DNA of 64,000 bases from Candidatus Methylospira mobilis (GTDB taxonomy: Bacteria > Pseudomonadota > Gammaproteobacteria > Methylococcales > Methylococcaceae). Under the pieces are notes generated by a model that was given only the letters and a program-made list of their open reading frames with translations, was not told the DNA's origin and made no database searches. The stretch lies in contig NZ_CP044205.1 in NCBI RefSeq assembly GCF_009498235.1, positions 1,235,716 to 1,299,715 on the forward strand, read 5' to 3'. Position 1 is the stretch's first letter. The number at the start of each line of letters is the position of its first letter. The translations under genes were made by a program, and so were the position numbers. Below, piece by piece: positions 1 through 64,000 of the stretch.

Positions 1-1248
1 GATTATCTTGGCGTAAGCCAGGCCGGCTTTTCCCGCTTGTTCCGTGCGCATGCGGAACGAATCGCTCAGATAGGCCGGGGCCGCGCGGTTCGCTATGCGT
101 TGCGTTCGTCGTTTGCTCGTGTAGAGACCCCAGTGCCTGTGTACCGGGTTTCTCCCGAGGGAAAAGTCGGCCGTTTCGGTGAGCTCGAACCCTTGAGCAA
201 AGGCCGTTTTTTGATACGCGACGCAGTGTTCGAGGATTTACCCTGGTTTTTGTGGGATATGCGGCCGCAAGGGTTTATCGGGCGTGCCTTTGCTCACAGC
301 GAAACCGCGTTGCGTTTGCCGACGGACCTGCAGGCGTGGCAAAACGAAGATATTTTGCTGGCGCTGACCCGGCGCGGCGAAGATTGCAGCGGCGATCTTG
401 TTGCCGGTCATGAAGCGCTGGAGCGTTATCTGGCGTTGCAGGATGCGCCGGTTGCGGTATCCCGCGCGGATTACGCGGCGCTGGCGCATGCGGCTGTTCT
501 GGGCGATGTCGCCGGATCGTCTGCCGCCGGGGAGCAGCCCAAGTTTACCGCCATGCTGGCGCATCCCGATGCTTGCAGCGTGATTGTGAAGTTTTCTCCG
601 CCGGTTCGGGAATCGCCCGCAGCCAGACGTTTTGCCGATTTGCTCATTTGCGAACATCTGGCGCTTACGGTTATGCGCGAGCAGAGTCAGGATGCCGCCG
701 TTTCCGCCATAGTCGAAACAGGCGGTCGGGTCATGCTGGAAACGCGCCGGTTCGATCGCAGCGCAAACGGCAGGCGCGCGCTGCTTTCGGGAACCGCCAT
801 CGACGCTCAATTTGTCGGCGTGGTCGAGCCGGATTGGGCGGCTTTTATTCGGACATTGTGCCGGAAAAAGCGCATCGATTCCGGGGATAGAGACCACGTT
901 CTGCTTTGGCATGCCTTCGGTTTGTTGATCGGCAACTCCGATATGCATCTGGGCAATCTGTCTTTTTTCACAGAGGATTACCGTTCTTTCACGCTGGCCC
1001 CGGCCTACGATATGTTGCCGATGCGCTGGAGTCCCGCGCGCGGGGGCGAAATCGTGGAAAGACAGCTCGATATTCCGCTACGCTTGCTTGATAACGCGTC
1101 TTTTGAAACGGCTGCTGTCATGGCGGAGGACTTTTGGTGTAGAGTACGCGGTTTTGACGCGTTGGAGCGCCGTTTTTCCGCGATTGCCGACGCCGCGTTG
1201 CTCGAAATCGCAAGGGTACGCCGCAAGGTGGCGAAATTCGCGCTGTGA
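1..1248 (+). CDS. HipA/YjjJ-family serine/threonine kinase toxin, 5' end cut by window edge
   Basis: The reading frame is open from base 1, so the true start lies outside the window. The visible N-terminus (LGVSQAGFSRLFRA, then GRGRAVRYALR) matches the winged-helix DNA-binding segment that YjjJ-type HipA proteins carry fused to the kinase. Kinase hallmarks follow: SSAAGEQPKF (the SxxGxxPKF motif of HipA), VIVKF, the catalytic segment GNSDMHLGN and the metal-binding APAYDMLP. HipA kinases phosphorylate a translation-related target and cause growth arrest. In the YjjJ type the DNA-binding part is in the same chain, so a separate HipB antitoxin is not expected. It lies about 60 bp upstream of the SMC operon on the same strand. 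The family call is firm; the target cannot be read from sequence. Confidence 0.85.
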   Translation, partial: DYLGVSQAGFSRLFRAHAERIAQIGRGRAVRYALRSSFARVETPVPVYRVSPEGKVGRFGELEPLSKGRFLIRDAVFEDLPWFLWDMRPQGFIGRAFAHSETALRLPTDLQAWQNEDILLALTRRGEDCSGDLVAGHEALERYLALQDAPVAVSRADYAALAHAAVLGDVAGSSAAGEQPKFTAMLAHPDACSVIVKFSPPVRESPAARRFADLLICEHLALTVMREQSQDAAVSAIVETGGRVMLETRRFDRSANGRRALLSGTAIDAQFVGVVEPDWAAFIRTLCRKKRIDSGDRDHVLLWHAFGLLIGNSDMHLGNLSFFTEDYRSFTLAPAYDMLPMRWSPARGGEIVERQLDIPLRLLDNASFETAAVMAEDFWCRVRGFDALERRFSAIADAALLEIARVRRKVAKFAL

Positions 1249-1308
1249 TGATGGCAGGGCTCGGCATGCCCGCACCGTCTCAAGCGCAAGCCTTAATTAT
1301 TGATATCG

Positions 1309-2751
1309 ATGGTTGATCTTTTTCAGCGTATTCCCGACACCCTGTTTTTGCCGCTGAGCGGCCCGAACCGGCATGTCTACGGACGCCTGCTGGTCGACCT
1401 GTACCCGCTGTTTTTCGAGCAGATGCATGCCGACGTATTTCCTTCGGCGCAGGTGGTGCGCGCCGAGCTGGACGAATTGCTGATGCGCATGGCCGTGGTC
1501 GACCTGGCGCTGGAAGACGAGTTCGACGCAAACGCGGAGGGCGCGCAGACCGAGGCCGGTCTGGCGCAGCGCGTTTACCGCCGCTTGCGCAACAGCGGCT
1601 GGCTGGAAGAAGAGATTGACGGTTATCGCGTACGCGTGTCGGTGCGTCCGGCGGTGGCGACGCTGTGGGCTTCGCTGATGGAAGTCGCGCGGCCGGAGAA
1701 GGTCTTTTACGGCGGCATGGTGCTGTCGATACTGAACAACGTACAGCGCGCGGTGGAAGATCCGCAGAGTCAGGCGCTGGCTTTTCGTCAGGCGGTGACC
1801 GAGGCGCGCCGCTTCAGTCAGCATTTGAACGCGATGATATACGGCCTCAAGGGCTTGCTCGGCGCGCTGGCGGAAATCAGCGATCACCGCCAAATCCTCG
1901 GCCATTTCTTCGACGATTTCGTCGAGCGTTTTCTGGTGGCCGACTACAAAAAGCTGAAGACGCGCAATAACCCGTTCCGTTTCCGCTACGACATTCTCGC
2001 GCGCGTGCGCGAGCTGGAACACGATCTGGAGCGCAAGCAGCAACTGGTTGCCGCCTACCAGGAGCAAACCGGTCTGAGCGACAGCGAAGAGGCCTGGCAG
2101 ACGCTGGATCAGGACATCGCCGTGCTGCGCAGCGTGTTCGAGCAGGTCGATGACCATTTAGCGCTGGTCGATCTCTATCGCGGCCGCGTGGAGCAGAAAG
2201 TCGCGGATACGGTGCGCTATCTCGACCGCAGCCAGCCCGGCATGGCGCAGCGTCTGGCGGGCGCGCTGCAACAACTGGCTCCGCGAGTCGGGTGTCTCGA
2301 AGACAACGACGAAGGCCTGCAATGGCTGCCGCTGCTTGATGCCGCGCCGCTGAGTATATACGGGCTGCGCGCGCCTTCCGCGCCGCGCAAGCCGCCGGAG
2401 CCGCATTTGCTGTCCCGGCAGGCCATCGACCCCGCCGTGCTGGAAAAACAGCGCGCGATGCGCGCTTATATGGATCGACGCCGCATCGATCCGCGCCGTA
2501 TCGAGATTTACCTCGATACGCATATGAAAGATGCAGAGCGGTTGTCGAGCGAGCAATTGCCCATTGCAGACGTGGAAGATTTCATCGCCTTCACCCACTT
2601 GCGTCATTTGAATTATTTGCCCGGCGCGGAGCGCCTGCGCCGGCGTTACCGTGTGGAACGCCTGGATGAAACGATGGAAAACGCCTACCTGCGTTGCCCG
2701 CGTTTTGTCGTTCACCGCACTGCCTTGGAACAGAATACCGATGCTACGTGA
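1309..2751 (+). CDS. jetA: Wadjet/Mks-type kleisin subunit JetA (MksF-like)
   Basis: The product is a 480-residue largely helical protein beginning MVDLFQRIPDTLFLPL. It resembles the JetA/MksF kleisin family of plasmid-restricting SMC complexes. The N-terminal ~200 residues look like the winged-helix part, followed by a helical/coiled middle (RELEHDLERKQQL) and a C-terminal winged helix. ATG 1309 was preferred to an in-frame TTG at 1300. The next gene starts inside its 3' end (ATG 2741, stop 2749-2751), and the third overlaps the second, so the three subunits are translationally coupled. In Wadjet, JetA bridges the ATPase heads and holds JetB. Length (about 480 aa) suits type I JetA. The identification rests on overall character plus the neighbours, since no single catalytic motif exists. 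Confidence 0.8.
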   Translation: MVDLFQRIPDTLFLPLSGPNRHVYGRLLVDLYPLFFEQMHADVFPSAQVVRAELDELLMRMAVVDLALEDEFDANAEGAQTEAGLAQRVYRRLRNSGWLEEEIDGYRVRVSVRPAVATLWASLMEVARPEKVFYGGMVLSILNNVQRAVEDPQSQALAFRQAVTEARRFSQHLNAMIYGLKGLLGALAEISDHRQILGHFFDDFVERFLVADYKKLKTRNNPFRFRYDILARVRELEHDLERKQQLVAAYQEQTGLSDSEEAWQTLDQDIAVLRSVFEQVDDHLALVDLYRGRVEQKVADTVRYLDRSQPGMAQRLAGALQQLAPRVGCLEDNDEGLQWLPLLDAAPLSIYGLRAPSAPRKPPEPHLLSRQAIDPAVLEKQRAMRAYMDRRRIDPRRIEIYLDTHMKDAERLSSEQLPIADVEDFIAFTHLRHLNYLPGAERLRRRYRVERLDETMENAYLRCPRFVVHRTALEQNTDAT

Positions 2752-3367
2752 TACCCGACACCTGCTGGAACGCCACGCCGATATCGACGAGGATGGCCTG
2801 CGCCAAACCGCCGCCCAGATACTGGGCCGCCAGTTTCTTTATCTGAACCGCGCGCGCGACCGCGAAGCCTATCGCGTGGCGATCAACCATTACGATTATT
2901 TTCGCAACCTGTTCGACGCGGTGGGCTGGAGCCTGCATCGCGACGACGATTTCGGTTTTGTCGGCGTGCTGCCGGCGGAAACCGAGAACTTCACGCGTCT
3001 GAAACTGGTGGATACCCTGTTGGTGTTCTGCCTGCGTCTGCTTTACGAAGAAGGCATGGATCGCATGGAAGTGCAGGCCGGTTGCGTGCACGCCGAGACT
3101 GAAGTTTTACTCGGTCGTTACGAAACCCTGCTCAAGCGCAAACGTCCCGGATTGACCGACATGCGCGCGATCCTGGCGCGGCTGGCGCGTTTCGGCCTGA
3201 TCGAGATCGGCGAAACCGATGCAGGCGAACTGCTGCCGCGGTTGCGCATTTTGCCGGGCATCCGTCTGGTGACCGACAGCCATGTCATGGAGCGCCTGAG
3301 CGCTTATCAGGCGGAAGCGGCCACGGAAAGCGATGAAATGGATGGCGCGGAAGAGGCACAACCATGA
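2741..3367 (+). CDS. jetB: Wadjet/Mks-type KITE subunit JetB (MksE-like, DUF4194)
   Basis: A 208-residue protein starting MLRDTRHLLERHADID. It has the DUF4194 pattern of JetB/MksE: a helical N-terminus, then DYFRNLFDAVGWSLHRDDDFGFVGVLP and a long conserved LLVFCLRLLYEE helix, and a C-terminal winged helix ending RLRILPGIRLVT. The start at 2741 overlaps the jetA stop by 11 nt, and the stop overlaps the jetC ATG (ATGA at 3364-3367). This tight coupling is typical of subunits made in fixed ratio. As a KITE subunit it would dimerise and bind the kleisin. Upstream in-frame codons back to 2651 exist but would lengthen the overlap with jetA without a better start. Confidence 0.82.
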   Translation: MLRDTRHLLERHADIDEDGLRQTAAQILGRQFLYLNRARDREAYRVAINHYDYFRNLFDAVGWSLHRDDDFGFVGVLPAETENFTRLKLVDTLLVFCLRLLYEEGMDRMEVQAGCVHAETEVLLGRYETLLKRKRPGLTDMRAILARLARFGLIEIGETDAGELLPRLRILPGIRLVTDSHVMERLSAYQAEAATESDEMDGAEEAQP

Positions 3368-6300
3368 AACGTCTGGTGAGATTGCTGCTGGTCAACTGGT
3401 ATCGTCTGGATTGCGTTTCCGTCGAAATCGACGGGCATACCGCCTTCATCGGCCCCAACGCCTCCGGCAAATCGTCGCTGCTCGATGCGATACAAACCGT
3501 GCTGGTCGGCGGCGACAAGCGCCAGCTTTCGCTCAACGCCAGCGCCGGCGAAAAAAGCACGCGCAGCATCCGCGATTATTGCCTGGGCGTGGTGCGCGAT
3601 CCGCAGACCCCCGATCTTTCCCTGGCGTTTCGTCCGCGCGAACAGGCGCTCACCTATCTGGTGCTGTGTTTCCGCGATGAAGACAGCCTGGCGGAAACTT
3701 CGGTCGGTCTGGCGATGCATGCCAGCCTCGACCAGCCGCAGGAGCACATCGACGGACGCTTCATCGCGCCTGGATTGTCGCTGCAGCTGGATGACCTGAT
3801 CGAGCGCACTTCCGGCGGCAGCATGCCGAAGCCATGGAAGTCGCTGCGCGAAATGCTCTATCAGCGTTGCCCGGAGGTTAAGGTGGTGCCGCAATCCGGC
3901 GAATTTGTGCGCCTGCTGTGCGCGTCGCTGTCGGATGGACGCTATCACCTTGATTCTGATCGTTTCCTGCGCAGCTTCCGCAATGCGATTACCTTTGCGC
4001 CGATCCGCAACGTTTCCGATTTCGTTCGGCAATTCGTGCTCGAAGAGCGCCCGATACAGGTGCGCCAATTGCAGCAGGCGCTGAAGCATTATCGCGACAT
4101 ACGCGACAAGACCGAGGAAGCCAAAAAGCGCGAGAGCCTGCTCGACGAGGCCAATCAACGCTATACGCGCGCCGATCAGGCCGAGCGGCGGGTGTTGTCC
4201 TATCGCTGGGCCGAGCAGGAAGCGCGCTTTTCCTCGGTCGATGCGGAGATGGAACCTGTACGCGAACAGCTCGACGCGCTGCGAGATCTGGAAGATCGGA
4301 CCGCGCGGGAACTGGAGGACGCCAAAGCCGCGCTGGAAACCCTGCGTAACGAACGCATGGAGGCCAGGGCGCGTCTGGAGAGCAGCAGCACCGCGCAATC
4401 GAAGGCGCGCATCGCCGCCGAACGCCGTCTGGCGCAACAGACCATGAACGGCGTGCTGCAGAAACTCATCGATTCCCGGCACGCCCTGGCTGTTGTGCGG
4501 CGCGTGCTGGATGACGGCGATTTACTGCCGGAATCGATAACGCCGGTTTTGCAGGAACTGGCGGCATTGAGCGCCGACGATCAGGAACTGCTGGCTGCGC
4601 TGTGGCCCGAGCAGCCTGAAATGATCATGGCCGCCGCCCGGCAGTTGCGCCCGTTGCTGGGCGAAGCCCAAACCCGGCTGCGCGACCAACTGTATGCGCT
4701 GGCCGGACGCGATCAGGCTTTGGAAAAAGAGCTGGTGACCTTGCGCGAGCGTATCAACCGCCTGGAAAGCGGCGGCAGCGATCTCAGCGGCGCGACGCGT
4801 GCCTTGACCGATTTGCTGGCGGCGCGCGGCATCGACGCGGTGCCGCTGTGCGATCGCATCGACGTAGGCGACGAACGCTGGCGCGATGCCGTCGAACGCT
4901 TTCTCGGCGGTCAGCGCGAAGCCTTGCTGGTGGCCCCGGAACAGGTGCGCGAGGCGATACGCATCTACCGTCAGGAAGGGCGGCACAGGAACATCCACGG
5001 CAGCCGTATTATCAACACCCTCAAGAGCGCCGAGGGACGCGACCGCATCGACGCGGAGTCGCTGGCCGAAGTGATCGTCAGCGACGATCTTCATGCGCAA
5101 GCCTACATCAGGCGCCTGCTCGGCAATGTGCGCCGCGTCGAAACCGAAGACGAACTGACGCGCCACGAACGAGCGATAACGCCCGACGGCATGCTGACCG
5201 CCAACGGCGCGATATCGCGCACGCAGCCGGTGGAGCCGATGCTGGGCCGCGATGCGCGCACGCGCACATTGATCGCGTTGCAGCAGCTTTTTCAGCGCCA
5301 GGCGGAGGAGTGGGGGCAAAGCCGGGCGGAAAAGGAACGGCTGGAAACGTTTTTGCAAAACACCTTCGATCCTTTCCTGCGCAACCTGGAGCAATTGCCC
5401 GATCTGTGCGCGTTAAGCGAGGAACGCCTGCAGCTGGAAGGCAAACTCGACACGTTGGGCGAAGAGGACGCGCGGCTCGATACCGAAGACTATCAACGCC
5501 TCAACGCCGAAGCGGAACGTCTTGCAGATCTCTGCAAACAGCACGAAGCCGGCCTCGACGCGATACAGAAACACGTCACCCTCCATGCGGTGGACAAAGC
5601 CACCCAGCAGCAGAAACTGCACGATCTGGAAGCGGAGGCCGGTCGGATAGCCCAAACCCGCCGCGAAGTCGAGCAGACGCCGGGGCTGGATCGCGAGGAC
5701 GCGGCGCGGCGCCTGGAAGAACTGGAAAAACTGCCGGAAGACGACAGCGGCGACGCGCAACGCTGGCAGGCGCTGGCGCAGGAGGCGGCGGCTCGCGCCG
5801 CGCGCGCCGCGCACGAGATGCAGCGTCTGCGTCAGGAAAGCCGCGACGCGCTGCGGGAGTACTTCACCCATTGGCCTGCCGAAGAGGCTGCCGCATTTTT
5901 CCAGCAGCCGAACGGCAATCATTACAGCATGGCGGCGTGGACCTTGCGCACCCTGGGCGAAATCAGGGAAACCCGGCTCGCCGAATACGAACAGCAGGCC
6001 AAGACCGCCTTGCGCGAAGCGGAGCACGCGTTCCGCGCCGACTTCATGGGTCGTTTGAAAGACAACCTCGCGCGTCTCGACGATCAGCTGGCGGAACTGC
6101 GCCGCAACCTGCGTTCGCGTCCGTTTCACGGCCAGTTCTACAGTTTCATCAAGAAACCAGACCCCGATTTCGAACCGATCATCCGCTGGGTGGAAACCTG
6201 GACCCCGGAAATGGCCGGCGACGTCGGCGGCCTGTTCGACTTCGCCAACGACCCGAACCATCCGCACAGCGCGGCGATGCAGCGCATTCAGAACCTGCTG

Positions 6301-6801
6301 ATGGAAGCGGGCGAGGGCGGCCTGCTCGATACCCGGCTGTCGGATTACCGCTATTACTTCGGTTTCGACGTGAAGATGACCGACGCCGACGGCGGCAACG
6401 CCGAATTCCTGTCGCGCCGCCTCGGCAAAGGTTCGGGCGGCGAACATCAGTCGCCGTTCTACGTCTCCATCGGCGCGGCGCTCGCCGCCGCCTATCGATT
6501 GCGGCGCGACGAAAACGGCAAACTGTACGGGGGCATGGCGCTGGCTGTGTTCGACGAAGCGTTCAGCAAACTCGACGTGCAGAACACCGTCAGCGCGCTG
6601 GGCTTCCTCGACGAACTCGGCCTGCAGGTGATTCTGGCCGCGCCGGATGAAAAATACGGATTGATGAGCGAACATGTCGACACCATCGTCAACGTCTACC
6701 GCGGCGGCGGCGCAGTTTATATCGACGCCGATTATCTGAAGCCGGAGGCGAAGGCGTTGCTGGCGGGGGATAATCCGCTTAAGAGTCCGGTTTCCGACTG
6801 A
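3364..6801 (+). CDS. jetC: Wadjet/Mks-type SMC ATPase JetC (MksB-like)
   Basis: 1145 residues with SMC architecture. The N-terminal head has Walker A GPNASGKSS (about residues 30-38). Two long coiled-coil arms follow (rich in E, R, L, A; about 230-400 and 640-930) flanking a central hinge. The C-terminal head has the ABC signature region LGKGSGGEHQSPF and Walker B LAVFDEAFSKLD. ATP-driven loop extrusion by this type of complex recognises small circular DNA. In canonical Wadjet a fourth protein, JetD (a toprim-type nuclease), cuts the DNA. No JetD-like ORF follows: the next gene is a membrane protein. The ATPase motifs are intact, so the complex should be active as a motor. ATG 3364 overlaps the jetB stop. 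Confidence 0.88.
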   Translation: MKRLVRLLLVNWYRLDCVSVEIDGHTAFIGPNASGKSSLLDAIQTVLVGGDKRQLSLNASAGEKSTRSIRDYCLGVVRDPQTPDLSLAFRPREQALTYLVLCFRDEDSLAETSVGLAMHASLDQPQEHIDGRFIAPGLSLQLDDLIERTSGGSMPKPWKSLREMLYQRCPEVKVVPQSGEFVRLLCASLSDGRYHLDSDRFLRSFRNAITFAPIRNVSDFVRQFVLEERPIQVRQLQQALKHYRDIRDKTEEAKKRESLLDEANQRYTRADQAERRVLSYRWAEQEARFSSVDAEMEPVREQLDALRDLEDRTARELEDAKAALETLRNERMEARARLESSSTAQSKARIAAERRLAQQTMNGVLQKLIDSRHALAVVRRVLDDGDLLPESITPVLQELAALSADDQELLAALWPEQPEMIMAAARQLRPLLGEAQTRLRDQLYALAGRDQALEKELVTLRERINRLESGGSDLSGATRALTDLLAARGIDAVPLCDRIDVGDERWRDAVERFLGGQREALLVAPEQVREAIRIYRQEGRHRNIHGSRIINTLKSAEGRDRIDAESLAEVIVSDDLHAQAYIRRLLGNVRRVETEDELTRHERAITPDGMLTANGAISRTQPVEPMLGRDARTRTLIALQQLFQRQAEEWGQSRAEKERLETFLQNTFDPFLRNLEQLPDLCALSEERLQLEGKLDTLGEEDARLDTEDYQRLNAEAERLADLCKQHEAGLDAIQKHVTLHAVDKATQQQKLHDLEAEAGRIAQTRREVEQTPGLDREDAARRLEELEKLPEDDSGDAQRWQALAQEAAARAARAAHEMQRLRQESRDALREYFTHWPAEEAAAFFQQPNGNHYSMAAWTLRTLGEIRETRLAEYEQQAKTALREAEHAFRADFMGRLKDNLARLDDQLAELRRNLRSRPFHGQFYSFIKKPDPDFEPIIRWVETWTPEMAGDVGGLFDFANDPNHPHSAAMQRIQNLLMEAGEGGLLDTRLSDYRYYFGFDVKMTDADGGNAEFLSRRLGKGSGGEHQSPFYVSIGAALAAAYRLRRDENGKLYGGMALAVFDEAFSKLDVQNTVSALGFLDELGLQVILAAPDEKYGLMSEHVDTIVNVYRGGGAVYIDADYLKPEAKALLAGDNPLKSPVSD

Positions 6802-6857
6802 AGCGATGGGTACGGTTGTTTTCTCTCCTGTAATTCTATAGATCAATCGTTAAACAA

Positions 6858-7664
6858 ATGAACTTTTTTTGGATTTACGAAATAGCAAGCTGGCAGCTTG
6901 GTTCGCTGATTATCGGCTTGACCGTCGCGCTGGCGCTATCAGGATTATTATTGACGCGCGGCTGGATACGCCGGACCTTCAAACTTTCCGATAAAACCAA
7001 CGAAGGCGTTAACGGATTTTTTTCCGGTATCGGCGTTTTTTATGGGCTGCTGCTGGGGTTGGTGGCGGTGGCTACCTGGGAATCGTACGACGAAGCCTGC
7101 GATCTGACTTCGAGAGAGACGTCCGCGTTCGCGGCATTATTCCGTGATGCCGGCTCGTTCCCCGATCAGGAGAAAAACCTGATGCAACAATCTCTACGCG
7201 ACTATCTGGTTTATGTCATTGAAACCGAATGGCCGGCTCACCAACATGGCGAACGTCCCACAGGCGGCAGCCGTATTTTAACCGGCGTGCAAAAGGTGCT
7301 TACCGGCTTCCACCCGGCGAGCGTAGAACAGCAGACATTGCAGGCGGAAACATTGCGCGCTTTCAATCAGCTTGTCGAAGCACGGCGATTGCGCACCGAT
7401 GCCGTGAATAACGGATTGGCGCCGATTTTATGGTTCGTGGTGATTTTCGGCGCGGTGTTGAGCATAGTCGTCACCTACTTTCTGTACTTCGACGATATTA
7501 ACACGCACACGGCACTGACGACCTTTATCGCAATTTTTATCGGCATGATGATTTTCTTTATTGCGGCTATCGATAATCCTTTTCGCGGGCCGACTGCGGT
7601 GACGTCGGATTCCTATCTGGAAATTCTCGATAATCTGGGCGATCTCGACCGGGAAAGCGTTTGA
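6858..7664 (+). CDS. DUF4239 (bestrophin-like domain) membrane protein
   Basis: 268 residues with hydrophobic segments near 13-35 and 55-75 and two more near 190-240. The pattern GVNGFFSGIGVFYGLLLGLVAVATWESY followed by a ~110-residue hydrophilic segment and two C-terminal helices (ending in FIAAIDNPFRGP) is that of DUF4239 membrane proteins, whose function is unknown. It starts 57 bp after jetC and could share its transcript, although the gap has a possible -10-like CTATAG. A paralogue with the same layout sits at 32736-33533. Nothing visible links it mechanistically to the SMC complex. Confidence 0.7.
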   Translation: MNFFWIYEIASWQLGSLIIGLTVALALSGLLLTRGWIRRTFKLSDKTNEGVNGFFSGIGVFYGLLLGLVAVATWESYDEACDLTSRETSAFAALFRDAGSFPDQEKNLMQQSLRDYLVYVIETEWPAHQHGERPTGGSRILTGVQKVLTGFHPASVEQQTLQAETLRAFNQLVEARRLRTDAVNNGLAPILWFVVIFGAVLSIVVTYFLYFDDINTHTALTTFIAIFIGMMIFFIAAIDNPFRGPTAVTSDSYLEILDNLGDLDRESV

Positions 7665-7739
7665 ATGCAAGGCGGCTGAATAACTGGATTTTCATGGCGG
7701 CATTTTGGAAGCGCTCTTGCGGATTCAAAACTCCAGCCA

Positions 7740-9326
7740 TTATTCGTCCAGTTTTACCTGCCGCGTTTCCGGCAAAAACAGCGCGCCGGCAACGCAGGCG
7801 ACGATCAGCAATCCAACCGGATACCATAATCCCGACAATGTATCCCCGCTGCGCACGCCGATCAGCGTAATCATGAACGGCGAGAGGCCGCCTATCCAGC
7901 CCGCGCTGAGATTGTGCGGCAGCGCGGCAGCGGTATAACGTGTGCGCGCCGGAAACAGCTCGGCCAGCAGCGCGGTTTGCGGGCCGGTGACCAGCGCGAC
8001 GGCAACGACAGGCACGCTCAGCAACAGAAACAGCATCGGAAAATCGACTTGTCCGGCGTCTGCGCGCTCGACCCAGCCGCGCACATGCAATGCGGCTGCC
8101 AGTTCCTGCGGGCGAAAACCTTCCAGTGCCTGCGTTCCGGCTATGCTCACGCTGACCGCCGATTGATCGCCCGATGGCGTCTGCGTGCTGTAAGCGACCC
8201 CGCGCGTGGTCAGAAACTCCTGATTGCGTTCGCAGTCGTTGGCCGCCTTCGCGAACGGGCTGTAAGCGCACGACGCGCCGAATAACACTACCGGCACCGT
8301 CCGGTTGAACTGCGCCAGCGCCGGGTTGCCGAAATGCTGCAGCCCCAGAAACACCGGCATGATCGCGATGCAGCCCAACAGCAGACCGCTCAGCACCACC
8401 GGCCTGCGCCCGATGCGGTCGGAGAGCCGTCCGCAGAATAGCGTCAGCGGAAACAACAGCAGGGTGCTGATAATCACCAGCAGACTGCTGAGCTGCGCAT
8501 CCAGGCGCACCACGCTTTTAAGAAACACGCCGGCAAAAACCTGGGACGAAAAGAACAGCAGCGAACCACCCGAGGAAATGCAAAAAAACAGCAGCGCCAT
8601 GCGACCAAAGGTATGGCGGTCGCTCAGGCACTCGCGTAGCGGCGCTTTGGCGACGACGCCCAGTTGCTGCATGCGCAGAAATACCGGCGATTCGTGCAAA
8701 CTCATGCGGCTTTTGAGCGAAATCAGCAGCAGCACGGCGGAAAACAGAAACGGCACGCGCCAGCCCCAGGCGTGAAACGCGCCGTCGTCGAGCAGCGTCT
8801 GCAGCAGCGCCACCTGCAGCGTCGAAACCAGGATGCCGAGCGGCCCCATCAATTGCAGCGCGCTGGTGTAAGCGCCGCGTTTATCGGCGGGCGCATGTTC
8901 GGTCACGTAAACCGCCACGCCGCCGATTTCGCCGCCGACGGCAAAACCCTGCAACAGACGTAACAGCAGCAGCAAGGCCGGAGCCCATAGCCCCGCCTGC
9001 GCATAGGTGGGCAGCAGCCCGACCGCGAACGTCGCGACCCCCATCAATACGATGGTGGTAATGAATATCGGACGGCGGCCGTATTTATCCGCCAGCGAGC
9101 CGAACAGCGCCGAACCCAGCGGACGCACCACCATGCCGACGCCGAACGTCGCCAGACTGGCCAGCAACGCCGCGACCGGATCGTCGGGCGGGAAAAACAA
9201 TGCGCCGAAATAAGTCGCCAGCGAGGCGAAGGTCAGAAAATCGTACCACTCAAGAAAAGTGCCGAAGCAGGCGGCTATGATGACTTTGCGCGCGGTGGCG
9301 GGAGATTCTGGCACTGAACGGTCCAT
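7740..9326 (-). CDS. MFS transporter of the metabolite:H+ symporter type
   Basis: About 528 residues, twelve-helix major facilitator. Both cytoplasmic loop motifs are present: GSLADKYGRRP between helices 2 and 3 and GRLSDRIGRRP between helices 8 and 9. The N-terminus (FGTFLEWYDF) is diagnostic of the MHS branch (shikimate/proline-betaine/alpha-ketoglutarate-type proton symporters). A roughly 90-residue hydrophilic stretch (from NPALAQFNR to RADAGQVDF, containing CAYSPFAKAANDC) separates two late helices and is longer than usual. ATG 9326 was chosen over a TTG at 9335; no clear Shine-Dalgarno precedes it. It is divergent from the WYL regulator, with a perfect inverted repeat between them. Substrate unknown. 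Confidence 0.85.
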   Translation of the reverse strand: MDRSVPESPATARKVIIAACFGTFLEWYDFLTFASLATYFGALFFPPDDPVAALLASLATFGVGMVVRPLGSALFGSLADKYGRRPIFITTIVLMGVATFAVGLLPTYAQAGLWAPALLLLLRLLQGFAVGGEIGGVAVYVTEHAPADKRGAYTSALQLMGPLGILVSTLQVALLQTLLDDGAFHAWGWRVPFLFSAVLLLISLKSRMSLHESPVFLRMQQLGVVAKAPLRECLSDRHTFGRMALLFFCISSGGSLLFFSSQVFAGVFLKSVVRLDAQLSSLLVIISTLLLFPLTLFCGRLSDRIGRRPVVLSGLLLGCIAIMPVFLGLQHFGNPALAQFNRTVPVVLFGASCAYSPFAKAANDCERNQEFLTTRGVAYSTQTPSGDQSAVSVSIAGTQALEGFRPQELAAALHVRGWVERADAGQVDFPMLFLLLSVPVVAVALVTGPQTALLAELFPARTRYTAAALPHNLSAGWIGGLSPFMITLIGVRSGDTLSGLWYPVGLLIVACVAGALFLPETRQVKLDE

Positions 9327-9344
9327 GGCAATCAAAGATTGCGG

Positions 9345-9350
9345 ATTATA
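9345..9350 (-). promoter_or_regulatory. Candidate -10 box of the MFS gene
   Basis: The minus strand reads TATAAT here, about 19 bp upstream of ATG 9326. No good -35 lies 16-18 bp further upstream. The inverted repeat at 9386-9409 is about 36 bp upstream of this box, where a bound regulator could activate or block. This is inference from a single hexamer. Confidence 0.3.
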
Positions 9351-9385
9351 GCGGGTAGGCGGCGAGGGGGGAGGATTTCCAACGA

Positions 9386-9409
9386 ATACCTGTCAAACCT
9401 GACAGGTAT
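9386..9409. promoter_or_regulatory. Perfect inverted repeat, probable operator of the WYL regulator
   Basis: Arms ATACCTGTCA and TGACAGGTAT are exact reverse complements separated by AACC. The site lies in the divergent region between the MFS gene and the WYL regulator, 71 bp before the regulator's start codon. WYL-domain repressors near defence loci commonly bind inverted repeats of this size upstream of their own gene. The palindrome is seen directly; the pairing with this protein is inferred from position. Confidence 0.6.
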
Positions 9410-9480
9410 CGAATTACCTCGCGTTCTGCTATGTTCCATTCGTAATCTACATTCGATACTGAGCAGAGTCAAAACACGGC

Positions 9481-10455
9481 ATGGAGCGATTCGCCCGCAT
9501 CTATCATTTGCATCGAATATTGCAAAGCAGCAAGCTACCCGTCGCGCGCAAAACCATTGAGGCACGGCTCGATTGCTCGAAAGCCACCGCAACGCGCATC
9601 ATAGACGAATTGCGTAACTTTACCTGCGATCCCATTCCCTATGATCGCACGCGCAACGGATATCACTACCAGAATCCGGAGCGGCACCGGCAGGATCTGC
9701 CTTTTCTGTGGTTCAGCGCACCCGAACTGAACGCGCTGCTGGTCATCCATCATCATCTGGAAACCCTGCAAAACGGATTTCTCGGCGACAGCCTCGCGCC
9801 TTTACGCGGTCGGATTCAAGCCATGCTAGAACTGTACGGGGAATCCGCCGAAGAAATCGGACATCGCATCAAGATTCTGGCGGCGGCGAAGCGCGGCGAC
9901 TCCAGCCTATGGTTTCCGCGTTGCGCCGAGGCCGTGCTGCAACGCAAGAAAGTTTTACTCGATTATCATGCGCGCGGCGCGGACAAACAGGAAACGCGTG
10001 AAGTATCTCCCCAGCGGTTGATTCATTACCGCGACAACTGGTATCTCGACGCCTGGTGCCACCAGCGCGCCGCGCTACGCATCTTTGCCGTCGAACGCAT
10101 CAAGCGCACGGAATTGCTGCCGCAACCGGCCGTCGACATCGGCGATACCGAGCTGGATGCGCATTTCGCCGCCGGTTACGGCATCTTCGCAGGTCCCGCC
10201 CAGGCAATTGCTGTTTTAAACTTCAGCACCGAAAGCGCCCGCTGGGTCGCCGACGCGCAATGGCATCCGCAGCAACAGGGCCGCTATTTAACGGATGGAC
10301 GCTACCAACTGCGCATTCCCTATGGCAATCCGACCGAACTGATCATGGATATTCTCAAGTACGGGCAGGATGTGGAAGTGCTGGAGCCGCCGGAACTACG
10401 GGTAGCGGTCGCTACGAAGCTGGCTGCTGCGCTTGCCGTCTATCGTGAAAAATAA
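9481..10455 (+). CDS. WYL-domain transcriptional regulator (HTH + WYL + WCX)
   Basis: 324 residues. The N-terminal ~60 (MERFARIYHLHRILQSSKLPVARKTIEARLDCS...TATRIIDELR) form a DeoR-like winged helix. The middle (about 130-220) carries the WYL fold, with VSPQRLIHYRDNWYLDAWCH and the RIFAVERI strand. The C-terminal ~90 fit the WCX extension (ELIMDILKYGQDVEVLEPPELR). Such proteins act as ligand-responsive repressors or activators of CRISPR-Cas and other defence loci. It sits immediately upstream of the type I-C cas operon on the same strand and behind an inverted repeat at 9386-9409. The ligand is unknown, though nucleic acid or nucleotide second messengers are suspected for the family. Confidence 0.88.
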   Translation: MERFARIYHLHRILQSSKLPVARKTIEARLDCSKATATRIIDELRNFTCDPIPYDRTRNGYHYQNPERHRQDLPFLWFSAPELNALLVIHHHLETLQNGFLGDSLAPLRGRIQAMLELYGESAEEIGHRIKILAAAKRGDSSLWFPRCAEAVLQRKKVLLDYHARGADKQETREVSPQRLIHYRDNWYLDAWCHQRAALRIFAVERIKRTELLPQPAVDIGDTELDAHFAAGYGIFAGPAQAIAVLNFSTESARWVADAQWHPQQQGRYLTDGRYQLRIPYGNPTELIMDILKYGQDVEVLEPPELRVAVATKLAAALAVYREK

Positions 10456-10539
10456 TTGCGGCGTACTCACGGTTTGAGCCAGTGGGCGTAGTAGGATGAA
10501 GCCCTCATCAGCACAATCCCAAACGCGAGGGTTTGATTC

Positions 10540-10734
10540 ATGATCAAGTACTTGCTAAAAATTTACCTGATAATCTTATTCTGCGCGCAACTCTTCGCGC
10601 TGGGCGTAGGGCTGAAAGCGGGCTGGGACACGGGCAGTATCGCAGCCGGTTTGCTGGTGTTTCTATTTGCCGAATTCTGGGTAATCGGTGCGGCGGTCCC
10701 GCTTTACTTAGTTAAACCGGAAAGCGTCTGGTAG
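10540..10734 (+). CDS. Small two-helix membrane protein upstream of cas3
   Basis: 64 residues, MIKYLLKIYLIILFCAQLF..., with two hydrophobic stretches (about 5-24 and 34-57) separated by a short loop with GLKAGWDTGS. A purine-rich GCGAGGG lies 6-12 nt before the ATG. The stop is 56 bp before the most likely cas3 start, and the gene is on the same strand, so it probably heads the cas transcript. I do not recognise a family and give no function. Its position makes it a candidate accessory gene of the CRISPR locus. Confidence 0.55.
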   Translation: MIKYLLKIYLIILFCAQLFALGVGLKAGWDTGSIAAGLLVFLFAEFWVIGAAVPLYLVKPESVW

Positions 10735-10790
10735 CTAAAGTGAAAACATTGGCTTTCTTTTTATCCTCCTTTACTGAGTTGAGTCATTGT

Positions 10791-13058
10791 ATGGTACCGG
10801 TTTTTTACGCACATAGCGGCAATAAAACAGAACAGTGGCATTTTTTGAAAGATCACTTAATTGCCGTCGGTAGTTTGGCGAGCCATTACGCCGAAAGAAA
10901 TTGTCCCGTCATGCAAGACGCGGCGAAGTGGGCGGGATTACTGCACGATCTGGGAAAATATCGTGATGAGTTCCAACAGTACCTGCGCTCTGAACGCGAT
11001 GGTGGAGTTGAAACCCGTCACGCTGTTTATGGCGCGGCGCTTGCGTTTCAGCGCGATTGGCTCGGTCCGGCTTTCGCTATTGCAGGTCACCATGCAGGTT
11101 TGTATGATCTTAATCAATTGCAAACATTGGTAGAAGACCCGAAATATCGGGTGGAGGAGCGGTTACCGCTAATTATCGAACGATTTGAGAAGGAACACAG
11201 CTCAATTCCCCAGTATATTTCTGAGCCTGAATTCGTCAATGGCAACCCTCATCGCGCTGAATTTTATATACGTATACTTTTCTCGATGCTGGTCGATGCG
11301 GATTTTATTGACACCGAATCCCATTACACAGGAACACTGCGAGGCGCTATAACGCTTGCGCCTTCTGAACTGTTACAACGTTTAATTGATGAGAAAGCAG
11401 GTAAGTCTCAAGACGGCGTATTGAATACTATTCGTAATCAAATTTTCCAGCAATGTCTCGACAAGGCCGCTAAGCCGCAGGGTTTCTTCTCGTTGACAGT
11501 GCCGACTGGAGGCGGCAAAACCCTGTCGGGTATGGCCTTCGCGCTGGCGCATGCGGCGCGGCATACGTTACGTCGCGTGATTGTTGTCATACCTTACCTT
11601 TCGATCATCGAACAGAACGCTGCGCAATATCGCCGTATACTTGACCCAGAAAACATAGGCATTGTGATCGAGCATCACTCTGCCGTGAATGTACCGGAAG
11701 ATAACGACGAAACGAGGCCTTTGGCACCTTTCGAAAAACACCCCAACGAATACGCAGCGGAAAATTGGGATGCGCCGATTATCGTCACGACTTCGGTGCA
11801 GTTCATTGAGTCGTTGTTCGCCTGCCGTACATCGCGTTGCCGCAAATTACATAATATTGCTCGTTCAGTAGTGATTTTTGACGAGGTACAGACTCTCCCG
11901 AATCATTTGCTCAATCCGTTGTTAAACGTCTTTCATGAACTGCATGACAATTATGGCGTGAGTTTTGTTTTTTCGACAGCCACACAACCGGCTTTCCGGC
12001 ATCGGTCTTTGTCGTTGAGCGAAGGCTTTAAACCAAATGAAGTTCAGGAAATTACGCAAGACACGGACCAACTGTTTCAGCAGTTGCGCCGGGTAACGAT
12101 CAGTGCGCCAAAGACAGATGAAGTCTTGAGTTGGGATGCTTTATCCAAACAAATGTCAGGACAAAGTCAAGCCTTGTCTATCGTCAATTTGCGCAGACAT
12201 GCGTTTGAACTTTGGCAAAAGCTGCGTCGTGAGGTGCCTATTGATGAAAAGGGTGCTGTATTTCATTTGTCATCGGCTATGTGCGCGGAACATCGTTTGG
12301 ACGTTCTGGGGGCAGACCGCGAACCATTGCCCGGTACGATTCGTTACCGTTTACGCAATGATCAACCCTGTCGTCTTGTCTCCACTCAGTTAATCGAGGC
12401 AGGAGTAGACGTGGATTTTCCGATTGTCTGGCGCGCGCTCGGTCCGCTTGATTCCATTGTACAGGCTGCGGGACGTTGTAATCGCGAAAACAAACTTCGC
12501 GACGATGATGGTAACCCTAAATTTGGCGAGGTCATCGTCTTTCGGCCTGAAGATAACAAGCTTCCTCCCGGAGTTTACCGCACAGCGACGGAGATTACCG
12601 TTAACTTGCTTGCCGATACCGAGGTTGATGCTTTGGCTACAGATCACATGCTGTTCGAGCGGTACTTCGATCAACTCTATCAATATGTGCCGAATGATAA
12701 TGGTGTCCAGCAGGAGCGAGAAAAGCTACACTTTCGCAAAGTTGCTGAATTGGCAAAAGTTATCGAAAGCGATACCCAGGCTGTCATCGTTCCTTATGGA
12801 AAGGGTTGCGACCTGATTGAAGAAATACGCACACGGCCTGTTGTTAAAGGCAGTCCGCGTTTCAACCGAAACGATATGCGAAAATTGCAGCGTTTTATGG
12901 TCAACCTGCATCAGCGCGATTTTCAGCGATTGTTTACGCTAAAAGCAATCAAGCCGCTGCTGCCGAATCTCGATATTCAGGTATTGGCTGAAGGCTGGTA
13001 TCACCCCGATCTTGGTATCGTTATCGAACAACGCCCTTTGGAGGATTTCCTGATATGA
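10791..13058 (+). CDS. cas3: CRISPR-associated helicase/nuclease Cas3 (type I-C)
   Basis: About 755 residues. The N-terminal HD nuclease shows YAHSG, LLHDLGKYRDEF and AGHHAG. The helicase part has Walker A VPTGGGKTLSG, a DEAD-box variant VIFDEVQTLP, FSTATQP, and motif VI in DSIVQAAGRCNRE. It unwinds and degrades the non-target strand once Cascade forms an R-loop. ATG 10791 (MVPVFYAHSGN) fits the usual family start; a GTG at 10740 would add 17 residues. The stop overlaps the cas5 ATG (ATGA). The locus has the standard type I-C order up to cas7. Confidence 0.95.
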   Translation: MVPVFYAHSGNKTEQWHFLKDHLIAVGSLASHYAERNCPVMQDAAKWAGLLHDLGKYRDEFQQYLRSERDGGVETRHAVYGAALAFQRDWLGPAFAIAGHHAGLYDLNQLQTLVEDPKYRVEERLPLIIERFEKEHSSIPQYISEPEFVNGNPHRAEFYIRILFSMLVDADFIDTESHYTGTLRGAITLAPSELLQRLIDEKAGKSQDGVLNTIRNQIFQQCLDKAAKPQGFFSLTVPTGGGKTLSGMAFALAHAARHTLRRVIVVIPYLSIIEQNAAQYRRILDPENIGIVIEHHSAVNVPEDNDETRPLAPFEKHPNEYAAENWDAPIIVTTSVQFIESLFACRTSRCRKLHNIARSVVIFDEVQTLPNHLLNPLLNVFHELHDNYGVSFVFSTATQPAFRHRSLSLSEGFKPNEVQEITQDTDQLFQQLRRVTISAPKTDEVLSWDALSKQMSGQSQALSIVNLRRHAFELWQKLRREVPIDEKGAVFHLSSAMCAEHRLDVLGADREPLPGTIRYRLRNDQPCRLVSTQLIEAGVDVDFPIVWRALGPLDSIVQAAGRCNRENKLRDDDGNPKFGEVIVFRPEDNKLPPGVYRTATEITVNLLADTEVDALATDHMLFERYFDQLYQYVPNDNGVQQEREKLHFRKVAELAKVIESDTQAVIVPYGKGCDLIEEIRTRPVVKGSPRFNRNDMRKLQRFMVNLHQRDFQRLFTLKAIKPLLPNLDIQVLAEGWYHPDLGIVIEQRPLEDFLI

Positions 13059-13861
13059 GCGAAAACCTTATAACCATTCGTGCATGGGGCGACTATGCCT
13101 GCTTTACGCGCCCGGAAATGAAAGTCGAGCGCGTCAGCTATCCGGTCATGACGCCTTCCGCCGCGCGCGGTTTGCTCGAAGCCATCTTCTGGGAGCCGCA
13201 GATTTATTACTTGATCGACGCCATTCACGTCATACGGCGCGGAGACTGGTTTTCCTTCAGAAGAAACGAGGTTGAAGACGCCATCAGTTTGAGTAATAGC
13301 AAAACATGGATGAAAGAACCGCATAAAACAACGCCGATTCGGGCGGGTGGAGGCATAGGCACTCAGCGCAGTATGCTGGCGCTTGCCTCGATCGAATATC
13401 TCATTACCGCTGAAGTTCATTTGACTGATCTTGGAAAAAAAGGCCGACATCCTCTCAAGACCTACCTTGATGAAATTAAGCGTAGATCGAAAAATGGCAA
13501 GTGCTATCATCGCCCGTACTTGGGCGTCCGAGAGTTCGCTGCCGATTTCGAATGGGAAGAAGATGCGCAAGCTGCACTGGAGCGACGCGCGGCGGAACTC
13601 GGTAAAAACTGGCAAAACATCTGGTTTGAAGAAGAATTAGGATTGATGTTATACGATGTGTTCGATCACGAACAGCGTGTGCGAGGTTTTCAATGGTTAA
13701 CTGATGAACCTACGCCCATTAAAAAGAAAATGCTTCCACGTTGGGACGGACAGTTGGTTAAACCAGAGGCAGCTTTTTTTCATGCAAATATCAAGAACTC
13801 TAAGCTTGATTGTCATCCCCAACGGGTTCGATTGGTACGCAACCGATTGATTGAGAGGTAA
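13055..13861 (+). CDS. cas5c: Cas5c (Cas5d) pre-crRNA processing endonuclease
   Basis: 268 residues beginning MSENLITIRAWGDYACFTRPEMKVERVSYPVMTPSAARGLLEAIFW, an N-terminus very characteristic of Cas5c. In type I-C there is no Cas6: Cas5c cuts the pre-crRNA at the base of the repeat hairpin and stays on the 5' handle. The family's catalytic Tyr/Lys/His set cannot be assigned with certainty here, but Tyr, Lys and His candidates exist (for example in KTWMKEPHKTTP). It is coupled to cas3 by a 4-nt overlap and followed 2 nt later by cas8c. Confidence 0.93.
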   Translation: MSENLITIRAWGDYACFTRPEMKVERVSYPVMTPSAARGLLEAIFWEPQIYYLIDAIHVIRRGDWFSFRRNEVEDAISLSNSKTWMKEPHKTTPIRAGGGIGTQRSMLALASIEYLITAEVHLTDLGKKGRHPLKTYLDEIKRRSKNGKCYHRPYLGVREFAADFEWEEDAQAALERRAAELGKNWQNIWFEEELGLMLYDVFDHEQRVRGFQWLTDEPTPIKKKMLPRWDGQLVKPEAAFFHANIKNSKLDCHPQRVRLVRNRLIER

Positions 13862-13863
13862 CG

Positions 13864-15786
13864 ATGCTGCTGAAACTGCTTTATGACTTCGCTATCTCTG
13901 AAAAGCTGCTGGAGGATGCAGCCTTTATTAAAAAGCCGGTACGTTGGGTTATCCAGCTTGATGCAATTGGTCAGCTTATCGGTGAAGGACCTATTGAAAC
14001 TCATGGAAATGATGAGAAAAAGGCGCTTGAACTATTCATTCCAAAAACTACAAGGGCAACTGGTGGGGGGCAGGTTGCTGACTTTCTTGTGGATGATATC
14101 GGTGCATTATTCAACTTGAATACCAATCCGCAAACAGATCTGAACCAACGAGCAGCGAATAATCTTCATGGAAAGCATCAGGACTATTGGCGCCAAATTA
14201 GCGAGGCATGGATAGCAACGGATCATTACGGGCTTTCTGCACTAATGGCTTTTCACGATCAACTGCAGGGTGCTGTGCCACCATTTTTGAAGCTGGATTC
14301 GGAAGGAACGCCAAAATGGGTGATTCGAAAAGCGACGGGAGAAACGGTAAAGCTCGGTTCCGATCTTCTGACCTTTGCGGTCGATGGTCATATTCTCATT
14401 AACGACGAGGATGCCATAAAGCCCTATTGGCGTGGGGTTCATGCTGCCGAAATGGAAACATCCGAAAAGGAGGCGCAAAGGGGGATTTGCTTGATCACAG
14501 GTCAAGTCGGCGTACCGATTGCACGCACTCATACACCGATGGTTACAGGGCTGCCCAAACCGGCTCGTGGTACGGGAGCCGGTTTGGTAGGATTCGATAA
14601 AAATGCCTTTTGTTCTTATGGGCTTAAGAAAAGCTTTAACGCTCCCGTATCAATTGATGCATCAATTGCTTATCTTGCAGCAATACAGCATCTCAGCAAA
14701 CAAGAGGATCATTGGCTTGCTATCGGCCCTGCCTGGCTTTGTTTTTGGACGCTGGGCGCAAAAGCCGCTTCTGGTTTTTTTGCCAATTTATTAAAACGCC
14801 CGGATTCAAAAACTGTCAGGGAGTTTATGGTTTCGCCTTGGAAAGGGTTCGAGCAACCTCCAAACCAACTTGGTCGCTTCATAGCAGTTACGCTTTCCGC
14901 CGCAGGCCCGAGAATTATCGTTAAAGACTGGCTGCAAATTTCGATTGGGGACGCTGAAAAAAACCTCAAAAAATGGTTCCAGGATTTAGATGTCGCTCCT
15001 TATGGCAGTCGAGATGATATACAGGACGAGCGCTCGCCACTGTCAATTGATCAGCTTGCCAGCACCACGATCCAACGAAAAAGTGATGGAAAATTTGACA
15101 GGGATAAGCTTAGCCCTGATCTGACCAGTGCGCTGTACCGCGCTGCCATAAAAAAAGAGTCGCCCCCATTGACATTGTTAAAGCCGCTTTTGGACCGATT
15201 TAAATCCAATATAGCCAAGAATGGTTTGAGTGCTTTGCGGGATCAAGGCCGTTTCGCATTGCTAAAACTAACGGTCAATCGTCAACTTCGATCTGAAGGA
15301 AAATCAGAAATGCAATCGCATGTTTTTGAAACCAATGACCCTGCTTATAACTGCGGTCGATTACTGGCAATCTTCGATTCGCTGCAACATTCCGCTCATG
15401 GCGAAAGCTTTAAGGGCAGTACGATTGCGGAACGGTACTTTGGCTCCGCTTCTACTGCGCCCAATACCGCTTTTTCATTACTCTGGAAGCTGCATCAACA
15501 CCATTTGAAAAAGCTCAGGCAACAAAGAGAAAAAGGGCAGCGGGCAGCGGCAAAGATCAAGGGTTCAATCACTGAGATTGCCAGTTTGTTTTCTCCAGAA
15601 TTTCCAGGTGGGTCGCCTCAGTTTCCCCGTTATTTTACTCTCGTTGAGCAAGGCCGGTTTGCGCTTGGCTTCTATCAGCAAATGGCTGCGAGAAAGGCGG
15701 CTATAGACGAGCATAAGAGAAAAAAGGATGCGGGTGAGCTGAAACCGGAAGATGAAGAGCTTGAGCTTTCCGAACGCGAACAATAA
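13864..15786 (+). CDS. cas8c: Cas8c large subunit of type I-C Cascade
   Basis: 640 residues, the usual Csd1/Cas8c length. The N-terminus MLLKLLYDFAISEKLLEDA and the block CLITGQVGVPIARTHTPM (about 218-235) are family features. Cas8c recognises the PAM and opens the target DNA. The C-terminal ~160 residues are strongly helical, and an internal start at 15310 should also produce Cas11c from the same DNA. The gene and its neighbour cas5c are visibly richer in A/T than cas4 and cas1. The start follows the cas5 stop by 2 nt. Confidence 0.93.
   Translation: MLLKLLYDFAISEKLLEDAAFIKKPVRWVIQLDAIGQLIGEGPIETHGNDEKKALELFIPKTTRATGGGQVADFLVDDIGALFNLNTNPQTDLNQRAANNLHGKHQDYWRQISEAWIATDHYGLSALMAFHDQLQGAVPPFLKLDSEGTPKWVIRKATGETVKLGSDLLTFAVDGHILINDEDAIKPYWRGVHAAEMETSEKEAQRGICLITGQVGVPIARTHTPMVTGLPKPARGTGAGLVGFDKNAFCSYGLKKSFNAPVSIDASIAYLAAIQHLSKQEDHWLAIGPAWLCFWTLGAKAASGFFANLLKRPDSKTVREFMVSPWKGFEQPPNQLGRFIAVTLSAAGPRIIVKDWLQISIGDAEKNLKKWFQDLDVAPYGSRDDIQDERSPLSIDQLASTTIQRKSDGKFDRDKLSPDLTSALYRAAIKKESPPLTLLKPLLDRFKSNIAKNGLSALRDQGRFALLKLTVNRQLRSEGKSEMQSHVFETNDPAYNCGRLLAIFDSLQHSAHGESFKGSTIAERYFGSASTAPNTAFSLLWKLHQHHLKKLRQQREKGQRAAAKIKGSITEIASLFSPEFPGGSPQFPRYFTLVEQGRFALGFYQQMAARKAAIDEHKRKKDAGELKPEDEELELSEREQ
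15310..15786 (+). CDS. cas11c: Probable Cas11c small subunit from an internal start in cas8c
   Basis: Type I-C systems are known to translate the small subunit independently from within cas8c. Here an in-frame ATG at 15310 is preceded by GAAGGA at 15295-15300 with a 9-nt gap, a good Shine-Dalgarno. The product would be about 158 residues, MQSHVFETNDPAYNCGRL..., helical and highly charged at its C-terminus. This is somewhat longer than some described Cas11c proteins, and no other start in this part of the gene was seen to be better. Cas11c forms the belly of Cascade. The site is directly visible; expression is inferred. Confidence 0.55.
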   Translation: MQSHVFETNDPAYNCGRLLAIFDSLQHSAHGESFKGSTIAERYFGSASTAPNTAFSLLWKLHQHHLKKLRQQREKGQRAAAKIKGSITEIASLFSPEFPGGSPQFPRYFTLVEQGRFALGFYQQMAARKAAIDEHKRKKDAGELKPEDEELELSEREQ

Positions 15787-15810
15787 ACACAGTAATATTA
15801 GGAGCCAGAA

Positions 15811-16767
15811 ATGAGCCAAAATGTACTCGCCAACCGTCACGATTTCTTACTTCTGTTCGAAGTTACTAACGGCAACCCGAATGGTGACCCAGATGCGGGC
15901 AATATGCCGCGTATTGACCCTAATTCCAATCATGGACTTGTCTCGGATGTGTGTCTAAAACGAAAAGTCAGAAATTTCGTCGAAACATTCCCTCCTAAAC
16001 GACATGAAAACGATGACAGTAATGGTTTCAATATCTTGATTAAACAAGGTGCGGTAATAGAGACTGAACAAAAGGAAGCCATAAGATCAGCAAAGGATCA
16101 GCATAAGGACGACAAGGACAAACAAGCCGAAGCCGCGATGAAATGGCTGTGCCGCGAGTTTTTCGACGTGCGTACCTTTGGCGGCGTACTATCCACCGGT
16201 GATGATGTGATGAAAGGTTCTGCTTGGGGGCAGGTTCGCGGCCCAGTCCAGTTTACTTTCGGCCAGTCTTATCATCCGATCACGCCACTTGAAATTACCA
16301 TTACCCGCTGTGCTGTAACCAAAGAAGCAGACAAAGCAAAGGAGCGCACGATGGGGAGTAAACATATCGTTCCCTATGCCTTGTATTCGGCTAAAGGCTA
16401 CGTGTCGCCGGCATTTGCTGAACGCACCGGGTTTACGCAGGCTGACCTCGACTTGTTATTCGAAGCTTTACTGCAAATGTTCGAACATGATCGCTCGGCG
16501 GCGCGAGGGGAAATGGTAGTGCGTGGGCTGTATGATTTTGAACATATTGGCACGCAGCATGAAAACAATGCCGAGCAAAATAAACGGGAAGCCCGGCTAG
16601 GTTGCGCTCATGCGCATAAATTGTTCGAAGGTATTAAGGTTGATTTGTCGGACGATGCGAAAGCCAAAGGGTTTCCCGAATCGTTTGTCGATTACCAGGT
16701 GGTTTGTGAATGGACGAATGAAAATATGCCTAAAGGCATACGTTTGCATAAACGGCATGAAGTTTAG
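15811..16767 (+). CDS. cas7c: Cas7c (Csd2) backbone subunit of type I-C Cascade
   Basis: 318 residues starting MSQNVLANRHDFLLLFEVTNGNPNGDPDAGNMPR, the classic Csd2 opening. RRM-like Cas7 features follow, including DVRTFGGVL and VRGPVQFTFGQSYHPI. Multiple copies coat the crRNA spacer. The Shine-Dalgarno TAGGAG lies 6 nt before the ATG. It is followed, unusually, not by cas4 but by a DUF433/DUF5615 pair 30 nt downstream. Confidence 0.95.
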   Translation: MSQNVLANRHDFLLLFEVTNGNPNGDPDAGNMPRIDPNSNHGLVSDVCLKRKVRNFVETFPPKRHENDDSNGFNILIKQGAVIETEQKEAIRSAKDQHKDDKDKQAEAAMKWLCREFFDVRTFGGVLSTGDDVMKGSAWGQVRGPVQFTFGQSYHPITPLEITITRCAVTKEADKAKERTMGSKHIVPYALYSAKGYVSPAFAERTGFTQADLDLLFEALLQMFEHDRSAARGEMVVRGLYDFEHIGTQHENNAEQNKREARLGCAHAHKLFEGIKVDLSDDAKAKGFPESFVDYQVVCEWTNENMPKGIRLHKRHEV

Positions 16768-16797
16768 TTAACCTTTTATTACTGATAGGTAATCGTT

Positions 16798-17052
16798 ATG
16801 AACTGGCATGACCGCATCGTTTCCGATCCTGACACCTTGTTCGGGAAGCCGCGTATCAAGGGTACGCGCATAGGGGTCGATTTTGTTCTCGATTTGCTGG
16901 CTTCCGGCTGGACCGAGGCGCAAATTTTTGAGAGCTACCCCCATTTGCAGCAGGAAGACTTGCAGGCTGTTTTTGCTTTTGTTCGAGAATGTTTAAAGGA
17001 TGAAACATTCATTATGAAATCGACGTTACACCCGGGGGGACTGGCGGCGTGA
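16798..17052 (+). CDS. DUF433 antitoxin-like protein inside the cas operon
   Basis: 84 residues, MNWHDRIVSDPDTLFGKPRIKGTRIGVDFVLDLLASGWTEAQIFESYPHL..., a textbook DUF433 sequence (GKPxIxGTRI and helix-turn-helix-like ESYPHLxxED). DUF433 proteins are typically paired with DUF5615 PIN-like proteins as VapBC-like modules. The partner follows with a GTGA overlap at 17049-17052. It lies 30 nt after cas7 on the same strand, inside the cas operon. It probably binds and neutralises the PIN-like partner and may bind DNA. Confidence 0.82.
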   Translation: MNWHDRIVSDPDTLFGKPRIKGTRIGVDFVLDLLASGWTEAQIFESYPHLQQEDLQAVFAFVRECLKDETFIMKSTLHPGGLAA

Positions 17053-17420
17053 GCAAACCGGCGCTTCTAGCCGACGAGAACTTTCCGTTACCGGTGATCG
17101 CCGGACTGCGCCAAGCCGGTTATGACGTGCTCTCCATCGCCAGTTCGGTTCCAGGTATCAATGATCGTGCCGTCCTCGAATTGGCTTGCCGTACAGGAAG
17201 GCGCTTGCTGACCTTCGATGCCGATTTCGGCGATCTGGTTTGTTTTCGTGGTGTACTACCGCCGAAAGCGGTACTGTATTTTCGTCTTCATCCAATCAAG
17301 GTGGCTGAGGTTTTGAGCGTGGCTTTACGTGCGTTGGAAGAAACGCCGGATGGACATCTTGCGGTCGTCACGCGAGAAAATACACGTTTACGCCCATTTT
17401 TATCGAGGCAGAAACAGTGA
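17049..17420 (+). CDS. DUF5615 PIN-like toxin candidate inside the cas operon
   Basis: 123 residues. The N-terminal LLADENFPLPVIAGLRQAGYDV and the central RLLTFDADFGDL give the conserved acidic residues of the DUF5615/PIN-like fold; the following CFRGVLPPKAVLYFRL is also typical. PIN-fold proteins are Mg-dependent RNases, and this branch is usually paired with DUF433. Its GTG start overlaps the antitoxin stop. Its own stop overlaps the GTG start of cas4 (GTGA at 17417-17420), so cas4 translation should depend on ribosomes leaving this gene. RNase activity is inferred from family, not shown. Confidence 0.8.
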   Translation: MSKPALLADENFPLPVIAGLRQAGYDVLSIASSVPGINDRAVLELACRTGRRLLTFDADFGDLVCFRGVLPPKAVLYFRLHPIKVAEVLSVALRALEETPDGHLAVVTRENTRLRPFLSRQKQ

Positions 17421-18061
17421 GCGACCTTGCTGAAGTCATTCCGCTTTCCGCGCTTAACCAGTATGCCTATTGTCCCCGGCGTTGCTATTTAATTCACGCC
17501 GAAGGCGAGTTTCAGGACAATATACATACTGTCCGCGGCACGTTGGAACATGAGCGTGTCGATCAGCAAAACGGCGAATCAAAAGCTGCTGGGGTGAGGC
17601 TTGAGTATGCCTTACCGGTGTGGTCGGATGTTCTCGGTATCAGTGGACGTTGCGATGCCGTTGAGTTTCGCCCGGACGGAGAGATTTTCCCGGTGGAGCA
17701 TAAGCATGGCAAGCGCAAGCAATGGTCCAATGACGATTTGCAATTGGCTGCTCAGGCAATGTGCCTGGAAGAAATGACTGGCAAGGACATCCCGCGCGGC
17801 GCGATCTTTCATCAGCAATCGAGGCGGCGGCGTGAGGTTATTTTCGACGATGCTTTGCGTTTGGCAGTGAAAACTGCGGTCGAGGAAGTACGGGCCATGT
17901 TGTCCCGTGGCGTGTGTCCGTCTCCGCTTGGCGGCTCCGAAGCGCGTCGATGCGGCGAATGCTCTCTGCGCGGTATTTGCGAGCCGGAACTGGTTGGTTC
18001 CGGTGGAGAATTAGAGCAGATCGCCCTGACCTTGTTCGATCCGAAAGAAGAAGTGCTATGA
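17417..18061 (+). CDS. cas4: Cas4 RecB-type exonuclease
   Basis: 214 residues. The first Cys of the Fe-S cluster is in NQYAYCPRRCYL. The RecB nuclease motif is GRCDAVEF ... PVEHKHGKRK, with QLAAQAMCLEE after it. The C-terminal cluster is CGECSLRGIC. Cas4 trims prespacers and secures PAM-correct integration with Cas1-Cas2. The start is GTG 17417, overlapping the DUF5615 stop. The stop at 18059-18061 overlaps an ATG (18058) that opens a small ORF. Confidence 0.93.
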   Translation: MSDLAEVIPLSALNQYAYCPRRCYLIHAEGEFQDNIHTVRGTLEHERVDQQNGESKAAGVRLEYALPVWSDVLGISGRCDAVEFRPDGEIFPVEHKHGKRKQWSNDDLQLAAQAMCLEEMTGKDIPRGAIFHQQSRRRREVIFDDALRLAVKTAVEEVRAMLSRGVCPSPLGGSEARRCGECSLRGICEPELVGSGGELEQIALTLFDPKEEVL

Positions 18062-18255
18062 TCGTGATGCAAGAATATAAGCGTCAACCACGCTTGAGAC
18101 ATGCTGACCGGCGAAAATGCAGCCCTGGTCGGCGATGCCGAACTATGCCGGGGTGTTCGTTGCAGGATGCCAGCCAGCCAGACATGGTGAAATCGGTCGA
18201 GATGATCGACTCGTTGGCGAAAAGCTTATTCGAACCGGAGCAGGAGCTTCCATGA
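18058..18255 (+). CDS. 65-residue ORF bridging cas4 and cas1
   Basis: The ORF begins with an ATG overlapping the cas4 stop (ATGA) and ends with a TGA overlapping the cas1 ATG (18252), so it tiles exactly between them. The product MIVMQEYKRQPRLRHADRRK... is basic and Cys-containing. Its end, DSLAKSLFEPEQELP, resembles the end of Cas4, EQIALTLFDPKEEVL. This suggests either a small gene or the remnant of a duplicated cas4 tail. No known family recognised. Type I-C loci normally place cas1 directly after cas4. Confidence 0.4.
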   Translation: MIVMQEYKRQPRLRHADRRKCSPGRRCRTMPGCSLQDASQPDMVKSVEMIDSLAKSLFEPEQELP

Positions 18256-19286
18256 CGGTATTGCAAAATACGCTCTACATCACCACCCCCGACGCTTATT
18301 TGCGTCTCGAAGGCGAAACCGTGTGCGTGATGATCGAAGACGAGAAGCGCCTGCAGGTGCCGCTGCATTATTTGTCCGCGTTTGTGTTGTTCGATCACGT
18401 CATGCTCAGTCCCGCCTTGCTCGGACGCTGCGCCGAGGACGGGCGTTCCGTGGTCTGGCTGAGCCGTTCCGGACGTTTTCAGGCGCGGATGGAAGGGCCG
18501 GTCAGTGGTAATATCCTGTTGCGGCAGGCGCAGTATCGCGCTGCGGACGATAACGCGCAAACGCTGAATATCGCTCGCGCCGTGGTCGCCGGAAAGCTGC
18601 GCAACAGTCGCCAGCTTTTGTTGCGCGGCGCGCGCGAAACTGAAAACGCCGAAGAAAAGGACGCATTGGTGCGCGTGGTCAAGGTATTGGCGAATCAGAT
18701 AAGAAAGATTCCGTCGGCATCCGATCTAGATGCTTTGCGCGGGTTCGAAGGCGATGCGGCCCGCATGTATTTCGAAGTATTGCCGCTGGTCATGAAGGCT
18801 CAGGTTAGAATGGATTTTCCGTTCGACAGCCGAAATCGCCGTCCGCCGCGGGATCGTTTCAACGCGCTGATTTCTTTTTTGTATGCCCTGGTATTGAGCG
18901 ATTGCCGTGCCGCCCTGGAATCGGTGGGGCTCGATCCGCAACTGGGTTTTCTGCATGCGGTGCGTCCAGGCCGTCCGGCGCTGGCGCTCGATCTGCTGGA
19001 AGAGTTTCGCGCGCCGCTGGCGGATCGGCTGGCGCTGACGCTGATTAACCGCGGCCAGCTTCAGGCGCGTGATTTCGACGAACGCGAGGGCGGTGCTGTG
19101 CTGCTCAACGACGCCGGACGTAAAACCGTTATTGCCGCCTACCAGACGCGAAAACAGGAAAGCATCGTGCATCCGCTGTTGCAGCAAAACAGCCTTATCG
19201 GCCTGTTGCCTCATTTGCAAGCGCGCTTGCTGGCGCGATACCTGAGGCAGGATGTGAAGCATTATGTTCCCTATCTGCATAGGTAA
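18252..19286 (+). CDS. cas1: Cas1 integrase (type I-C)
   Basis: 344 residues starting MTVLQNTLYITTPDAYLRLEGETV, the standard Cas1c opening. The metal-binding acidic/His set is visible: Glu in MYFEVLPL, His in GFLHAVRPGRPALALDLLEEFR, and the following acidic pair. It inserts spacers at the leader end with Cas2. ATG 18252 was preferred to the longer in-frame extension back to 18117, because it matches the family and overlaps the preceding stop. Confidence 0.95.
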   Translation: MTVLQNTLYITTPDAYLRLEGETVCVMIEDEKRLQVPLHYLSAFVLFDHVMLSPALLGRCAEDGRSVVWLSRSGRFQARMEGPVSGNILLRQAQYRAADDNAQTLNIARAVVAGKLRNSRQLLLRGARETENAEEKDALVRVVKVLANQIRKIPSASDLDALRGFEGDAARMYFEVLPLVMKAQVRMDFPFDSRNRRPPRDRFNALISFLYALVLSDCRAALESVGLDPQLGFLHAVRPGRPALALDLLEEFRAPLADRLALTLINRGQLQARDFDEREGGAVLLNDAGRKTVIAAYQTRKQESIVHPLLQQNSLIGLLPHLQARLLARYLRQDVKHYVPYLHR

Positions 19287-19297
19287 ATGGTATTTTC

Positions 19298-19415
19298 TTT
19301 GTAGGAGCGGGCTTCAGCCCGCGATGATTTAATATATTCCAGTCTTGTCGTTCCGGTATTCAGTCGGCGGTGATAATGCCGGCCCCCTATCGCGGGCTGA
19401 AGCCCGCTCCTACAA
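19298..19415. repeat. Inverted pair of REP-like palindromes between cas1 and cas2
   Basis: TTGTAGGAGCGGGCTTCAGC at about 19299-19318, continuing CCGCGAT, occurs again as its exact reverse complement at about 19389-19415. Each copy is itself a palindrome (arms GCGGGCT/AGCCCGC around TC). Together they form a BIME-like unit. Such elements are widespread extragenic repeats in gammaproteobacteria. In this position they could fold in the cas1-cas2 transcript and change the cas2 level. They fill most of the 154-bp cas1-cas2 gap. Confidence 0.8.
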
Positions 19416-19440
19416 GGCTGTTTTTTACGGAGGGCGATAG

Positions 19441-19731
19441 ATGTTGATTCTGGTGTCTTACGACGTATCCACGGAAACATCCGCCGGGCGCAGACGCCTG
19501 CGCCGCGTCGCCAAAGTCTGCCTGAATTACGGGCAGCGCGTGCAAAAATCGGTGTTCGAGTGCCAAGTGAATCTGGCGCAAATGGAAATGCTGAAAAATG
19601 AATTGCTGGATGAAATCAACGAAGCTGAAGATTGTCTACGGCTTTATCGAATCATAGAGCCGCTGGAGAAAAATCTGATGGAGTTTGGTAAATTCAAGGC
19701 TGTGGACTTCGAAAGTACGCTTATCGTCTGA
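19441..19731 (+). CDS. cas2: Cas2 (type I-C)
   Basis: 96 residues, [27 protein letters not shown]..., with the family's first beta strand and Asp (VSYDV), the RVQKSVFEC strand and a short C-terminus. Cas2 forms the central dimer of the Cas1-Cas2 integrase. A purine-rich CGGAGGG sits 6-12 nt before the ATG. It is separated from cas1 by the REP pair, unlike the tightly coupled genes upstream. Confidence 0.95.
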
Positions 19732-19911
19732 TTTGCGCGAACCATAAGCGACGCCTATATTCCTGTGATGTTCGCGCATTGATTAATTGGTTGATTTTAA
19801 ATAATATTTTTCTATATATCACTATGGGAATGTCTTCGCTTCCCCTCCCGAAAATGTATTCGCGCTTTTCTTCTTGTTTTTTAAGTATTATCATACACCT
19901 GCAGCAAGGCT
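19732..19911 (+). promoter_or_regulatory. CRISPR leader
   Basis: An A/T-rich 180-bp stretch between cas2 and the first repeat, the expected leader position in an array that runs away from cas2. A possible promoter is TTGATT at 19791-19796 and TATATA at 19813-19818 (16-bp spacing), about 95 bp before the first repeat. Poly-T runs near 19867-19882 also fit a leader. No IHF site is claimed. Confidence 0.6.
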
Positions 19912-22161
19912 GCATCTCCCGGCATTTATGCCGGGAGTGGATTGAAACTCCATCCAGGCGCTGTAACGCATCGCGCGCTACGCATCTCCCGGCATTTATG
20001 CCGGGAGTGGATTGAAACGATGCATTCAGCACCAGTGCGCCACTTCTTTTGAGCATCTCCCGGCATTTATGCCGGGAGTGGATTGAAACGTTTGCAAGTA
20101 TGCATTTTGAGATGATTCCATCGCGCATCTCCCGGCATTTATGCCGGGAGTGGATTGAAACTCGCAGGTAATGCCGCAAATTGCAGTGGCATGTTGCATC
20201 TCCCGGCATTTATGCCGGGAGTGGATTGAAACATGCCATATCCGGGTATCTGATAAGTGGCACATGGGCATCTCCCGGCATTTATGCCGGGAGTGGATTG
20301 AAACGCCGTAGTCGGTGGTAACACATCAGTGATATGTCGCATCTCCCGGCATTTATGCCGGGAGTGGATTGAAACAAATCATTGATAACAGCGCTCACAA
20401 CCATTTTATTGCATCTCCCGGCATTTATGCCGGGAGTGGATTGAAACCATTGTCTTGCAACTCATTATCCGACATAGCCACGCATCTCCCGGCATTTATG
20501 CCGGGAGTGGATTGAAACTCCAGGATGGAGATATTATGAACGTGCTTCATTAGCATCTCCCGGCATTTATGCCGGGAGTGGATTGAAACAACAGTATGAG
20601 TGGCGTTCCGGTGAGTCGGATGAGCATCTCCCGGCATTTATGCCGGGAGTGGATTGAAACGTGCTCGCAGCGGTGCAGCAAAACGGCTATGCGCTGCATC
20701 TCCCGGCATTTATGCCGGGAGTGGATTGAAACAGTCAGCGGACTACATGACCGTATGGACGATCAACGCATCTCCCGGCATTTATGCCGGGAGTGGATTG
20801 AAACGTCGGTCCATCGAAGGCAAAGCTGTCGCGAATTTGGCATCTCCCGGCATTTATGCCGGGAGTGGATTGAAACAATTCCAGAGTCAGCAATCGTTGC
20901 TTTAGCGGCCAGCATCTCCCGGCATTTATGCCGGGAGTGGATTGAAACTGCGCGAACTGGACGGGGACCACCTTGCTGCAACGGCATCTCCCGGCATTTA
21001 TGCCGGGAGTGGATTGAAACATGTAACCCGCTTCCGCATGAGCACCCATCCGGTGCATCTCCCGGCATTTATGCCGGGAGTGGATTGAAACTTATGCCTT
21101 CAGCCGTTCCACCTGCTCGGTCGGCGCATCTCCCGGCATTTATGCCGGGAGTGGATTGAAACTCCAATATGCTTCTTCAATGCCTAACTCAGTTTGGCAT
21201 CTCCCGGCATTTATGCCGGGAGTGGATTGAAACATGTCTATCGAAATGACGGACGCCTTCAGCAAAGAGCATCTCCCGGCATTTATGCCGGGAGTGGATT
21301 GAAACTTGCAAAAACTGTTGAATAGCAGTTATCAGTAAAGCATCTCCCGGCATTTATGCCGGGAGTGGATTGAAACTGTAATCAATATCTATGCGAATTC
21401 CTTCGAACAAAGCATCTCCCGGCATTTATGCCGGGAGTGGATTGAAACCTATTAACTTCGGGGCGATTACGCCCGGCGTTCCGCATCTCCCGGCATTTAT
21501 GCCGGGAGTGGATTGAAACTCAAAATAAGGCAATTTTGGGACGGTTTTAAAAAGCATCTCCCGGCATTTATGCCGGGAGTGGATTGAAACATGTCAACGC
21601 CGATCATGGCGGCGTTTTGCGCGTTCGCATCTCCCGGCATTTATGCCGGGAGTGGATTGAAACTATGAAGTTTGCCCAATAGAAGTGACCGAAGGCCGCA
21701 TCTCCCGGCATTTATGCCGGGAGTGGATTGAAACCCACAAACCACGTGTCATTATTCGCTTTCATTTCGCATCTCCCGGCATTTATGCCGGGAGTGGATT
21801 GAAACGAATCAAGCGTAGCCGATATTACTGCCCCGGCTGGGCATCTCCCGGCATTTATGCCGGGAGTGGATTGAAACTATGTCATAGTCATATCCTGATT
21901 ATCCGTACAATGCATCTCCCGGCATTTATGCCGGGAGTGGATTGAAACCCCAAGCATCGAACATTCCAATTTGCGAATGATGCATCTCCCGGCATTTATG
22001 CCGGGAGTGGATTGAAACCCGCCTAAAAAGAGAAAACTTAAAAGCGGAAAGGGCATCTCCCGGCATTTATGCCGGGAGTGGATTGAAACAAGCGCTGGCT
22101 GGTGTCGCTGGGCTGGACGCCAACGCATCTCCCGGCATTTATGCCGGGAGTGGACTGAAAT
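19912..22161 (+). CRISPR. Type I-C CRISPR array, 32 repeats and 31 spacers
   Basis: The 37-bp repeat begins GCATCTCCCGGC and ends GTGGATTGAAAC, the characteristic type I-C 3' end. Its centre is a perfect palindrome with arms CTCCCGGCAT and ATGCCGGGAG around TT. By counting I find 32 repeats starting at 19912, 19982, 20053 and so on to 22125, with spacers of 33-36 nt. All copies I read are identical except the last, which ends GTGGACTGAAAT; this marks the leader-distal end. Direction is from cas2 outward on the plus strand. No two spacers looked identical. ORFs that run through the array on either strand are artefacts. Confidence 0.98.
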
Positions 22162-22190
22162 ATGGCATAAATGTCAGCTTTTCCTTGGAT

Positions 22191-24533
22191 TTAGGGCGTA
22201 ACGATCAAATGGCTGTTAATCATGTACAAGCCTTCTCTGAGTGTGGTTTCCGACGAGGTAATTTCACTTTGTACCTTTTTCGCGGATGTTACCGCGCTGG
22301 ATATTAAAACCTCATCCCTGTGTACGGATTGCTGAGTTCTATGAAGGCTGAAATTCATGTCGATAACGGCGCTATTGGTGGCGCTGATGGCGGAGCCTAT
22401 CTTATCTACGGCAACCTGGGTGCTTTTAATGCCTGTCGTTATATTTTCTATGCTTACCGCGGCGGCGTCCAGCCTGCTTGCAATATCATTAATTCTGGCC
22501 TGGCCGTTTATCAGCTTGAGCGTAAAGTGCTGTAGCGACGGACCCGCCTGCAACATGTAGTTGCAACCCAGATTAATCAGGCCGTTGAACGGTCCTATGT
22601 TCATCACGAAATTGGGGCCAACATTTGTTACGTTGCTCGCGCCAATATTGTTCACGAAACTCATTCCGAAATTTGTTACATTGCTCATGCCCCAGTTCAT
22701 CAGAACGCTGGAAAATCCGGCTTCATTGAAAGGATAGTTTTCAATTTTAATGCCATGGTCGTTCAAGACATATACTTCTCCATAATTACGTTCTTCTTTT
22801 TTTCCGTCGGTGGTAGCAAGCGCGTTGCCGATGGTTTTGTTAAATGAATCGCCTGTCGTGACGAAGGTGCTGTTGCCTTCGGAATGCAGCGCCAGGCCTT
22901 GCCTCCCCGAGTTGCTCTGCTCAGGGCCGTTGACCGCGAGGTCCGATTTACTGGAGCCCAGGCGCACCCAGCTTCCTTGCGATGTCAGCTTCATATGCTC
23001 CGCTCCGGCCATATCCCCCATCACCAGCTCATTTCCGCTCGAAGTGCGTATGCGTGACAACTCCTGATCGTTGTTTTCCACCACGCTGGGGTTGTTCGGG
23101 TTGGGAACCGCTCCCATTATCACCGGTTGATCGGGGTTGCCGTTGACGAAAGACAGCAAAACTTCCGCGCGTTTGTGCAAGGGGAAATGCATGCCGTGAT
23201 CGCTGCCGGCAAAAGGCGTCATCATTCGTACCCTGGTGGAACCGCGGCTCGCTTCCTTCTCGGTGATATCGAAAGGCACCTGTATTTTGTATTCGCCTTT
23301 CTCATTCAGTTCGGCGTATTTGCCTTCCCCTTCGCCGTCGATGAAGGCGTTCAGCGTTCCTTCGATTTTCGGCCATGGATGCCTGATTTCCGGGCGGTAC
23401 TGAACATCCGAAGCGATGGCCGTAAACTCGGCCAGATAAAAATCATTGCAGGCTGGTCCGGCATGGCGAGCGCCGATGGCCTGAGGGTCGAGTCCCGCCA
23501 GCAATAAGCCCGCTTGCGAGCCCTGGTGTTTGATGCGGATCACCAGCAGCCGCCGGTTGAAATCGGCGCGGAAGTGTCCGTCGATTTCAATGAAATGACC
23601 GCAGCGCAAACCGGTAGCGTTACTGTGGCCTTGAAACTGTTCGCTCCGGCAGCGTATGCCTTCGGCGCGTAATGACGCGATCAACCGCGCTTCCTCGTTG
23701 TTTCTCAGGTGTTCTCCATACAGGACAATCTCTCCCATGCCGTCAGCATCGACTTCGGCGGTTCCCTGAAGCTCGCCATTGCCTTCCTTGTGAAAGTAAT
23801 CCATGACCACGACCTGTCTGGGCAATATTTGATAGTGCTGCTCCAGTTTTTGAATACGGCGGATTTCGACAGGGTTCGCATCCAGTTCTCCAGCCGGCTG
23901 GTAACGCAGTGAGATGGCCTTATCCTTGTGTCCTGCGTGCGTGTTGCAGAATACGGCTTTTTCCCGGCCATCGATTTCCTCGAACCACCAGTAGATGCCC
24001 AGGCGTTCGCACCATCGCGAGATGAACGCAAGGTAACTCTCCTGATATTGGCAAATATAATCCCATACCGGAATATCTTCCCCGCTGTTTTTAATTCTGA
24101 ATTCGTATTCGCTGCTTAATAGCCCTGCAAGATTCATTACGTGGCGAACAATTTCGTGGCGTTCCTTATCAAGATAGACTTCAGACCTGCGATAGGATTC
24201 GAGTTTCCATAACCTGGGGACTAATACCGCACGATAAAACGTCAGGCCGCTGACCTGATGCTGCAGGGTAAATTGCTCTACCAGTCCTCTGTAGATAGCG
24301 GAGCTTCCGGATTCGAATCCGTCGTTCAAGGTGAAATGGGCTTCCTTGCCGACAACGCTTTTTGCCTTGATATCGCAGTCTGCGGAAGCCAGCAGTAATT
24401 CGAAGCGGTACAGTGTGGATATTTCCTCTTCCCCCTCGAAACTGACTACTTTAAATTCCGTAGCGGGACTGCCGGGAATTGAAAACAAAAAGCGGCGCTC
24501 ATTGTCATGTGGCTGGTTAATTATGTTATTCAT
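22191..24533 (-). CDS. vgrG: VgrG (TssI) spike protein of a type VI secretion system
   Basis: About 780 residues. The gp27/gp44-like N-terminus (FRFELLLAS-type, YRALVP region, CQYQESYLAFISRWCERLGIYWWFE) is followed by the OB-fold and the core GSDHGMHFPLHKRAEVLLSFVNGNPDQPVIMGAVPN. The C-terminus adds a tail of short Asn/Gly repeats (NVTNFGMSFVNNIG) that would extend the beta-helix, then ~120 residues of helix (about 660-780) as a possible effector adaptor. ATG 24533 follows GGAG; the longer frame to 24560 lacks this. No other T6SS structural gene is in the window, so this is an orphan vgrG. The stop lies 29 bp from the array end. Confidence 0.9.
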   Translation of the reverse strand: MNNIINQPHDNERRFLFSIPGSPATEFKVVSFEGEEEISTLYRFELLLASADCDIKAKSVVGKEAHFTLNDGFESGSSAIYRGLVEQFTLQHQVSGLTFYRAVLVPRLWKLESYRRSEVYLDKERHEIVRHVMNLAGLLSSEYEFRIKNSGEDIPVWDYICQYQESYLAFISRWCERLGIYWWFEEIDGREKAVFCNTHAGHKDKAISLRYQPAGELDANPVEIRRIQKLEQHYQILPRQVVVMDYFHKEGNGELQGTAEVDADGMGEIVLYGEHLRNNEEARLIASLRAEGIRCRSEQFQGHSNATGLRCGHFIEIDGHFRADFNRRLLVIRIKHQGSQAGLLLAGLDPQAIGARHAGPACNDFYLAEFTAIASDVQYRPEIRHPWPKIEGTLNAFIDGEGEGKYAELNEKGEYKIQVPFDITEKEASRGSTRVRMMTPFAGSDHGMHFPLHKRAEVLLSFVNGNPDQPVIMGAVPNPNNPSVVENNDQELSRIRTSSGNELVMGDMAGAEHMKLTSQGSWVRLGSSKSDLAVNGPEQSNSGRQGLALHSEGNSTFVTTGDSFNKTIGNALATTDGKKEERNYGEVYVLNDHGIKIENYPFNEAGFSSVLMNWGMSNVTNFGMSFVNNIGASNVTNVGPNFVMNIGPFNGLINLGCNYMLQAGPSLQHFTLKLINGQARINDIASRLDAAAVSIENITTGIKSTQVAVDKIGSAISATNSAVIDMNFSLHRTQQSVHRDEVLISSAVTSAKKVQSEITSSETTLREGLYMINSHLIVTP

Positions 24534-24876
24534 TATTTTTCTCCAGGGAGGATCAGGCAAAACGGCTATTGGAATATGATGGATGATACGCCGAACAGGC
24601 CGGCTTCAGACAGGCTATGGCATGCTTGTTATTAACAGGCTCAATAAGTTGCCCCTGGCTCCTTGCTGCCGCGCTTGTCACGGATCGTTACTCACTATGC
24701 CACATGCCGGCTTATGGCTGCGCGGATGAAGGTGTACGGCTTTTGAGCAAACACCGCGTGCGGCTTCCCGGACGGATCGGTACGTCAGTATAGATAGCTT
24801 TGGCTTGACGTGCCTGGGCAGCGGGTTCATTATCCGGGCAATCGGATTTCAGATTCATTCATTCAGGGGATTCAGT
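24534..24876. other. Intergenic region between vgrG and lemA
   Basis: A 343-bp divergent intergenic stretch. It holds the vgrG Shine-Dalgarno at its left end and the lemA promoter candidate near its right end (24805-24833). I see no further gene in it. Confidence 0.6.
24805..24833 (+). promoter_or_regulatory. Candidate sigma70 promoter of lemA
   Basis: TTGACG at 24805-24810 and CATTAT at 24828-24833 with 17-bp spacing, about 43 bp upstream of the lemA ATG. It would drive the lemA-TPM-TPM cluster. It overlaps the longest possible reading frame of lemA, supporting the downstream start. Confidence 0.5.
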
Positions 24877-25482
24877 ATGAAACGTATGGTGTACATTGCT
24901 CTTTGTTTGTCCATGCTGTCATTGAGCGGATGCGGCTACAATACCCTGCAAACGCAGGATGAACAGGTCAAGGCCGCGTGGGCCGAAGTGTTGAACCAGT
25001 ATCAGCGCCGCGCCGATCTGGTGCCTAATTTGGTCAATACGGTGAAGGGCTACGCCGCACAGGAACAGCAGGTGCTGCTCGGCGTGACCCAGGCGCGTGC
25101 CAGGGTGGGTTCGATTCAGGCCACGCCCGAGTTGATCAACGATCCGGAAGCGTTCAAGAAATTTGTCGGCGCGCAGGCCGAATTGCAGTCGGCGTTGTCA
25201 CGCTTGCTGGTGGTTTCCGAAAACTATCCGCAGCTCAAATCCGACGCCAATTTTCGTGATCTGCAGGCCCAGTTGGAAGGCACCGAAAACCGGATAACGG
25301 TGGCGCGTAACCGTTATATCAAAGAGATACAGACGTTCAACATTACGGTTCGCTCCTTCCCGTCCAATTTGACGGCGATGATGTTTCATTTCTCGCCCAA
25401 AGCGCAGTTTACCGTCGAGAACGAGGCGCAAATTTCCAAGCCGCCGACGGTGGATTTTGGCGCGCCGCCGGTTACCAGATAA
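24877..25482 (+). CDS. lemA: LemA family lipoprotein
   Basis: 201 residues. MKRMVYIALCLSMLSLSGCG is a lipoprotein signal with lipobox LSGC. The mature part has the LemA helix pattern: YNTLQTQDEQVKAAWAEVLNQYQRRADLVPNLV, then YPQLKSDANFRDLQAQLEGTENRI and RNRYI. AGGGGA lies 6 nt before ATG 24877. LemA proteins are commonly next to TPM-domain proteins, as here. Their role is poorly defined, probably envelope-related. First gene of a lemA-TPM-TPM cluster. Confidence 0.92.
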   Translation: MKRMVYIALCLSMLSLSGCGYNTLQTQDEQVKAAWAEVLNQYQRRADLVPNLVNTVKGYAAQEQQVLLGVTQARARVGSIQATPELINDPEAFKKFVGAQAELQSALSRLLVVSENYPQLKSDANFRDLQAQLEGTENRITVARNRYIKEIQTFNITVRSFPSNLTAMMFHFSPKAQFTVENEAQISKPPTVDFGAPPVTR

Positions 25483-25497
25483 GCGGTCCCGCGTTTT

Positions 25498-26349
25498 ATG
25501 ATGATGCGCTGGAGTCTAAGCGGCCTTTGCGGCGTACTGGCCATGATGCTGGCGATGCCGGTTTTTGCGGATATCGACGTGCCGCATCTGTCGCGGCAGG
25601 TTACCGATCTGACCGGCACGCTGACCTCCGAACAGGCTAATGCATTCGAGCAGTCGCTGGCGGCGCTCGAACAGCGCAAGGGCAGCCAGGTGGCGGTGTT
25701 GATCGTTCCCACCACTCAGCCGGAAACTATCGAACAGTATTCCATCCGCGTGGTCGAGCAATGGAAGCTCGGGCGGAAGGGGGTGGACGACGGCGTTCTG
25801 CTGCTGGTGGCGAAGGACGATCATAAGGTGCGAATCGAGGTTGGCTACGGTCTGGAAGGCGTGATTAACGATGCGACGGCCAAGCGCATCGTGGCGGAAG
25901 ATATCGTGCCTGCTTTTCGCAAAAGCGATTTCCAAGCCGGGATTGCCGTCGGAATCGAACGCATCACCGCCTTGATCGACGGGGAAGCGCTGCCGGCGCC
26001 GCAAAAGAAGGAAAAAATGTCGGACGATCTCGAGTCGGTGCTGATGCTCGGGTTTTTTCTGGTGGTTTTCCTGGGCGGGCTGTTTCGCTCGCTGTTCGGC
26101 CGTATGCTGGGCTCCTCGCTGGTGGGCGTGATCACCGGGCTGCTTGCCTGGGCGCTGTCAGGATTGCTGGTCGCCATGGTGGCCGGCTTTCTGGCATTTT
26201 TCTTCGCCTTGTTCTGGGGCAGTGTCGGCAGCGGCGGATATTTCGGTAGTGGCGGATCTTCCGGCGGCGGCAGCCTCGGTGGCGGTGGAGGCGGTTTCAG
26301 CGGCGGTGGCGGCGGATTCGGCGGGGGAGGCGCTTCCGGGCAATGGTGA
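25498..26349 (+). CDS. TPM-domain (YgcG family) membrane protein
   Basis: 283 residues. Signal peptide (to about residue 25, PVFADIDVP), a TPM domain (about 30-160: LTGTLTSEQANAFEQ..., VDDGVLLLVAKDDHKVRIEVGYGLEG), two hydrophobic segments (about 180-240) and a Gly-rich tail with SGGGGGFGGGG. This layout is standard for YgcG-type proteins, which pair with LemA. The TPM domain was first described in photosystem II repair; in bacteria its role is unclear. It starts 15 bp after lemA, and the next gene overlaps its end by 7 bp. Confidence 0.9.
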   Translation: MMMRWSLSGLCGVLAMMLAMPVFADIDVPHLSRQVTDLTGTLTSEQANAFEQSLAALEQRKGSQVAVLIVPTTQPETIEQYSIRVVEQWKLGRKGVDDGVLLLVAKDDHKVRIEVGYGLEGVINDATAKRIVAEDIVPAFRKSDFQAGIAVGIERITALIDGEALPAPQKKEKMSDDLESVLMLGFFLVVFLGGLFRSLFGRMLGSSLVGVITGLLAWALSGLLVAMVAGFLAFFFALFWGSVGSGGYFGSGGSSGGGSLGGGGGGFSGGGGGFGGGGASGQW

Positions 26350-26846
26350 AAAAGATGCTGCGTTTGTTAAAACATTTGATTACGCCGGGCTGGCTGGCGC
26401 GCCGGGTTTTTAACGCGGCTGCACTGGATCGGCTGGAACAGGCGATATACGAATCCGAGCCGCAGCACGGCGCAGAACTGCGTCTGGCGATAGAGGGCGA
26501 ACTGGATTTGCACGATTTGCTGCGCGGCCTTACGCCGCGTCAGCGCGCTATCGACCTGTTTTCGCGTCTGCGCGTCTGGGATACGGAGGAAAACAACGGC
26601 GTGCTGATTTATGTGCAATGCGTGGATAGAACGCTGGAAATCGTGACGGATCGCGGCGTAGCCGCAAAAGTCGGCCAACAGCACTGGGATGATATCTGCG
26701 CGCGGATGAGCGCCGCTTTTCGGGCTGGAAAATACGAAGCGGGCGTGTTGCAGGGCATAGCCGATATTTCCGCTTTGCTGAGCCTTTACTATCCACGTCG
26801 GGACGGTCATGGCAACGAGTTGCCCGACAGGCCGGTTGTTTTATAG
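26343..26846 (+). CDS. Second TPM-domain protein
   Basis: 167 residues without a clear signal peptide. The TPM core is visible: a short version of the helix-strand pattern, GVLIYVQCVDRTLEIVTDRGVAAKVG and WDDICARMSAAFRAGKYEAGVLQGI. It overlaps the first TPM gene by 7 bp and lies 6 bp before nnr. It is the usual third member of lemA-TPM-TPM clusters. Confidence 0.85.
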   Translation: MVKKMLRLLKHLITPGWLARRVFNAAALDRLEQAIYESEPQHGAELRLAIEGELDLHDLLRGLTPRQRAIDLFSRLRVWDTEENNGVLIYVQCVDRTLEIVTDRGVAAKVGQQHWDDICARMSAAFRAGKYEAGVLQGIADISALLSLYYPRRDGHGNELPDRPVVL

Positions 26847-26852
26847 TCAGCC

Positions 26853-28346
26853 ATGACTTTATTCGATCCCTCCTGCATACCGTCTAATTTGTATCGCGCG
26901 GCCCAGGTAGCAGCGATGGACCGCCACGCCATCGCCACCTTGCCGGTTGCCGGCTTCGAGTTGATGACGCGCGCGGCGCGGGCGGCGTATTCCGTATTGC
27001 GAGAGCGCTGGCCCGCGCTACGCACGCTATCGGTGGTGTGCGGACCCGGCAATAACGGCGGCGACGGTTATCTGCTCGCGCTGAAGGCCTTCGAGCAAGG
27101 GCTGGACGTGCGGGTTTATCCTGCCGGTTACGCCGCTCAGCTCGGCGGCGACGCATTGCGGGCCTACCGGAGTTATGTGGACGCCGGCGGCGCGGTGCTG
27201 GATTTTATTCCCGAAGGCTTCGAAGGCGCGGAAGTGCTGGTCGACGCCTTGTTCGGCAGCGGTTTGAACCGCGATATAGAGGGACATGGCGCGGATATCG
27301 TACAGGCGGTCAACCGCTTTCGCGGCAAGGTGTTTGCGCTGGATATTCCTTCCGGGCTTAATGCCGATACCGGCGCTATTCGCGGCATTGCGGTCAAGGC
27401 CGGCGTCACGCTGACCTTTGTTGCGGCAAAGCAGGGCTTGTTTACCGCAGAGGGGCCGGAGCTGTGCGGCGATATCTATTTGGACAATCTCGATTTACCG
27501 CTTTCCATCCCGGCGTCGCAGCCGGTTTCAGCCGAACTGCTGCCGCGCCGCCTCAAACCGTTTTCCGGCCCGCGCGCGCGCAATGCGCACAAAGGCCATT
27601 TCGGCCATGTGCTGGTGGTTGGCGGCGCGCCCGGATTTTCCGGCGCGGCCCGCATGGCGGCGGAAGCGGCCGCCCGTGTCGGCGCCGGATTGGTCAGCGT
27701 CGCGACGCATCCCGATCACGCAGCGGTATTGGGTATCGGGCGTCCCGAGTTGATGTGTCACGCGGTTGCCTGCGCAGCCGGATTGCACGATTTGTTGCAG
27801 GCGGCGACGGTGATCGTCGCCGGCCCCGGTCTGGGGCGAAGCGGCTGGGCTGAAGAACTGTTTCAGGCTGCCATCGGCAGCGGGCAGCCGCTGATAATCG
27901 ATGCCGATGCGCTTAATTTGCTGGCGCGGACGCCGTCGCGCTCGGATCGCTGGGTGCTGACGCCCCACCCCGGAGAGGCGGCGCGCCTGTTGGCGACCGA
28001 TACGCGCACGATACAGCAGGACCGCTTTGCCGCCGTCGATCTGTTGCAGCGGCGTTATGGCGGCGTGGTGGTGCTGAAAGGTGCGGGCAGTCTGGTGCAG
28101 GGCGAAGGCGGCCGTCCCGCCGTCAATGCAAACGGCAATCCGGGCATGTCCGGCGGAGGCATGGGCGATGTGCTCAGCGGCGTGATCGCCGGTTTGCTGG
28201 CGCAGCGGCTCGATCCGCTGGAAGCCGCGCGCGCCGGTGTCTGTCTGCACGGCCATGCCGGAGACTGTGCCGCCGCCGAGTCCGGCGAGCGCGGTTTGCT
28301 GGCGTCCGATCTGTTCGCCTATCTGCGCGCAGGCGTGAACGGGTGA
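26853..28346 (+). CDS. nnr: Bifunctional NAD(P)H-hydrate epimerase/dehydratase
   Basis: 497 residues. The N-terminal YjeF_N epimerase (about 1-215) has GPGNNGGDGYLLA and DALFGSGLNRDIEG. The C-terminal ADP-dependent dehydratase (about 230-490) has HKGHFGHVLVVGGAPGFSGAA, VLTPHPGEAARLL and NGNPGMSGGGMGDVLSG. It repairs hydrated NADH and NADPH. The stop overlaps the tsaE GTG start (GTGA at 28343-28346), a pairing common in proteobacteria. Confidence 0.95.
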   Translation: MTLFDPSCIPSNLYRAAQVAAMDRHAIATLPVAGFELMTRAARAAYSVLRERWPALRTLSVVCGPGNNGGDGYLLALKAFEQGLDVRVYPAGYAAQLGGDALRAYRSYVDAGGAVLDFIPEGFEGAEVLVDALFGSGLNRDIEGHGADIVQAVNRFRGKVFALDIPSGLNADTGAIRGIAVKAGVTLTFVAAKQGLFTAEGPELCGDIYLDNLDLPLSIPASQPVSAELLPRRLKPFSGPRARNAHKGHFGHVLVVGGAPGFSGAARMAAEAAARVGAGLVSVATHPDHAAVLGIGRPELMCHAVACAAGLHDLLQAATVIVAGPGLGRSGWAEELFQAAIGSGQPLIIDADALNLLARTPSRSDRWVLTPHPGEAARLLATDTRTIQQDRFAAVDLLQRRYGGVVVLKGAGSLVQGEGGRPAVNANGNPGMSGGGMGDVLSGVIAGLLAQRLDPLEAARAGVCLHGHAGDCAAAESGERGLLASDLFAYLRAGVNG

Positions 28347-28780
28347 ACGTTTTTTTAGCCGATGAAGCGGAAACGCTGGCGTTCGCCGGACGTTTTTTTG
28401 CCGAGCGCGTGCGTCCCGGTTGGGTGGTTTATCTGCATGGTCAGCTCGGGGCGGGGAAAACCACGTTTGTACGCGGCTGTTTGCGCGCGACCGGGTATCA
28501 GGGCATAGTCAAAAGTCCTACCTATACCCTGGTGGAGGAATATCGCCTGGATAACGGTTTAACCCTCTACCATTTCGACCTGTACCGTTTGAACGATTCG
28601 AGCGAGCTGGAATGGATGGGCATACGCGATTATTTCAGGCCCGATAGCATTGCCTTTATCGAATGGCCCGAGCGTGGAGCCGGGCTGTTGCCCGCTCCCG
28701 ATGCGGAGGTCGCCCTGAAACCGCAAGGGCAGGGGCGGGTGATAGGGTTAACCGAAGCTTCAAGCACGACGGCGGACTGA
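28343..28780 (+). CDS. tsaE: tRNA t6A biosynthesis ATPase TsaE
   Basis: 145 residues. P-loop GQLGAGKTTFVRG, then KSPTYTLVEEYR, HFDLYRL and FIEWPERG, the complete TsaE motif set. It provides the ATPase step for TsaBD in making threonylcarbamoyladenosine on tRNAs that read ANN codons. GTG start overlapping nnr. Confidence 0.95.
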   Translation: MNVFLADEAETLAFAGRFFAERVRPGWVVYLHGQLGAGKTTFVRGCLRATGYQGIVKSPTYTLVEEYRLDNGLTLYHFDLYRLNDSSELEWMGIRDYFRPDSIAFIEWPERGAGLLPAPDAEVALKPQGQGRVIGLTEASSTTAD

Positions 28781-28837
28781 TACCGCCGGCCGTATGCTGC
28801 GGAGCGGAATACGGGGCAGTTACCTGTGCGCGGGAAT

Positions 28838-28865
28838 CCCGGATCAGGTTAATGCTCAATCCGGG
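28838..28865. terminator. Inverted repeat between convergent tsaE and DUF934 genes
   Basis: CCCGGAT at 28838-28844 and ATCCGGG at 28859-28865 around a 14-nt loop, between two convergent genes. There is no T-run, so it would be at best a weak or factor-assisted terminator. Low confidence. Confidence 0.3.
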
Positions 28866-28894
28866 CTATGTTCCCATATTCCGTAAGTTTTGTG

Positions 28895-29374
28895 TCAAGC
28901 GCCGTGACGCCCGGCGAACAGCACACCGGGGCGGTCGGACGAGGTTTGGTAGCTGACGCTGAAATCAGACAGCGCCGTCAGAAAGCTTGCGAGGGGCTGC
29001 TCTCCCGAGGGTTCGAACGAATTGACGCCTACCCTGGATAGAAAATACACTTGATCGCGTATAAAGCTGCCGCGCGCGCGAATCTCGCCCTGGAAATGGA
29101 TGCTATCCCTGAGCTGGCGCGCCTGCGAAAAGCAGCGTCCGTCAGTCATCGCCGGAATGTCGAGTACGACAAGCGCGACGCGCGCCAGGTCGTTTTCCAG
29201 CGCGCCGGCATCGTCGCCGCCGTTCAGGCGTACGCCGATATCGGATACCGTGAGGTTTTCCTTCTCCGCCAGCCAGCGCGCGAGCGTCAACGTCGATTTT
29301 TCGGCAACAGCCGCGTCGTCGCTCAAATGCCGCCAATCGTCCTCGATAATACGGCCGTCCTTAATGATTTGCAT
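28895..29374 (-). CDS. DUF934 protein, partner of sulfite reductase
   Basis: 159 residues, MQIIKDGRIIEDDWRHL..., with LVVLDIPAMTDGRCFSQARQLRD and GEIRARGSFIRDQVYFLSRVGVNSFE. These are the DUF934 hallmarks. The family is almost always encoded next to a siroheme nitrite/sulfite reductase and is thought to assist it. Its start overlaps the reductase stop by 14 bp. Confidence 0.9.
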   Translation of the reverse strand: MQIIKDGRIIEDDWRHLSDDAAVAEKSTLTLARWLAEKENLTVSDIGVRLNGGDDAGALENDLARVALVVLDIPAMTDGRCFSQARQLRDSIHFQGEIRARGSFIRDQVYFLSRVGVNSFEPSGEQPLASFLTALSDFSVSYQTSSDRPGVLFAGRHGA

Positions 29375-31016
29375 AAACTTTCTCCTGAAACGGTGCGATT
29401 CCGGTTCTTTGGACGGTATCGAGGAAGCTCTCGTTTTCCGTGCGCAACTCGGTATAGGTTTTGAGCAGAATTTCTATCACGTCGGCCACTTCTTCTTTTG
29501 CAACGGAAGGACCAAGCCGTTCGCCCAGAGCGGCTTGCGCCGCGGATGAGCCGCCCAGGGTGATCTGGTACCACTCTTCGCCTTTTTTATCGACGCCCAG
29601 TATGCCGATATGCCCGACGGTATGATGGCCGCAGCCGTTCATGCAGCCCGAAATATTAAGGCGCAGTTCGCCGAGGTCGTAGAGATAATCCATATCGTCC
29701 AGACGCGAGTAGATCGCGTCGGCGATGGGGATGGAACTGGCGTTGGCGAGAGAGCAGAACTCCAGGCCCGGACAGCAGATCATGTCCGTCGCCTTGCCGA
29801 TATTGGCGCGCGCAAGGCCCTGTTCGGTCAGCGCTTCCCAAAGAGGGAACAGGTCCGATTTTTTAACGTCGGCCAGCACCAGGTTTTGTGTATGGCTGAC
29901 GCGCAGCTCGCCGTAGCTGTAACGGTCGGCGAGATCGGCTACCGCTTCCATCTGGCGATCGGTGATGTCGCCGGGCGCGATTCCCGGCGCTTTCAGCGAT
30001 ACGAAAACTGCGCGGTATCCCTTTATCTTGTGCGCAACGGTATTGTGGGTAACCCAGGCGTCGAATGCCGGATTATCGTGACGTTGCTGCGCCAGTGCGG
30101 CTGCGCCGTCGTCGGCTGTGTCATCGTAGCCGGGCAACGTGAAGCGCGCTCTGACGCGCGCGATTTCCTCGTCGCTCAGTATCAAACGTTCGCGTATGCG
30201 CGCCCATTCCTTTTCGATTTGACGGGTGAGTTCGTCTTTGCCGGTTTCCTTCAGCAGTATCTTGATGCGCGCCTTGTATTTATTATCGCGGCGGCCATGC
30301 AGGTTATATACCCTGAGTATGGCTTCCAGATAGGACAGTAAATGCCGCTTCTCCAGGAACGGACGGATGGTTTGCCCTATCATCGGGGTACGCCCGAGAC
30401 CGCCGCCCGCCAGTACTTCGAATCCGGTCTCGCCTGCCTCGTTTTTTACCACATAGAGTCCGACATCGTGCAGCTGGGTTGCTGCGCGGTCTTCTTTTGC
30501 GGCGCTGACGGCAATTTTGAATTTCCTTGGAAGAAATGCGAACTCCGGATGAAAGGTCGACCATTGGCGGATAATCTCGCCGTAAATACGCGGATCGTCG
30601 TTTTCACCTTCGCAGATGCCGGCCAGATGATCGCTGGTGGTGTTGCGTATGCAGTTGCCGCTGGATTGTATGGCGTGCATCTGCACCGTAGCCAGATCGG
30701 CCAGAATGTCGGGCACGTCTTCCAGGTTGATCCAGTTGAGCTGGATATTCTGTCTGGTGGTGAAATGGGCGTAACTTTTATCGTATTTACGCGAGACATG
30801 CGCCAGCATGCGCAGTTGCGCGGACGACAGCAGTCCGTAGGGAATGGCGATGCGCAGCATCGGCGCCTGACGCTGTATATACAGGCCGTTCATCAGGCGT
30901 AGCGGCCTGAATGCTTCCTCGCTGAGGCTGCCGTCGAAGAAGCGCCGGGTTTGATCCCTGAACTGCGCGACGCGTTCGTCGATGATTTTTTGATCTATTT
31001 CGTCGTATTGGTACAT
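29361..31016 (-). CDS. Siroheme nitrite/sulfite reductase (CysI-like)
   Basis: 551 residues with the duplicated ferredoxin-like/siroheme fold. HFTTRQNIQLNWI and the second-half VSHTQNLVLADV are present. The cluster/siroheme ligands are in CPGLEFC and GCMNGC. It is likely the hemoprotein that reduces sulfite to sulfide for cysteine synthesis, paired with DUF934 downstream; nitrite reduction cannot be excluded. Divergent from nhaD. Confidence 0.9.
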   Translation of the reverse strand: MYQYDEIDQKIIDERVAQFRDQTRRFFDGSLSEEAFRPLRLMNGLYIQRQAPMLRIAIPYGLLSSAQLRMLAHVSRKYDKSYAHFTTRQNIQLNWINLEDVPDILADLATVQMHAIQSSGNCIRNTTSDHLAGICEGENDDPRIYGEIIRQWSTFHPEFAFLPRKFKIAVSAAKEDRAATQLHDVGLYVVKNEAGETGFEVLAGGGLGRTPMIGQTIRPFLEKRHLLSYLEAILRVYNLHGRRDNKYKARIKILLKETGKDELTRQIEKEWARIRERLILSDEEIARVRARFTLPGYDDTADDGAAALAQQRHDNPAFDAWVTHNTVAHKIKGYRAVFVSLKAPGIAPGDITDRQMEAVADLADRYSYGELRVSHTQNLVLADVKKSDLFPLWEALTEQGLARANIGKATDMICCPGLEFCSLANASSIPIADAIYSRLDDMDYLYDLGELRLNISGCMNGCGHHTVGHIGILGVDKKGEEWYQITLGGSSAAQAALGERLGPSVAKEEVADVIEILLKTYTELRTENESFLDTVQRTGIAPFQEKVYANH

Positions 31017-31211
31017 GTGTGGAACGGCTACTCCATCCGTAGTGGGTTCTGTTGGGGCGCTTATGTCGCTCAGCCCTGATATAGTGTGCCCTGGAACTGA
31101 AGGGGCGGTGTAAAGCGGGGTCCATGTCTGATTTTACGCTAAAACGGCAGATCTAAACCAGAGGCCGCATGGGCGGGCGCACATCCCTCAAACACGGCAG
31201 TGTTTCTCATA

Positions 31212-31217
31212 TATAAT
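31212..31217 (+). promoter_or_regulatory. -10 box of nhaD
   Basis: TATAAT at 31212-31217, about 42 bp before ATG 31260, with only a weak -35 17 bp upstream. Because it lies inside the longest nhaD reading frame (from 31200), it argues for the start at 31260. Confidence 0.45.
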
Positions 31218-31259
31218 GACGCAGCGAAGGGGGCTTTGAGGCGGCGATACGCTCAAGGT

Positions 31260-32651
31260 ATGAAAAATTCAACAAAGAGGGGTTCAGTTTTGATACGCGC
31301 ACTAGCTTTTTTACTGCTGGCTATGGGAGTGCCGGGGTTGGCGTTAGCCGAAGAGTCGGAGGTTCTCGGCCTGACAGGGTCGCATCGTGGTCTTTACAGC
31401 GTACTGATTTTCATTATTTCCTACGCGTTTGTGATGACCGAAGAGTTTTCTCATCTGCGTAAATCCAAGCCGGTAATTCTTGCAGCGGGCATTATCTGGG
31501 CCCAGGTCGCCGTGCTGGCAAGTTCCAGCGGCGTGCCGTCCGAGGAGGTTCATAAGGCATTCGAGTACAACCTGGGCGAATTCGCCGAGTTGATGCTGTT
31601 TTTGCTGGTGGCGATGACCTACATCAACGCGATGGCGGAACGCAATGTATTCGAAGCGTTGCGGGCCTGGCTGGTAAATCGCCGCTACGGTTATCGCAAG
31701 TTGTTCTGGATAACCGGCATCATCACCTTTTTCCTGTCTTCGGTTGCGGATAACCTGACTTCGGCGTTGCTGGTCGGCGCGGTGGTGATGGCGGTCGGCG
31801 CCAACAGCCCCAAGTTTGTCGCGCTGGGTTTTATCAACCTGGTGAGCGCGGCCAATGCCGGCGGCGCTTTCAGTCCGTTCGGCGACATTACCACGCTGAT
31901 GGTCTGGCAGGACGGCAAGGCCGAATTCTTCGATTTCTTCGAATTGTTCATACCTTCCGTGGTCAACTTTGCCGTACCCGCTGCGATCATGCAGTTCGCC
32001 ATTCCGAATGGAGCGCCGCTGGTGCAGGATGAAGACGAAAAGGTCGAACTGAAGCCGGGCGCGCTGGTTGTAGCCGGTCTGTTCGCGCTGACCATTACCA
32101 CCGCCGTCGGCTTCAAGCAGTTTCTGCATTTGCCGCCGTTCATGGGCATGATGGTCGGTTTAACCTATTTGATGTTTTACGGCTACCGCCTCAAGATGTT
32201 CTTCAGCAAGGACGGGGACAAGTTCGACGTTTTCGAACATGTCAAAAATTCGGAATGGGACACTTTGCTGTTCTTCTTCGGCGTGGTGTTTGCGGTCGGC
32301 GGCCTGGGCTACATCGGCTATCTGCAGCTGGCTTCCGCAGCCATGTACGAGGGCCTGGGACCGACAACGGCGAACATACTGATCGGTTTGCTGTCCGCGA
32401 TCGTAGACAATATTCCGGTCATGTTTGCAGTGCTGCAGATGAACCCCGACATGCCTTTGTATCAGTGGATGCTGGTGACGCTGACGGCCGGCGTCGGCGG
32501 TACCCTGCTGTCGGTCGGCTCTGCAGCCGGCGTGGCGCTGATGGGAACTTCTCGCGGCATGTACACCTTCTTCAGCCACCTCAAGTGGACGCCGGCTATA
32601 GCCGCCGGTTATGCGGCCAGTATTCTGACGCATTATCTGATTAACGGATAA
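31260..32651 (+). CDS. nhaD: Na+/H+ antiporter NhaD
   Basis: 463 residues from ATG 31260, with a signal-like first segment (ALAFLLLAMGVPGLALAEE) and then about 11-12 helices. Conserved ion-transporter blocks: FFLSSVADNLTSALLVG, GAFSPFGDITTLMVW and IVDNIPVMFA. NhaD exchanges cytoplasmic Na+/Li+ for protons at alkaline pH. Long history in Vibrio and other gammaproteobacteria. A strong terminator follows. Confidence 0.93.
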   Translation: MKNSTKRGSVLIRALAFLLLAMGVPGLALAEESEVLGLTGSHRGLYSVLIFIISYAFVMTEEFSHLRKSKPVILAAGIIWAQVAVLASSSGVPSEEVHKAFEYNLGEFAELMLFLLVAMTYINAMAERNVFEALRAWLVNRRYGYRKLFWITGIITFFLSSVADNLTSALLVGAVVMAVGANSPKFVALGFINLVSAANAGGAFSPFGDITTLMVWQDGKAEFFDFFELFIPSVVNFAVPAAIMQFAIPNGAPLVQDEDEKVELKPGALVVAGLFALTITTAVGFKQFLHLPPFMGMMVGLTYLMFYGYRLKMFFSKDGDKFDVFEHVKNSEWDTLLFFFGVVFAVGGLGYIGYLQLASAAMYEGLGPTTANILIGLLSAIVDNIPVMFAVLQMNPDMPLYQWMLVTLTAGVGGTLLSVGSAAGVALMGTSRGMYTFFSHLKWTPAIAAGYAASILTHYLING

Positions 32652-32677
32652 ATCCGCTCAGGTTTTCATGTGGCTTG

Positions 32678-32713
32678 AAAAAGCGCCTCGCCGCATGGCC
32701 AGGCGCTTTTTTT
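32678..32713 (+). terminator. Rho-independent terminator of nhaD
   Basis: Stem AAAAAGCGCCT (32678-32688) with AGGCGCTTTTTTT (32701-32713) around a 12-nt loop, directly after the nhaD stop. Strong by eye. Confidence 0.85.
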
Positions 32714-32735
32714 AATTTCCAGAACGAGAGAAAAC

Positions 32736-33533
32736 ATGTCGCAACTCATTTATTCGCAGTCCATGCTCGGTTTAATCGTGGTGATAGTCTTCATCAGCAT
32801 GCTGTCCTCGCTGCTGATATTGCTATTCACCGTTTGGCTGAAACGGCAGTTTCATACGCTCAGAACGTTGGAGCGCGATGAGACCTTTTTCAATGCGGCG
32901 GGACTGGTTTTTTCGCTGCTGCTGGCTTTTGTTACCGTCAGCGTATGGGAAAACTACCAGGACACGGTGAACGCGGTAGATAGCGAAGCGCGCTCGCTGA
33001 ACAATCTGAGACTGGATCTGGATGTCCTGAGACAGAGTCAGCAGCAGCCGCTGGTGGAATCGTTAAACGCCTATACTCATTGCGTGATCGATCACGAATG
33101 GCATGAAATGGCCGGCGGGCATGTCGATAACGAGTGCCCGCAATTATTGGGCCAGATCTCCCATCTGATACTGACGGCGGAAGCGCAGACTGAAGGCGAA
33201 AAACGGGTAGTAGGGTCTATGGTTGATCTATTGAACGTTTACCGCAACCATCGCATGGAACGCCTGACCGCGATGATCCCGGCGCTGGATAAGCTCATGT
33301 GGTCGGTACTGATACTCAGCACTGCGATATATTTCTTTTACGGCAGTTTGATCGACGTCGGCCGATTGCGTCCGCACTCGGTGCTGACGCTGATACTGGC
33401 GATGATGATAGGCCTGGTTTTCGTGCTGATAGCCGCTTACGACTTGCCGTTCACCCGCCCATTGTCGCTGCAGCCGGAGGCATTGCAGAGTCTGTTGCAG
33501 AAATGGGAGATGCAGGGGTTGCCGGTAAATTGA
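32736..33533 (+). CDS. DUF4239 membrane protein, second copy
   Basis: 265 residues with the same layout as the product of 6858-7664: two N-terminal helices (LGLIVVIVFISMLSSLLILLF; FNAAGLVFSLLLAFVTVSVWENY), a ~110-residue hydrophilic part, and two C-terminal helices ending LIAAYDLPFTRPL. The shared points are the FxSxxxxxxLLLxFV..W..Y motif and the short (A)AxDxPF motif after the last helix. Function unknown. It stands alone after the nhaD terminator. Confidence 0.7.
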   Translation: MSQLIYSQSMLGLIVVIVFISMLSSLLILLFTVWLKRQFHTLRTLERDETFFNAAGLVFSLLLAFVTVSVWENYQDTVNAVDSEARSLNNLRLDLDVLRQSQQQPLVESLNAYTHCVIDHEWHEMAGGHVDNECPQLLGQISHLILTAEAQTEGEKRVVGSMVDLLNVYRNHRMERLTAMIPALDKLMWSVLILSTAIYFFYGSLIDVGRLRPHSVLTLILAMMIGLVFVLIAAYDLPFTRPLSLQPEALQSLLQKWEMQGLPVN

Positions 33534-33874
33534 TTTTTATATTGCTCATTATGAGGCCTTGCTTGGCGATGAGGTGCTATGACCATCAGTATAGGGGTAA
33601 ATTTAACGGCTTAAACTCGGCCGTCTCTATTGCGGACGCGCTGAATTATGTATTTCCCGCCACAAGGTGTGTTAGGTTTGATTCGTATCGCGGCGAATAG
33701 GGTAAAAGGCCGCGATGAGCAACAAACACGATATCGGCTCCAGGCATTTGTTTTCCAGTCTGGACATGATGTGCGCGAACTGATAGTCGGCTTTAAATTA
33801 GCTGCTGCGCCGAAAATACACGCAAAAACCGATTAAATCAGCGCTTCCTTGAGCTCGGAGAATTGGGCCTGCAT
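33534..33874. other. Intergenic region, nothing recognised
   Basis: 341 bp between the second DUF4239 gene and the convergent autotransporter gene. Short open frames exist but have no ribosome binding site or family resemblance. No hairpin terminator stands out. Confidence 0.5.
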
Positions 33875-36800
33875 CTATGGCGTCCAGGCAAATCCGGCAT
33901 AAGCCTGGTAAGCCGGACTATATGTGTTGGTTCCGACACCTGCATTGGCGTACAAGGCAAGATTGTCATTTAACGTCCAAATCAGACCGGCGCCTACTAC
34001 GTTGGGTACCGCGTTGATGGCGCCCGCTGCCGTTGTTGTGGTAATTGTTTTGTAGGTCGAAACCGGAGTGGTTTGACAATAGTTTAAAACGTTTTGGTTG
34101 GCATTAACTCCGCAGACTTGCTGGAGCGTACTGACGGGTTCTTTGGATGTACTGTAATTAAGGGGACGAACCAACAGTTCGCCATTGTAGGAACCGTTAA
34201 TAAAGAACGCCAGATTGTCGGTAATGTCGCGTTGCACTGACCATTGAAACATGAATTGCCATGTCCGTAGCGAGGGATTTAAGGGATTTTGGATATATCC
34301 GGCGCCGAGATTGTATTCGAAAGCAATATCCCAGGGCAGGCTCTGATCGAAGTTGAAGGAAAACGTCGGCTGGGTCGGGCTGCTCAGGGCGGGCGACGCC
34401 AGCCAGGGCGTGAGTATTTGTGCCTCGAAGCCAAGCGCCGGAATTAAATAATCTTTCCATTCGTCCCATAAATGTATTTTGGTATCGAACACCAGCGGGC
34501 CGGAACCCATCGCAGGGCTGTTGCCGCTGCTGCCGGCTTGAGATTCGAATCCGTAATAAAAAAGCCGCAGCTCAATGTTATCGATCAGGCCGTAACGCAG
34601 AAGGACTTGCGTTTCATACAGCGATGGATTCAAGCTGCTGTTTCCGATGTAGTAGTATGGCGCCATTTCGAGGTAGAACCCGCCGCGCGGCAAGGTATAG
34701 GCGCTGTTCGGAAAATTGGCCAAATCCGAACCGGGCGTCCGTATATCCAGCTTTTCCTTATCCTCTCCGTTATCATTTTCAGCCGGTTTTTTAGCCGTCG
34801 GCGCTTTTTCTTCGCCGGACGGGCTGTTCGCGTCTGCCGATGAGCTCGTGGTATCCTGATCGAATTTCCAGACCAGATTGCCCTGGAACGCGCTGATGGC
34901 CGTATTCCCGCTATAGGTGCCGCGGTAGCCGACTTCGACGTTCAAGGCGTCGTTCAAATGTGTCGTCAGGCCGACATTGACCAACCCTGCCCCGATCGAA
35001 CTATTATTCACCACGCCCTGAACCGTGAAGTTTTGCCCGGCAATGCCGCTATAGTTCAAGCTCGCATTGGCGTCGGGCTGATTGAGCATTTCGCGCAGGC
35101 CGATTGCGGCGCTGGCGGTCCAATCCGCGCCCCATGCCCGCCAGTTGTAATCGTAGCGCGTTTGAAAACGCGCTGCGACCATCGTCGTATTCTGGGTCGG
35201 CACATTCAGACTGAGCGCTCCCAATCCCGATTCGCTTAAACCGGTTATCTGCTCGTATACGGTTTGCAGCGACAGGATCGGCGTCAGGCTATGCCCGCCG
35301 CCGAAATCGATCTGCCAGGCAGCGCGCGTCTCGGCGCTGATCAGGCGCGCATAAGTCTGTCCGCCGGCATTCCCGAGTACGGAAGGATTGTTGAAATTGA
35401 GCGGCCCCTGCGTATAGCCGAGCAGCAGACCGATATGTCCGGCATCGCCGACGTTCATATCGGCGTAACCGCCCAACTGCCACATCTGGGCGGATAACGT
35501 ACTGCCGGCGTTGTAGCGGCCGGCCCCGGCGTAGACATAGCCGGCGGTCAGGCCGGTATTCAGTCCTTCGAGAAGACGACTGTCGGCGCCGACCAGAAAT
35601 CCGCCGGTATGCTGACTGTAGCCGTCGGCGTTGCCGTTGCCTTGGACGCCGCCAAAGTTGCCGACGCCGCTCATCCACACGTGCGGCGCGTTGGCGGGCA
35701 GTGCGCCGCCTTGTGTCGCGCTCAGACCCATGCGCGCATAGACCGGGGCCCATGTGTCCGAGACAGCGTTGTAAAGAATATTGGGCGCATCGGCGTAGAT
35801 TTCGCCGTCGAGTTGATTCATCGCGGCGGCGAGCTGATTGGAGGGAAGCTGGTATAAACTATTCAGTTGATTATAAAGGCTGCCGGTAGCGTTCGGCACT
35901 GCGCTGTCAAGCACAGCGCCGACTTCCGTTTCATTGGCAGTCTGCGCCATGCCGTTGAACCACGCTTGCGGATAAACGCTGAGTAGAACCTCTCCATTGG
36001 TGACGTAGATCAGATCGTAGACCTGGCCGAAGGCCAGATTATGGACATCTACATTATAAAAATTCGTATCTGGATTGCTGCTTTGCAGCAATGTGTAAAT
36101 CGTGCGTAGCTTGTTCCCCGGGCCGAGAGACATGCCGCTTGCCTGGACGAACAGATCGCCGCCCGACAGTTGGGTCGTGCCGTTAACGATGAGCTGGGTA
36201 TTATCGCTGGGGTGAATATTAAAACTCAGCGTACCGAATCTCGCTGTCTGGCCAGGAACGCCAAAGACGGATTGCAACGTTAAATTTCCGTTTACCGTCA
36301 TGCTGCTGCTCACGGAAGCATTACTGGTTGCGGTAAGCGCCGCGGCTGCTAATGGCGACATGAATTTGATCGGCTGCGCCAGAGGAGCAATTATGACCCT
36401 ATTAGAATTGGCACCGCTGAAGATAATGCTGGTTGAGCCGGCTGAAACATTACCCGTGTTAATTAGATCGCCATTCAGCGTACCCGTGCCGTATAAAGAG
36501 CCGCTATTGGTGAACTTACCAGTGACATTTAAGCTGCTGTTCGCGCCCAATTCCATATTGCCTGCATTGCCGACATTTGCGGCCGATATTGTTTGCGGAT
36601 TGGCGCCGACAAACCTGAGCGTTGAGGCTTGGCCAACATTTATCGATTCAACGCCACTGATGATATTGCCGGTCATGCTGACGTTATTGCCGGTATGGAT
36701 GAGGGTGTCTGCGGAGACTGTAGAATAAATAAATAATTGATTAACAGTATCTATGTTGCCGTTGAGAATCGTTGTGCCTGAACCGGCAAGGGTCAAGTTG

Positions 36801-37108
36801 CCGGGGCCGACAATATTGCCTGAGAAAGTATCGGTGTATCCACCGTTATTAATTGTTGCTATATTGCTGTTATTAAGAATGATTTGAGGGCTTGCCGTCA
36901 GCGAGGCAGTGCTGTTAAAAGTGCCATTTGCGCCAAAGCTAAGCGGGTTACATAAGGTGGTGGCAGGGTTAACATACGTCATGCCTTGGATATTGGTGCA
37001 GCTATTAGTTGTGTTGCTATTGGGGCTGGACGGAAAGGCCATTGCCGGAACCAAAAACAGCGCTAATACGTAAGGAGAGATCTCTCTATTAAAGCCATGT
37101 ATGATCAT
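33875..37108 (-). CDS. Autotransporter with a second C-terminal outer-membrane domain
   Basis: About 1077 residues. Signal peptide to about MAFPSS. The passenger (to ~460) is built of Ser/Thr/Asn/Gly-rich beta-helix strands. An autotransporter beta domain (about 470-750) follows, from HVWMSGVGNFGG to a terminal beta-signal NLVWKF coded just above 34861. Instead of ending there, a charged linker and a further ~290 residues continue. These look like a second beta-barrel of the transporter/phenol_MetA_deg type (LPRGGFYLEMAPYYYIG, LLRYGLIDNIELRLFYYG, ending AYAGFAWTP). ATG 37108 is used; a TTG at 37123 is possible, and neither has a clear Shine-Dalgarno. 63 bp downstream of the broken vgrG. Confidence 0.8.
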   Translation of the reverse strand: MIIHGFNREISPYVLALFLVPAMAFPSSPNSNTTNSCTNIQGMTYVNPATTLCNPLSFGANGTFNSTASLTASPQIILNNSNIATINNGGYTDTFSGNIVGPGNLTLAGSGTTILNGNIDTVNQLFIYSTVSADTLIHTGNNVSMTGNIISGVESINVGQASTLRFVGANPQTISAANVGNAGNMELGANSSLNVTGKFTNSGSLYGTGTLNGDLINTGNVSAGSTSIIFSGANSNRVIIAPLAQPIKFMSPLAAAALTATSNASVSSSMTVNGNLTLQSVFGVPGQTARFGTLSFNIHPSDNTQLIVNGTTQLSGGDLFVQASGMSLGPGNKLRTIYTLLQSSNPDTNFYNVDVHNLAFGQVYDLIYVTNGEVLLSVYPQAWFNGMAQTANETEVGAVLDSAVPNATGSLYNQLNSLYQLPSNQLAAAMNQLDGEIYADAPNILYNAVSDTWAPVYARMGLSATQGGALPANAPHVWMSGVGNFGGVQGNGNADGYSQHTGGFLVGADSRLLEGLNTGLTAGYVYAGAGRYNAGSTLSAQMWQLGGYADMNVGDAGHIGLLLGYTQGPLNFNNPSVLGNAGGQTYARLISAETRAAWQIDFGGGHSLTPILSLQTVYEQITGLSESGLGALSLNVPTQNTTMVAARFQTRYDYNWRAWGADWTASAAIGLREMLNQPDANASLNYSGIAGQNFTVQGVVNNSSIGAGLVNVGLTTHLNDALNVEVGYRGTYSGNTAISAFQGNLVWKFDQDTTSSSADANSPSGEEKAPTAKKPAENDNGEDKEKLDIRTPGSDLANFPNSAYTLPRGGFYLEMAPYYYIGNSSLNPSLYETQVLLRYGLIDNIELRLFYYGFESQAGSSGNSPAMGSGPLVFDTKIHLWDEWKDYLIPALGFEAQILTPWLASPALSSPTQPTFSFNFDQSLPWDIAFEYNLGAGYIQNPLNPSLRTWQFMFQWSVQRDITDNLAFFINGSYNGELLVRPLNYSTSKEPVSTLQQVCGVNANQNVLNYCQTTPVSTYKTITTTTAAGAINAVPNVVGAGLIWTLNDNLALYANAGVGTNTYSPAYQAYAGFAWTP

Positions 37109-37171
37109 TGTTTTTACAGGCAACCCGCTTGCCGAAGGACGAACGGAAAAAGCGATTGAATCGGCGCTTCT

Positions 37172-39648
37172 CTATACTGTTATAAGAATATTTCTAAGCA
37201 CTTTGATATTTCCATCGTCTACACTTACATTTTCTTTTCTAACAGTAGCAATTGCAGATCTTACATCTGCTTGACTAGTAAAAAGATTAAGATTAGCACT
37301 TCTTAGTGTAGCTGCGCCGTTATTCACATGAACGCCCAACTCTTCCAGCTTGAAGTCTTTCATGTCAATTTTTTCTGCTGTGTTATCAACTCTAACCCCT
37401 GCCTTATCTATTCGTACAATCGCAGTGTCGTATCTAAAGCCATATTTGTTTACATAGAAACCATAGTTATTGAATGCAGCGAGATAGGTGTTTGACGATA
37501 TTGAATATATATTGGTAGACAAGAAATAGGCGTTGGCAGACGCGACATAACTATTCGCCGAAAGTCCAATATAGTTGCTATTTGCTGCGCCTAAGTAAGT
37601 ACTGGTTGAAAATCCGTTTACAAGCTTTCCAGTGGGCCCCTCGGATTGAAACCAGGATGAACCTTTAACATTTTGAATAAAAGTACCTTGCGCATTAAAT
37701 ACTATATTTCCATTCCCCGCTGTCTGGTCATTTGCATTAAGCGTTATATCACCGTCGTTAGCTGTTAAAGTAATTCCGGTGGAATTGGGCTCGGGCGCAG
37801 CAGCGTTGGACGAAACATCGGACGTGATATTGATCGCGCCATCGGTGGTCATGGTTACACCGTCGGCAGACGGTCCGGTGAAATTATAGGTTCCATCCTG
37901 TTCCGGCGTAGTTTGCTGTTGCTGCTGCCTGGCAAGATTCGTCGGCATTTCTCCGCTCTGCCACATCTGCTGTACTCCCTGCCATTGCGCCTTGGGCGGC
38001 GGCGCCTGCCATTGCTGCGGCATGCCGGATCTTGCTTTCGATGTGTACGAATAATTCGCCGTACTCGGATCGAATCCGACCGAGCCCAAGCACAGCGAGG
38101 TATTGCCGCTCGGCGTTTTGAACAGCATATGCTGCTTACCGGCTTCGTCATGCAGCGTGATTTCGTTGCCGCCCGCGGTGCGGATACGCGACTGTTTTTG
38201 ATTGACGTTGGTCACCACATTCGGGTTGACCGAGTTCGGCACCGCACCCATGATCACCGGCTGATCCGGATCGCCGTTGACGAACGACAGCAGCACTTCG
38301 GTGCCTTTCAGCAGCGGGAAATGCATCCGTGGTCGCTACCCGCGTACGGTGTCGCCATGCGGATCCACGCCGACCCGCGGTAGTCCGACTTCTTGGACAT
38401 CGCAAACGGCACCTGCACCTTGTATTCGCCGTATTGGTTCAATTCGGCGTATTGACCGCTGCCTTCCGCGTCGATAAACGCATTGATCGTGCCGATGATG
38501 CGCGGCCACGGATGCCGCTCTTCCGGGCGGAACTGCACATCGTCGGGTATCGCGGTAAAATCGGCCAGGTAGAAATCGCTGATCTTCTGCTTCGTATCGA
38601 TACCCAGTCCATCCAGCAGCAGCCCCGCCTGCGAGCCGCGATGCGTCGCTTCTGTCAGTAGATAGCGGCGGTTAAAGCTGTTGCGCGGATGGCCGGCTAA
38701 TCGCACGAAATGTCCGCAGCGCAGGCCGGTGGCGGTGCTGCTGCCGAAATAGCGGACGGCGCGGCAGCGCAGCGACTCGGCGGCAATCTTGGCGCGCTGT
38801 TCGATATCCATGACGCTTTTCAGCTTCCGGCCGAAAAAGTGCATCTCGCCGATTCCCGTTTCAGGGTCAACCGGTGCTGTGCCTTTTAATTCCTGACTGG
38901 CGCGGTGGGCGCTGAAGTCGCGAATCACCACATGTTTGGGCTGATTTTGCGCGACCTGCCGCAAGCGCTGGCAGCGGCGCTTTTGCGTGCTTTGCGCATC
39001 CAGCTCGCCGGCCGGCTGGTAGTGCAGTGTCGTCGCTTCGTCCTTATGCGCGGTGCGAAGGTCGGTGAACACTGCTTTTTCCTGACCGCCGGTGTTCTCG
39101 TACCACCAGTAGACGCCGAGCCGCTCGGCCCAGCGCGATATGAAAGTCAGGTAGCTTTCGCGGTACTGGCAGATATACTCCAGTTTCGGCGCGTTGGCGC
39201 TGTCCGAGGACAAGCGCATCTCAAAATCGTTGCGACGCATCCCGGCGTTTTCGAGTACCGTGTTGAATATCTCGGGACGGCTCTTGTCCAGATACACTTC
39301 CGAGAGCACGAAAGTTTCCAGTTTCCACAGCACAGGCACTAAAATTGCTTGGTAAAAAGTCCAGCCGCCGCTCTCGTACTCGTAAGAAAATTCCTGAATC
39401 AAGCCCTGATAAGTGGCAGGCTGCCCATCTACAACGCCGTCGCTCAGTGAAAAATGAGCGGCCGTGCCGATCAATGCGCCGGCGTCGATGTCACTATCCT
39501 TGGAAGCCAGCAGCAATTCGAAGCGATACAGCGCGGACAGGGCTTCTTCGCCCTCGAACTGCACCACGAAAAAGGCATCCTTTGGACATTTAACCGCTTC
39601 GAAACTGAAAAGCCGATTCTGCCCGGCCAACTGCGTTGCAACGAACAT
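37172..39648 (-). pseudogene. vgrG: vgrG, second copy, broken by a one-base deletion
   Basis: The 5' frame (39648 to 38308, 446 codons) gives a normal VgrG front (FVVQFEGEEALSALYRFELLLAS, CQYRESYLTFISRWAERLGVYWWYE) but ends abnormally in SDHGCISRC. The 3' frame (38326 to 37172, 384 codons) resumes at MHFPLLKGTEVLLSFVNG. The intact copy reads GSDHGMHFPLH across this point, and one C (minus strand CACGGATG instead of CACGGCATG) restores the frame near 38326. The tail has repeats (GLSANSYVASANAYF) like the other VgrG. SD AAGGAG precedes ATG 39648. Could be a sequencing error. Confidence 0.85.
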
Positions 39649-39789
39649 AATAATGTCACTCCTTAATTGAGGTTCTTGTATAGGAATACGAGGGATGCAT
39701 ATATTGGCCCGCAGGCGGTTTATGACAGTAAATGGCGGGAGAAAAAAGGTAATCGCACAGTAGCCGTCATGGCTGTGCTAAGACTCAGC

Positions 39790-40686
39790 CTATTCGTCCG
39801 ATGCATGGGATTCGTCCGAACGGTCTGAAGCAACCAAAGGGTTTGCTGATTGCCACATTGTTTGTTGCAGCCGCGTGCGAGGTTCATTTTGGGTATCGTC
39901 AAGATACCTTATAAATGTTGCGCGGAAAGCATCGAATGTTACGCCAAATTCCTCCTGAAATGCGGTTTCAAATCCTGATCCTTTTGCCATTATTTCAATC
40001 ATGCGCGAGAGTCTTTTGTTAATATCCGATATACCGGAGCCATTCCATTTCGTGCGCATGTACTCAACTAGAAAAGCGCCGATGGCCTGGTTCTTCCATC
40101 CTCGTCCATGGTAATCACTCAGAAGGTCATCAGCCTCGCTGGAGGTGAAACGCATTGCCGTGCCGGCCATCTGGCGATCGAATTTATTTTCTGAATGACC
40201 GAGCGACATTCTATAGGCGTGGCCGTTAATTGACGCACGCCCTTCCATAAGAAAACTTGGTAGCTTGCGTCTTTTCAGTTGCCGGTTATCCTGAATATGG
40301 GTAAATTCGTGAGCCAGGGTACCTTCGGATACTGGTGTATTATTCAAATAGTTATCTTTGGCTGCCATCAGGCTTGTGCCTTGCGCATATCCGAGCAGGG
40401 TATGTTTATCAAATTCCCTCACCAGGCGAAAGTCCAGCGGTTTTTCTACCAGAGGGATCGTGTTGCTCCAGGAATCTTGCTTGCTGACAAACGCATACGC
40501 TTTGAGGGCGGTATTGGCGATCGATTTACACCGGGTTTGATCAATCGTATGATCGGAATAAATTCGAATAAACTGGTCGTTGGAAATGCACTGTAATTCA
40601 AATTCATCGTCTTGCGCATGAGCCGCGCGGAAAAATAATAATAAGCCAAGACATACAAGGAATAACCGTGTTTTCATTTGGTACAT
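39790..40686 (-). CDS. Secreted HExxH metallopeptidase-like protein
   Basis: 298 residues with a signal peptide ending RAAHAQDDE. The zinc motif is AHEFTHIQD (His126, Glu127, His130), with a possible third ligand in SFLMEGRASINGHAYR some 20 residues later. This fits the peptidase MA-like gluzincins, and the C-terminal half is helical. AGGAAA sits 8 nt before ATG 40686 and overlaps the stop of the small secreted gene upstream. It lies upstream of the second vgrG on the same strand, so it may be delivered with or work beside it, but a secretion-signal protein would not need T6SS. Substrate unknown. Confidence 0.72.
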   Translation of the reverse strand: MYQMKTRLFLVCLGLLLFFRAAHAQDDEFELQCISNDQFIRIYSDHTIDQTRCKSIANTALKAYAFVSKQDSWSNTIPLVEKPLDFRLVREFDKHTLLGYAQGTSLMAAKDNYLNNTPVSEGTLAHEFTHIQDNRQLKRRKLPSFLMEGRASINGHAYRMSLGHSENKFDRQMAGTAMRFTSSEADDLLSDYHGRGWKNQAIGAFLVEYMRTKWNGSGISDINKRLSRMIEIMAKGSGFETAFQEEFGVTFDAFRATFIRYLDDTQNEPRTRLQQTMWQSANPLVASDRSDESHASDE

Positions 40687-40689
40687 TAT

Positions 40690-40881
40690 TTATTTCCTGT
40701 CGTAAGGAGTGCCGTTGGTCAGGCTCACGTTAACTGCAAACGTAGTGCTTGGGGTGATATTGATTTGACCGGTCAAATTATTGCCGGTGATAATCGGTAT
40801 GGGAGCGTTTGCCGCATGGATTTGTTCTTGGGCAAGCATTGCGAAAATTAAAGAAAAAAGATGGTATTTTATCTTTTTCAT
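40690..40881 (-). CDS. Small secreted protein, 63 residues
   Basis: MKKIKYHLFSLIFAMLAQEQIHA is a good signal peptide, leaving about 40 residues rich in Thr, Asn, Ile and Val (NNLTGQINITPSTTFAVNVSL). It ends 3 bp before the metallopeptidase start, so the two are co-transcribed. It could be a small inhibitor/immunity partner or the front of a decayed larger beta-rich protein. No family recognised. Confidence 0.45.
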   Translation of the reverse strand: MKKIKYHLFSLIFAMLAQEQIHAANAPIPIITGNNLTGQINITPSTTFAVNVSLTNGTPYDRK

Positions 40882-41692
40882 TTTGGGATGGGGTCCTGTA
40901 TTTTGGGTTGGGTTTCGGTTAAAAATTGATATTCAGTCTATAATCCCTGTGGCTGACAAATTAATGTTGCTTTCCGGATTTATCAGTGGCATGATTCATT
41001 TTCTACTGATGACCATCAGTTGCTAACCGGGTGATGAACAGCTCCGCAAACCCCATGGTTCGCGCGCCGGTATCCAATGCGTGCGCAACGGGAGCCTTAT
41101 CATTTCTATGTGCGTAAGTTTATCTGCTTCACCGTTGCGGAGTTTTCTCTTATTCCGTCTGCAACCTCTTCAGGGCTGAAGAGACGAACAGAAGCAATCT
41201 TTCACGACAGTTAGCCTTCGATACTGATGTTTCTGACGGCAATGATAGTGAAAATAGTCGTCAGCGCGCACATAATTCCTGACAATCCCTGATAGCCAAT
41301 AAAAAATAAGCGTCGAACAAAATCCGGCGCGGCAGGAGTCACCGTTCAGCCACCCTTTGGACATTTTTCAAAATGCCTACGCTAATCCGTTCGTGGGCGT
41401 AGCACAGCGCATGCGGCTGGAGAGCCCTTCGACTATACTCAGGCGAGCCTTATCGAACCGGCAATAAAATCACAGGCCTTCAGGCCGGGGTTTCAAACCG
41501 ACAAGGAGTTTGGATCAATCATCAATGAGATAGAGCTTTCCATTCATTCTTCGACAGGCTCAGGACGAACTGAAAACGCTTAAAATCGAGGGGAACCTGA
41601 GCGACTCCCAGCAGGATGCTGAAACATCCCGGAATGCAAAGCTGGCGCGAAGCGTAGAAGGTGGCTGGGTACGAATGGAATAACCTTTTGCG
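40882..41692. other. 811-bp non-coding region with short hairpins and repeats
   Basis: No supported gene. Seen: two copies of a short intergenic repeat containing TTCGAC...CTCAGG (41425-41443 and 41547-41570); a GGCC-TTCA-GGCC palindrome at 41475-41486; and GGATG...CATCC at 41614-41629. A 64-codon frame on the minus strand (41170-41364) has no ribosome site. May hold the kinase terminator or an unknown RNA. Confidence 0.4.
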
Positions 41693-43597
41693 TTAATCAC
41701 GACTGCTTGCTATCCAAGCCGGCAACAGCAGCGTAAACTTACTCCCTCCGCCCGAACTGCTCTGCACATTGACCGAACCGCCGTGCAACTCGACGATCTG
41801 CCTGACGAGATAGAGGCCGAGACCGGCGCCTGTGCCTTGTGCCGTACCGCGATAGTGGGCTTCGAACAGTAGCGGGATGTCGTGCGCAGGGATGCCCCGT
41901 CCTTGATCGGTGACGGTGAGCAGCACGCCTTCCTCTACTGACACGGCTTCCAGCCGGATGTCGCTGCCCACCGGGGAATACTTGATGGCGTTGTCGACTA
42001 GATTGTCTATGGCGATTCTCAGTAGCTCGGGGTCGGCGGTGATGAACTGCAACCGTTCTTCAGCATAAACGCGCAGCCTGTGCCGTTGCGATTGCCCCTG
42101 TGCGCAATCTACAATATCCGTAAGCATGTGGCGCAGGTCCACCCCGCAGGCGGATAGAGTCAGACGTCCCTCCTTGATACGCTCGCTGGTCAGAAAGTTG
42201 TCGATCAGGTGGGAAATGCGTTTCCGGGCGCGGTCTATTTTATGGTAACGCGGGAAAACCTCCTGCGGCGCTTCTCCATGCAACTGGTAAAGGGTATCCA
42301 GGCAAATGTCTATGGTAGCCAACGGATTGCGGAGTTCATGGGCTATCATCGCGGCAAAGCGCTGTTGCGTCTGGGCGAGTTCGATTTCATTTGCGGCTTG
42401 CAGCGCAATTTCCTGTGCCTGTTGGCGGGTGTCTACAGCCTCCTTGAAGCGGACTGCGATGCCGATGTTGATGAGCACCAGATGCACTAAAGTCGTTGCC
42501 GTTACCATGTAATCGGCCAGAATACCGGTTGGCAGAAAACCGAGATTGCGCAAGGTTATAGCGCCTACTCCGATGAGATGAGCGGAAAAAGCATAGAATA
42601 TCCAGCGCGCCGGGCGGTTACCTTGTACCGCGAGGCTAAAGGCCATAACCAGGCTGGTTACGCCTATGACCAGCGAGAACAAGTACAGTGTTCCGGCAAT
42701 CAGGGAATACTGCCCCGACAGCACGACCGGAATGCCGGCCAGACTCAACACCGCCAGAGCTTTGATGAATTTCGTCATTCGTGGATAATGCCGAGGCAGA
42801 TCGAGCAAGGCGATGAACATCCAGGAAACTGCAAAGATGGCGCAACATATCATTGACCCCATCAAATAATCCGCTAATAGCGGATTATTTGGCAGTAGAT
42901 ATTGGCCGGCGAACCCCATGCCCGAAAGCATACCCAAACCATCGAAAAACAGATAGGCGCAATAGTAGGCATAACCTTGAGTGCGCAGCCAGCCGAAGAA
43001 CAATAAATTGACCAGCACCATGATGCCCCATGCGCCGAAAAAAGCGCCGAATAGCCAATATTCGCGATTCGAGTGTGAAAAAAAACGTTCAGGTTGCCAA
43101 AGCGCTGCGCGCAAGGACATTGTACTGGTAGTCTGTACCCGGATGTAATACGTATGCGGGGCGTTGTCGGCTAGATCGAGGCGGAAAACGATGTTTTTGT
43201 GCTCGACATCGCGCGCGCCGAGAGGTATTCGATCGCCGCCGCGCCGGATTATGTAGCCGTCACCGGCGGGCTCGTACAGATCTACATGGTCGAGAAAGGC
43301 GGGCACGATTTCCAGCCACCATTCTGTCGGCGCGTCGGCTGCGCGGCGTAAGGAGAAACGCAGCCAGTAGACGTCACGGGTGTATCCAGCGGAAATATTG
43401 TTCTTCAGCGCTTCGAAATGCGCATCCGTGGGAGGGTGGTCTAGGGGCAGCTTTCCGTCCATATCGCGGAGGGCCTCGAATTGGATGGTAAGTGAATGGA
43501 CATCGGTTGTTGCGGTTAGCGTTGTTTCTACGGCTGGCGCACACAACGGGGTACACAGAAATATCCCAACAATTAGAGTAAGGAGTCGTTTGATCAT
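41693..43597 (-). CDS. Sensor histidine kinase with 7TMR-DISM input
   Basis: 634 residues. Signal peptide (to ~22), a periplasmic 7TMR-DISM extracellular domain (about 30-175: DVYWLRFSLRR, WWLEIVPAFLDHVDLY), seven helices (about 182-385), a HisKA domain with MIAHELRNPL (His420) and an ATPase domain with DNLVDNAIKYSP, DQGRGIP and GTGAGLGLYLVRQI. DISM domains usually sense carbohydrates or related ligands. Its start codon is 18 bp from that of the response regulator on the opposite strand. Confidence 0.92.
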   Translation of the reverse strand: MIKRLLTLIVGIFLCTPLCAPAVETTLTATTDVHSLTIQFEALRDMDGKLPLDHPPTDAHFEALKNNISAGYTRDVYWLRFSLRRAADAPTEWWLEIVPAFLDHVDLYEPAGDGYIIRRGGDRIPLGARDVEHKNIVFRLDLADNAPHTYYIRVQTTSTMSLRAALWQPERFFSHSNREYWLFGAFFGAWGIMVLVNLLFFGWLRTQGYAYYCAYLFFDGLGMLSGMGFAGQYLLPNNPLLADYLMGSMICCAIFAVSWMFIALLDLPRHYPRMTKFIKALAVLSLAGIPVVLSGQYSLIAGTLYLFSLVIGVTSLVMAFSLAVQGNRPARWIFYAFSAHLIGVGAITLRNLGFLPTGILADYMVTATTLVHLVLINIGIAVRFKEAVDTRQQAQEIALQAANEIELAQTQQRFAAMIAHELRNPLATIDICLDTLYQLHGEAPQEVFPRYHKIDRARKRISHLIDNFLTSERIKEGRLTLSACGVDLRHMLTDIVDCAQGQSQRHRLRVYAEERLQFITADPELLRIAIDNLVDNAIKYSPVGSDIRLEAVSVEEGVLLTVTDQGRGIPAHDIPLLFEAHYRGTAQGTGAGLGLYLVRQIVELHGGSVNVQSSSGGGSKFTLLLPAWIASSRD

Positions 43598-43615
43598 GTT
43601 CGAGAGAAAAGGCCT

Positions 43616-44317
43616 ATGATACGCGTTGCTGTGGTGGAGGACGATAGCGACTTATGCGAAGAAATCGTTTTTAGCCTGACCGATGACGGCAATGATGCCG
43701 TCGGGTTTCGTGACAGCGCCGGTCTTTACCGCCACCTGATGAAATCGACGGTGGATATTGTGGTGCTGGATGTCGGCCTGCCCGGAGAAGACGGTTTTGC
43801 TATTGCCAGACATTTGCGTGATTCTCCCAGCTGCCGCGCCGTTGGCATTATCATGTTGACCGCGCTGAGCGGGTTGGACCATCGTGTGGAAGGTCTGGAA
43901 AGCGGCGCCGACATTTATCTGGTCAAGTCCGCGTCGATCAGGGAGCTGCGCGCCGCGATCGCAAGCCTGGCCCGTCGGCTCAAACTCTCGCCGGAACCTT
44001 CCGCAGGCCAGGTTTGGCGCTATTCGCCCAGCGCATGGACGTTGACGTCACCTTCCGGCGCCGGCGTCAAGCTGAGCGGCTCGGAAAAGGCCGTGGTCGA
44101 GTTCTTTTTGCGCCATCCCTGTTCGGTAGCGAAACGCCGCGATCTTATCGAAAAAGCCCTGGGCGGGGATTACCTGAGCTACGACCCTCGGCGTCTGGAA
44201 GCCATAGTCAGTAGACTGCGGCGTAAACTGGAGCAGATATCTCCGCTGGCGCAACCGCTGCGCGCCGTACACGGCGTAGGTTACGAGTTTACATCGGCGC
44301 TGGAGCGGCTGGATTAG
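43616..44317 (+). CDS. OmpR-family response regulator
   Basis: 233 residues. Receiver (1-120) with acidic pocket EDDSD, phospho-acceptor Asp52 in VVLDVGLPGEDG, Thr in MLTAL and Lys104 in YLVKSAS. C-terminal winged helix with RLEAIVSRLRRKLEQI and HGVGYEF. GAGAAAAGG precedes ATG 43616. Divergent partner of the adjacent kinase. Targets unknown, although the cellulose operon and the autotransporter are nearby. Confidence 0.92.
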   Translation: MIRVAVVEDDSDLCEEIVFSLTDDGNDAVGFRDSAGLYRHLMKSTVDIVVLDVGLPGEDGFAIARHLRDSPSCRAVGIIMLTALSGLDHRVEGLESGADIYLVKSASIRELRAAIASLARRLKLSPEPSAGQVWRYSPSAWTLTSPSGAGVKLSGSEKAVVEFFLRHPCSVAKRRDLIEKALGGDYLSYDPRRLEAIVSRLRRKLEQISPLAQPLRAVHGVGYEFTSALERLD

Positions 44318-44320
44318 ACT

Positions 44321-44911
44321 TCACGCACTGCGCGCGATCAACGGGCTGGAGCGCGGAAAGTGCGCGCGCAGAAACTCCATCTGATCGGCCAGGATCATAT
44401 GTCCCTGCAGGTAGATGTATTCCGCATGCGTGGGCACGAAGGGTATGGCCAGCAGTTGCATGTGGGCTTGTTCCGGAGTGCGTCCGGCCTTGTGATTGTT
44501 GCAGCGCTTGCACGCGGTCACCACGTTCGACCAGATATCCTGCCCGCCCTGGCTGACCGGGGTGATATGGTCGCGCGATAACTCGCGGCGGGAAAAACGC
44601 TGTCCGCAATAGAGGCAGAGATGGTTGTCTCTGCGAAACAGTGCGGGATTATTCAGCGGAGGCGTATAGTTGCGGAAACTTTTGAATCTGCCGGTGTTGG
44701 GGCAGTGCGTGGCGAGTATGGAATTGACTTCGAGTAGGCTGCGCCGGCCGGACGTGGCGTTAACGCCGCCGCGCAGCGAGCAGATGGGAAGGCCGCAGGT
44801 GTAAGCGACCTGATCGAGATAGTACAATTTAACCGCTTCCTGGTAGCCTATCCACTCCAGCGGCATACCCGATGCGTCGGTGCGTAATATCTGTAACCGC
44901 GATACTTCCAT
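44321..44911 (-). CDS. HNH endonuclease family protein
   Basis: 196 residues starting MEVSRLQILRTDASGMPLEWIGYQEAVKLY, the common start of this stand-alone bacterial HNH family. The HNH core follows: CLYCGQRF, SRDHITPVSQGG, and WSNVVTACKRCNNHKAGRTP (zinc Cys pairs, catalytic His, Asn and His). The longest frame (from 45043) would begin inside the promoter, so ATG 44911 was chosen. Function in the cell is not established. It ends 3 bp from the response regulator stop. Confidence 0.85.
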   Translation of the reverse strand: MEVSRLQILRTDASGMPLEWIGYQEAVKLYYLDQVAYTCGLPICSLRGGVNATSGRRSLLEVNSILATHCPNTGRFKSFRNYTPPLNNPALFRRDNHLCLYCGQRFSRRELSRDHITPVSQGGQDIWSNVVTACKRCNNHKAGRTPEQAHMQLLAIPFVPTHAEYIYLQGHMILADQMEFLRAHFPRSSPLIARSA

Positions 44912-45046
44912 TAAGCTTCCCCCAATTGACTGGAATACAACGTTCTGGAAATAAACCCTTTTCAATACCCTTCGGGATTTGTCAGGATTATAAGGTGGAT
45001 AGACCGGTAATCGCCCGGTTGATGGGTCCCATCGCTCCGCCACTCT

Positions 45047-45074
45047 TCTATAGGGTATCGAAGTTTTATGTCAA
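45047..45074 (-). promoter_or_regulatory. Sigma70-type promoter of the HNH gene
   Basis: On the minus strand TTGACA (45074-45069) and TATAGA (45052-45047) with 16-bp spacing, a near-consensus promoter. It implies a 5' untranslated region of about 130 nt before ATG 44911. Confidence 0.6.
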
Positions 45075-45107
45075 ATTAAATCTTCTTAATTGAAAAATGA
45101 AAGAAAA

Positions 45108-47345
45108 GTGCGAAAAAGGGAAGATTTTTTTCAGTTTCACGCCGTTCAGGTAGCGCTTCCGCTTCCGCTTCGGCAAGTTTTCGATTATACGGCTCCGCCT
45201 GAAGCGGTGGAGAGCGGTTTGCAGGTCGGCGCGCGCGTGCTGGTTCCTTTCGGTTCCGGGCAGGGCGAGCGCATTATGACCGGCGTCGTCACCGGTTTTC
45301 CAGCGGTTTCGCAGGAAGATAGGCGCGGCTTGAAACCGGTGTTGCAGGTGCTTGACGAGCAATCGCTGCTGTCGTCCGATGATTGCGAAATCCTGTTGTG
45401 GGCCAGCCGCTATTATCATCATCCCATCGGTGAAGTGTTCGCCTCCGCTTTTCCTGTGCTATTGCGTAAAGGGCGTCCGGCGGTCGATGAGCGTACGACC
45501 CGGATTCTGCGGCTGACCGCGCTCGGCGTTGCGGCGCAACCGCCTGCGCAGGCCGTGCGCAGGCGGTTGTTGCTGGATAGTCTGCGCGCGCGCGAAGACG
45601 GTATCCCATTGCCGGAGTTAAGCGCTCTGGATTGGGACTGGCGCAGCGTAGTCCGGGGAATGAGGCGGCAAGGATGGGTCGAAATCGCCGACGCGCCCCA
45701 GGTTCCGCTTTCATCCGCTCCGTTGCCGTCCGTGCCGATGCCGGAGTTGAACGAAACTCAGCGGCGGGCGGTGGATGCCGTTTTGTCGTCCATGGAAGGG
45801 TATCGCGCGTTCTTGCTGGAGGGCGTGACCGGCAGCGGCAAAACCGAGGTTTATCTGCGTCTGGTCGAGCAGGCGCTGCAACGTGGATTGCAGTCCTTGG
45901 TGCTGGTGCCTGAGATCAGTTTGACGCCGCAGTTGGAGTCGCGTTTCCAAAGCCGTTTCGGACTTTCGGTGCGGGTGTTTCATTCAGCGCTCAATGAGTC
46001 CGAGCGCGCTCGCAACTGGCAGGCGTTTCAGCGCGGCGCGGCGCGCATCATGCTGGGAACGCGTTCCGCGGTTTTTGCGCCGATGTCGGCTCCCGGGCTG
46101 ATCATACTCGACGAAGAGCACGATCTTTCCTTCAAACAGCAGGATGGGTTCCGTTTTTCCGCGCGCGATATTGCAGTCATGCGCGCGCGTACGCTCAATA
46201 TCCCGGTGTTGATGGGTTCCGCCACGCCGTCGCTGGAAAGTCTGGTCAATGTCGCGCGCAAGCGTTATCTGCATCTTTCCATGCCGAAGCGCGCCGGAGC
46301 GGCGCTGGAGCCTGTTTTTCAGCTTGTCGACATCCGCAACGCCGCATTGCAGGGCGGCATGTCGCCGGCTTTGCTGAACCGCATTGCGGAAACCCTGAAG
46401 CGCGGCGAACAATCGCTATTGTTTCTGAATCGAAGGGGATATGCGCCGACGCTGATTTGCCATGCCTGCGGCTGGGTGGGCATTTGCCCGCGCTGCGATG
46501 TGAACCTGGTGGTGCACGAATCCAGCGGACGTTTATGCTGTCACCGCTGCGGTTACGAACAGGCGCGCATGCGCCGCTGTCCCGCCTGCGGCGCGGAGGA
46601 CATGCGCGCATTGGGGTTAGGCACAGAGCGCGTCGAACTGGCTTTGCGCGAATGCTTTCCGCAGGCGCGTACGCTCAGAATCGATCGCGACAGCGCGCGC
46701 GGCAAGGGTCGACTGGCCGAAATGCTGGATACGGTGCATGACGGCGCGGTCGATATACTGCTTGGCACGCAGATGCTGGCGAAGGGGCATCATTTCCCGG
46801 ATGTGACGCTGGTCGGCATTCTGAACGTGGATGCCGGCTTGACCAGTCCGGATTTCCGCGCGCTGGAACATGCCGCGCAACTGATCGTGCAGGTGGCGGG
46901 CCGCGCGGGCCGCGCGGAAAAGCCGGGCCATGTGATGTTGCAGACGCGCTACCCCGATCATCCGCTGCTGCTGAAGCTGCTGCGCGAAGGCTATGCCGCT
47001 TTCAGCGCTCGTTTGCTCGAAGAAAGAAAAAGCGCCGCTCTGCCGCCCTACAGCTACCAGGCGCTATGGCGCGCCGAAGCCAACGATGCCGAAAAGCCCA
47101 TGGTTTTACTGTCGTTGATACGCGATTTTCTGGAAAAAGATACCGGCGGCGTGCAGGTCCTGGGGCCGGTACGGGCGCCTTTGGCCAGACAGGCCGGCCG
47201 GCATCGCTGTCAATTGCTGTTCCAGTCGCAGCAGAGGCCGTTGCTGCATAAAAAGATAGACGAGGTCATTGCGCAGCTGGCGGCTTATCCGCAATCCCGA
47301 CGCGCGCGCTGGTCTGTTGAAATCGAGCCGGTGGATTTTTTGTGA
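45108..47345 (+). CDS. priA: Primosomal replication helicase PriA
   Basis: About 745 residues. N-terminal 3'-end-binding domain (VALPLPLRQVFDYTAP), Walker A GVTGSGKTEVYLR, DEEH box (IILDEEHDLSFKQ), GSATPSLES, and the Zn-binding block CHACGWVGICPRC ... CCHRCGYEQ ... RRCPACG. The helicase C-terminus has LLGTQMLAKGHHFPDVTLV and QVAGRAGRA. PriA restarts stalled forks. GTG 45108 after AAAGAAAA was chosen; TTG 45090 is the other option. It ends 6 bp from convergent bcsG. Confidence 0.95.
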   Translation: MRKREDFFQFHAVQVALPLPLRQVFDYTAPPEAVESGLQVGARVLVPFGSGQGERIMTGVVTGFPAVSQEDRRGLKPVLQVLDEQSLLSSDDCEILLWASRYYHHPIGEVFASAFPVLLRKGRPAVDERTTRILRLTALGVAAQPPAQAVRRRLLLDSLRAREDGIPLPELSALDWDWRSVVRGMRRQGWVEIADAPQVPLSSAPLPSVPMPELNETQRRAVDAVLSSMEGYRAFLLEGVTGSGKTEVYLRLVEQALQRGLQSLVLVPEISLTPQLESRFQSRFGLSVRVFHSALNESERARNWQAFQRGAARIMLGTRSAVFAPMSAPGLIILDEEHDLSFKQQDGFRFSARDIAVMRARTLNIPVLMGSATPSLESLVNVARKRYLHLSMPKRAGAALEPVFQLVDIRNAALQGGMSPALLNRIAETLKRGEQSLLFLNRRGYAPTLICHACGWVGICPRCDVNLVVHESSGRLCCHRCGYEQARMRRCPACGAEDMRALGLGTERVELALRECFPQARTLRIDRDSARGKGRLAEMLDTVHDGAVDILLGTQMLAKGHHFPDVTLVGILNVDAGLTSPDFRALEHAAQLIVQVAGRAGRAEKPGHVMLQTRYPDHPLLLKLLREGYAAFSARLLEERKSAALPPYSYQALWRAEANDAEKPMVLLSLIRDFLEKDTGGVQVLGPVRAPLARQAGRHRCQLLFQSQQRPLLHKKIDEVIAQLAAYPQSRRARWSVEIEPVDFL

Positions 47346-47351
47346 GCATCG

Positions 47352-48953
47352 CTACCGTATTCCGCTTTTCATCTCGTTCCATGGCGTATTCGGCGCGCGC
47401 ATAAAATAGCGCGCCCCTATGCCCATGACTACCGTTTGTTCGTTTTCCGAAACAAAGTCGGTCAGAGGCAGTTGCGTTACTTCATGCTGTAAATCCGGCT
47501 GGACGCCGGCGAACGGGTTGTTATGCATAAAATCCGCCAGCAGCGTCGCCAACGCCAGATAACTGTTGCCGTTATCGTCGCTTACCTGCGCTTTGCTTTC
47601 CTTCGCCGGTAGGCCGATCAGCTTGACGGCGGCAGGCACCATGCTGATTTTCGGGCTGGGAATTTCGCGCATGCCGGCTATCTGCATGCTGTCGCCATGG
47701 ATGGCTGCACCGTGTTCGGCGACCAGCACCACTACGCTGGGGCGGCCCGATTGCTCCAGCGCGCCGATGAATTTGTCTATGTCCTGCATCAGCTTATGCA
47801 TGCGCGGTTTGTAAGTATCCAGACTGTCGCCGGGTTTGCCGCCTGCCAGAACATTGCCGTCGTGCAGACTGATGGTGTTGTAGTAAAGCGCGACCGGCGC
47901 CTCCGGCTGTGTTTTTCTTTTTTCCAGCCAGCGATTCAGCAGATCGAAATCCTGGTAGATCGGGGTTTCGTCAAAACTGTGCATTTGCACGCTCGCGCCC
48001 AATGAACCCAGCGGAGGCGCTTTCAAGCCGCCGCGTTCCTGTACGTCTTGTAAAAACCCGCCGAAGTGACCATCGTGATTGAGCAGCAATTGCGGGGTAT
48101 AACCCGCTTCCGCCAACGAGTCGAACAGATAGCATTGCCTGGGTGCGTTCTGGTACAGCGCGGCGTGCGGCTGTTGACCGCATGCACCGCGCAGCAGGCG
48201 GATGGCGGCAGGACCGCTGTAACTGGCTGCGGAACCGAAGCGGGTGAACAGTACATCGAAATTTTTGAATAGTTCGATTTTTTCCGATGAGTCGATATCG
48301 TCCCAGGCCAAAGAGCAGATATGCAGAAAAATGATATCGAAAGCTTTGCTGGATGCGTCGATTTTTCCGAAGCCGACGTGCAGTTTGGCCTGATCGGTAT
48401 AAAACCTGTTCAGACGTTCATCCAGTTCTTTTTCAGAATAATGCTTGTCGGGGGGCTCCTCCGAAAGCGCTGATTGCCCGGAGCCGCTGTCGCAGGCGGC
48501 GGTTTGGATAGTCTCAGGGCTGGGTCTTGTTGCGACCAGTGCGGTTATCTGGGGAGCGCAAGCCAGCGCCAGCAATACGAAACTGCTGATGCGCAAGCGG
48601 CGTCCGAGCAATGCCGTCAGCGCGAACAGCAGCAGCATTCCGATAATAATACGCGGATTGATAAACCGGTTCAGCAGTTCCACAACGTAGGCGAAACTGA
48701 AGCTTTGCAGGTTGGGGGTCAGTGCAATCACGCGTTCGAAGGAGGGGAACCAGGAGTCGCGATAAAGCAGCATGACTGCTGCCGGTATCGCTATCAGGTG
48801 GCGCGCGATGCGCTGCCGCCTTGCAGGCAGCGGTACGATTAATATGGCGGCGAAAATCAGGTTTTCGGCTACGTGCAAACCGATGTACCCGCTCCAGTAC
48901 AGCGCGAGTTTGCCGATAAAATAGTAATTCCACAGTCCCATGGCGGTTTTCAA
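47352..48953 (-). CDS. bcsG: Cellulose phosphoethanolamine transferase BcsG
   Basis: 533 residues. N-terminal membrane part with about 4-5 helices (to ~140), then a periplasmic alkaline-phosphatase-superfamily domain. The likely nucleophile is Ser246 in SYSGPAA. Flanking cysteines are Cys213 (HICSLAWDD) and Cys258 (RGACGQQ), and zinc ligands include EHGAAIHGD (about 413-421). It transfers phosphoethanolamine from lipid to cellulose as it is made. The start overlaps the bcsA stop (ATGA). Last gene of the operon visible here. Confidence 0.93.
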   Translation of the reverse strand: MKTAMGLWNYYFIGKLALYWSGYIGLHVAENLIFAAILIVPLPARRQRIARHLIAIPAAVMLLYRDSWFPSFERVIALTPNLQSFSFAYVVELLNRFINPRIIIGMLLLFALTALLGRRLRISSFVLLALACAPQITALVATRPSPETIQTAACDSGSGQSALSEEPPDKHYSEKELDERLNRFYTDQAKLHVGFGKIDASSKAFDIIFLHICSLAWDDIDSSEKIELFKNFDVLFTRFGSAASYSGPAAIRLLRGACGQQPHAALYQNAPRQCYLFDSLAEAGYTPQLLLNHDGHFGGFLQDVQERGGLKAPPLGSLGASVQMHSFDETPIYQDFDLLNRWLEKRKTQPEAPVALYYNTISLHDGNVLAGGKPGDSLDTYKPRMHKLMQDIDKFIGALEQSGRPSVVVLVAEHGAAIHGDSMQIAGMREIPSPKISMVPAAVKLIGLPAKESKAQVSDDNGNSYLALATLLADFMHNNPFAGVQPDLQHEVTQLPLTDFVSENEQTVVMGIGARYFMRAPNTPWNEMKSGIR

Positions 48954-51445
48954 TGCTTTTTAATGGTGTAATCGATCAGTTTGCCGTATAAACGCCGGTA
49001 GCCGCGTATGGCTTGTTTCAGCACTTCGAGCAGGCTGTTCAGCGGGCTGTCCTGCAGCAATGTGGTGTGCCAATCGGCCCAGACATCGGCTCTGGAAAAA
49101 GTGCAATGGATGAAGCGAGCCTGTTGCTCTATCGATTGATGCATCAAATGCACGTTGATATGCTCCTCATTGACGAACTCAACGCGCGCCGGAAACGCAA
49201 ACTCCTGATCGCCTCGGTATAAACCTACCGACACCAGTTCGCCCTTACTGACTTCGGCGCCGGACGGGTGGGACAGAGCCAGGCCGGTTGTAGAAAAGTC
49301 GTGCGTTTTGCAATGCCAGGTGCGGCCGTCGGGCAGATACAGAACGGCGGGCATTTCAGCCGGGACGCGATGCGATTTACGTACCTGGCGCGCTTCGGTC
49401 GCAACGCTGAAAGCGGTGCCCAGCACGGTCAGATTATAAAGCGTCCAGCCCAGATTCATTAAAACCACATCCATTTCAAAACGGTTCCACCATAGCAGGC
49501 GCCCGATGCCGACCAGAAAGCCGCTAAGATTAATCCCGAGCAGTGCAAGGTAAGGCGCGGCAATGCGCCAATCGACAAAGCTTTGTTCGATCAAGCCGCC
49601 TTTGGGGGTAACGTTGAATTTACCCAGTTTCGGATTAAACAAGGCGAGCGTGGTGGGCAGGGTAATATACCAGGCCAATACCGTTTCATAGACCTCCGCC
49701 CAGAACGAATGCCTGAACCGGCCTTGTATGCGGGCATTGGTCAGGTTGGAGTGAAAGATATAGGGCAGTACATAGAACAATAAAATAGCCGCTTCGGTAT
49801 GAATAAAATGCAATTCGAAAAACAGATAGGCTTGCGGGGCGAACAAGAAAATAAGGCGGGGGATACCGTAAAAGAAGTGCAGCGTCGCATTACCGTAACA
49901 CAGGCGCTGAGACAGGCTCAGGCCCTTGCCCAGCAACGGATTGTCCGAGCGGAATATTTGCACCATGCCGCGCGCCCAGCGGATGCGTTGCCCGACATGG
50001 GCCGAAAGGCTTTCCGTGGCCAGTCCCGCCGCCAGCGGGATGTTCAGGTAAATGCTCTCGTAGCCGCGCCGGTGCAGTTTCAGCGCGGTATGCGCGTCTT
50101 CGGTCACGGTTTCGACGGCGATGCCGCCGATTTCCTCCAGCGGCGCGCGTTTCAGGATCGCGCAGGAGCCGCAGAAGAACGCAGCGTTCCACAGGTCGTT
50201 GCCGTCCTGGATCAGACGGTTGAACAGATAGCCTTCGTTAGGCACCTGACGGAAGGTGTTCAGGTTGCGCTCGAACGGGTCGGCGGAAAAAAAATGGTGG
50301 GGCGTTTGCAGCAAGGCGCGGCGCGGATGCCCGATCAGCCAGCCCATGCTTACTTGTAAAAACGAGCGTGTCGGAATATGATCGCAATCGAATATGGCGA
50401 TATATTCGCCCTGAGTCAACGTCAGCGCATGATTAAGATTCCCCGCTTTCGCATGGGCGTTATTGGAGCGGGTGATATAACCGACGCCGGTTTGTTCGGA
50501 AAAATGGCGAAACTCGTCCCGTTTTCCATCATCCAGCACATAAACCCTGATTTTTCCGGCGGGCCAGTCGATACCCTGCGCCGCATAAACGGTCGTTCTG
50601 ACCACATCGAGCGGTTCGTTGTAAGTCGGGATAAAAATGTCGACGCTGGGCCAGCTATCGATATTTACCGGCATCGGGAGGGGCGGGCGGCGTAACGGCC
50701 TGACCGATTGCAGGAAGCTGAGCAGCGTGATCAGCCAGGTGTAGGCTTCAGCGAACAGCAGCAGTACGCCAAAAACACGGTCGCCCCAGGTATTGAGCTC
50801 CATGGTTTGCGACACGCGCCATATTGCGTAGCGCAGCGTGGCGAGTTCGGCCAGCATTACCAGGATCACGGTCGGCAACACGCCCGGCGCATCCTTTATC
50901 AGCAGCGCAAAGCCCCATGTAGCCAAAAAAAACAGCAATTGCTGTGTCCGGTCGAGCGGCGTGGTGATGACCACAGTGGTGAAAACAACAGCGCTCGTCA
51001 ATAGAGCCGCTTTCAGTAACGGCGGACTCGAAAACGCTGTATTGTCGAGCTTTTCCAGCGTATCGGCGATTTGCCGGTCGGTCGGCAGCGGCAGGCGGCT
51101 TATCAGCGTTTGGAGCCACTGCCGTATTTTTGCCATGACATTGCTGCCCGCTTCTTCAGGGCCGGGCAGAACAAACAAGCGGAGTAGCCACTCTTCAGGG
51201 GCGGCAAGATTGCTCACCCCCAGTTCCTGCCCGAGCCGGCACAGCATGCGGGGCAGACGCCGTGTTAGAGAAGGGGCGGGTTTTTGCTGAGGAGGGAGGA
51301 TAAAAATCCGTAACAGCCATAGGTCCGGCCGGCCGGGCTTATCGACCCCAAGTTGCAGGGCAAGCGAGTATAACAGCCGGTGCGGATTCATGCTTCGAGC
51401 CGGAAATTGCATGGGTACGTCGGATACCGTCGCCGCACTGCGCAT
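48950..51445 (-). CDS. bcsA: Cellulose synthase catalytic subunit BcsA
   Basis: 831 residues. The GT2 domain has IPTYNEPLDVVR, DCD at 353-355, TED at 448-450 and QRIRW at 486-490, followed by FNVTPK gating-loop residues (610-615). The C-terminal PilZ domain has RKSHR (689-693) and DFSTTG (716-721), so c-di-GMP activation is expected. An N-terminal stretch of ~130 residues resembles a repeated motif (WLLRIFILP / WLLRLFVLP), which is unusual. Start at 51445 is uncertain; ATGs at 51412 and 51391 are also possible. Confidence 0.95.
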   Translation of the reverse strand: MRSAATVSDVPMQFPARSMNPHRLLYSLALQLGVDKPGRPDLWLLRIFILPPQQKPAPSLTRRLPRMLCRLGQELGVSNLAAPEEWLLRLFVLPGPEEAGSNVMAKIRQWLQTLISRLPLPTDRQIADTLEKLDNTAFSSPPLLKAALLTSAVVFTTVVITTPLDRTQQLLFFLATWGFALLIKDAPGVLPTVILVMLAELATLRYAIWRVSQTMELNTWGDRVFGVLLLFAEAYTWLITLLSFLQSVRPLRRPPLPMPVNIDSWPSVDIFIPTYNEPLDVVRTTVYAAQGIDWPAGKIRVYVLDDGKRDEFRHFSEQTGVGYITRSNNAHAKAGNLNHALTLTQGEYIAIFDCDHIPTRSFLQVSMGWLIGHPRRALLQTPHHFFSADPFERNLNTFRQVPNEGYLFNRLIQDGNDLWNAAFFCGSCAILKRAPLEEIGGIAVETVTEDAHTALKLHRRGYESIYLNIPLAAGLATESLSAHVGQRIRWARGMVQIFRSDNPLLGKGLSLSQRLCYGNATLHFFYGIPRLIFLFAPQAYLFFELHFIHTEAAILLFYVLPYIFHSNLTNARIQGRFRHSFWAEVYETVLAWYITLPTTLALFNPKLGKFNVTPKGGLIEQSFVDWRIAAPYLALLGINLSGFLVGIGRLLWWNRFEMDVVLMNLGWTLYNLTVLGTAFSVATEARQVRKSHRVPAEMPAVLYLPDGRTWHCKTHDFSTTGLALSHPSGAEVSKGELVSVGLYRGDQEFAFPARVEFVNEEHINVHLMHQSIEQQARFIHCTFSRADVWADWHTTLLQDSPLNSLLEVLKQAIRGYRRLYGKLIDYTIKKH

Positions 51446-51742
51446 GTGAGTTTTTGTTCAAACATCAGGTTTTATTGACGTAATCAATGGCTTGTTTTCG
51501 GGTCAAAAGAAAAAGCCGTCGTTGAGGCATAAGTTATAAGCGCAGTCCCTGACGGCATGACGCCAACTTGTCGACTTATCGTTCACGTTACCGTGCCAAT
51601 CGCCGAGCGAATACCTAAGCCCTTCCCGTGAGGCGCAGGCGTTGGCATGATAGGGAAGACGCTGGCCGCGCATGACCGGTTACGCCGCGAAAACCCGGAC
51701 GTTGACAAGCGAGTCGCTGATTTTCCCGGAACCGCAAAACGC
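51446..51742. other. Gap between bcsQ and bcsA
   Basis: 297 bp in an otherwise tight operon. It holds a 56-codon minus-strand frame (ATG 51673 to stop 51503, MRGQRLPYHANACASREGL...) without a clear ribosome site or family. An internal promoter for bcsA is possible but none is obvious. Confidence 0.3.
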
Positions 51743-52501
51743 TCAATGCGCAGGCTGCGCCAACAGCCAATCGGCGAGTCCCTGCAAATCGTGGCTGGCC
51801 TGGCTGTGGGGAGCGTAATCCGCTACACACTGATTGCTTGCCATGGCTTCGGGAATCGCTTCATCCTGGTGTATGGCGTAGCGCAGCATTTTACTCTTCA
51901 GGCGAACGCGCAGTATGCCGATGATATCGTCAGAGAGCAGTTTGGCGCTGTTAACCTTGTTTAAAACATGGAACAACCCGGGCGCATGCTCCGGCTCGGC
52001 GCTAAAACGCCGCTCGTAGTGCGCATGCATGACCGCTATATCTTCGAAACAGCCTGGTTGAGCCGTGATCACATGGAGTATCAGGTCTGCCGCCGCCAGC
52101 GCGCAGTCGAAGCAAAGAGACGGCGCGCGCTGCGTGTCGATTAACACGATGCAGCCGGAGGGCGGGGACAGGTCCAGCAGGAAATCGCGAACGCCGCGGC
52201 TTTCGATGACCGATAATTTTTCATGCGTCCGGTGCGTATTAACGCCATGACCAAAATGCAGCAGGTTGACATGGTCTGCATTGCGTTGCGCAGCATGATG
52301 CCATGTCTGATCGGCGGATAGATCAACAATGCCTGTCGGGTTACGAACGGTTAATCCCAGGTAGAGGCCGAGCCGGTTCGATGGGTCGAGTTCAACGGCC
52401 AGAACCGGCTGCTCCCGCCGGGTTAACAGTGAGGCTAAATTGGCGGTCAGGCTGGTTTTTCCTGTCCCTCCGCTGGCCGAGACGATAGCGACGACGAACA
52501 T
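51743..52501 (-). CDS. bcsQ: ParA/MinD-like ATPase BcsQ (YhjQ)
   Basis: 252 residues. P-loop SASGGTGKTSLTANLA with deviant Walker A, then VLAVELDPSN and a Walker B-like IVLIDTQRAPS. BcsQ places the cellulose machine at the pole and binds BcsR and BcsE. It starts 1 bp after the bcsF stop. Confidence 0.88.
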   Translation of the reverse strand: MFVVAIVSASGGTGKTSLTANLASLLTRREQPVLAVELDPSNRLGLYLGLTVRNPTGIVDLSADQTWHHAAQRNADHVNLLHFGHGVNTHRTHEKLSVIESRGVRDFLLDLSPPSGCIVLIDTQRAPSLCFDCALAAADLILHVITAQPGCFEDIAVMHAHYERRFSAEPEHAPGLFHVLNKVNSAKLLSDDIIGILRVRLKSKMLRYAIHQDEAIPEAMASNQCVADYAPHSQASHDLQGLADWLLAQPAH

Positions 52502-52502
52502 G

Positions 52503-52694
52503 TTATCCGTTTATGCCTGCTTTGGTGTAGGGACGCACAAAAACGCCGCTTCCGTTTCTGCGCATGAGTTTTCTTATCATGCGCCGCAAGCGCGCTCTTC
52601 CTATTCGGTGATGCATGTAAGCGATAATGCCGCCCAGCAGCAGGCCCAGCATGAAATGCCAGATAAACTGATTAATAAGGTCTTCGACGCGCAT
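52503..52694 (-). CDS. bcsF: Small membrane protein BcsF
   Basis: 63 residues, one hydrophobic segment (FMLGLLLGGIIAYMHH, about 14-29) and a basic C-terminal tail. Length, topology and position between bcsE and bcsQ agree with BcsF, which recruits BcsE to BcsG. Sequence similarity is low, so the call rests on context. Confidence 0.7.
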   Translation of the reverse strand: MRVEDLINQFIWHFMLGLLLGGIIAYMHHRIGRARLRRMIRKLMRRNGSGVFVRPYTKAGING

Positions 52695-52720
52695 CGCGAT
52701 ATGACTGTTTCGATGAAAAT

Positions 52721-54286
52721 TTATGAGACGTTGTTGTAAGTGTATAGCTCGGATGTGTAATCGACCAAATGCGTTTGCGCCGCCAGTTTCCTGAGCCGCT
52801 GGATGCTGGCGTTGATGTCCTCGCTGTTGGTCATGCGCGTTTCATGGAGAAACAGATCGTTGATGCTTACATTTAAGGAACGCTCCAGCGCGGTGTCTAT
52901 ATCCGGCTCCCGGCAGGCGAAGAAAAAAATAAACAGACTGGCGTTGTCGGCGGTCATGACATCGCCTTTACGTTTGGGATGGTAGGCCAATAGCGCATCA
53001 ATGTGCGATCTTCCCGGCAGCAGGTCGAGACTGATCAGCGCATGTTGTATGTTAATATCGTGGGTGCGGTCCAACGTGGTTTGCACGAAATCGCAAAATT
53101 TTTGCGGCCGCAAATAACCGTTGACCTCAACCGGTATGGATTCACTCAACAAGTCTTCATAGGACATTACCGCCTTTTTCCCAAAACATTGTCCTTTCAG
53201 TGAATCGATACACCATAACAAATGCGAAAAACTTTCGTAGTTGTGCACGATCAGATTAGCGCCCAGCTGCATGAGCGCCATGTTCTGGTTATAGCGCAAG
53301 CGTTTGTTTTTTTCGCGGATAACGATTTTCAGGCCTCTACCCGCTGTTTCCCTTATCAGATGGGTTGTTTCGGCTAAAGTGGCGAATTTGACCGAGTTGG
53401 AGTAAGGCAGTATAACCGTGGCGGCGACGGCATGCTGAACCGCCTGCAGCAGGTCGGAAAAGCGCTCGTAGCGCTGCCATTCGGGCGGAACGCTTTTTTC
53501 GTTGAAAAGCGCGTCCACGGTGGTCAGCACCTGATCCTCATCCGGCGCATACAGCAGCTGTTGCGCCAGCGCGTCCATGGCGGAACCGTCCGCGCTTAAC
53601 GACTGCTGTTCCTCGTTATAGCTGACGCCATAGCTTCTTGCTTCGACACGGCTGCCTCCGGGGGTGTTCCAGTGGTCGATTCTCCAGTTGAGCCGGAGCA
53701 TATCCGCATCCAGTTCCGCCACGCCGTCCAGACAATTGCATTGTACGCGTATGGCGCCGGCGCCGGGGGATTCGAAATGCAGCTTATGAAAGACAAACAG
53801 ACCGCTGTGTTTCCATTCGCGCACCCAGGCGCGAAAAATCAGGCCTTGCCGCCGCACCAGTTTCAGATCATTCCATGAAAACAAACCTTCCGCTTCGTCC
53901 ATGATAATCAGCGATCCTGCCGGGATGCCGGTGTCGTCGAGTTCTTCCAGCAGTTTGTTCAGGCTGTATTTTTTAAGCAGTTCCTGGTAGTCGCCCGTGC
54001 TTTCCAGCACCAGGGGTTTACCATGCGATAAGGTTTCCGCTATGCCGGGCGCCATTTTTTCGATCAAACCGGCCCAAATCTCGGGCCGGCTGGAAATGAC
54101 GACCGCGCGCACGCCTTCCCGCCAGGCGCGCGCTATCGTTCCGGCAGTAAGCGTTTCTCGAATGTTGCGGTTACGCACGCAAATACCGTACAGTTGTCCG
54201 GGATAAATGGTGGAAACCGATTCAGGTAAACAATCTATGCCTATGTTAAGCGTAGCGTGTTTGCGCTTGGCAATCGAAAATTTCAT
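52721..54286 (-). CDS. bcsE: c-di-GMP-binding regulator BcsE
   Basis: 521 residues. N-terminal degenerate RecA-like/receiver part (VVISSRPEIWAGLIEK; LIIMDEAEGLFSW). The C-terminal GIL domain carries the I-site-like RKGD (about 439-442) followed by ADNASLFIFFFACRE. BcsE binds c-di-GMP and boosts cellulose synthesis and modification. The start overlaps the stop of the upstream small gene (ATGA). Confidence 0.88.
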   Translation of the reverse strand: MKFSIAKRKHATLNIGIDCLPESVSTIYPGQLYGICVRNRNIRETLTAGTIARAWREGVRAVVISSRPEIWAGLIEKMAPGIAETLSHGKPLVLESTGDYQELLKKYSLNKLLEELDDTGIPAGSLIIMDEAEGLFSWNDLKLVRRQGLIFRAWVREWKHSGLFVFHKLHFESPGAGAIRVQCNCLDGVAELDADMLRLNWRIDHWNTPGGSRVEARSYGVSYNEEQQSLSADGSAMDALAQQLLYAPDEDQVLTTVDALFNEKSVPPEWQRYERFSDLLQAVQHAVAATVILPYSNSVKFATLAETTHLIRETAGRGLKIVIREKNKRLRYNQNMALMQLGANLIVHNYESFSHLLWCIDSLKGQCFGKKAVMSYEDLLSESIPVEVNGYLRPQKFCDFVQTTLDRTHDINIQHALISLDLLPGRSHIDALLAYHPKRKGDVMTADNASLFIFFFACREPDIDTALERSLNVSINDLFLHETRMTNSEDINASIQRLRKLAAQTHLVDYTSELYTYNNVS

Positions 54287-54498
54287 GACTCCTTGCTGTC
54301 GATTCTGTCTTCGAGGGGGGGCATGGCATGGTCTTTTTCGTTGCCGCCCAGTAATAGTTCGAACAAAGACCAGCGTTTTATCGCCTTTTTGGCGTTTTCC
54401 GCTTCAATGATTTCCTGGTAACCCAGTTCGCAGTCGAATTCCATATTGGCCAGCATATTGGCTACGTCGTCCGGGTCGGATGTCTTGTTGACAGTCAT
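54283..54498 (-). CDS. BcsR/BcsP-like small protein
   Basis: 71 residues. The block IKRWSLFELLLGG resembles the conserved C-terminal RWPLL/F element of BcsR and BcsP proteins, which regulate BcsQ and the synthase. The N-terminal half is acidic and helical (DDVANMLANMEFDCELGYQEII). A closely similar RWSLF element lies at the start of the adjacent bcsC frame. ATGA overlap with bcsE. Confidence 0.6.
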   Translation of the reverse strand: MTVNKTSDPDDVANMLANMEFDCELGYQEIIEAENAKKAIKRWSLFELLLGGNEKDHAMPPLEDRIDSKES

Positions 54499-54516
54499 TG
54501 CAGGTTTTCCGGTCTC

Positions 54517-57500
54517 TTAGTAACGATAATACGGTACTGGCGGTTCGGGCGGGTATGGAATCTTTTCCGTGCGCTCATCGAACGAATAACGGAAATAGAG
54601 GCCATAATAGTTAGGCGTATAGAATGGGGAACGCGCGATCTCGGCGCGTCCGCCCACGAACCAGTTCGGCGCGACCTGGTATTCCAGTACGCTGCGCAAC
54701 CCCCAACTGACTGCCGGAGACAGGCCGGAACTGCCCGTATATGTTGGGGTCGAGTTACCGTTCGTAAACGAAGATGTCAGGTTGGCCAGCTGTTGCGCCT
54801 GCGCTTGCAGGTCGGGACTGGTCGGGTAATAGTTGCCGCCACCTTCGCTCGACCAGGAGTAAGCCGCATAGCCGCGGAATAAAAAGGACAGATCGCCCCA
54901 GCGTCCGGTCCATTGTATGGGCGGTGCGATGGACAAATAGGTTTGTGGGCTCCAGTAACCGCCGTAGCCGAACGTATAATGGCGCTGATTATTGGAGAAT
55001 CTCCAATACATGCCGGCAATGCCTACTGTTAAACGCATGTTCGGTTGGTCGATGAGCGCCCAGTCCACGCCGGTGCGCAGCATGATGTCGGCGTTTGATT
55101 GTACATTTTTCCCTTCCAGGTAATGCGCCGCTCCCTGAGCGAAGAGTCCGAGACGGCCTTGGTCGATACCCATATAGATGCCGCCGCCATTCGCTTTGAC
55201 GCCCCCCCATACTTCGCCGGTTACCGGGTCGTGAGCTCCCGCGTAGGATAATAAACTGTTGGGTAACGCGCGCCGCGCCAGATCCCAGGAGTAGTACCCT
55301 TTTCCCCAGCTTCCGGAGTGATGCACGCCGCCGACAACCGTGGTGACCGGAAAGCCGAGCGGCGTAGTGCCGATGTCGAAACGCCAGTTATCGTTTTTGT
55401 AGCCGACTGCGATCGGCGCGCCCGATGCGGTTTGATTGATGGAGCCGGATAAGGCGTTTTGGTCTGTAATATTGCCAGCATAAAATTGTGTGGCCAATGC
55501 ATTTGGCCCCATGGTGGCATTATTACAACCCATTCCCTGGATCTGCGACAACTGCTGTGAAGATAATTGCTGTGATGAGGGTAACGCCTGTTGATTTTTT
55601 TGTGTGATTGCTGCAGTGGATGCGCAAAGCGCATTAATTTTTCCGAATTGGTTCGCAGTGGAGAATTGAGTCAGGTCCAGTTGTCCAGCGAACACATTGG
55701 CATAATCGGTCTGTACAAACACATGCCCGCTATAGCCTAGCGGGTATTGCATGTACACCGGCGCCTCCAGGTTGGTTACCTGTGACATGCCGGGCGTTCC
55801 TGAGAGGCTTCTGTAATCCACGCCGCTGGTGACATAACCATAGCGCCGCTGCTCGATTTTCTGGATTTCCAGCGCAGCCTCGCCGACAAGCGTCGCATCT
55901 TCCGGGCTGGTTTGCTTCCCGGATACGCTCTGTTTTTCGACCTGCCGTAAATAACCCAGCGCGCTTTCGTATTCCTTCGCCTTTTTTTCGATATTGGCGG
56001 CTTGCAGCAAGGTTTTTTTGTCGTTGGGCCGGGTGCGCAGCAAGTCGTTGATGATTTCGCGTGCATGCGTGAAATCATCTTCCTCGGCCAACTGTTCGGC
56101 CAGCGTGAGCCGGTTGCCGCGATCTCCTGTGGGAATTTCCTTGCCTAATCGGGCGATTTCGTCCCGAGCCTCTTCCTCTTTTCCCATCTTGCGCAGCGCT
56201 TTGGCATGGGACAGGCGCGTGTCATAACCTTTGGGATTTCCGGCGATCAGTTTTTGGTATATCTCGCCGGCTTCTTCGGACTTGTCTCCCAGATAGAGAA
56301 TATCGGCCAGCGTAGCGAGCAGGCCGATATCATCGGGTTGCTGCTCCAGGGTTTTATGCAGCAAGGCTTCCGCTTCGTCACTCCGGCCCTCGCCGCGCAG
56401 TTCCCAGGCGGTGCGAACGGCATACATGCGTTTAAGGTCGAGCAGACTTTCTTTCTGCTGTTTTGTCAGGTTGTTTTTAGTTTCGATGGCGGCGACTTTT
56501 TCGCTGAATTCTACGTTGCGTTCCGCTTTATACAGCAATCGCGCATAGCGTAAAGCATTATCGGTTGCGAGCGAAGGTTCGGCGTTTGCTTGCAGGCGTT
56601 TGCCCAGCGCCAGCGCGCGGTTGGATTCATTGATATCAGTCCATCCTTCCGCGCACTCCCAGGCCAGTTCCGGCGTGTCCCTGGCCTGGGTTTCGGCATG
56701 GAGCGACAATTTGACGGCGGCGCTGTGTTTTCCGTTCAGTTGCGCCTGTACGGCTTGCGCCAAATCGGCGCGAACGGAGGATTTAAGCGCCAGCGCCTTT
56801 ATCGAATCGGAGCGTTGTTCCGGTGCTATGCTCTCGATCGCCGCGCTGGCGCCGTTGTTGTCGCCCTGGCCGCTTAAAAACAGCGCTTCGGCATAACGGT
56901 TTTCCACGTCGCCGGCGGCGGGATCGTCGAACAGTTTTTTGGCTTTGCCGGCCAGCCCCTCGCGGGCGTACTGGTTGGCGAGGTCATAGCGCAGCCAGGG
57001 CGATGCCGGAATATCGTTCAAGCCGTTTTCCAGCACGCTCAGCGCCTGTTTGTTCCTGCCTTGTTTCAATAAATCGTCGCTTTCCGCACGCAGCAGGCCG
57101 GCGCGGGCGCCTGCGATATCTCCGGCCTGCTGCGGGTGCGCCTGGGCATAGTTTTCAGCATATTGCAGCGCTTCCGCCCGGCTTCCGTTTGCCGCCATGA
57201 TATCCAGGACGCCGTTTACCGCGCGCGAATTGACGGGATCGGCCAGCAATACGGCGTCGAACAGCTCCCGCGCGCGCGCGTTATTGCCGGCCTCCTGCTC
57301 GAGCTTTGCCAGCGTCAGTTGCGCCTCTCTGTTCGAGGTATCCAGTTGCAAGGCTTTACCGAGCAGATTCCGCGCTTCCTCCGCTTGCTGCTTTTCGCGT
57401 GCAGCTTCGGCGTTGCGTATCAGGTTGTCGACTTCATCTGCCCGTTGCTGCTTGCGCCGCGAAGCGATTTCCGCTGCCGATATCTGTTTATAGGGTACGG

Positions 57501-59400
57501 GTTGATCGGGAAAGGCGGCGGTAAACGCGTTGAAATAGCGTTCGGTATGCGCATTGCGTTCCAGGTTGGACAGTCCGTCGTTCCAAACCTTGAGTAAGGA
57601 TTCGCGCCTGATATCGTCGCGTTGCGTTAGCATCGCGACTTTGTCGAGGCCCCTGAGCAGGGTTGCCGGGTTATCGACCAGCAAAACAGCCAGCTCCAGT
57701 GGCGGGCGCGGGTCGTTCGGCATTTCCTTGCCCAGACGTTCGAGGCCGGCTTTCGCTTCGGCCTGATGGCCGTTGGCGCGCCCCAGCATGTGGTAATACA
57801 TGAGGCCCAGTTCGCCGTGCGGCGCGCCATTCGGAAACAAGGCGCGCAGTGCGCGTATCGCCGGCTCCATGCGGCTCGGCCCAACCCGGCCCAGAAAGTC
57901 CACGGTTGCCAGGGCCATGCGGTCTTTGGTGGCTATCCGATAGGCGTCTTCCAGTTCGTGCGTCGCCTCGGCGTCGGGAAATCGCGATTGCAATTGCTGT
58001 AACAGTTCCAGCGCCTGCGGGCTGTGATTTGCTTTCAGTTCCAGCTCGCCTATGCGCGCCAAAATCGCAGGATTGTCCGGTTCGAGCAGGCGCGCCTTGT
58101 TGGCGGCTTCGAGGGCAAGATCCAGGCGGTCTTTCACGACCCAGAGACGGGCGCTGTCCAGCAGCCTGCCAACCGGCGTATTCGAGGCGGATGCCTCGGG
58201 CGATCCCTGTTCCTTGTCGTCGCGGCGGCGGTTATTGTTCGTTCGTTGCTCGATGACGGCATCGGTGGATGCAACGCTGCTGCGAGCTATGAAAAATGCC
58301 AGGCACATTATCAGAAACAGTGTAGCGGCAGCCGAACACAGGCTAATGACAATCACTTCGCGCAACCGGAATCGGGATGGATTTTCCGCGATCGGAGGAT
58401 GAAGGTGCGAAGCGTCGGCTTTTTGCGCGTCCTCCAATTGTCGAACCAGGGTTTCCAGCTGTTTGAGGCGACTATTGAGCGCGTCACTTTTTTCGATGCC
58501 GGACCTTTCATCCCTGCGACCGGGCGCGTCCCGGCGTCCCAGGTCAGGCTGCACATCCGAAGTTGGGAGGCTTTTGAAGTCAGCACCAGTAGCTGGCGGC
58601 TCCGGGTGCGGATGATGGGAAGTATCGCGCTGTTTTGCTGCTGCGAGTTGTCTGCCCAGGTTTTCGATCAGCGCCTGCGCCGCTTGTTGCCGTGCATGGC
58701 GTTTTTTTTCGGCAGTTGCGTTTTGCCGCTGGGTTTGCTGCCGTAGCTTTTCCGCGCGCAGTTGTAAATCATTGCACTCTGCCCGCGTGTTGGCGTGCGC
58801 AATGATTTCCTGCTCAGCGGCTTCCTGCCAGCGTTGAACGCTTTCCTGCGCTTGCCTGGCGCTGTTTGCCGCTATTTTTTTTGACTCGGCCAGCCGGGAT
58901 TTTTCCGTGGTCAGGAGTTCGAGCTGCTGATTTCTGGAGGCGAGCGCTGCATGCAGATCCCCGGAAGTAGTTTGCAGTTGCTCAAGGTGTTTGCTAATCA
59001 AGCCAATCCGCTCCCTGTAGCTGCTTTGCTCGGAAAGCGTATCGGCGATGAGGAGCCTGATTTGTTCTGTTTCCGCTGTATTTTCCGGTAATGCCGCATC
59101 AGCGGGAAGCGACAGCCCATGTATGTGTGCGGCCGGTCTTTTTTTTGTTTCTTCAATGAGTTTATTGATGCCGGCTTCTATTTGCGCCAGCTCCGGTTTG
59201 GCAGCGGTTTGAGCTGCGCGCCCAGTTGTGGCGGTTGCGGTTGGTGTTGCTTGCCGTCGAGTATCCTGGTGATGCGCCGCATGATGCAGGAGGGAGAGGC
59301 GAAGTGCATCGCTGTCTGCCGGTCCTGGTTGATTTCCCCTGGTTATTTCATCGGGTAACGGTTGGAGCGAGTCGTCTTCGTACATCAGAGGGTTAAACAA
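54517..59400 (-). CDS. bcsC: BcsC-type cellulose exporter with cytosolic coiled coil and inner-membrane anchor
   Basis: 1627 codons. Residues 1-345 are cytosolic in prediction: a short RWSLF-containing start, then coiled coil (about 105-255 and 303-328). A single helix follows (about 348-372, VIVISLCSAAATLFLIMCLAFF), then TPR repeats through about 1230 (LDLALEAANKARLLEPDN and others) and a BCSC_C beta-barrel to the end (VTSGVDYRSLSGTPGMSQV ... YFRYSF). Usual BcsC has a cleaved signal peptide; here the anchor would make a protein spanning cytoplasm, both membranes and periplasm. The first codon is doubtful: only TTG 59400 is in frame. Confidence 0.85.
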   Translation of the reverse strand: MFNPLMYEDDSLQPLPDEITRGNQPGPADSDALRLSLLHHAAHHQDTRRQATPTATATTGRAAQTAAKPELAQIEAGINKLIEETKKRPAAHIHGLSLPADAALPENTAETEQIRLLIADTLSEQSSYRERIGLISKHLEQLQTTSGDLHAALASRNQQLELLTTEKSRLAESKKIAANSARQAQESVQRWQEAAEQEIIAHANTRAECNDLQLRAEKLRQQTQRQNATAEKKRHARQQAAQALIENLGRQLAAAKQRDTSHHPHPEPPATGADFKSLPTSDVQPDLGRRDAPGRRDERSGIEKSDALNSRLKQLETLVRQLEDAQKADASHLHPPIAENPSRFRLREVIVISLCSAAATLFLIMCLAFFIARSSVASTDAVIEQRTNNNRRRDDKEQGSPEASASNTPVGRLLDSARLWVVKDRLDLALEAANKARLLEPDNPAILARIGELELKANHSPQALELLQQLQSRFPDAEATHELEDAYRIATKDRMALATVDFLGRVGPSRMEPAIRALRALFPNGAPHGELGLMYYHMLGRANGHQAEAKAGLERLGKEMPNDPRPPLELAVLLVDNPATLLRGLDKVAMLTQRDDIRRESLLKVWNDGLSNLERNAHTERYFNAFTAAFPDQPVPYKQISAAEIASRRKQQRADEVDNLIRNAEAAREKQQAEEARNLLGKALQLDTSNREAQLTLAKLEQEAGNNARARELFDAVLLADPVNSRAVNGVLDIMAANGSRAEALQYAENYAQAHPQQAGDIAGARAGLLRAESDDLLKQGRNKQALSVLENGLNDIPASPWLRYDLANQYAREGLAGKAKKLFDDPAAGDVENRYAEALFLSGQGDNNGASAAIESIAPEQRSDSIKALALKSSVRADLAQAVQAQLNGKHSAAVKLSLHAETQARDTPELAWECAEGWTDINESNRALALGKRLQANAEPSLATDNALRYARLLYKAERNVEFSEKVAAIETKNNLTKQQKESLLDLKRMYAVRTAWELRGEGRSDEAEALLHKTLEQQPDDIGLLATLADILYLGDKSEEAGEIYQKLIAGNPKGYDTRLSHAKALRKMGKEEEARDEIARLGKEIPTGDRGNRLTLAEQLAEEDDFTHAREIINDLLRTRPNDKKTLLQAANIEKKAKEYESALGYLRQVEKQSVSGKQTSPEDATLVGEAALEIQKIEQRRYGYVTSGVDYRSLSGTPGMSQVTNLEAPVYMQYPLGYSGHVFVQTDYANVFAGQLDLTQFSTANQFGKINALCASTAAITQKNQQALPSSQQLSSQQLSQIQGMGCNNATMGPNALATQFYAGNITDQNALSGSINQTASGAPIAVGYKNDNWRFDIGTTPLGFPVTTVVGGVHHSGSWGKGYYSWDLARRALPNSLLSYAGAHDPVTGEVWGGVKANGGGIYMGIDQGRLGLFAQGAAHYLEGKNVQSNADIMLRTGVDWALIDQPNMRLTVGIAGMYWRFSNNQRHYTFGYGGYWSPQTYLSIAPPIQWTGRWGDLSFLFRGYAAYSWSSEGGGNYYPTSPDLQAQAQQLANLTSSFTNGNSTPTYTGSSGLSPAVSWGLRSVLEYQVAPNWFVGGRAEIARSPFYTPNYYGLYFRYSFDERTEKIPYPPEPPVPYYRY

Positions 59401-59533
59401 CGACCAGCGACGGCGCCGCTTTATGATATTCCGACCCGTTCAATGCATTATTTACCGGTCTATGGGGAAGCATGCTTGAGTTCACGGCGCTTTTCACTTC
59501 CGGGTTAATCTTATGTTTACTCGGACGGCAAGC
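59401..59533. other. Junction before bcsC, possible frameshifted N-terminus
   Basis: 133 bp. On the minus strand ATG 59473 opens MLPHRPVNNALNGSEYHKAA and stops after 26 codons. One base lost near AAAGCGG would join it to the bcsC frame as ...EYHKRRRRWSLFNPL. No strong Shine-Dalgarno precedes either start. Confidence 0.4.
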
Positions 59534-62044
59534 TCAGTGGGGAAATATCGCGGCAACCTGGGTGGCGTTCAGCGTGTTCGCATTCGGCAGATTCCTGCCG
59601 TCTGCCAGTTCTTCCGGGATAAACGGCTTTAAAACAGTCCCGGCCATCGCGCCGGCGTCAAATTCAAAAACGGCGCTCATTATTTGTTGTACATCGGGTA
59701 TCTCCGTTTCTGTTTCTTTGGCGTCGGTGCGTGTTAGTGATGCGGCTGGATGATAGTCGCCAGACTCTTCCTGTAACAATTGACCGGTAATTGCTGAGAG
59801 GTGTGCTGCTGCCGACCGAATACCGTGCAATTGCGCGGTGATCTGGCGCATGGGGAGCGTCGTCCCATCGGTAGCGGCATATATGGCCAAACCTGCTATC
59901 AAAACGCTGACGCTCAGCGTGCTCAGCCCTGCAGCAATGACGGCGCGCATACGTCGGCCGCCGTTGTTGTCAACAATGTTGTTTTTTGTGTAGCCGGCAT
60001 GGTCATGATCCAATGAAGAGGTGCCGTCAACCGGGCTTGCAGCGGTAACGATGTCCGCGCGGGACATGCTTAATTCGGCCAGCTTGCTTATATTGGACTC
60101 CAGTTGATCTGCGCGGCTTGACAAGGTATCTATTTCGCCGGGATTCCGGCGCCACTGGATGGAGCCGTCATTGGAGGATGGGGATAACGCGAATTTGTTC
60201 TGCCAGTTTTTAACCGCCGCTTTTTGCGCGTGCGAAACGTAATGGCTTGGCTCTTTCGATCCTGCACCGTCTTCGCGGGCGGCTTTGCTTAAGTCGTCCT
60301 TTACATTCTGCCAGACCAGTTGATGATTTTTTCCTTCCTGCCCGGTAGGTTGCGACAATCGGCGCAGTTTGCGGGGAAAGTGCGAGGCGCCGTCGTTAAT
60401 TGCAATAGGCGCCGCAAGCGCTGCCGCTACCGAGCGGGGTAATGTTGTCGCTATCGGCTTGAAACGTTCCTGTCCAGGTTGTTGGTTACGCTCGGCAGCG
60501 CCTTGACGAAGTATGAACGGTTTGACGTTCAGGATATTGGAATGTTTCCGCTCAACTTGAGACATGCCCACGGCGAATAGGGGGTGTGGAGCCGGCTCAT
60601 TATGAGGTGTACTGTCAGGTTCCGTCCGGGTGTTGTCCGGGTGCTCATTTTCGCTATCCGTTTGCAAAGCGGCTGCCATTCCTTCCTGTTTTGCGCTATG
60701 CGGGGCCATCTGCTGCTTGAATCCATCAATTAACCGTTGCGTCGCCTGAGTTTGAACGTTGAGCGCCTGAATGAAGGTCGCCGCCTGTTGCGACTGGTTC
60801 TGCAGCTCTTTGGTCAGATTCTCGATTTGCGCGCGCGTTGATTGTTCCAGTTCGTACATCTCTTTATGGAAGGCCGCGGCATGCCGCTTGACCTCCTGAT
60901 CAAGTTGTTCCAGTCCGTTCAGTAACGCGTCGCGGTCAGCGGCGGTAATGGCATGCGCGTTTATTTCTTCCGTTGCCGCCGCCTGCCATGCGCGGCTGTT
61001 TTCCAATGCCTTGGATGCGTTGTTTTCAGCGGTTTTTACCGTTTCGTTTAATTGCAGTTTTTCCTCGGTTAGTGCGGCTATCACTTCGTCTTTTTTGGCG
61101 ATTTCGCCATTCAGTTCTTTTATGCGCGTCTGCAGGGTTTCGATCTGCGCGCTGAGCGCTTCGATTTTTTCCTGCAATTCCACTCGCAGCCGTTCTTCGT
61201 TTTGAGCCTGTTGCAATAGCCGCTCTTTTGCGGCGATTGCAACGTCTCGTTCCGTTTCGGCGCTTTCTCTGGCGCGGACGGCCTGTTCGCGCTCGTTAAT
61301 CGCCGTCAGCGAGGTCTGGATATCGGTCAGTGAGGAGACGCGTCTATTGGCTTCCGCGCGGAGTTTTTGGATTTGCATTTCTATTTGCGAGGCATCGGGC
61401 GCTCTTGATGCGCGTGCGTCGGCGGTTGGGGTCCCTGAACCGGTTTTCACTGCGTCGGAGACGTCCGGAGTATGGCCTTTTACAGCCAGCGCGCATTCGG
61501 GCAGGCCGCGTTCTTGCAAACACCCATTGATACGCGCCAGTATATCGGCTTCGAAGGCTTCGCCGTTGATGGCGGATGGAAGCGAGAACGTTCTGGATTC
61601 ATGGTTTAGCGCGTACCGGCGGCGCAGGCTGATTGACCAGGCCAGCTTGCCCTCGGCGCGATGCGCGCAGGATATGGCCATCATTCGACACCCTGCATCT
61701 GTCTGGCGCAGGGCTGCAATCAGCGCAACGGTAAAGTCTTTTTGACAGTCGGTCAATAACGTCATTTCTTCGTTACCGGCCGATACGATTTCGATATGGC
61801 TCCATCCGGCGTGCCTGATATCCTGGGCATAGGTATCGTCCCCTGATTCGGAAAGCGCCGCTTCCTCGTTTTCGGTGATGATGGGGCCAAAGTCATCGTA
61901 CCAGATGCTTCCTGCATGGTAAGGGTGTTCTGTTCCGTTTTGATCAACAAATATCCCGCCGCTTTCCCTGAAAGAGTTCGACTCGGCCAGCAGTCTTGTC
62001 TGTTCGGGTGACATGCTGATCGAAGCAATGCTGAATTTTGGCAT
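59534..62044 (-). CDS. Membrane-anchored coiled-coil protein of the cellulose operon
   Basis: 836 residues, no family recognised. An N-terminal globular part (1-190, with KDFTVALIAALRQTD) is followed by a long coiled coil (about 220-440), a Pro/Ser-rich linker (450-640), one hydrophobic helix (about 701-723, AVIAAGLSTLSVSVLIAGLAIY) and a ~110-residue C-terminus, probably periplasmic. The coil contains AWQAAATEEINAHAIT, matching RWQEAAEQEIIAHANT in the BcsC coil. AGGAGG sits 8 nt before ATG 62044. Between bcsZ and bcsC on the same strand, so it is likely a scaffold of the Bcs complex. Confidence 0.7.
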   Translation of the reverse strand: MPKFSIASISMSPEQTRLLAESNSFRESGGIFVDQNGTEHPYHAGSIWYDDFGPIITENEEAALSESGDDTYAQDIRHAGWSHIEIVSAGNEEMTLLTDCQKDFTVALIAALRQTDAGCRMMAISCAHRAEGKLAWSISLRRRYALNHESRTFSLPSAINGEAFEADILARINGCLQERGLPECALAVKGHTPDVSDAVKTGSGTPTADARASRAPDASQIEMQIQKLRAEANRRVSSLTDIQTSLTAINEREQAVRARESAETERDVAIAAKERLLQQAQNEERLRVELQEKIEALSAQIETLQTRIKELNGEIAKKDEVIAALTEEKLQLNETVKTAENNASKALENSRAWQAAATEEINAHAITAADRDALLNGLEQLDQEVKRHAAAFHKEMYELEQSTRAQIENLTKELQNQSQQAATFIQALNVQTQATQRLIDGFKQQMAPHSAKQEGMAAALQTDSENEHPDNTRTEPDSTPHNEPAPHPLFAVGMSQVERKHSNILNVKPFILRQGAAERNQQPGQERFKPIATTLPRSVAAALAAPIAINDGASHFPRKLRRLSQPTGQEGKNHQLVWQNVKDDLSKAAREDGAGSKEPSHYVSHAQKAAVKNWQNKFALSPSSNDGSIQWRRNPGEIDTLSSRADQLESNISKLAELSMSRADIVTAASPVDGTSSLDHDHAGYTKNNIVDNNGGRRMRAVIAAGLSTLSVSVLIAGLAIYAATDGTTLPMRQITAQLHGIRSAAAHLSAITGQLLQEESGDYHPAASLTRTDAKETETEIPDVQQIMSAVFEFDAGAMAGTVLKPFIPEELADGRNLPNANTLNATQVAAIFPH

Positions 62045-62250
62045 TATCCTACCCTCCTCTTTAAGATTTACCGGCGGTTTGTGACTTGGCAACCATTGAT
62101 AAATATAACATGTTTGTACTATTCGAATGTGTTAATTCGGTTAAATTCAACGTGAATAAAATCCTTGTCTTAATCTGTTTGCCTGATGAAATCCGCCGTG
62201 CGGACAGGAGTATCTTCGATCAGTCCGCCGCAGTCGACAGGTCGGGGAGA

Positions 62251-63417
62251 TCATGGCGTTTTACATGCTTTCGTTTTGCTCCACACCGTCGTCAGCGAGC
62301 CGTCATCGGCAAACTGAAAGCGTTGTTCGTATCCGCCCAGACCGAATAGCGATAGAGCCTGATCGTAATAGGCGTTGGAGTTTTCTGCGAACGGCAGCGC
62401 TGCGATACGGTGTTTCTGTTCGGTAACCGCATTGGGCGCGCCGGAAGCCTGAAGAAAACCCAGCAGGGCTGCCGAAAATCCGGCCGGGCCTGTATTTTCG
62501 GCCACGCCGGTTGCAGTGTCGACGCGTTCCGGCGGTACGCCGTGTGTCTCGGTATATTGCTTCATACCCGCCAGCTTTTCCAATAGCTGGATACGGAACG
62601 GATCTGATGCCGGCATCAGCCCGCCCCACAGGTAGACGCGTATCGCGTCGTAGCCGCCTATGCCGGCTGTCTGCTTATCGGGCGCAAAACCTTCGTGTGT
62701 GCGGAAAAGCAGCCAGTCGGGCGAAAAACCGCGCGAAGTTTGCAGCAGTATGCGCCGGGATGTGGCCAGCAGCTCCGGCCAGCGCGACTGTGGCAGCGCG
62801 ACGGCAAAACGCTTGAGCAGGGGGAGGGGCAGGTAGCTGGGATTTAATCGCCAGGTATTTTCATCAGGATGAAAACCGGCGCGCCCAGGCAGCAGGGATG
62901 CGCCCAGCTCTGGAATGTCGGCTGTTTCTTCGCGCGCGATCCGGTTGGCAATCAGGACTGAAAGAGAGGCGTAGCGTTGATTACTCCAGAGCCGCCCGGC
63001 TTCGCCCAGCGTATAGGCCAGCCACAGGTCGGCATCAGCGGCTGAGTTGTCGTCGAGCACGCCCCAGCTGTCGTCATTGCGCTTGCCCCATTCCCATGCG
63101 GGCAGGTGCGCAGTCAGGTCGCCTTGCGCGAGGTTGTTTTCCGTCCATTGCAAAATCAATTTAAAGCTGTCGGCATCGTTGGCCGCCAGGGCGAAAAACA
63201 GCGCGTAAGCCTGTCCTTCCGAAGTTGTGTGGTGGTTTTGAGAGCCGAGGTCGATTACTCGTCCGCCTTCATTGATAAAAGTCTTTTTGAAACGGTTCCA
63301 GTCGGGCCAGTCGGCTTTGCAGGCTTCGGGCGGTAGGCGGAAACCGCATAACACCTCAATGAAGGTTGCGGCAAGCAACAGCATGGCGAACAGCTTGATA
63401 ACACAGTGTTTTTTCAT
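62251..63417 (-). CDS. bcsZ: Periplasmic endo-1,4-beta-glucanase BcsZ (GH8)
   Basis: 388 residues with a signal peptide (FAMLLLAATFIEVLCG). The GH8 acid is Glu67 in HTTSEGQAYAL and the base Asp257 in GGYDAIRVYLW. WLAYTLGEAG and NPSYLPLPLLKRF are typical. It trims or releases cellulose in the periplasm. It starts 3 bp after the bcsB stop. Confidence 0.95.
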   Translation of the reverse strand: MKKHCVIKLFAMLLLAATFIEVLCGFRLPPEACKADWPDWNRFKKTFINEGGRVIDLGSQNHHTTSEGQAYALFFALAANDADSFKLILQWTENNLAQGDLTAHLPAWEWGKRNDDSWGVLDDNSAADADLWLAYTLGEAGRLWSNQRYASLSVLIANRIAREETADIPELGASLLPGRAGFHPDENTWRLNPSYLPLPLLKRFAVALPQSRWPELLATSRRILLQTSRGFSPDWLLFRTHEGFAPDKQTAGIGGYDAIRVYLWGGLMPASDPFRIQLLEKLAGMKQYTETHGVPPERVDTATGVAENTGPAGFSAALLGFLQASGAPNAVTEQKHRIAALPFAENSNAYYDQALSLFGLGGYEQRFQFADDGSLTTVWSKTKACKTP

Positions 63418-63420
63418 GTT

Positions 63421-64000
63421 TTACCCTTGTAGCCGTTTCTGAGCGATGCGGCGTAAAGCCCAGTAACAGACGAAAGCGATGAATAATCCGCTGCCGATGC
63501 CCATCGATGCTAAAAGGAATGGGTGTCTGGAGATATGAAACCAGGTCCATATCCAGAATGGAATGTTTCCTGTGAAATAATTGGCGCCCACCTGGAAGCT
63601 TTCTACCGTTTTGCCGCGCATTATCGCCACATCGCCGCGTATGTAACGAATCGAGCCCGGGTCTTCCAGCGCGTCGACGGCGTGACGCGCGCCTTCGCTG
63701 CCGTTGCCGATCAACGCCACTACGCTGCGCCCGCGATGGAGGGGGGACTCGAATCCTGTCAGCATGCCGAGCGCTCCGCTGCTGCTGACAGAAGTTTTTC
63801 CTGAGGATGCCGGCGTGGTAACCGGTAAGCCTGGGTCGAAAAGACGGTAAGGATAATGCGCTCTTTGTGAATTGCCGGCAAAGAGATTGTGCTCCTTATC
63901 TGTCAATGCAGGAAAGTTTTTGTTCCAGCTCTTCAGCAGCGGGTGCCGCGCCGCGGTATCGATGAGCAGTAAATCGCTGTCTTCCCTGCCGCTGGTCTGG
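63421..64000 (-). CDS. bcsB: BcsB, C-terminal part, cut by window edge
   Basis: The frame is open to base 64000 (LLLIDTAARHPLLKSW at the edge). The visible part is the last ~190 residues. It includes RSVVALIGNGSEGARHAVDALEDPGSIRYIRGDVAIM, typical of the second carbohydrate-binding/flavodoxin-like repeat region, and a C-terminal anchor helix (LLASMGIGSGLFIAFVCYWALRRI). BcsB guides cellulose through the periplasm and anchors on BcsA. The remainder is beyond the window. Confidence 0.9.
   Translation of the reverse strand, partial: QTSGREDSDLLLIDTAARHPLLKSWNKNFPALTDKEHNLFAGNSQRAHYPYRLFDPGLPVTTPASSGKTSVSSSGALGMLTGFESPLHRGRSVVALIGNGSEGARHAVDALEDPGSIRYIRGDVAIMRGKTVESFQVGANYFTGNIPFWIWTWFHISRHPFLLASMGIGSGLFIAFVCYWALRRIAQKRLQG

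Follow-up and report, generated by a model that had tools for sequence, protein, structure and literature searches.

In the Type II Bcs system of E. coli (BcsRQABEFG, BcsZ and BcsC), the N-terminus of the exporter BcsC, TPR 1, is described as docking on BcsB (PMC11379886). Other cellulose systems employ BcsH or BcsP together with BcsD, in the cortical belt, as a cytosolic scaffold (PMC11470070, PMC7811197). Fusions of bcs genes are also described, and the excerpt consulted names BcsZC and BcsAB and none of a coil-anchor kind (PMC7112194). PelB of Pseudomonas aeruginosa, a TPR-barrel exporter, is proposed to bridge both membranes, its inner-membrane helix remaining uncleaved (PMC12141448). How outer-membrane polysaccharide exporters are aligned with inner-membrane machines, and how several exporters are placed side by side, is largely open.

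The locus analysed here shares bcsB, bcsZ, bcsC, bcsE, bcsQ, bcsA and bcsG with the E. coli system and also has a bcsR-like ORF. It is a Type II Bcs operon that contains one additional gene, here called gene A, and encodes a BcsC of much more than the usual length.

Gene order and the product of gene A

The window, the whole stretch of 64,000 nucleotides that was analysed, comprises bases 1235716-1299715 of a one-contig 4.70 Mb genome. Since two genes of the same genome matched PF02461 (methane/ammonia monooxygenase), with equal scores, the host is very probably a methane-oxidising bacterium, presumably close to the Methylococcaceae. On the minus strand, the genes follow the order bcsB, bcsZ, gene A, bcsC (product B), bcsR-like, bcsE, bcsF by position, bcsQ, bcsA and bcsG (Table 1). 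The assignment to Type II was based on the presence of BcsE and BcsG, and of BcsQ alongside BcsA, B, Z and C. The 206 bases between bcsZ and gene A (window 62045-62250, minus strand) include an AT-rich stretch by eye and may hold a separate promoter for gene A.

Table 1. Features of the cellulose locus (window positions) and of protein D (L008 positions).
Feature	Position	Strand	Remarks
bcsB, 3' part	63421..63999	-	gene extends beyond window end
bcsZ	62251..63417	-	upstream of gene A
gene A, 836 aa	59534..62044	-	ATG at 62044, stop at 59534; GAGGAGG (Shine-Dalgarno) 8 bases upstream of ATG
A 1-195, small predicted alpha/beta domain	61460..62044	-	absent from C
A 217-446, coil	60707..61396	-	up to residue 430, cassette common to A, B, C and D
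A 352-367, 16-mer AWQAAATEEINAHAIT	60944..60991	-	helix broken at 364-367 in low-confidence model
A 638-661, predicted short juxtamembrane helix	60062..60133	-	stretch kept in C (LExNxxKLAELSM)
A 703-721, membrane helix	59882..59938	-	N side basic
bcsC (B)	54517..59400	-	1627 aa from TTG, 1622 from first ATG; downstream of gene A
B 1-403, extension at relatives' signal-peptide position	58192..59400	-	paralogous to D 1-420
B 70-262, coil cassette	58615..59193	-	
B 190-205, 16-mer RWQEAAEQEIIAHANT	58786..58833	-	
B 349-367, membrane helix	58300..58356	-	then FFIARSSVASTD...NNNRRR, nearly identical in D
bcsR-like ORF, 71 aa	54283..54498	-	between bcsC and bcsE; PF10945 E 8.3e-5, 22.6 bits, under the 25.2 cut-off
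bcsE	52721..54286	-	PF10995 E 9.4e-95
bcsF by position, 63 aa	52503..52694	-	one hydrophobic stretch (by eye); 0 BcsF family matches
bcsQ	51743..52501	-	
bcsA	48950..51445	-	
bcsG	47352..48953	-	PF11658 E 3.5e-181
D, 978 aa	L008:8481-11417		coil and membrane helix in first ~420 residues, then EpsL-like barrel

In the predicted topology of the gene A product, the N-side is cytosolic and a single membrane helix leads to a tail of ~115 aa in the periplasm. For its N-terminal domain, a single-sequence model reached a pLDDT of 56, and Foldseek returned 606 matches at E <= 10 and none at E <= 0.001. Based on these two results, a fold assignment for A 1-195 was dropped. No Pfam family matched A 1-195 or B 1-408 at E <= 1.

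Elsewhere in the window, the minus strand carries a VgrG-like gene as two overlapping ORFs, 37172-38326 and 38308-39648, with the PF05954 baseplate-hub part first; the remainder matched DUF6484 weakly, under the cut-off. To judge by eye, the pair represents a frameshifted gene. The 1082-aa autotransporter at 33875-37123 (minus strand) has a Pfam barrel ending at residue 733, and its last ~350 residues appear by eye to be a second, different beta-rich outer-membrane domain. An HNH endonuclease gene (44321-45043, minus strand) adjoins a helicase gene (45090-47345), which we take to be priA-like.

Homologous coils in four proteins of two operons

An earlier note, made from the letters of the window, had pointed to a matching 16-mer in the coils of A and B, along with a single membrane helix and a periplasmic part in both, and had proposed from these features a paired cytosolic scaffold under the synthase. 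The 10/16 identities of the 16-mer were recovered. On its own this match is modest, as the best 16-mer per heptad-position shuffle (n=60) had 7 identities in 41 shuffles, 8 in 11, 6 in 6 and 9 in 2. The 16-mer is, however, a small part of the match, as BLASTP aligned ~200 residues of coil with 63/199 identities (32%, E 4e-17). The local score of 218 compares with a maximum of 111 among 1000 shuffles of each of four kinds, including heptad-position and heptad-block shuffles, and the match thus persists against shuffled coils. Helix-rich control windows taken from this analysis' own sequences (61 found, 57 after four near-self windows had been removed beforehand) gave best scores of 68 for A and 55 for B. 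A chance match from coil composition was ruled out by the BLASTP, shuffle and control scores together.

The proteins are labelled coiled coils because of their heptad periodicity and the low-confidence AF2 model of A. The observed periodicity was reached by 0, 8, 31 and 29 of 300 shuffles each for A, C, B and D, respectively; it is clear in A and C and weak in B and D. By whole-coil Fourier analysis, none of the four exceeded the shuffles' 95% level; short windows did so for A and C. Proline, looked at because BcsHD and BcsPD scaffolds have a proline-rich cytosolic partner, accounts for 4.1% of all residues in A and 4.3% in C; the values for their linkers are 8.9 and 8.0%, respectively, and the coil of A has 0/230. 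The AF2 model of A (two sequences, low confidence, mean pLDDT 42.6) has helices at 218-363 and 368-446. The core motif of the cassette, W..AA..EI..HA.T, coincides with the break between the modelled helices and may therefore be a hinge or turn.

When the own genome was searched with A, four further matched stretches were found, two in a protein of 540 aa (C), one in BcsC and one in a protein of 978 aa (D). C and D are encoded just beyond the window end, on the strand opposite to bcsB, and their starts are separated from that of bcsB by ~2.4 and ~5.9 kb, respectively. The divergent exopolysaccharide (EPS) operon to which they belong also holds a YdjC-like gene and genes for WcaI- and WcaJ-like transferases, a Wza-like exporter and a Wzc-like kinase. 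The matching pair of the note thereby became a family of four proteins in two operons; its 16-mer stood, within a match of the whole coil, and its confinement to A and BcsC did not. The note had also held that homologues unlinked to bcs genes would speak against its proposal, and this applies by half, with C and D in the next, divergent operon.

C is paralogous to A through the coil, linker pieces, juxtamembrane stretch and helix, and lacks the 1-195 domain. The first ~420 residues of D match B 1-406 with 43% identity over the whole alignment (BLASTP E 6.8e-76 for D 69-420), and this similarity begins at the first in-frame ATG of each. Further along, D 593-974 matched PF10082 (E 9.6e-21) and, partially, TIGR03014 (38.9 bits against a cut-off of 275); this EpsL-like barrel is unrelated to the BcsC exporter.

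The cassette tree grouped (A,C) and (B,D) in 100% of 200 bootstraps, which places the split between A and B types ahead of the copying. Identities were 98/213 for the A-C coil and 176/408 for B-D, a similar divergence that fits one shared copying event without proving it. Conservation at third codon positions was 0.50 for B-D, against 0.64 and 0.65 at the other two, and 0.43 for the A-C coil, against 0.62 and 0.69. Third positions are thus the least conserved, as expected of selected coding sequence. After the cassette, residues ~416-442 of D resemble the start of the BcsC TPRs (score 44; 2/1000 shuffles were as good), and this possible TPR-1 remnant gives a hint that copying went from bcs to EPS. 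No notable shared sequence was found between the upstream DNA of A and C or of B and D. A transposase-like gene, presumably ISAs1-like by eye, lies ~3 kb beyond the Wzc-like gene (L008:17230-18336, plus strand) and is a possible agent of local duplication.

The BcsC extension and its occurrence in other genomes

B consists of the coil and membrane-anchor extension, a TPR solenoid matching TPR families and a BCSC_C barrel (PF05420 E 1.5e-93). No N-terminal signal peptide was found in B by hydropathy; the hydrophobic helix is at 349-367 instead. One strongly hydrophobic region was present in each protein (A 703-721, B 349-367, C 443-461 and D 363-381), in agreement with the single membrane helix that the note had given A and BcsC (B was scanned to residue 1200). 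As the N-side flank is basic in all four, an N-in/C-out orientation is predicted, and the coils are most simply cytosolic, given that neither the TPRs nor the barrel of B can be in the cytosol. The exact starts of B and D are uncertain, since neither has a clear Shine-Dalgarno sequence upstream by eye.

The best conserved part of the extension is B 341-400, comprising the helix and FFIAR.SVASTD.VIEQR.NNNRRR, with 42/60 residues identical in D. Only ~37 residues separate the membrane helix of B from TPR 1, which places the anchor at the BcsC-BcsB docking joint known from E. coli; by analogy, an anchor at the BcsC N-terminus would fix the corresponding joint. Directly after the helix, R(S/N)SVASTD is nearly identical in B and D. 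Its S-V-A, small residues at what we take to be the right spacing for signal-peptidase cleavage, could be a cleavage site, which would free the exporter. If the helix is uncut, BcsC would be a single chain from the cytosol to the cell surface; we infer an uncleaved anchor.

For the relatives, BCSC_C was present in 4/38 family, 39/311 order and 18/369 class genomes, the own genome being counted each time. The own bcsC open frame, of 1640 codons, was the longest in all three sets, followed by frames of 1436 (G377, uninformative), 1357 and 1354 codons. A hydrophobic stretch started within the first 69 codons in 21/22 BcsC frames by hydropathy, L102 being uninformative. In 15/22 frames, homology to B starts at B residue 403-425 opposite codon 25-53, just past the signal-peptide-like stretch, and the module therefore occupies the position of the signal peptide. 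In L086 and L099 it begins opposite codons 143 and 103, and in L094, L097, L098, L100 and L102 only further in. The exporters of the inspected relatives had signal-peptide-like starts and no matching coil. The family genome G029 has the order bcsB-Z-C-E-Q-A-G without the extra gene (gene names by eye except BcsC) and a BcsC of 1194 aa with a signal-peptide-like start; no gene can lie between its bcsZ and bcsC because the two frames overlap. In G011, bcsB adjoins an ordinary BcsC of 1257 aa.

Two other arrangements were seen among the relatives. In L086 (G092), the TPRs of BcsC are separated from the signal-peptide-like stretch by ~100 additional residues rich in Ala and Lys, a different N-terminal elaboration. 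The bcs-like run of L019 (G011) contains by eye two bcsB-like genes (10579-13083 and 15073-17259) and a synthase-like ORF (5178-6641) seemingly without its catalytic middle.

Of the 38 family genomes, 14 besides the own have a barrel related to that of D, within frames of 158-552 codons. Five stretches examined (5.7-14 kb each; ORFs of at least 90 aa, E <= 1e-4) gave no match to C or to the N-terminal part of D. Homologues of the module were then sought at the family, order, class and phylum level, with A in 61 genomes, the B and D N-termini in 201, 369 and 289, and A and C in 311, the own genome being part of each set. No convincing homologue emerged over 1,226 screenings of other genomes in these overlapping sets. 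Three outside matches were taken as chance coil matches and rejected as homologues: G009 (7.6e-4 and 2.9e-5; by eye a repetitive coil behind a glycosyltransferase-like domain), G156 (4.5e-4, 73 positions with one internal stop) and G385 (3.7e-4, 59 positions). Peptide-pattern scans of genome contigs, weak with only 6 and 2 patterns, did not detect the module, and neither did searches of plasmids, one viral scan or a PDB profile search. As the samples are not all genomes and coils diverge fast, distant relatives may have been missed. With the module seen in one genome only, a widespread Bcs component is unsupported. No description of a coil-extended BcsC or EpsL was found in the literature, as judged from titles and abstract starts.

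A candidate docking module for exporters

On the sequence evidence, the four-way homology, the predicted shared topology, the extension in place of a signal peptide and the separation of A and B types before the copying are established. We favour, with a probability of roughly 0.55, a reading in which A and the N-terminus of BcsC are the two parts of a cytosolic coil module that is anchored in the inner membrane and serves to dock outer-membrane exporters; the module would not be specific to cellulose and would have been copied to the adjacent operon. Each part would run from a coil in the cytosol over a flexible linker and a single membrane helix into the periplasm. The periplasmic portion of BcsC would be the whole TPR-barrel exporter, giving one chain through cytosol, inner membrane, periplasm and outer membrane; in the EPS operon, the B-type part would be joined to the EpsL-like barrel. 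The free anchors (A and C) would meet the exporter-fused anchors (B and D) via their homologous cytosolic coils, A probably associating with B and C with D. The coil module would dock the exporter below the synthase or next to it, and several complexes may be gathered at one site. The pair would have arisen at one operon and then been copied to the adjacent one, perhaps in a single event and in the direction hinted at above. Similar coils could even join the cellulose and EPS systems. A wider version, still tentative and rather unlikely, is a portable export-docking cassette, in which one coil pair serves two unrelated exporters, each a cytosol-to-surface chain, with cellulose and EPS possibly exported at the same cytosolic cluster and leaving together as a composite matrix.

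From the paired scaffold of the note, a membrane-anchored, predicted cytosolic coil pair survives, on the homology, the predicted topology and the tree, whereas its cellulose-specific character does not, as the pair also occurs in an EPS operon with an unrelated exporter. With C and D in that operon, a cellulose-only cytoskeleton was likewise set aside as too narrow, and the likeness to cytoskeletal partners in other cellulose producers is an analogy only.

The alternatives differ in the fate of the helix and in the role of the coils. Signal peptidase may cut after the helix, at S-V-A in B and D, and so release an outer-membrane exporter of the ordinary kind from a coil peptide that stays in the membrane; the coil pair would then act on its own, as a scaffold or regulator at the inner membrane, and the fusion would mainly couple expression. 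The near identity of R(S/N)SVASTD, with small residues suitably spaced, and exporter parts that otherwise fit ordinary families agree with this. The hydrophobic stretch of B is nevertheless ~24 residues by eye, long and more anchor-like than a cleaved signal, and the conserved NNNRRR beyond the site is not needed for a cut site alone, which makes cleavage an unlikely though serious contender. As for the coils, they might instead recruit a cytosolic signal-sensing partner, for example via A 1-195, that opens or positions both exporters, and would then be an assembly or regulatory adaptor and not a structural scaffold. Such a role would suit the extra N-terminal domain of A, missing from C, and regulators in the cytosol already surround the synthase in Type II Bcs systems (PMC11470070). 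This is distinctly unlikely in our judgement, as A 1-195 has no family or fold match and C retains the coil, linker pieces and helix without that domain.

A function need not be assumed at all if a coil-anchor gene landed next to bcsC, was duplicated and became fused to two exporters with no specific role, and the absence of the module from the family, order, class and phylum samples, with one genome only carrying it, is what such a near-neutral event would leave. We consider it quite improbable, since the protein was kept while third codon positions drifted more, the fusion design persists in two operons and both the A and B types were copied there. Finally, the uncertain start codons of B and D, with no clear Shine-Dalgarno by eye, could be a sign that the annotation or the assembly is wrong and that A or the extension of BcsC is not translated as drawn. 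This is scarcely credible, given open frames without internal stop on a one-contig genome, a design that occurs twice and a B-D similarity that begins at each first in-frame ATG.

For the docking module, the same predicted cytosolic anchor is fused to two unrelated exporters and a matching partner is kept for each; this points to a common means of tethering sugar exporters of the outer membrane to the interior of the cell. Docking, cross-talk and co-export could be tested on A/B and C/D as a natural pair, and the module is a possible part for engineering exporter placement.

Compared with the E. coli Type II system, the present operon differs in the coil gene between bcsZ and bcsC and in a BcsC with a 403-residue coil and membrane-anchor extension. 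The idea of a cytosolic scaffold, shared with BcsHD and BcsPD, is a functional analogy only; here the candidate scaffold is coil-based, fused to an outer-membrane exporter and also present in an EPS operon. BcsP has a BcsR-like N-terminus, for which the Pfam search of A 1-195 and B 1-408 at E <= 1 gave no counterpart. BcsD (PF03500) had no match in the genome, in a search that also gave none in control genomes, and none was seen by eye among operon ORFs of at least 100 aa. The EpsL/BBP2_2 barrel of EPS operons is shared with D 593-974, likewise beside Wza- and Wzc-like genes; unlike its relatives, D is longer and bears the module. The closest precedent for an inner-membrane helix that stays uncut is PelB. 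Its 22 apolar residues are located at the N-terminal end (PMC12141448), whereas in BcsC here 348 residues including the coil precede the helix, and a separate protein carries a homologous coil.
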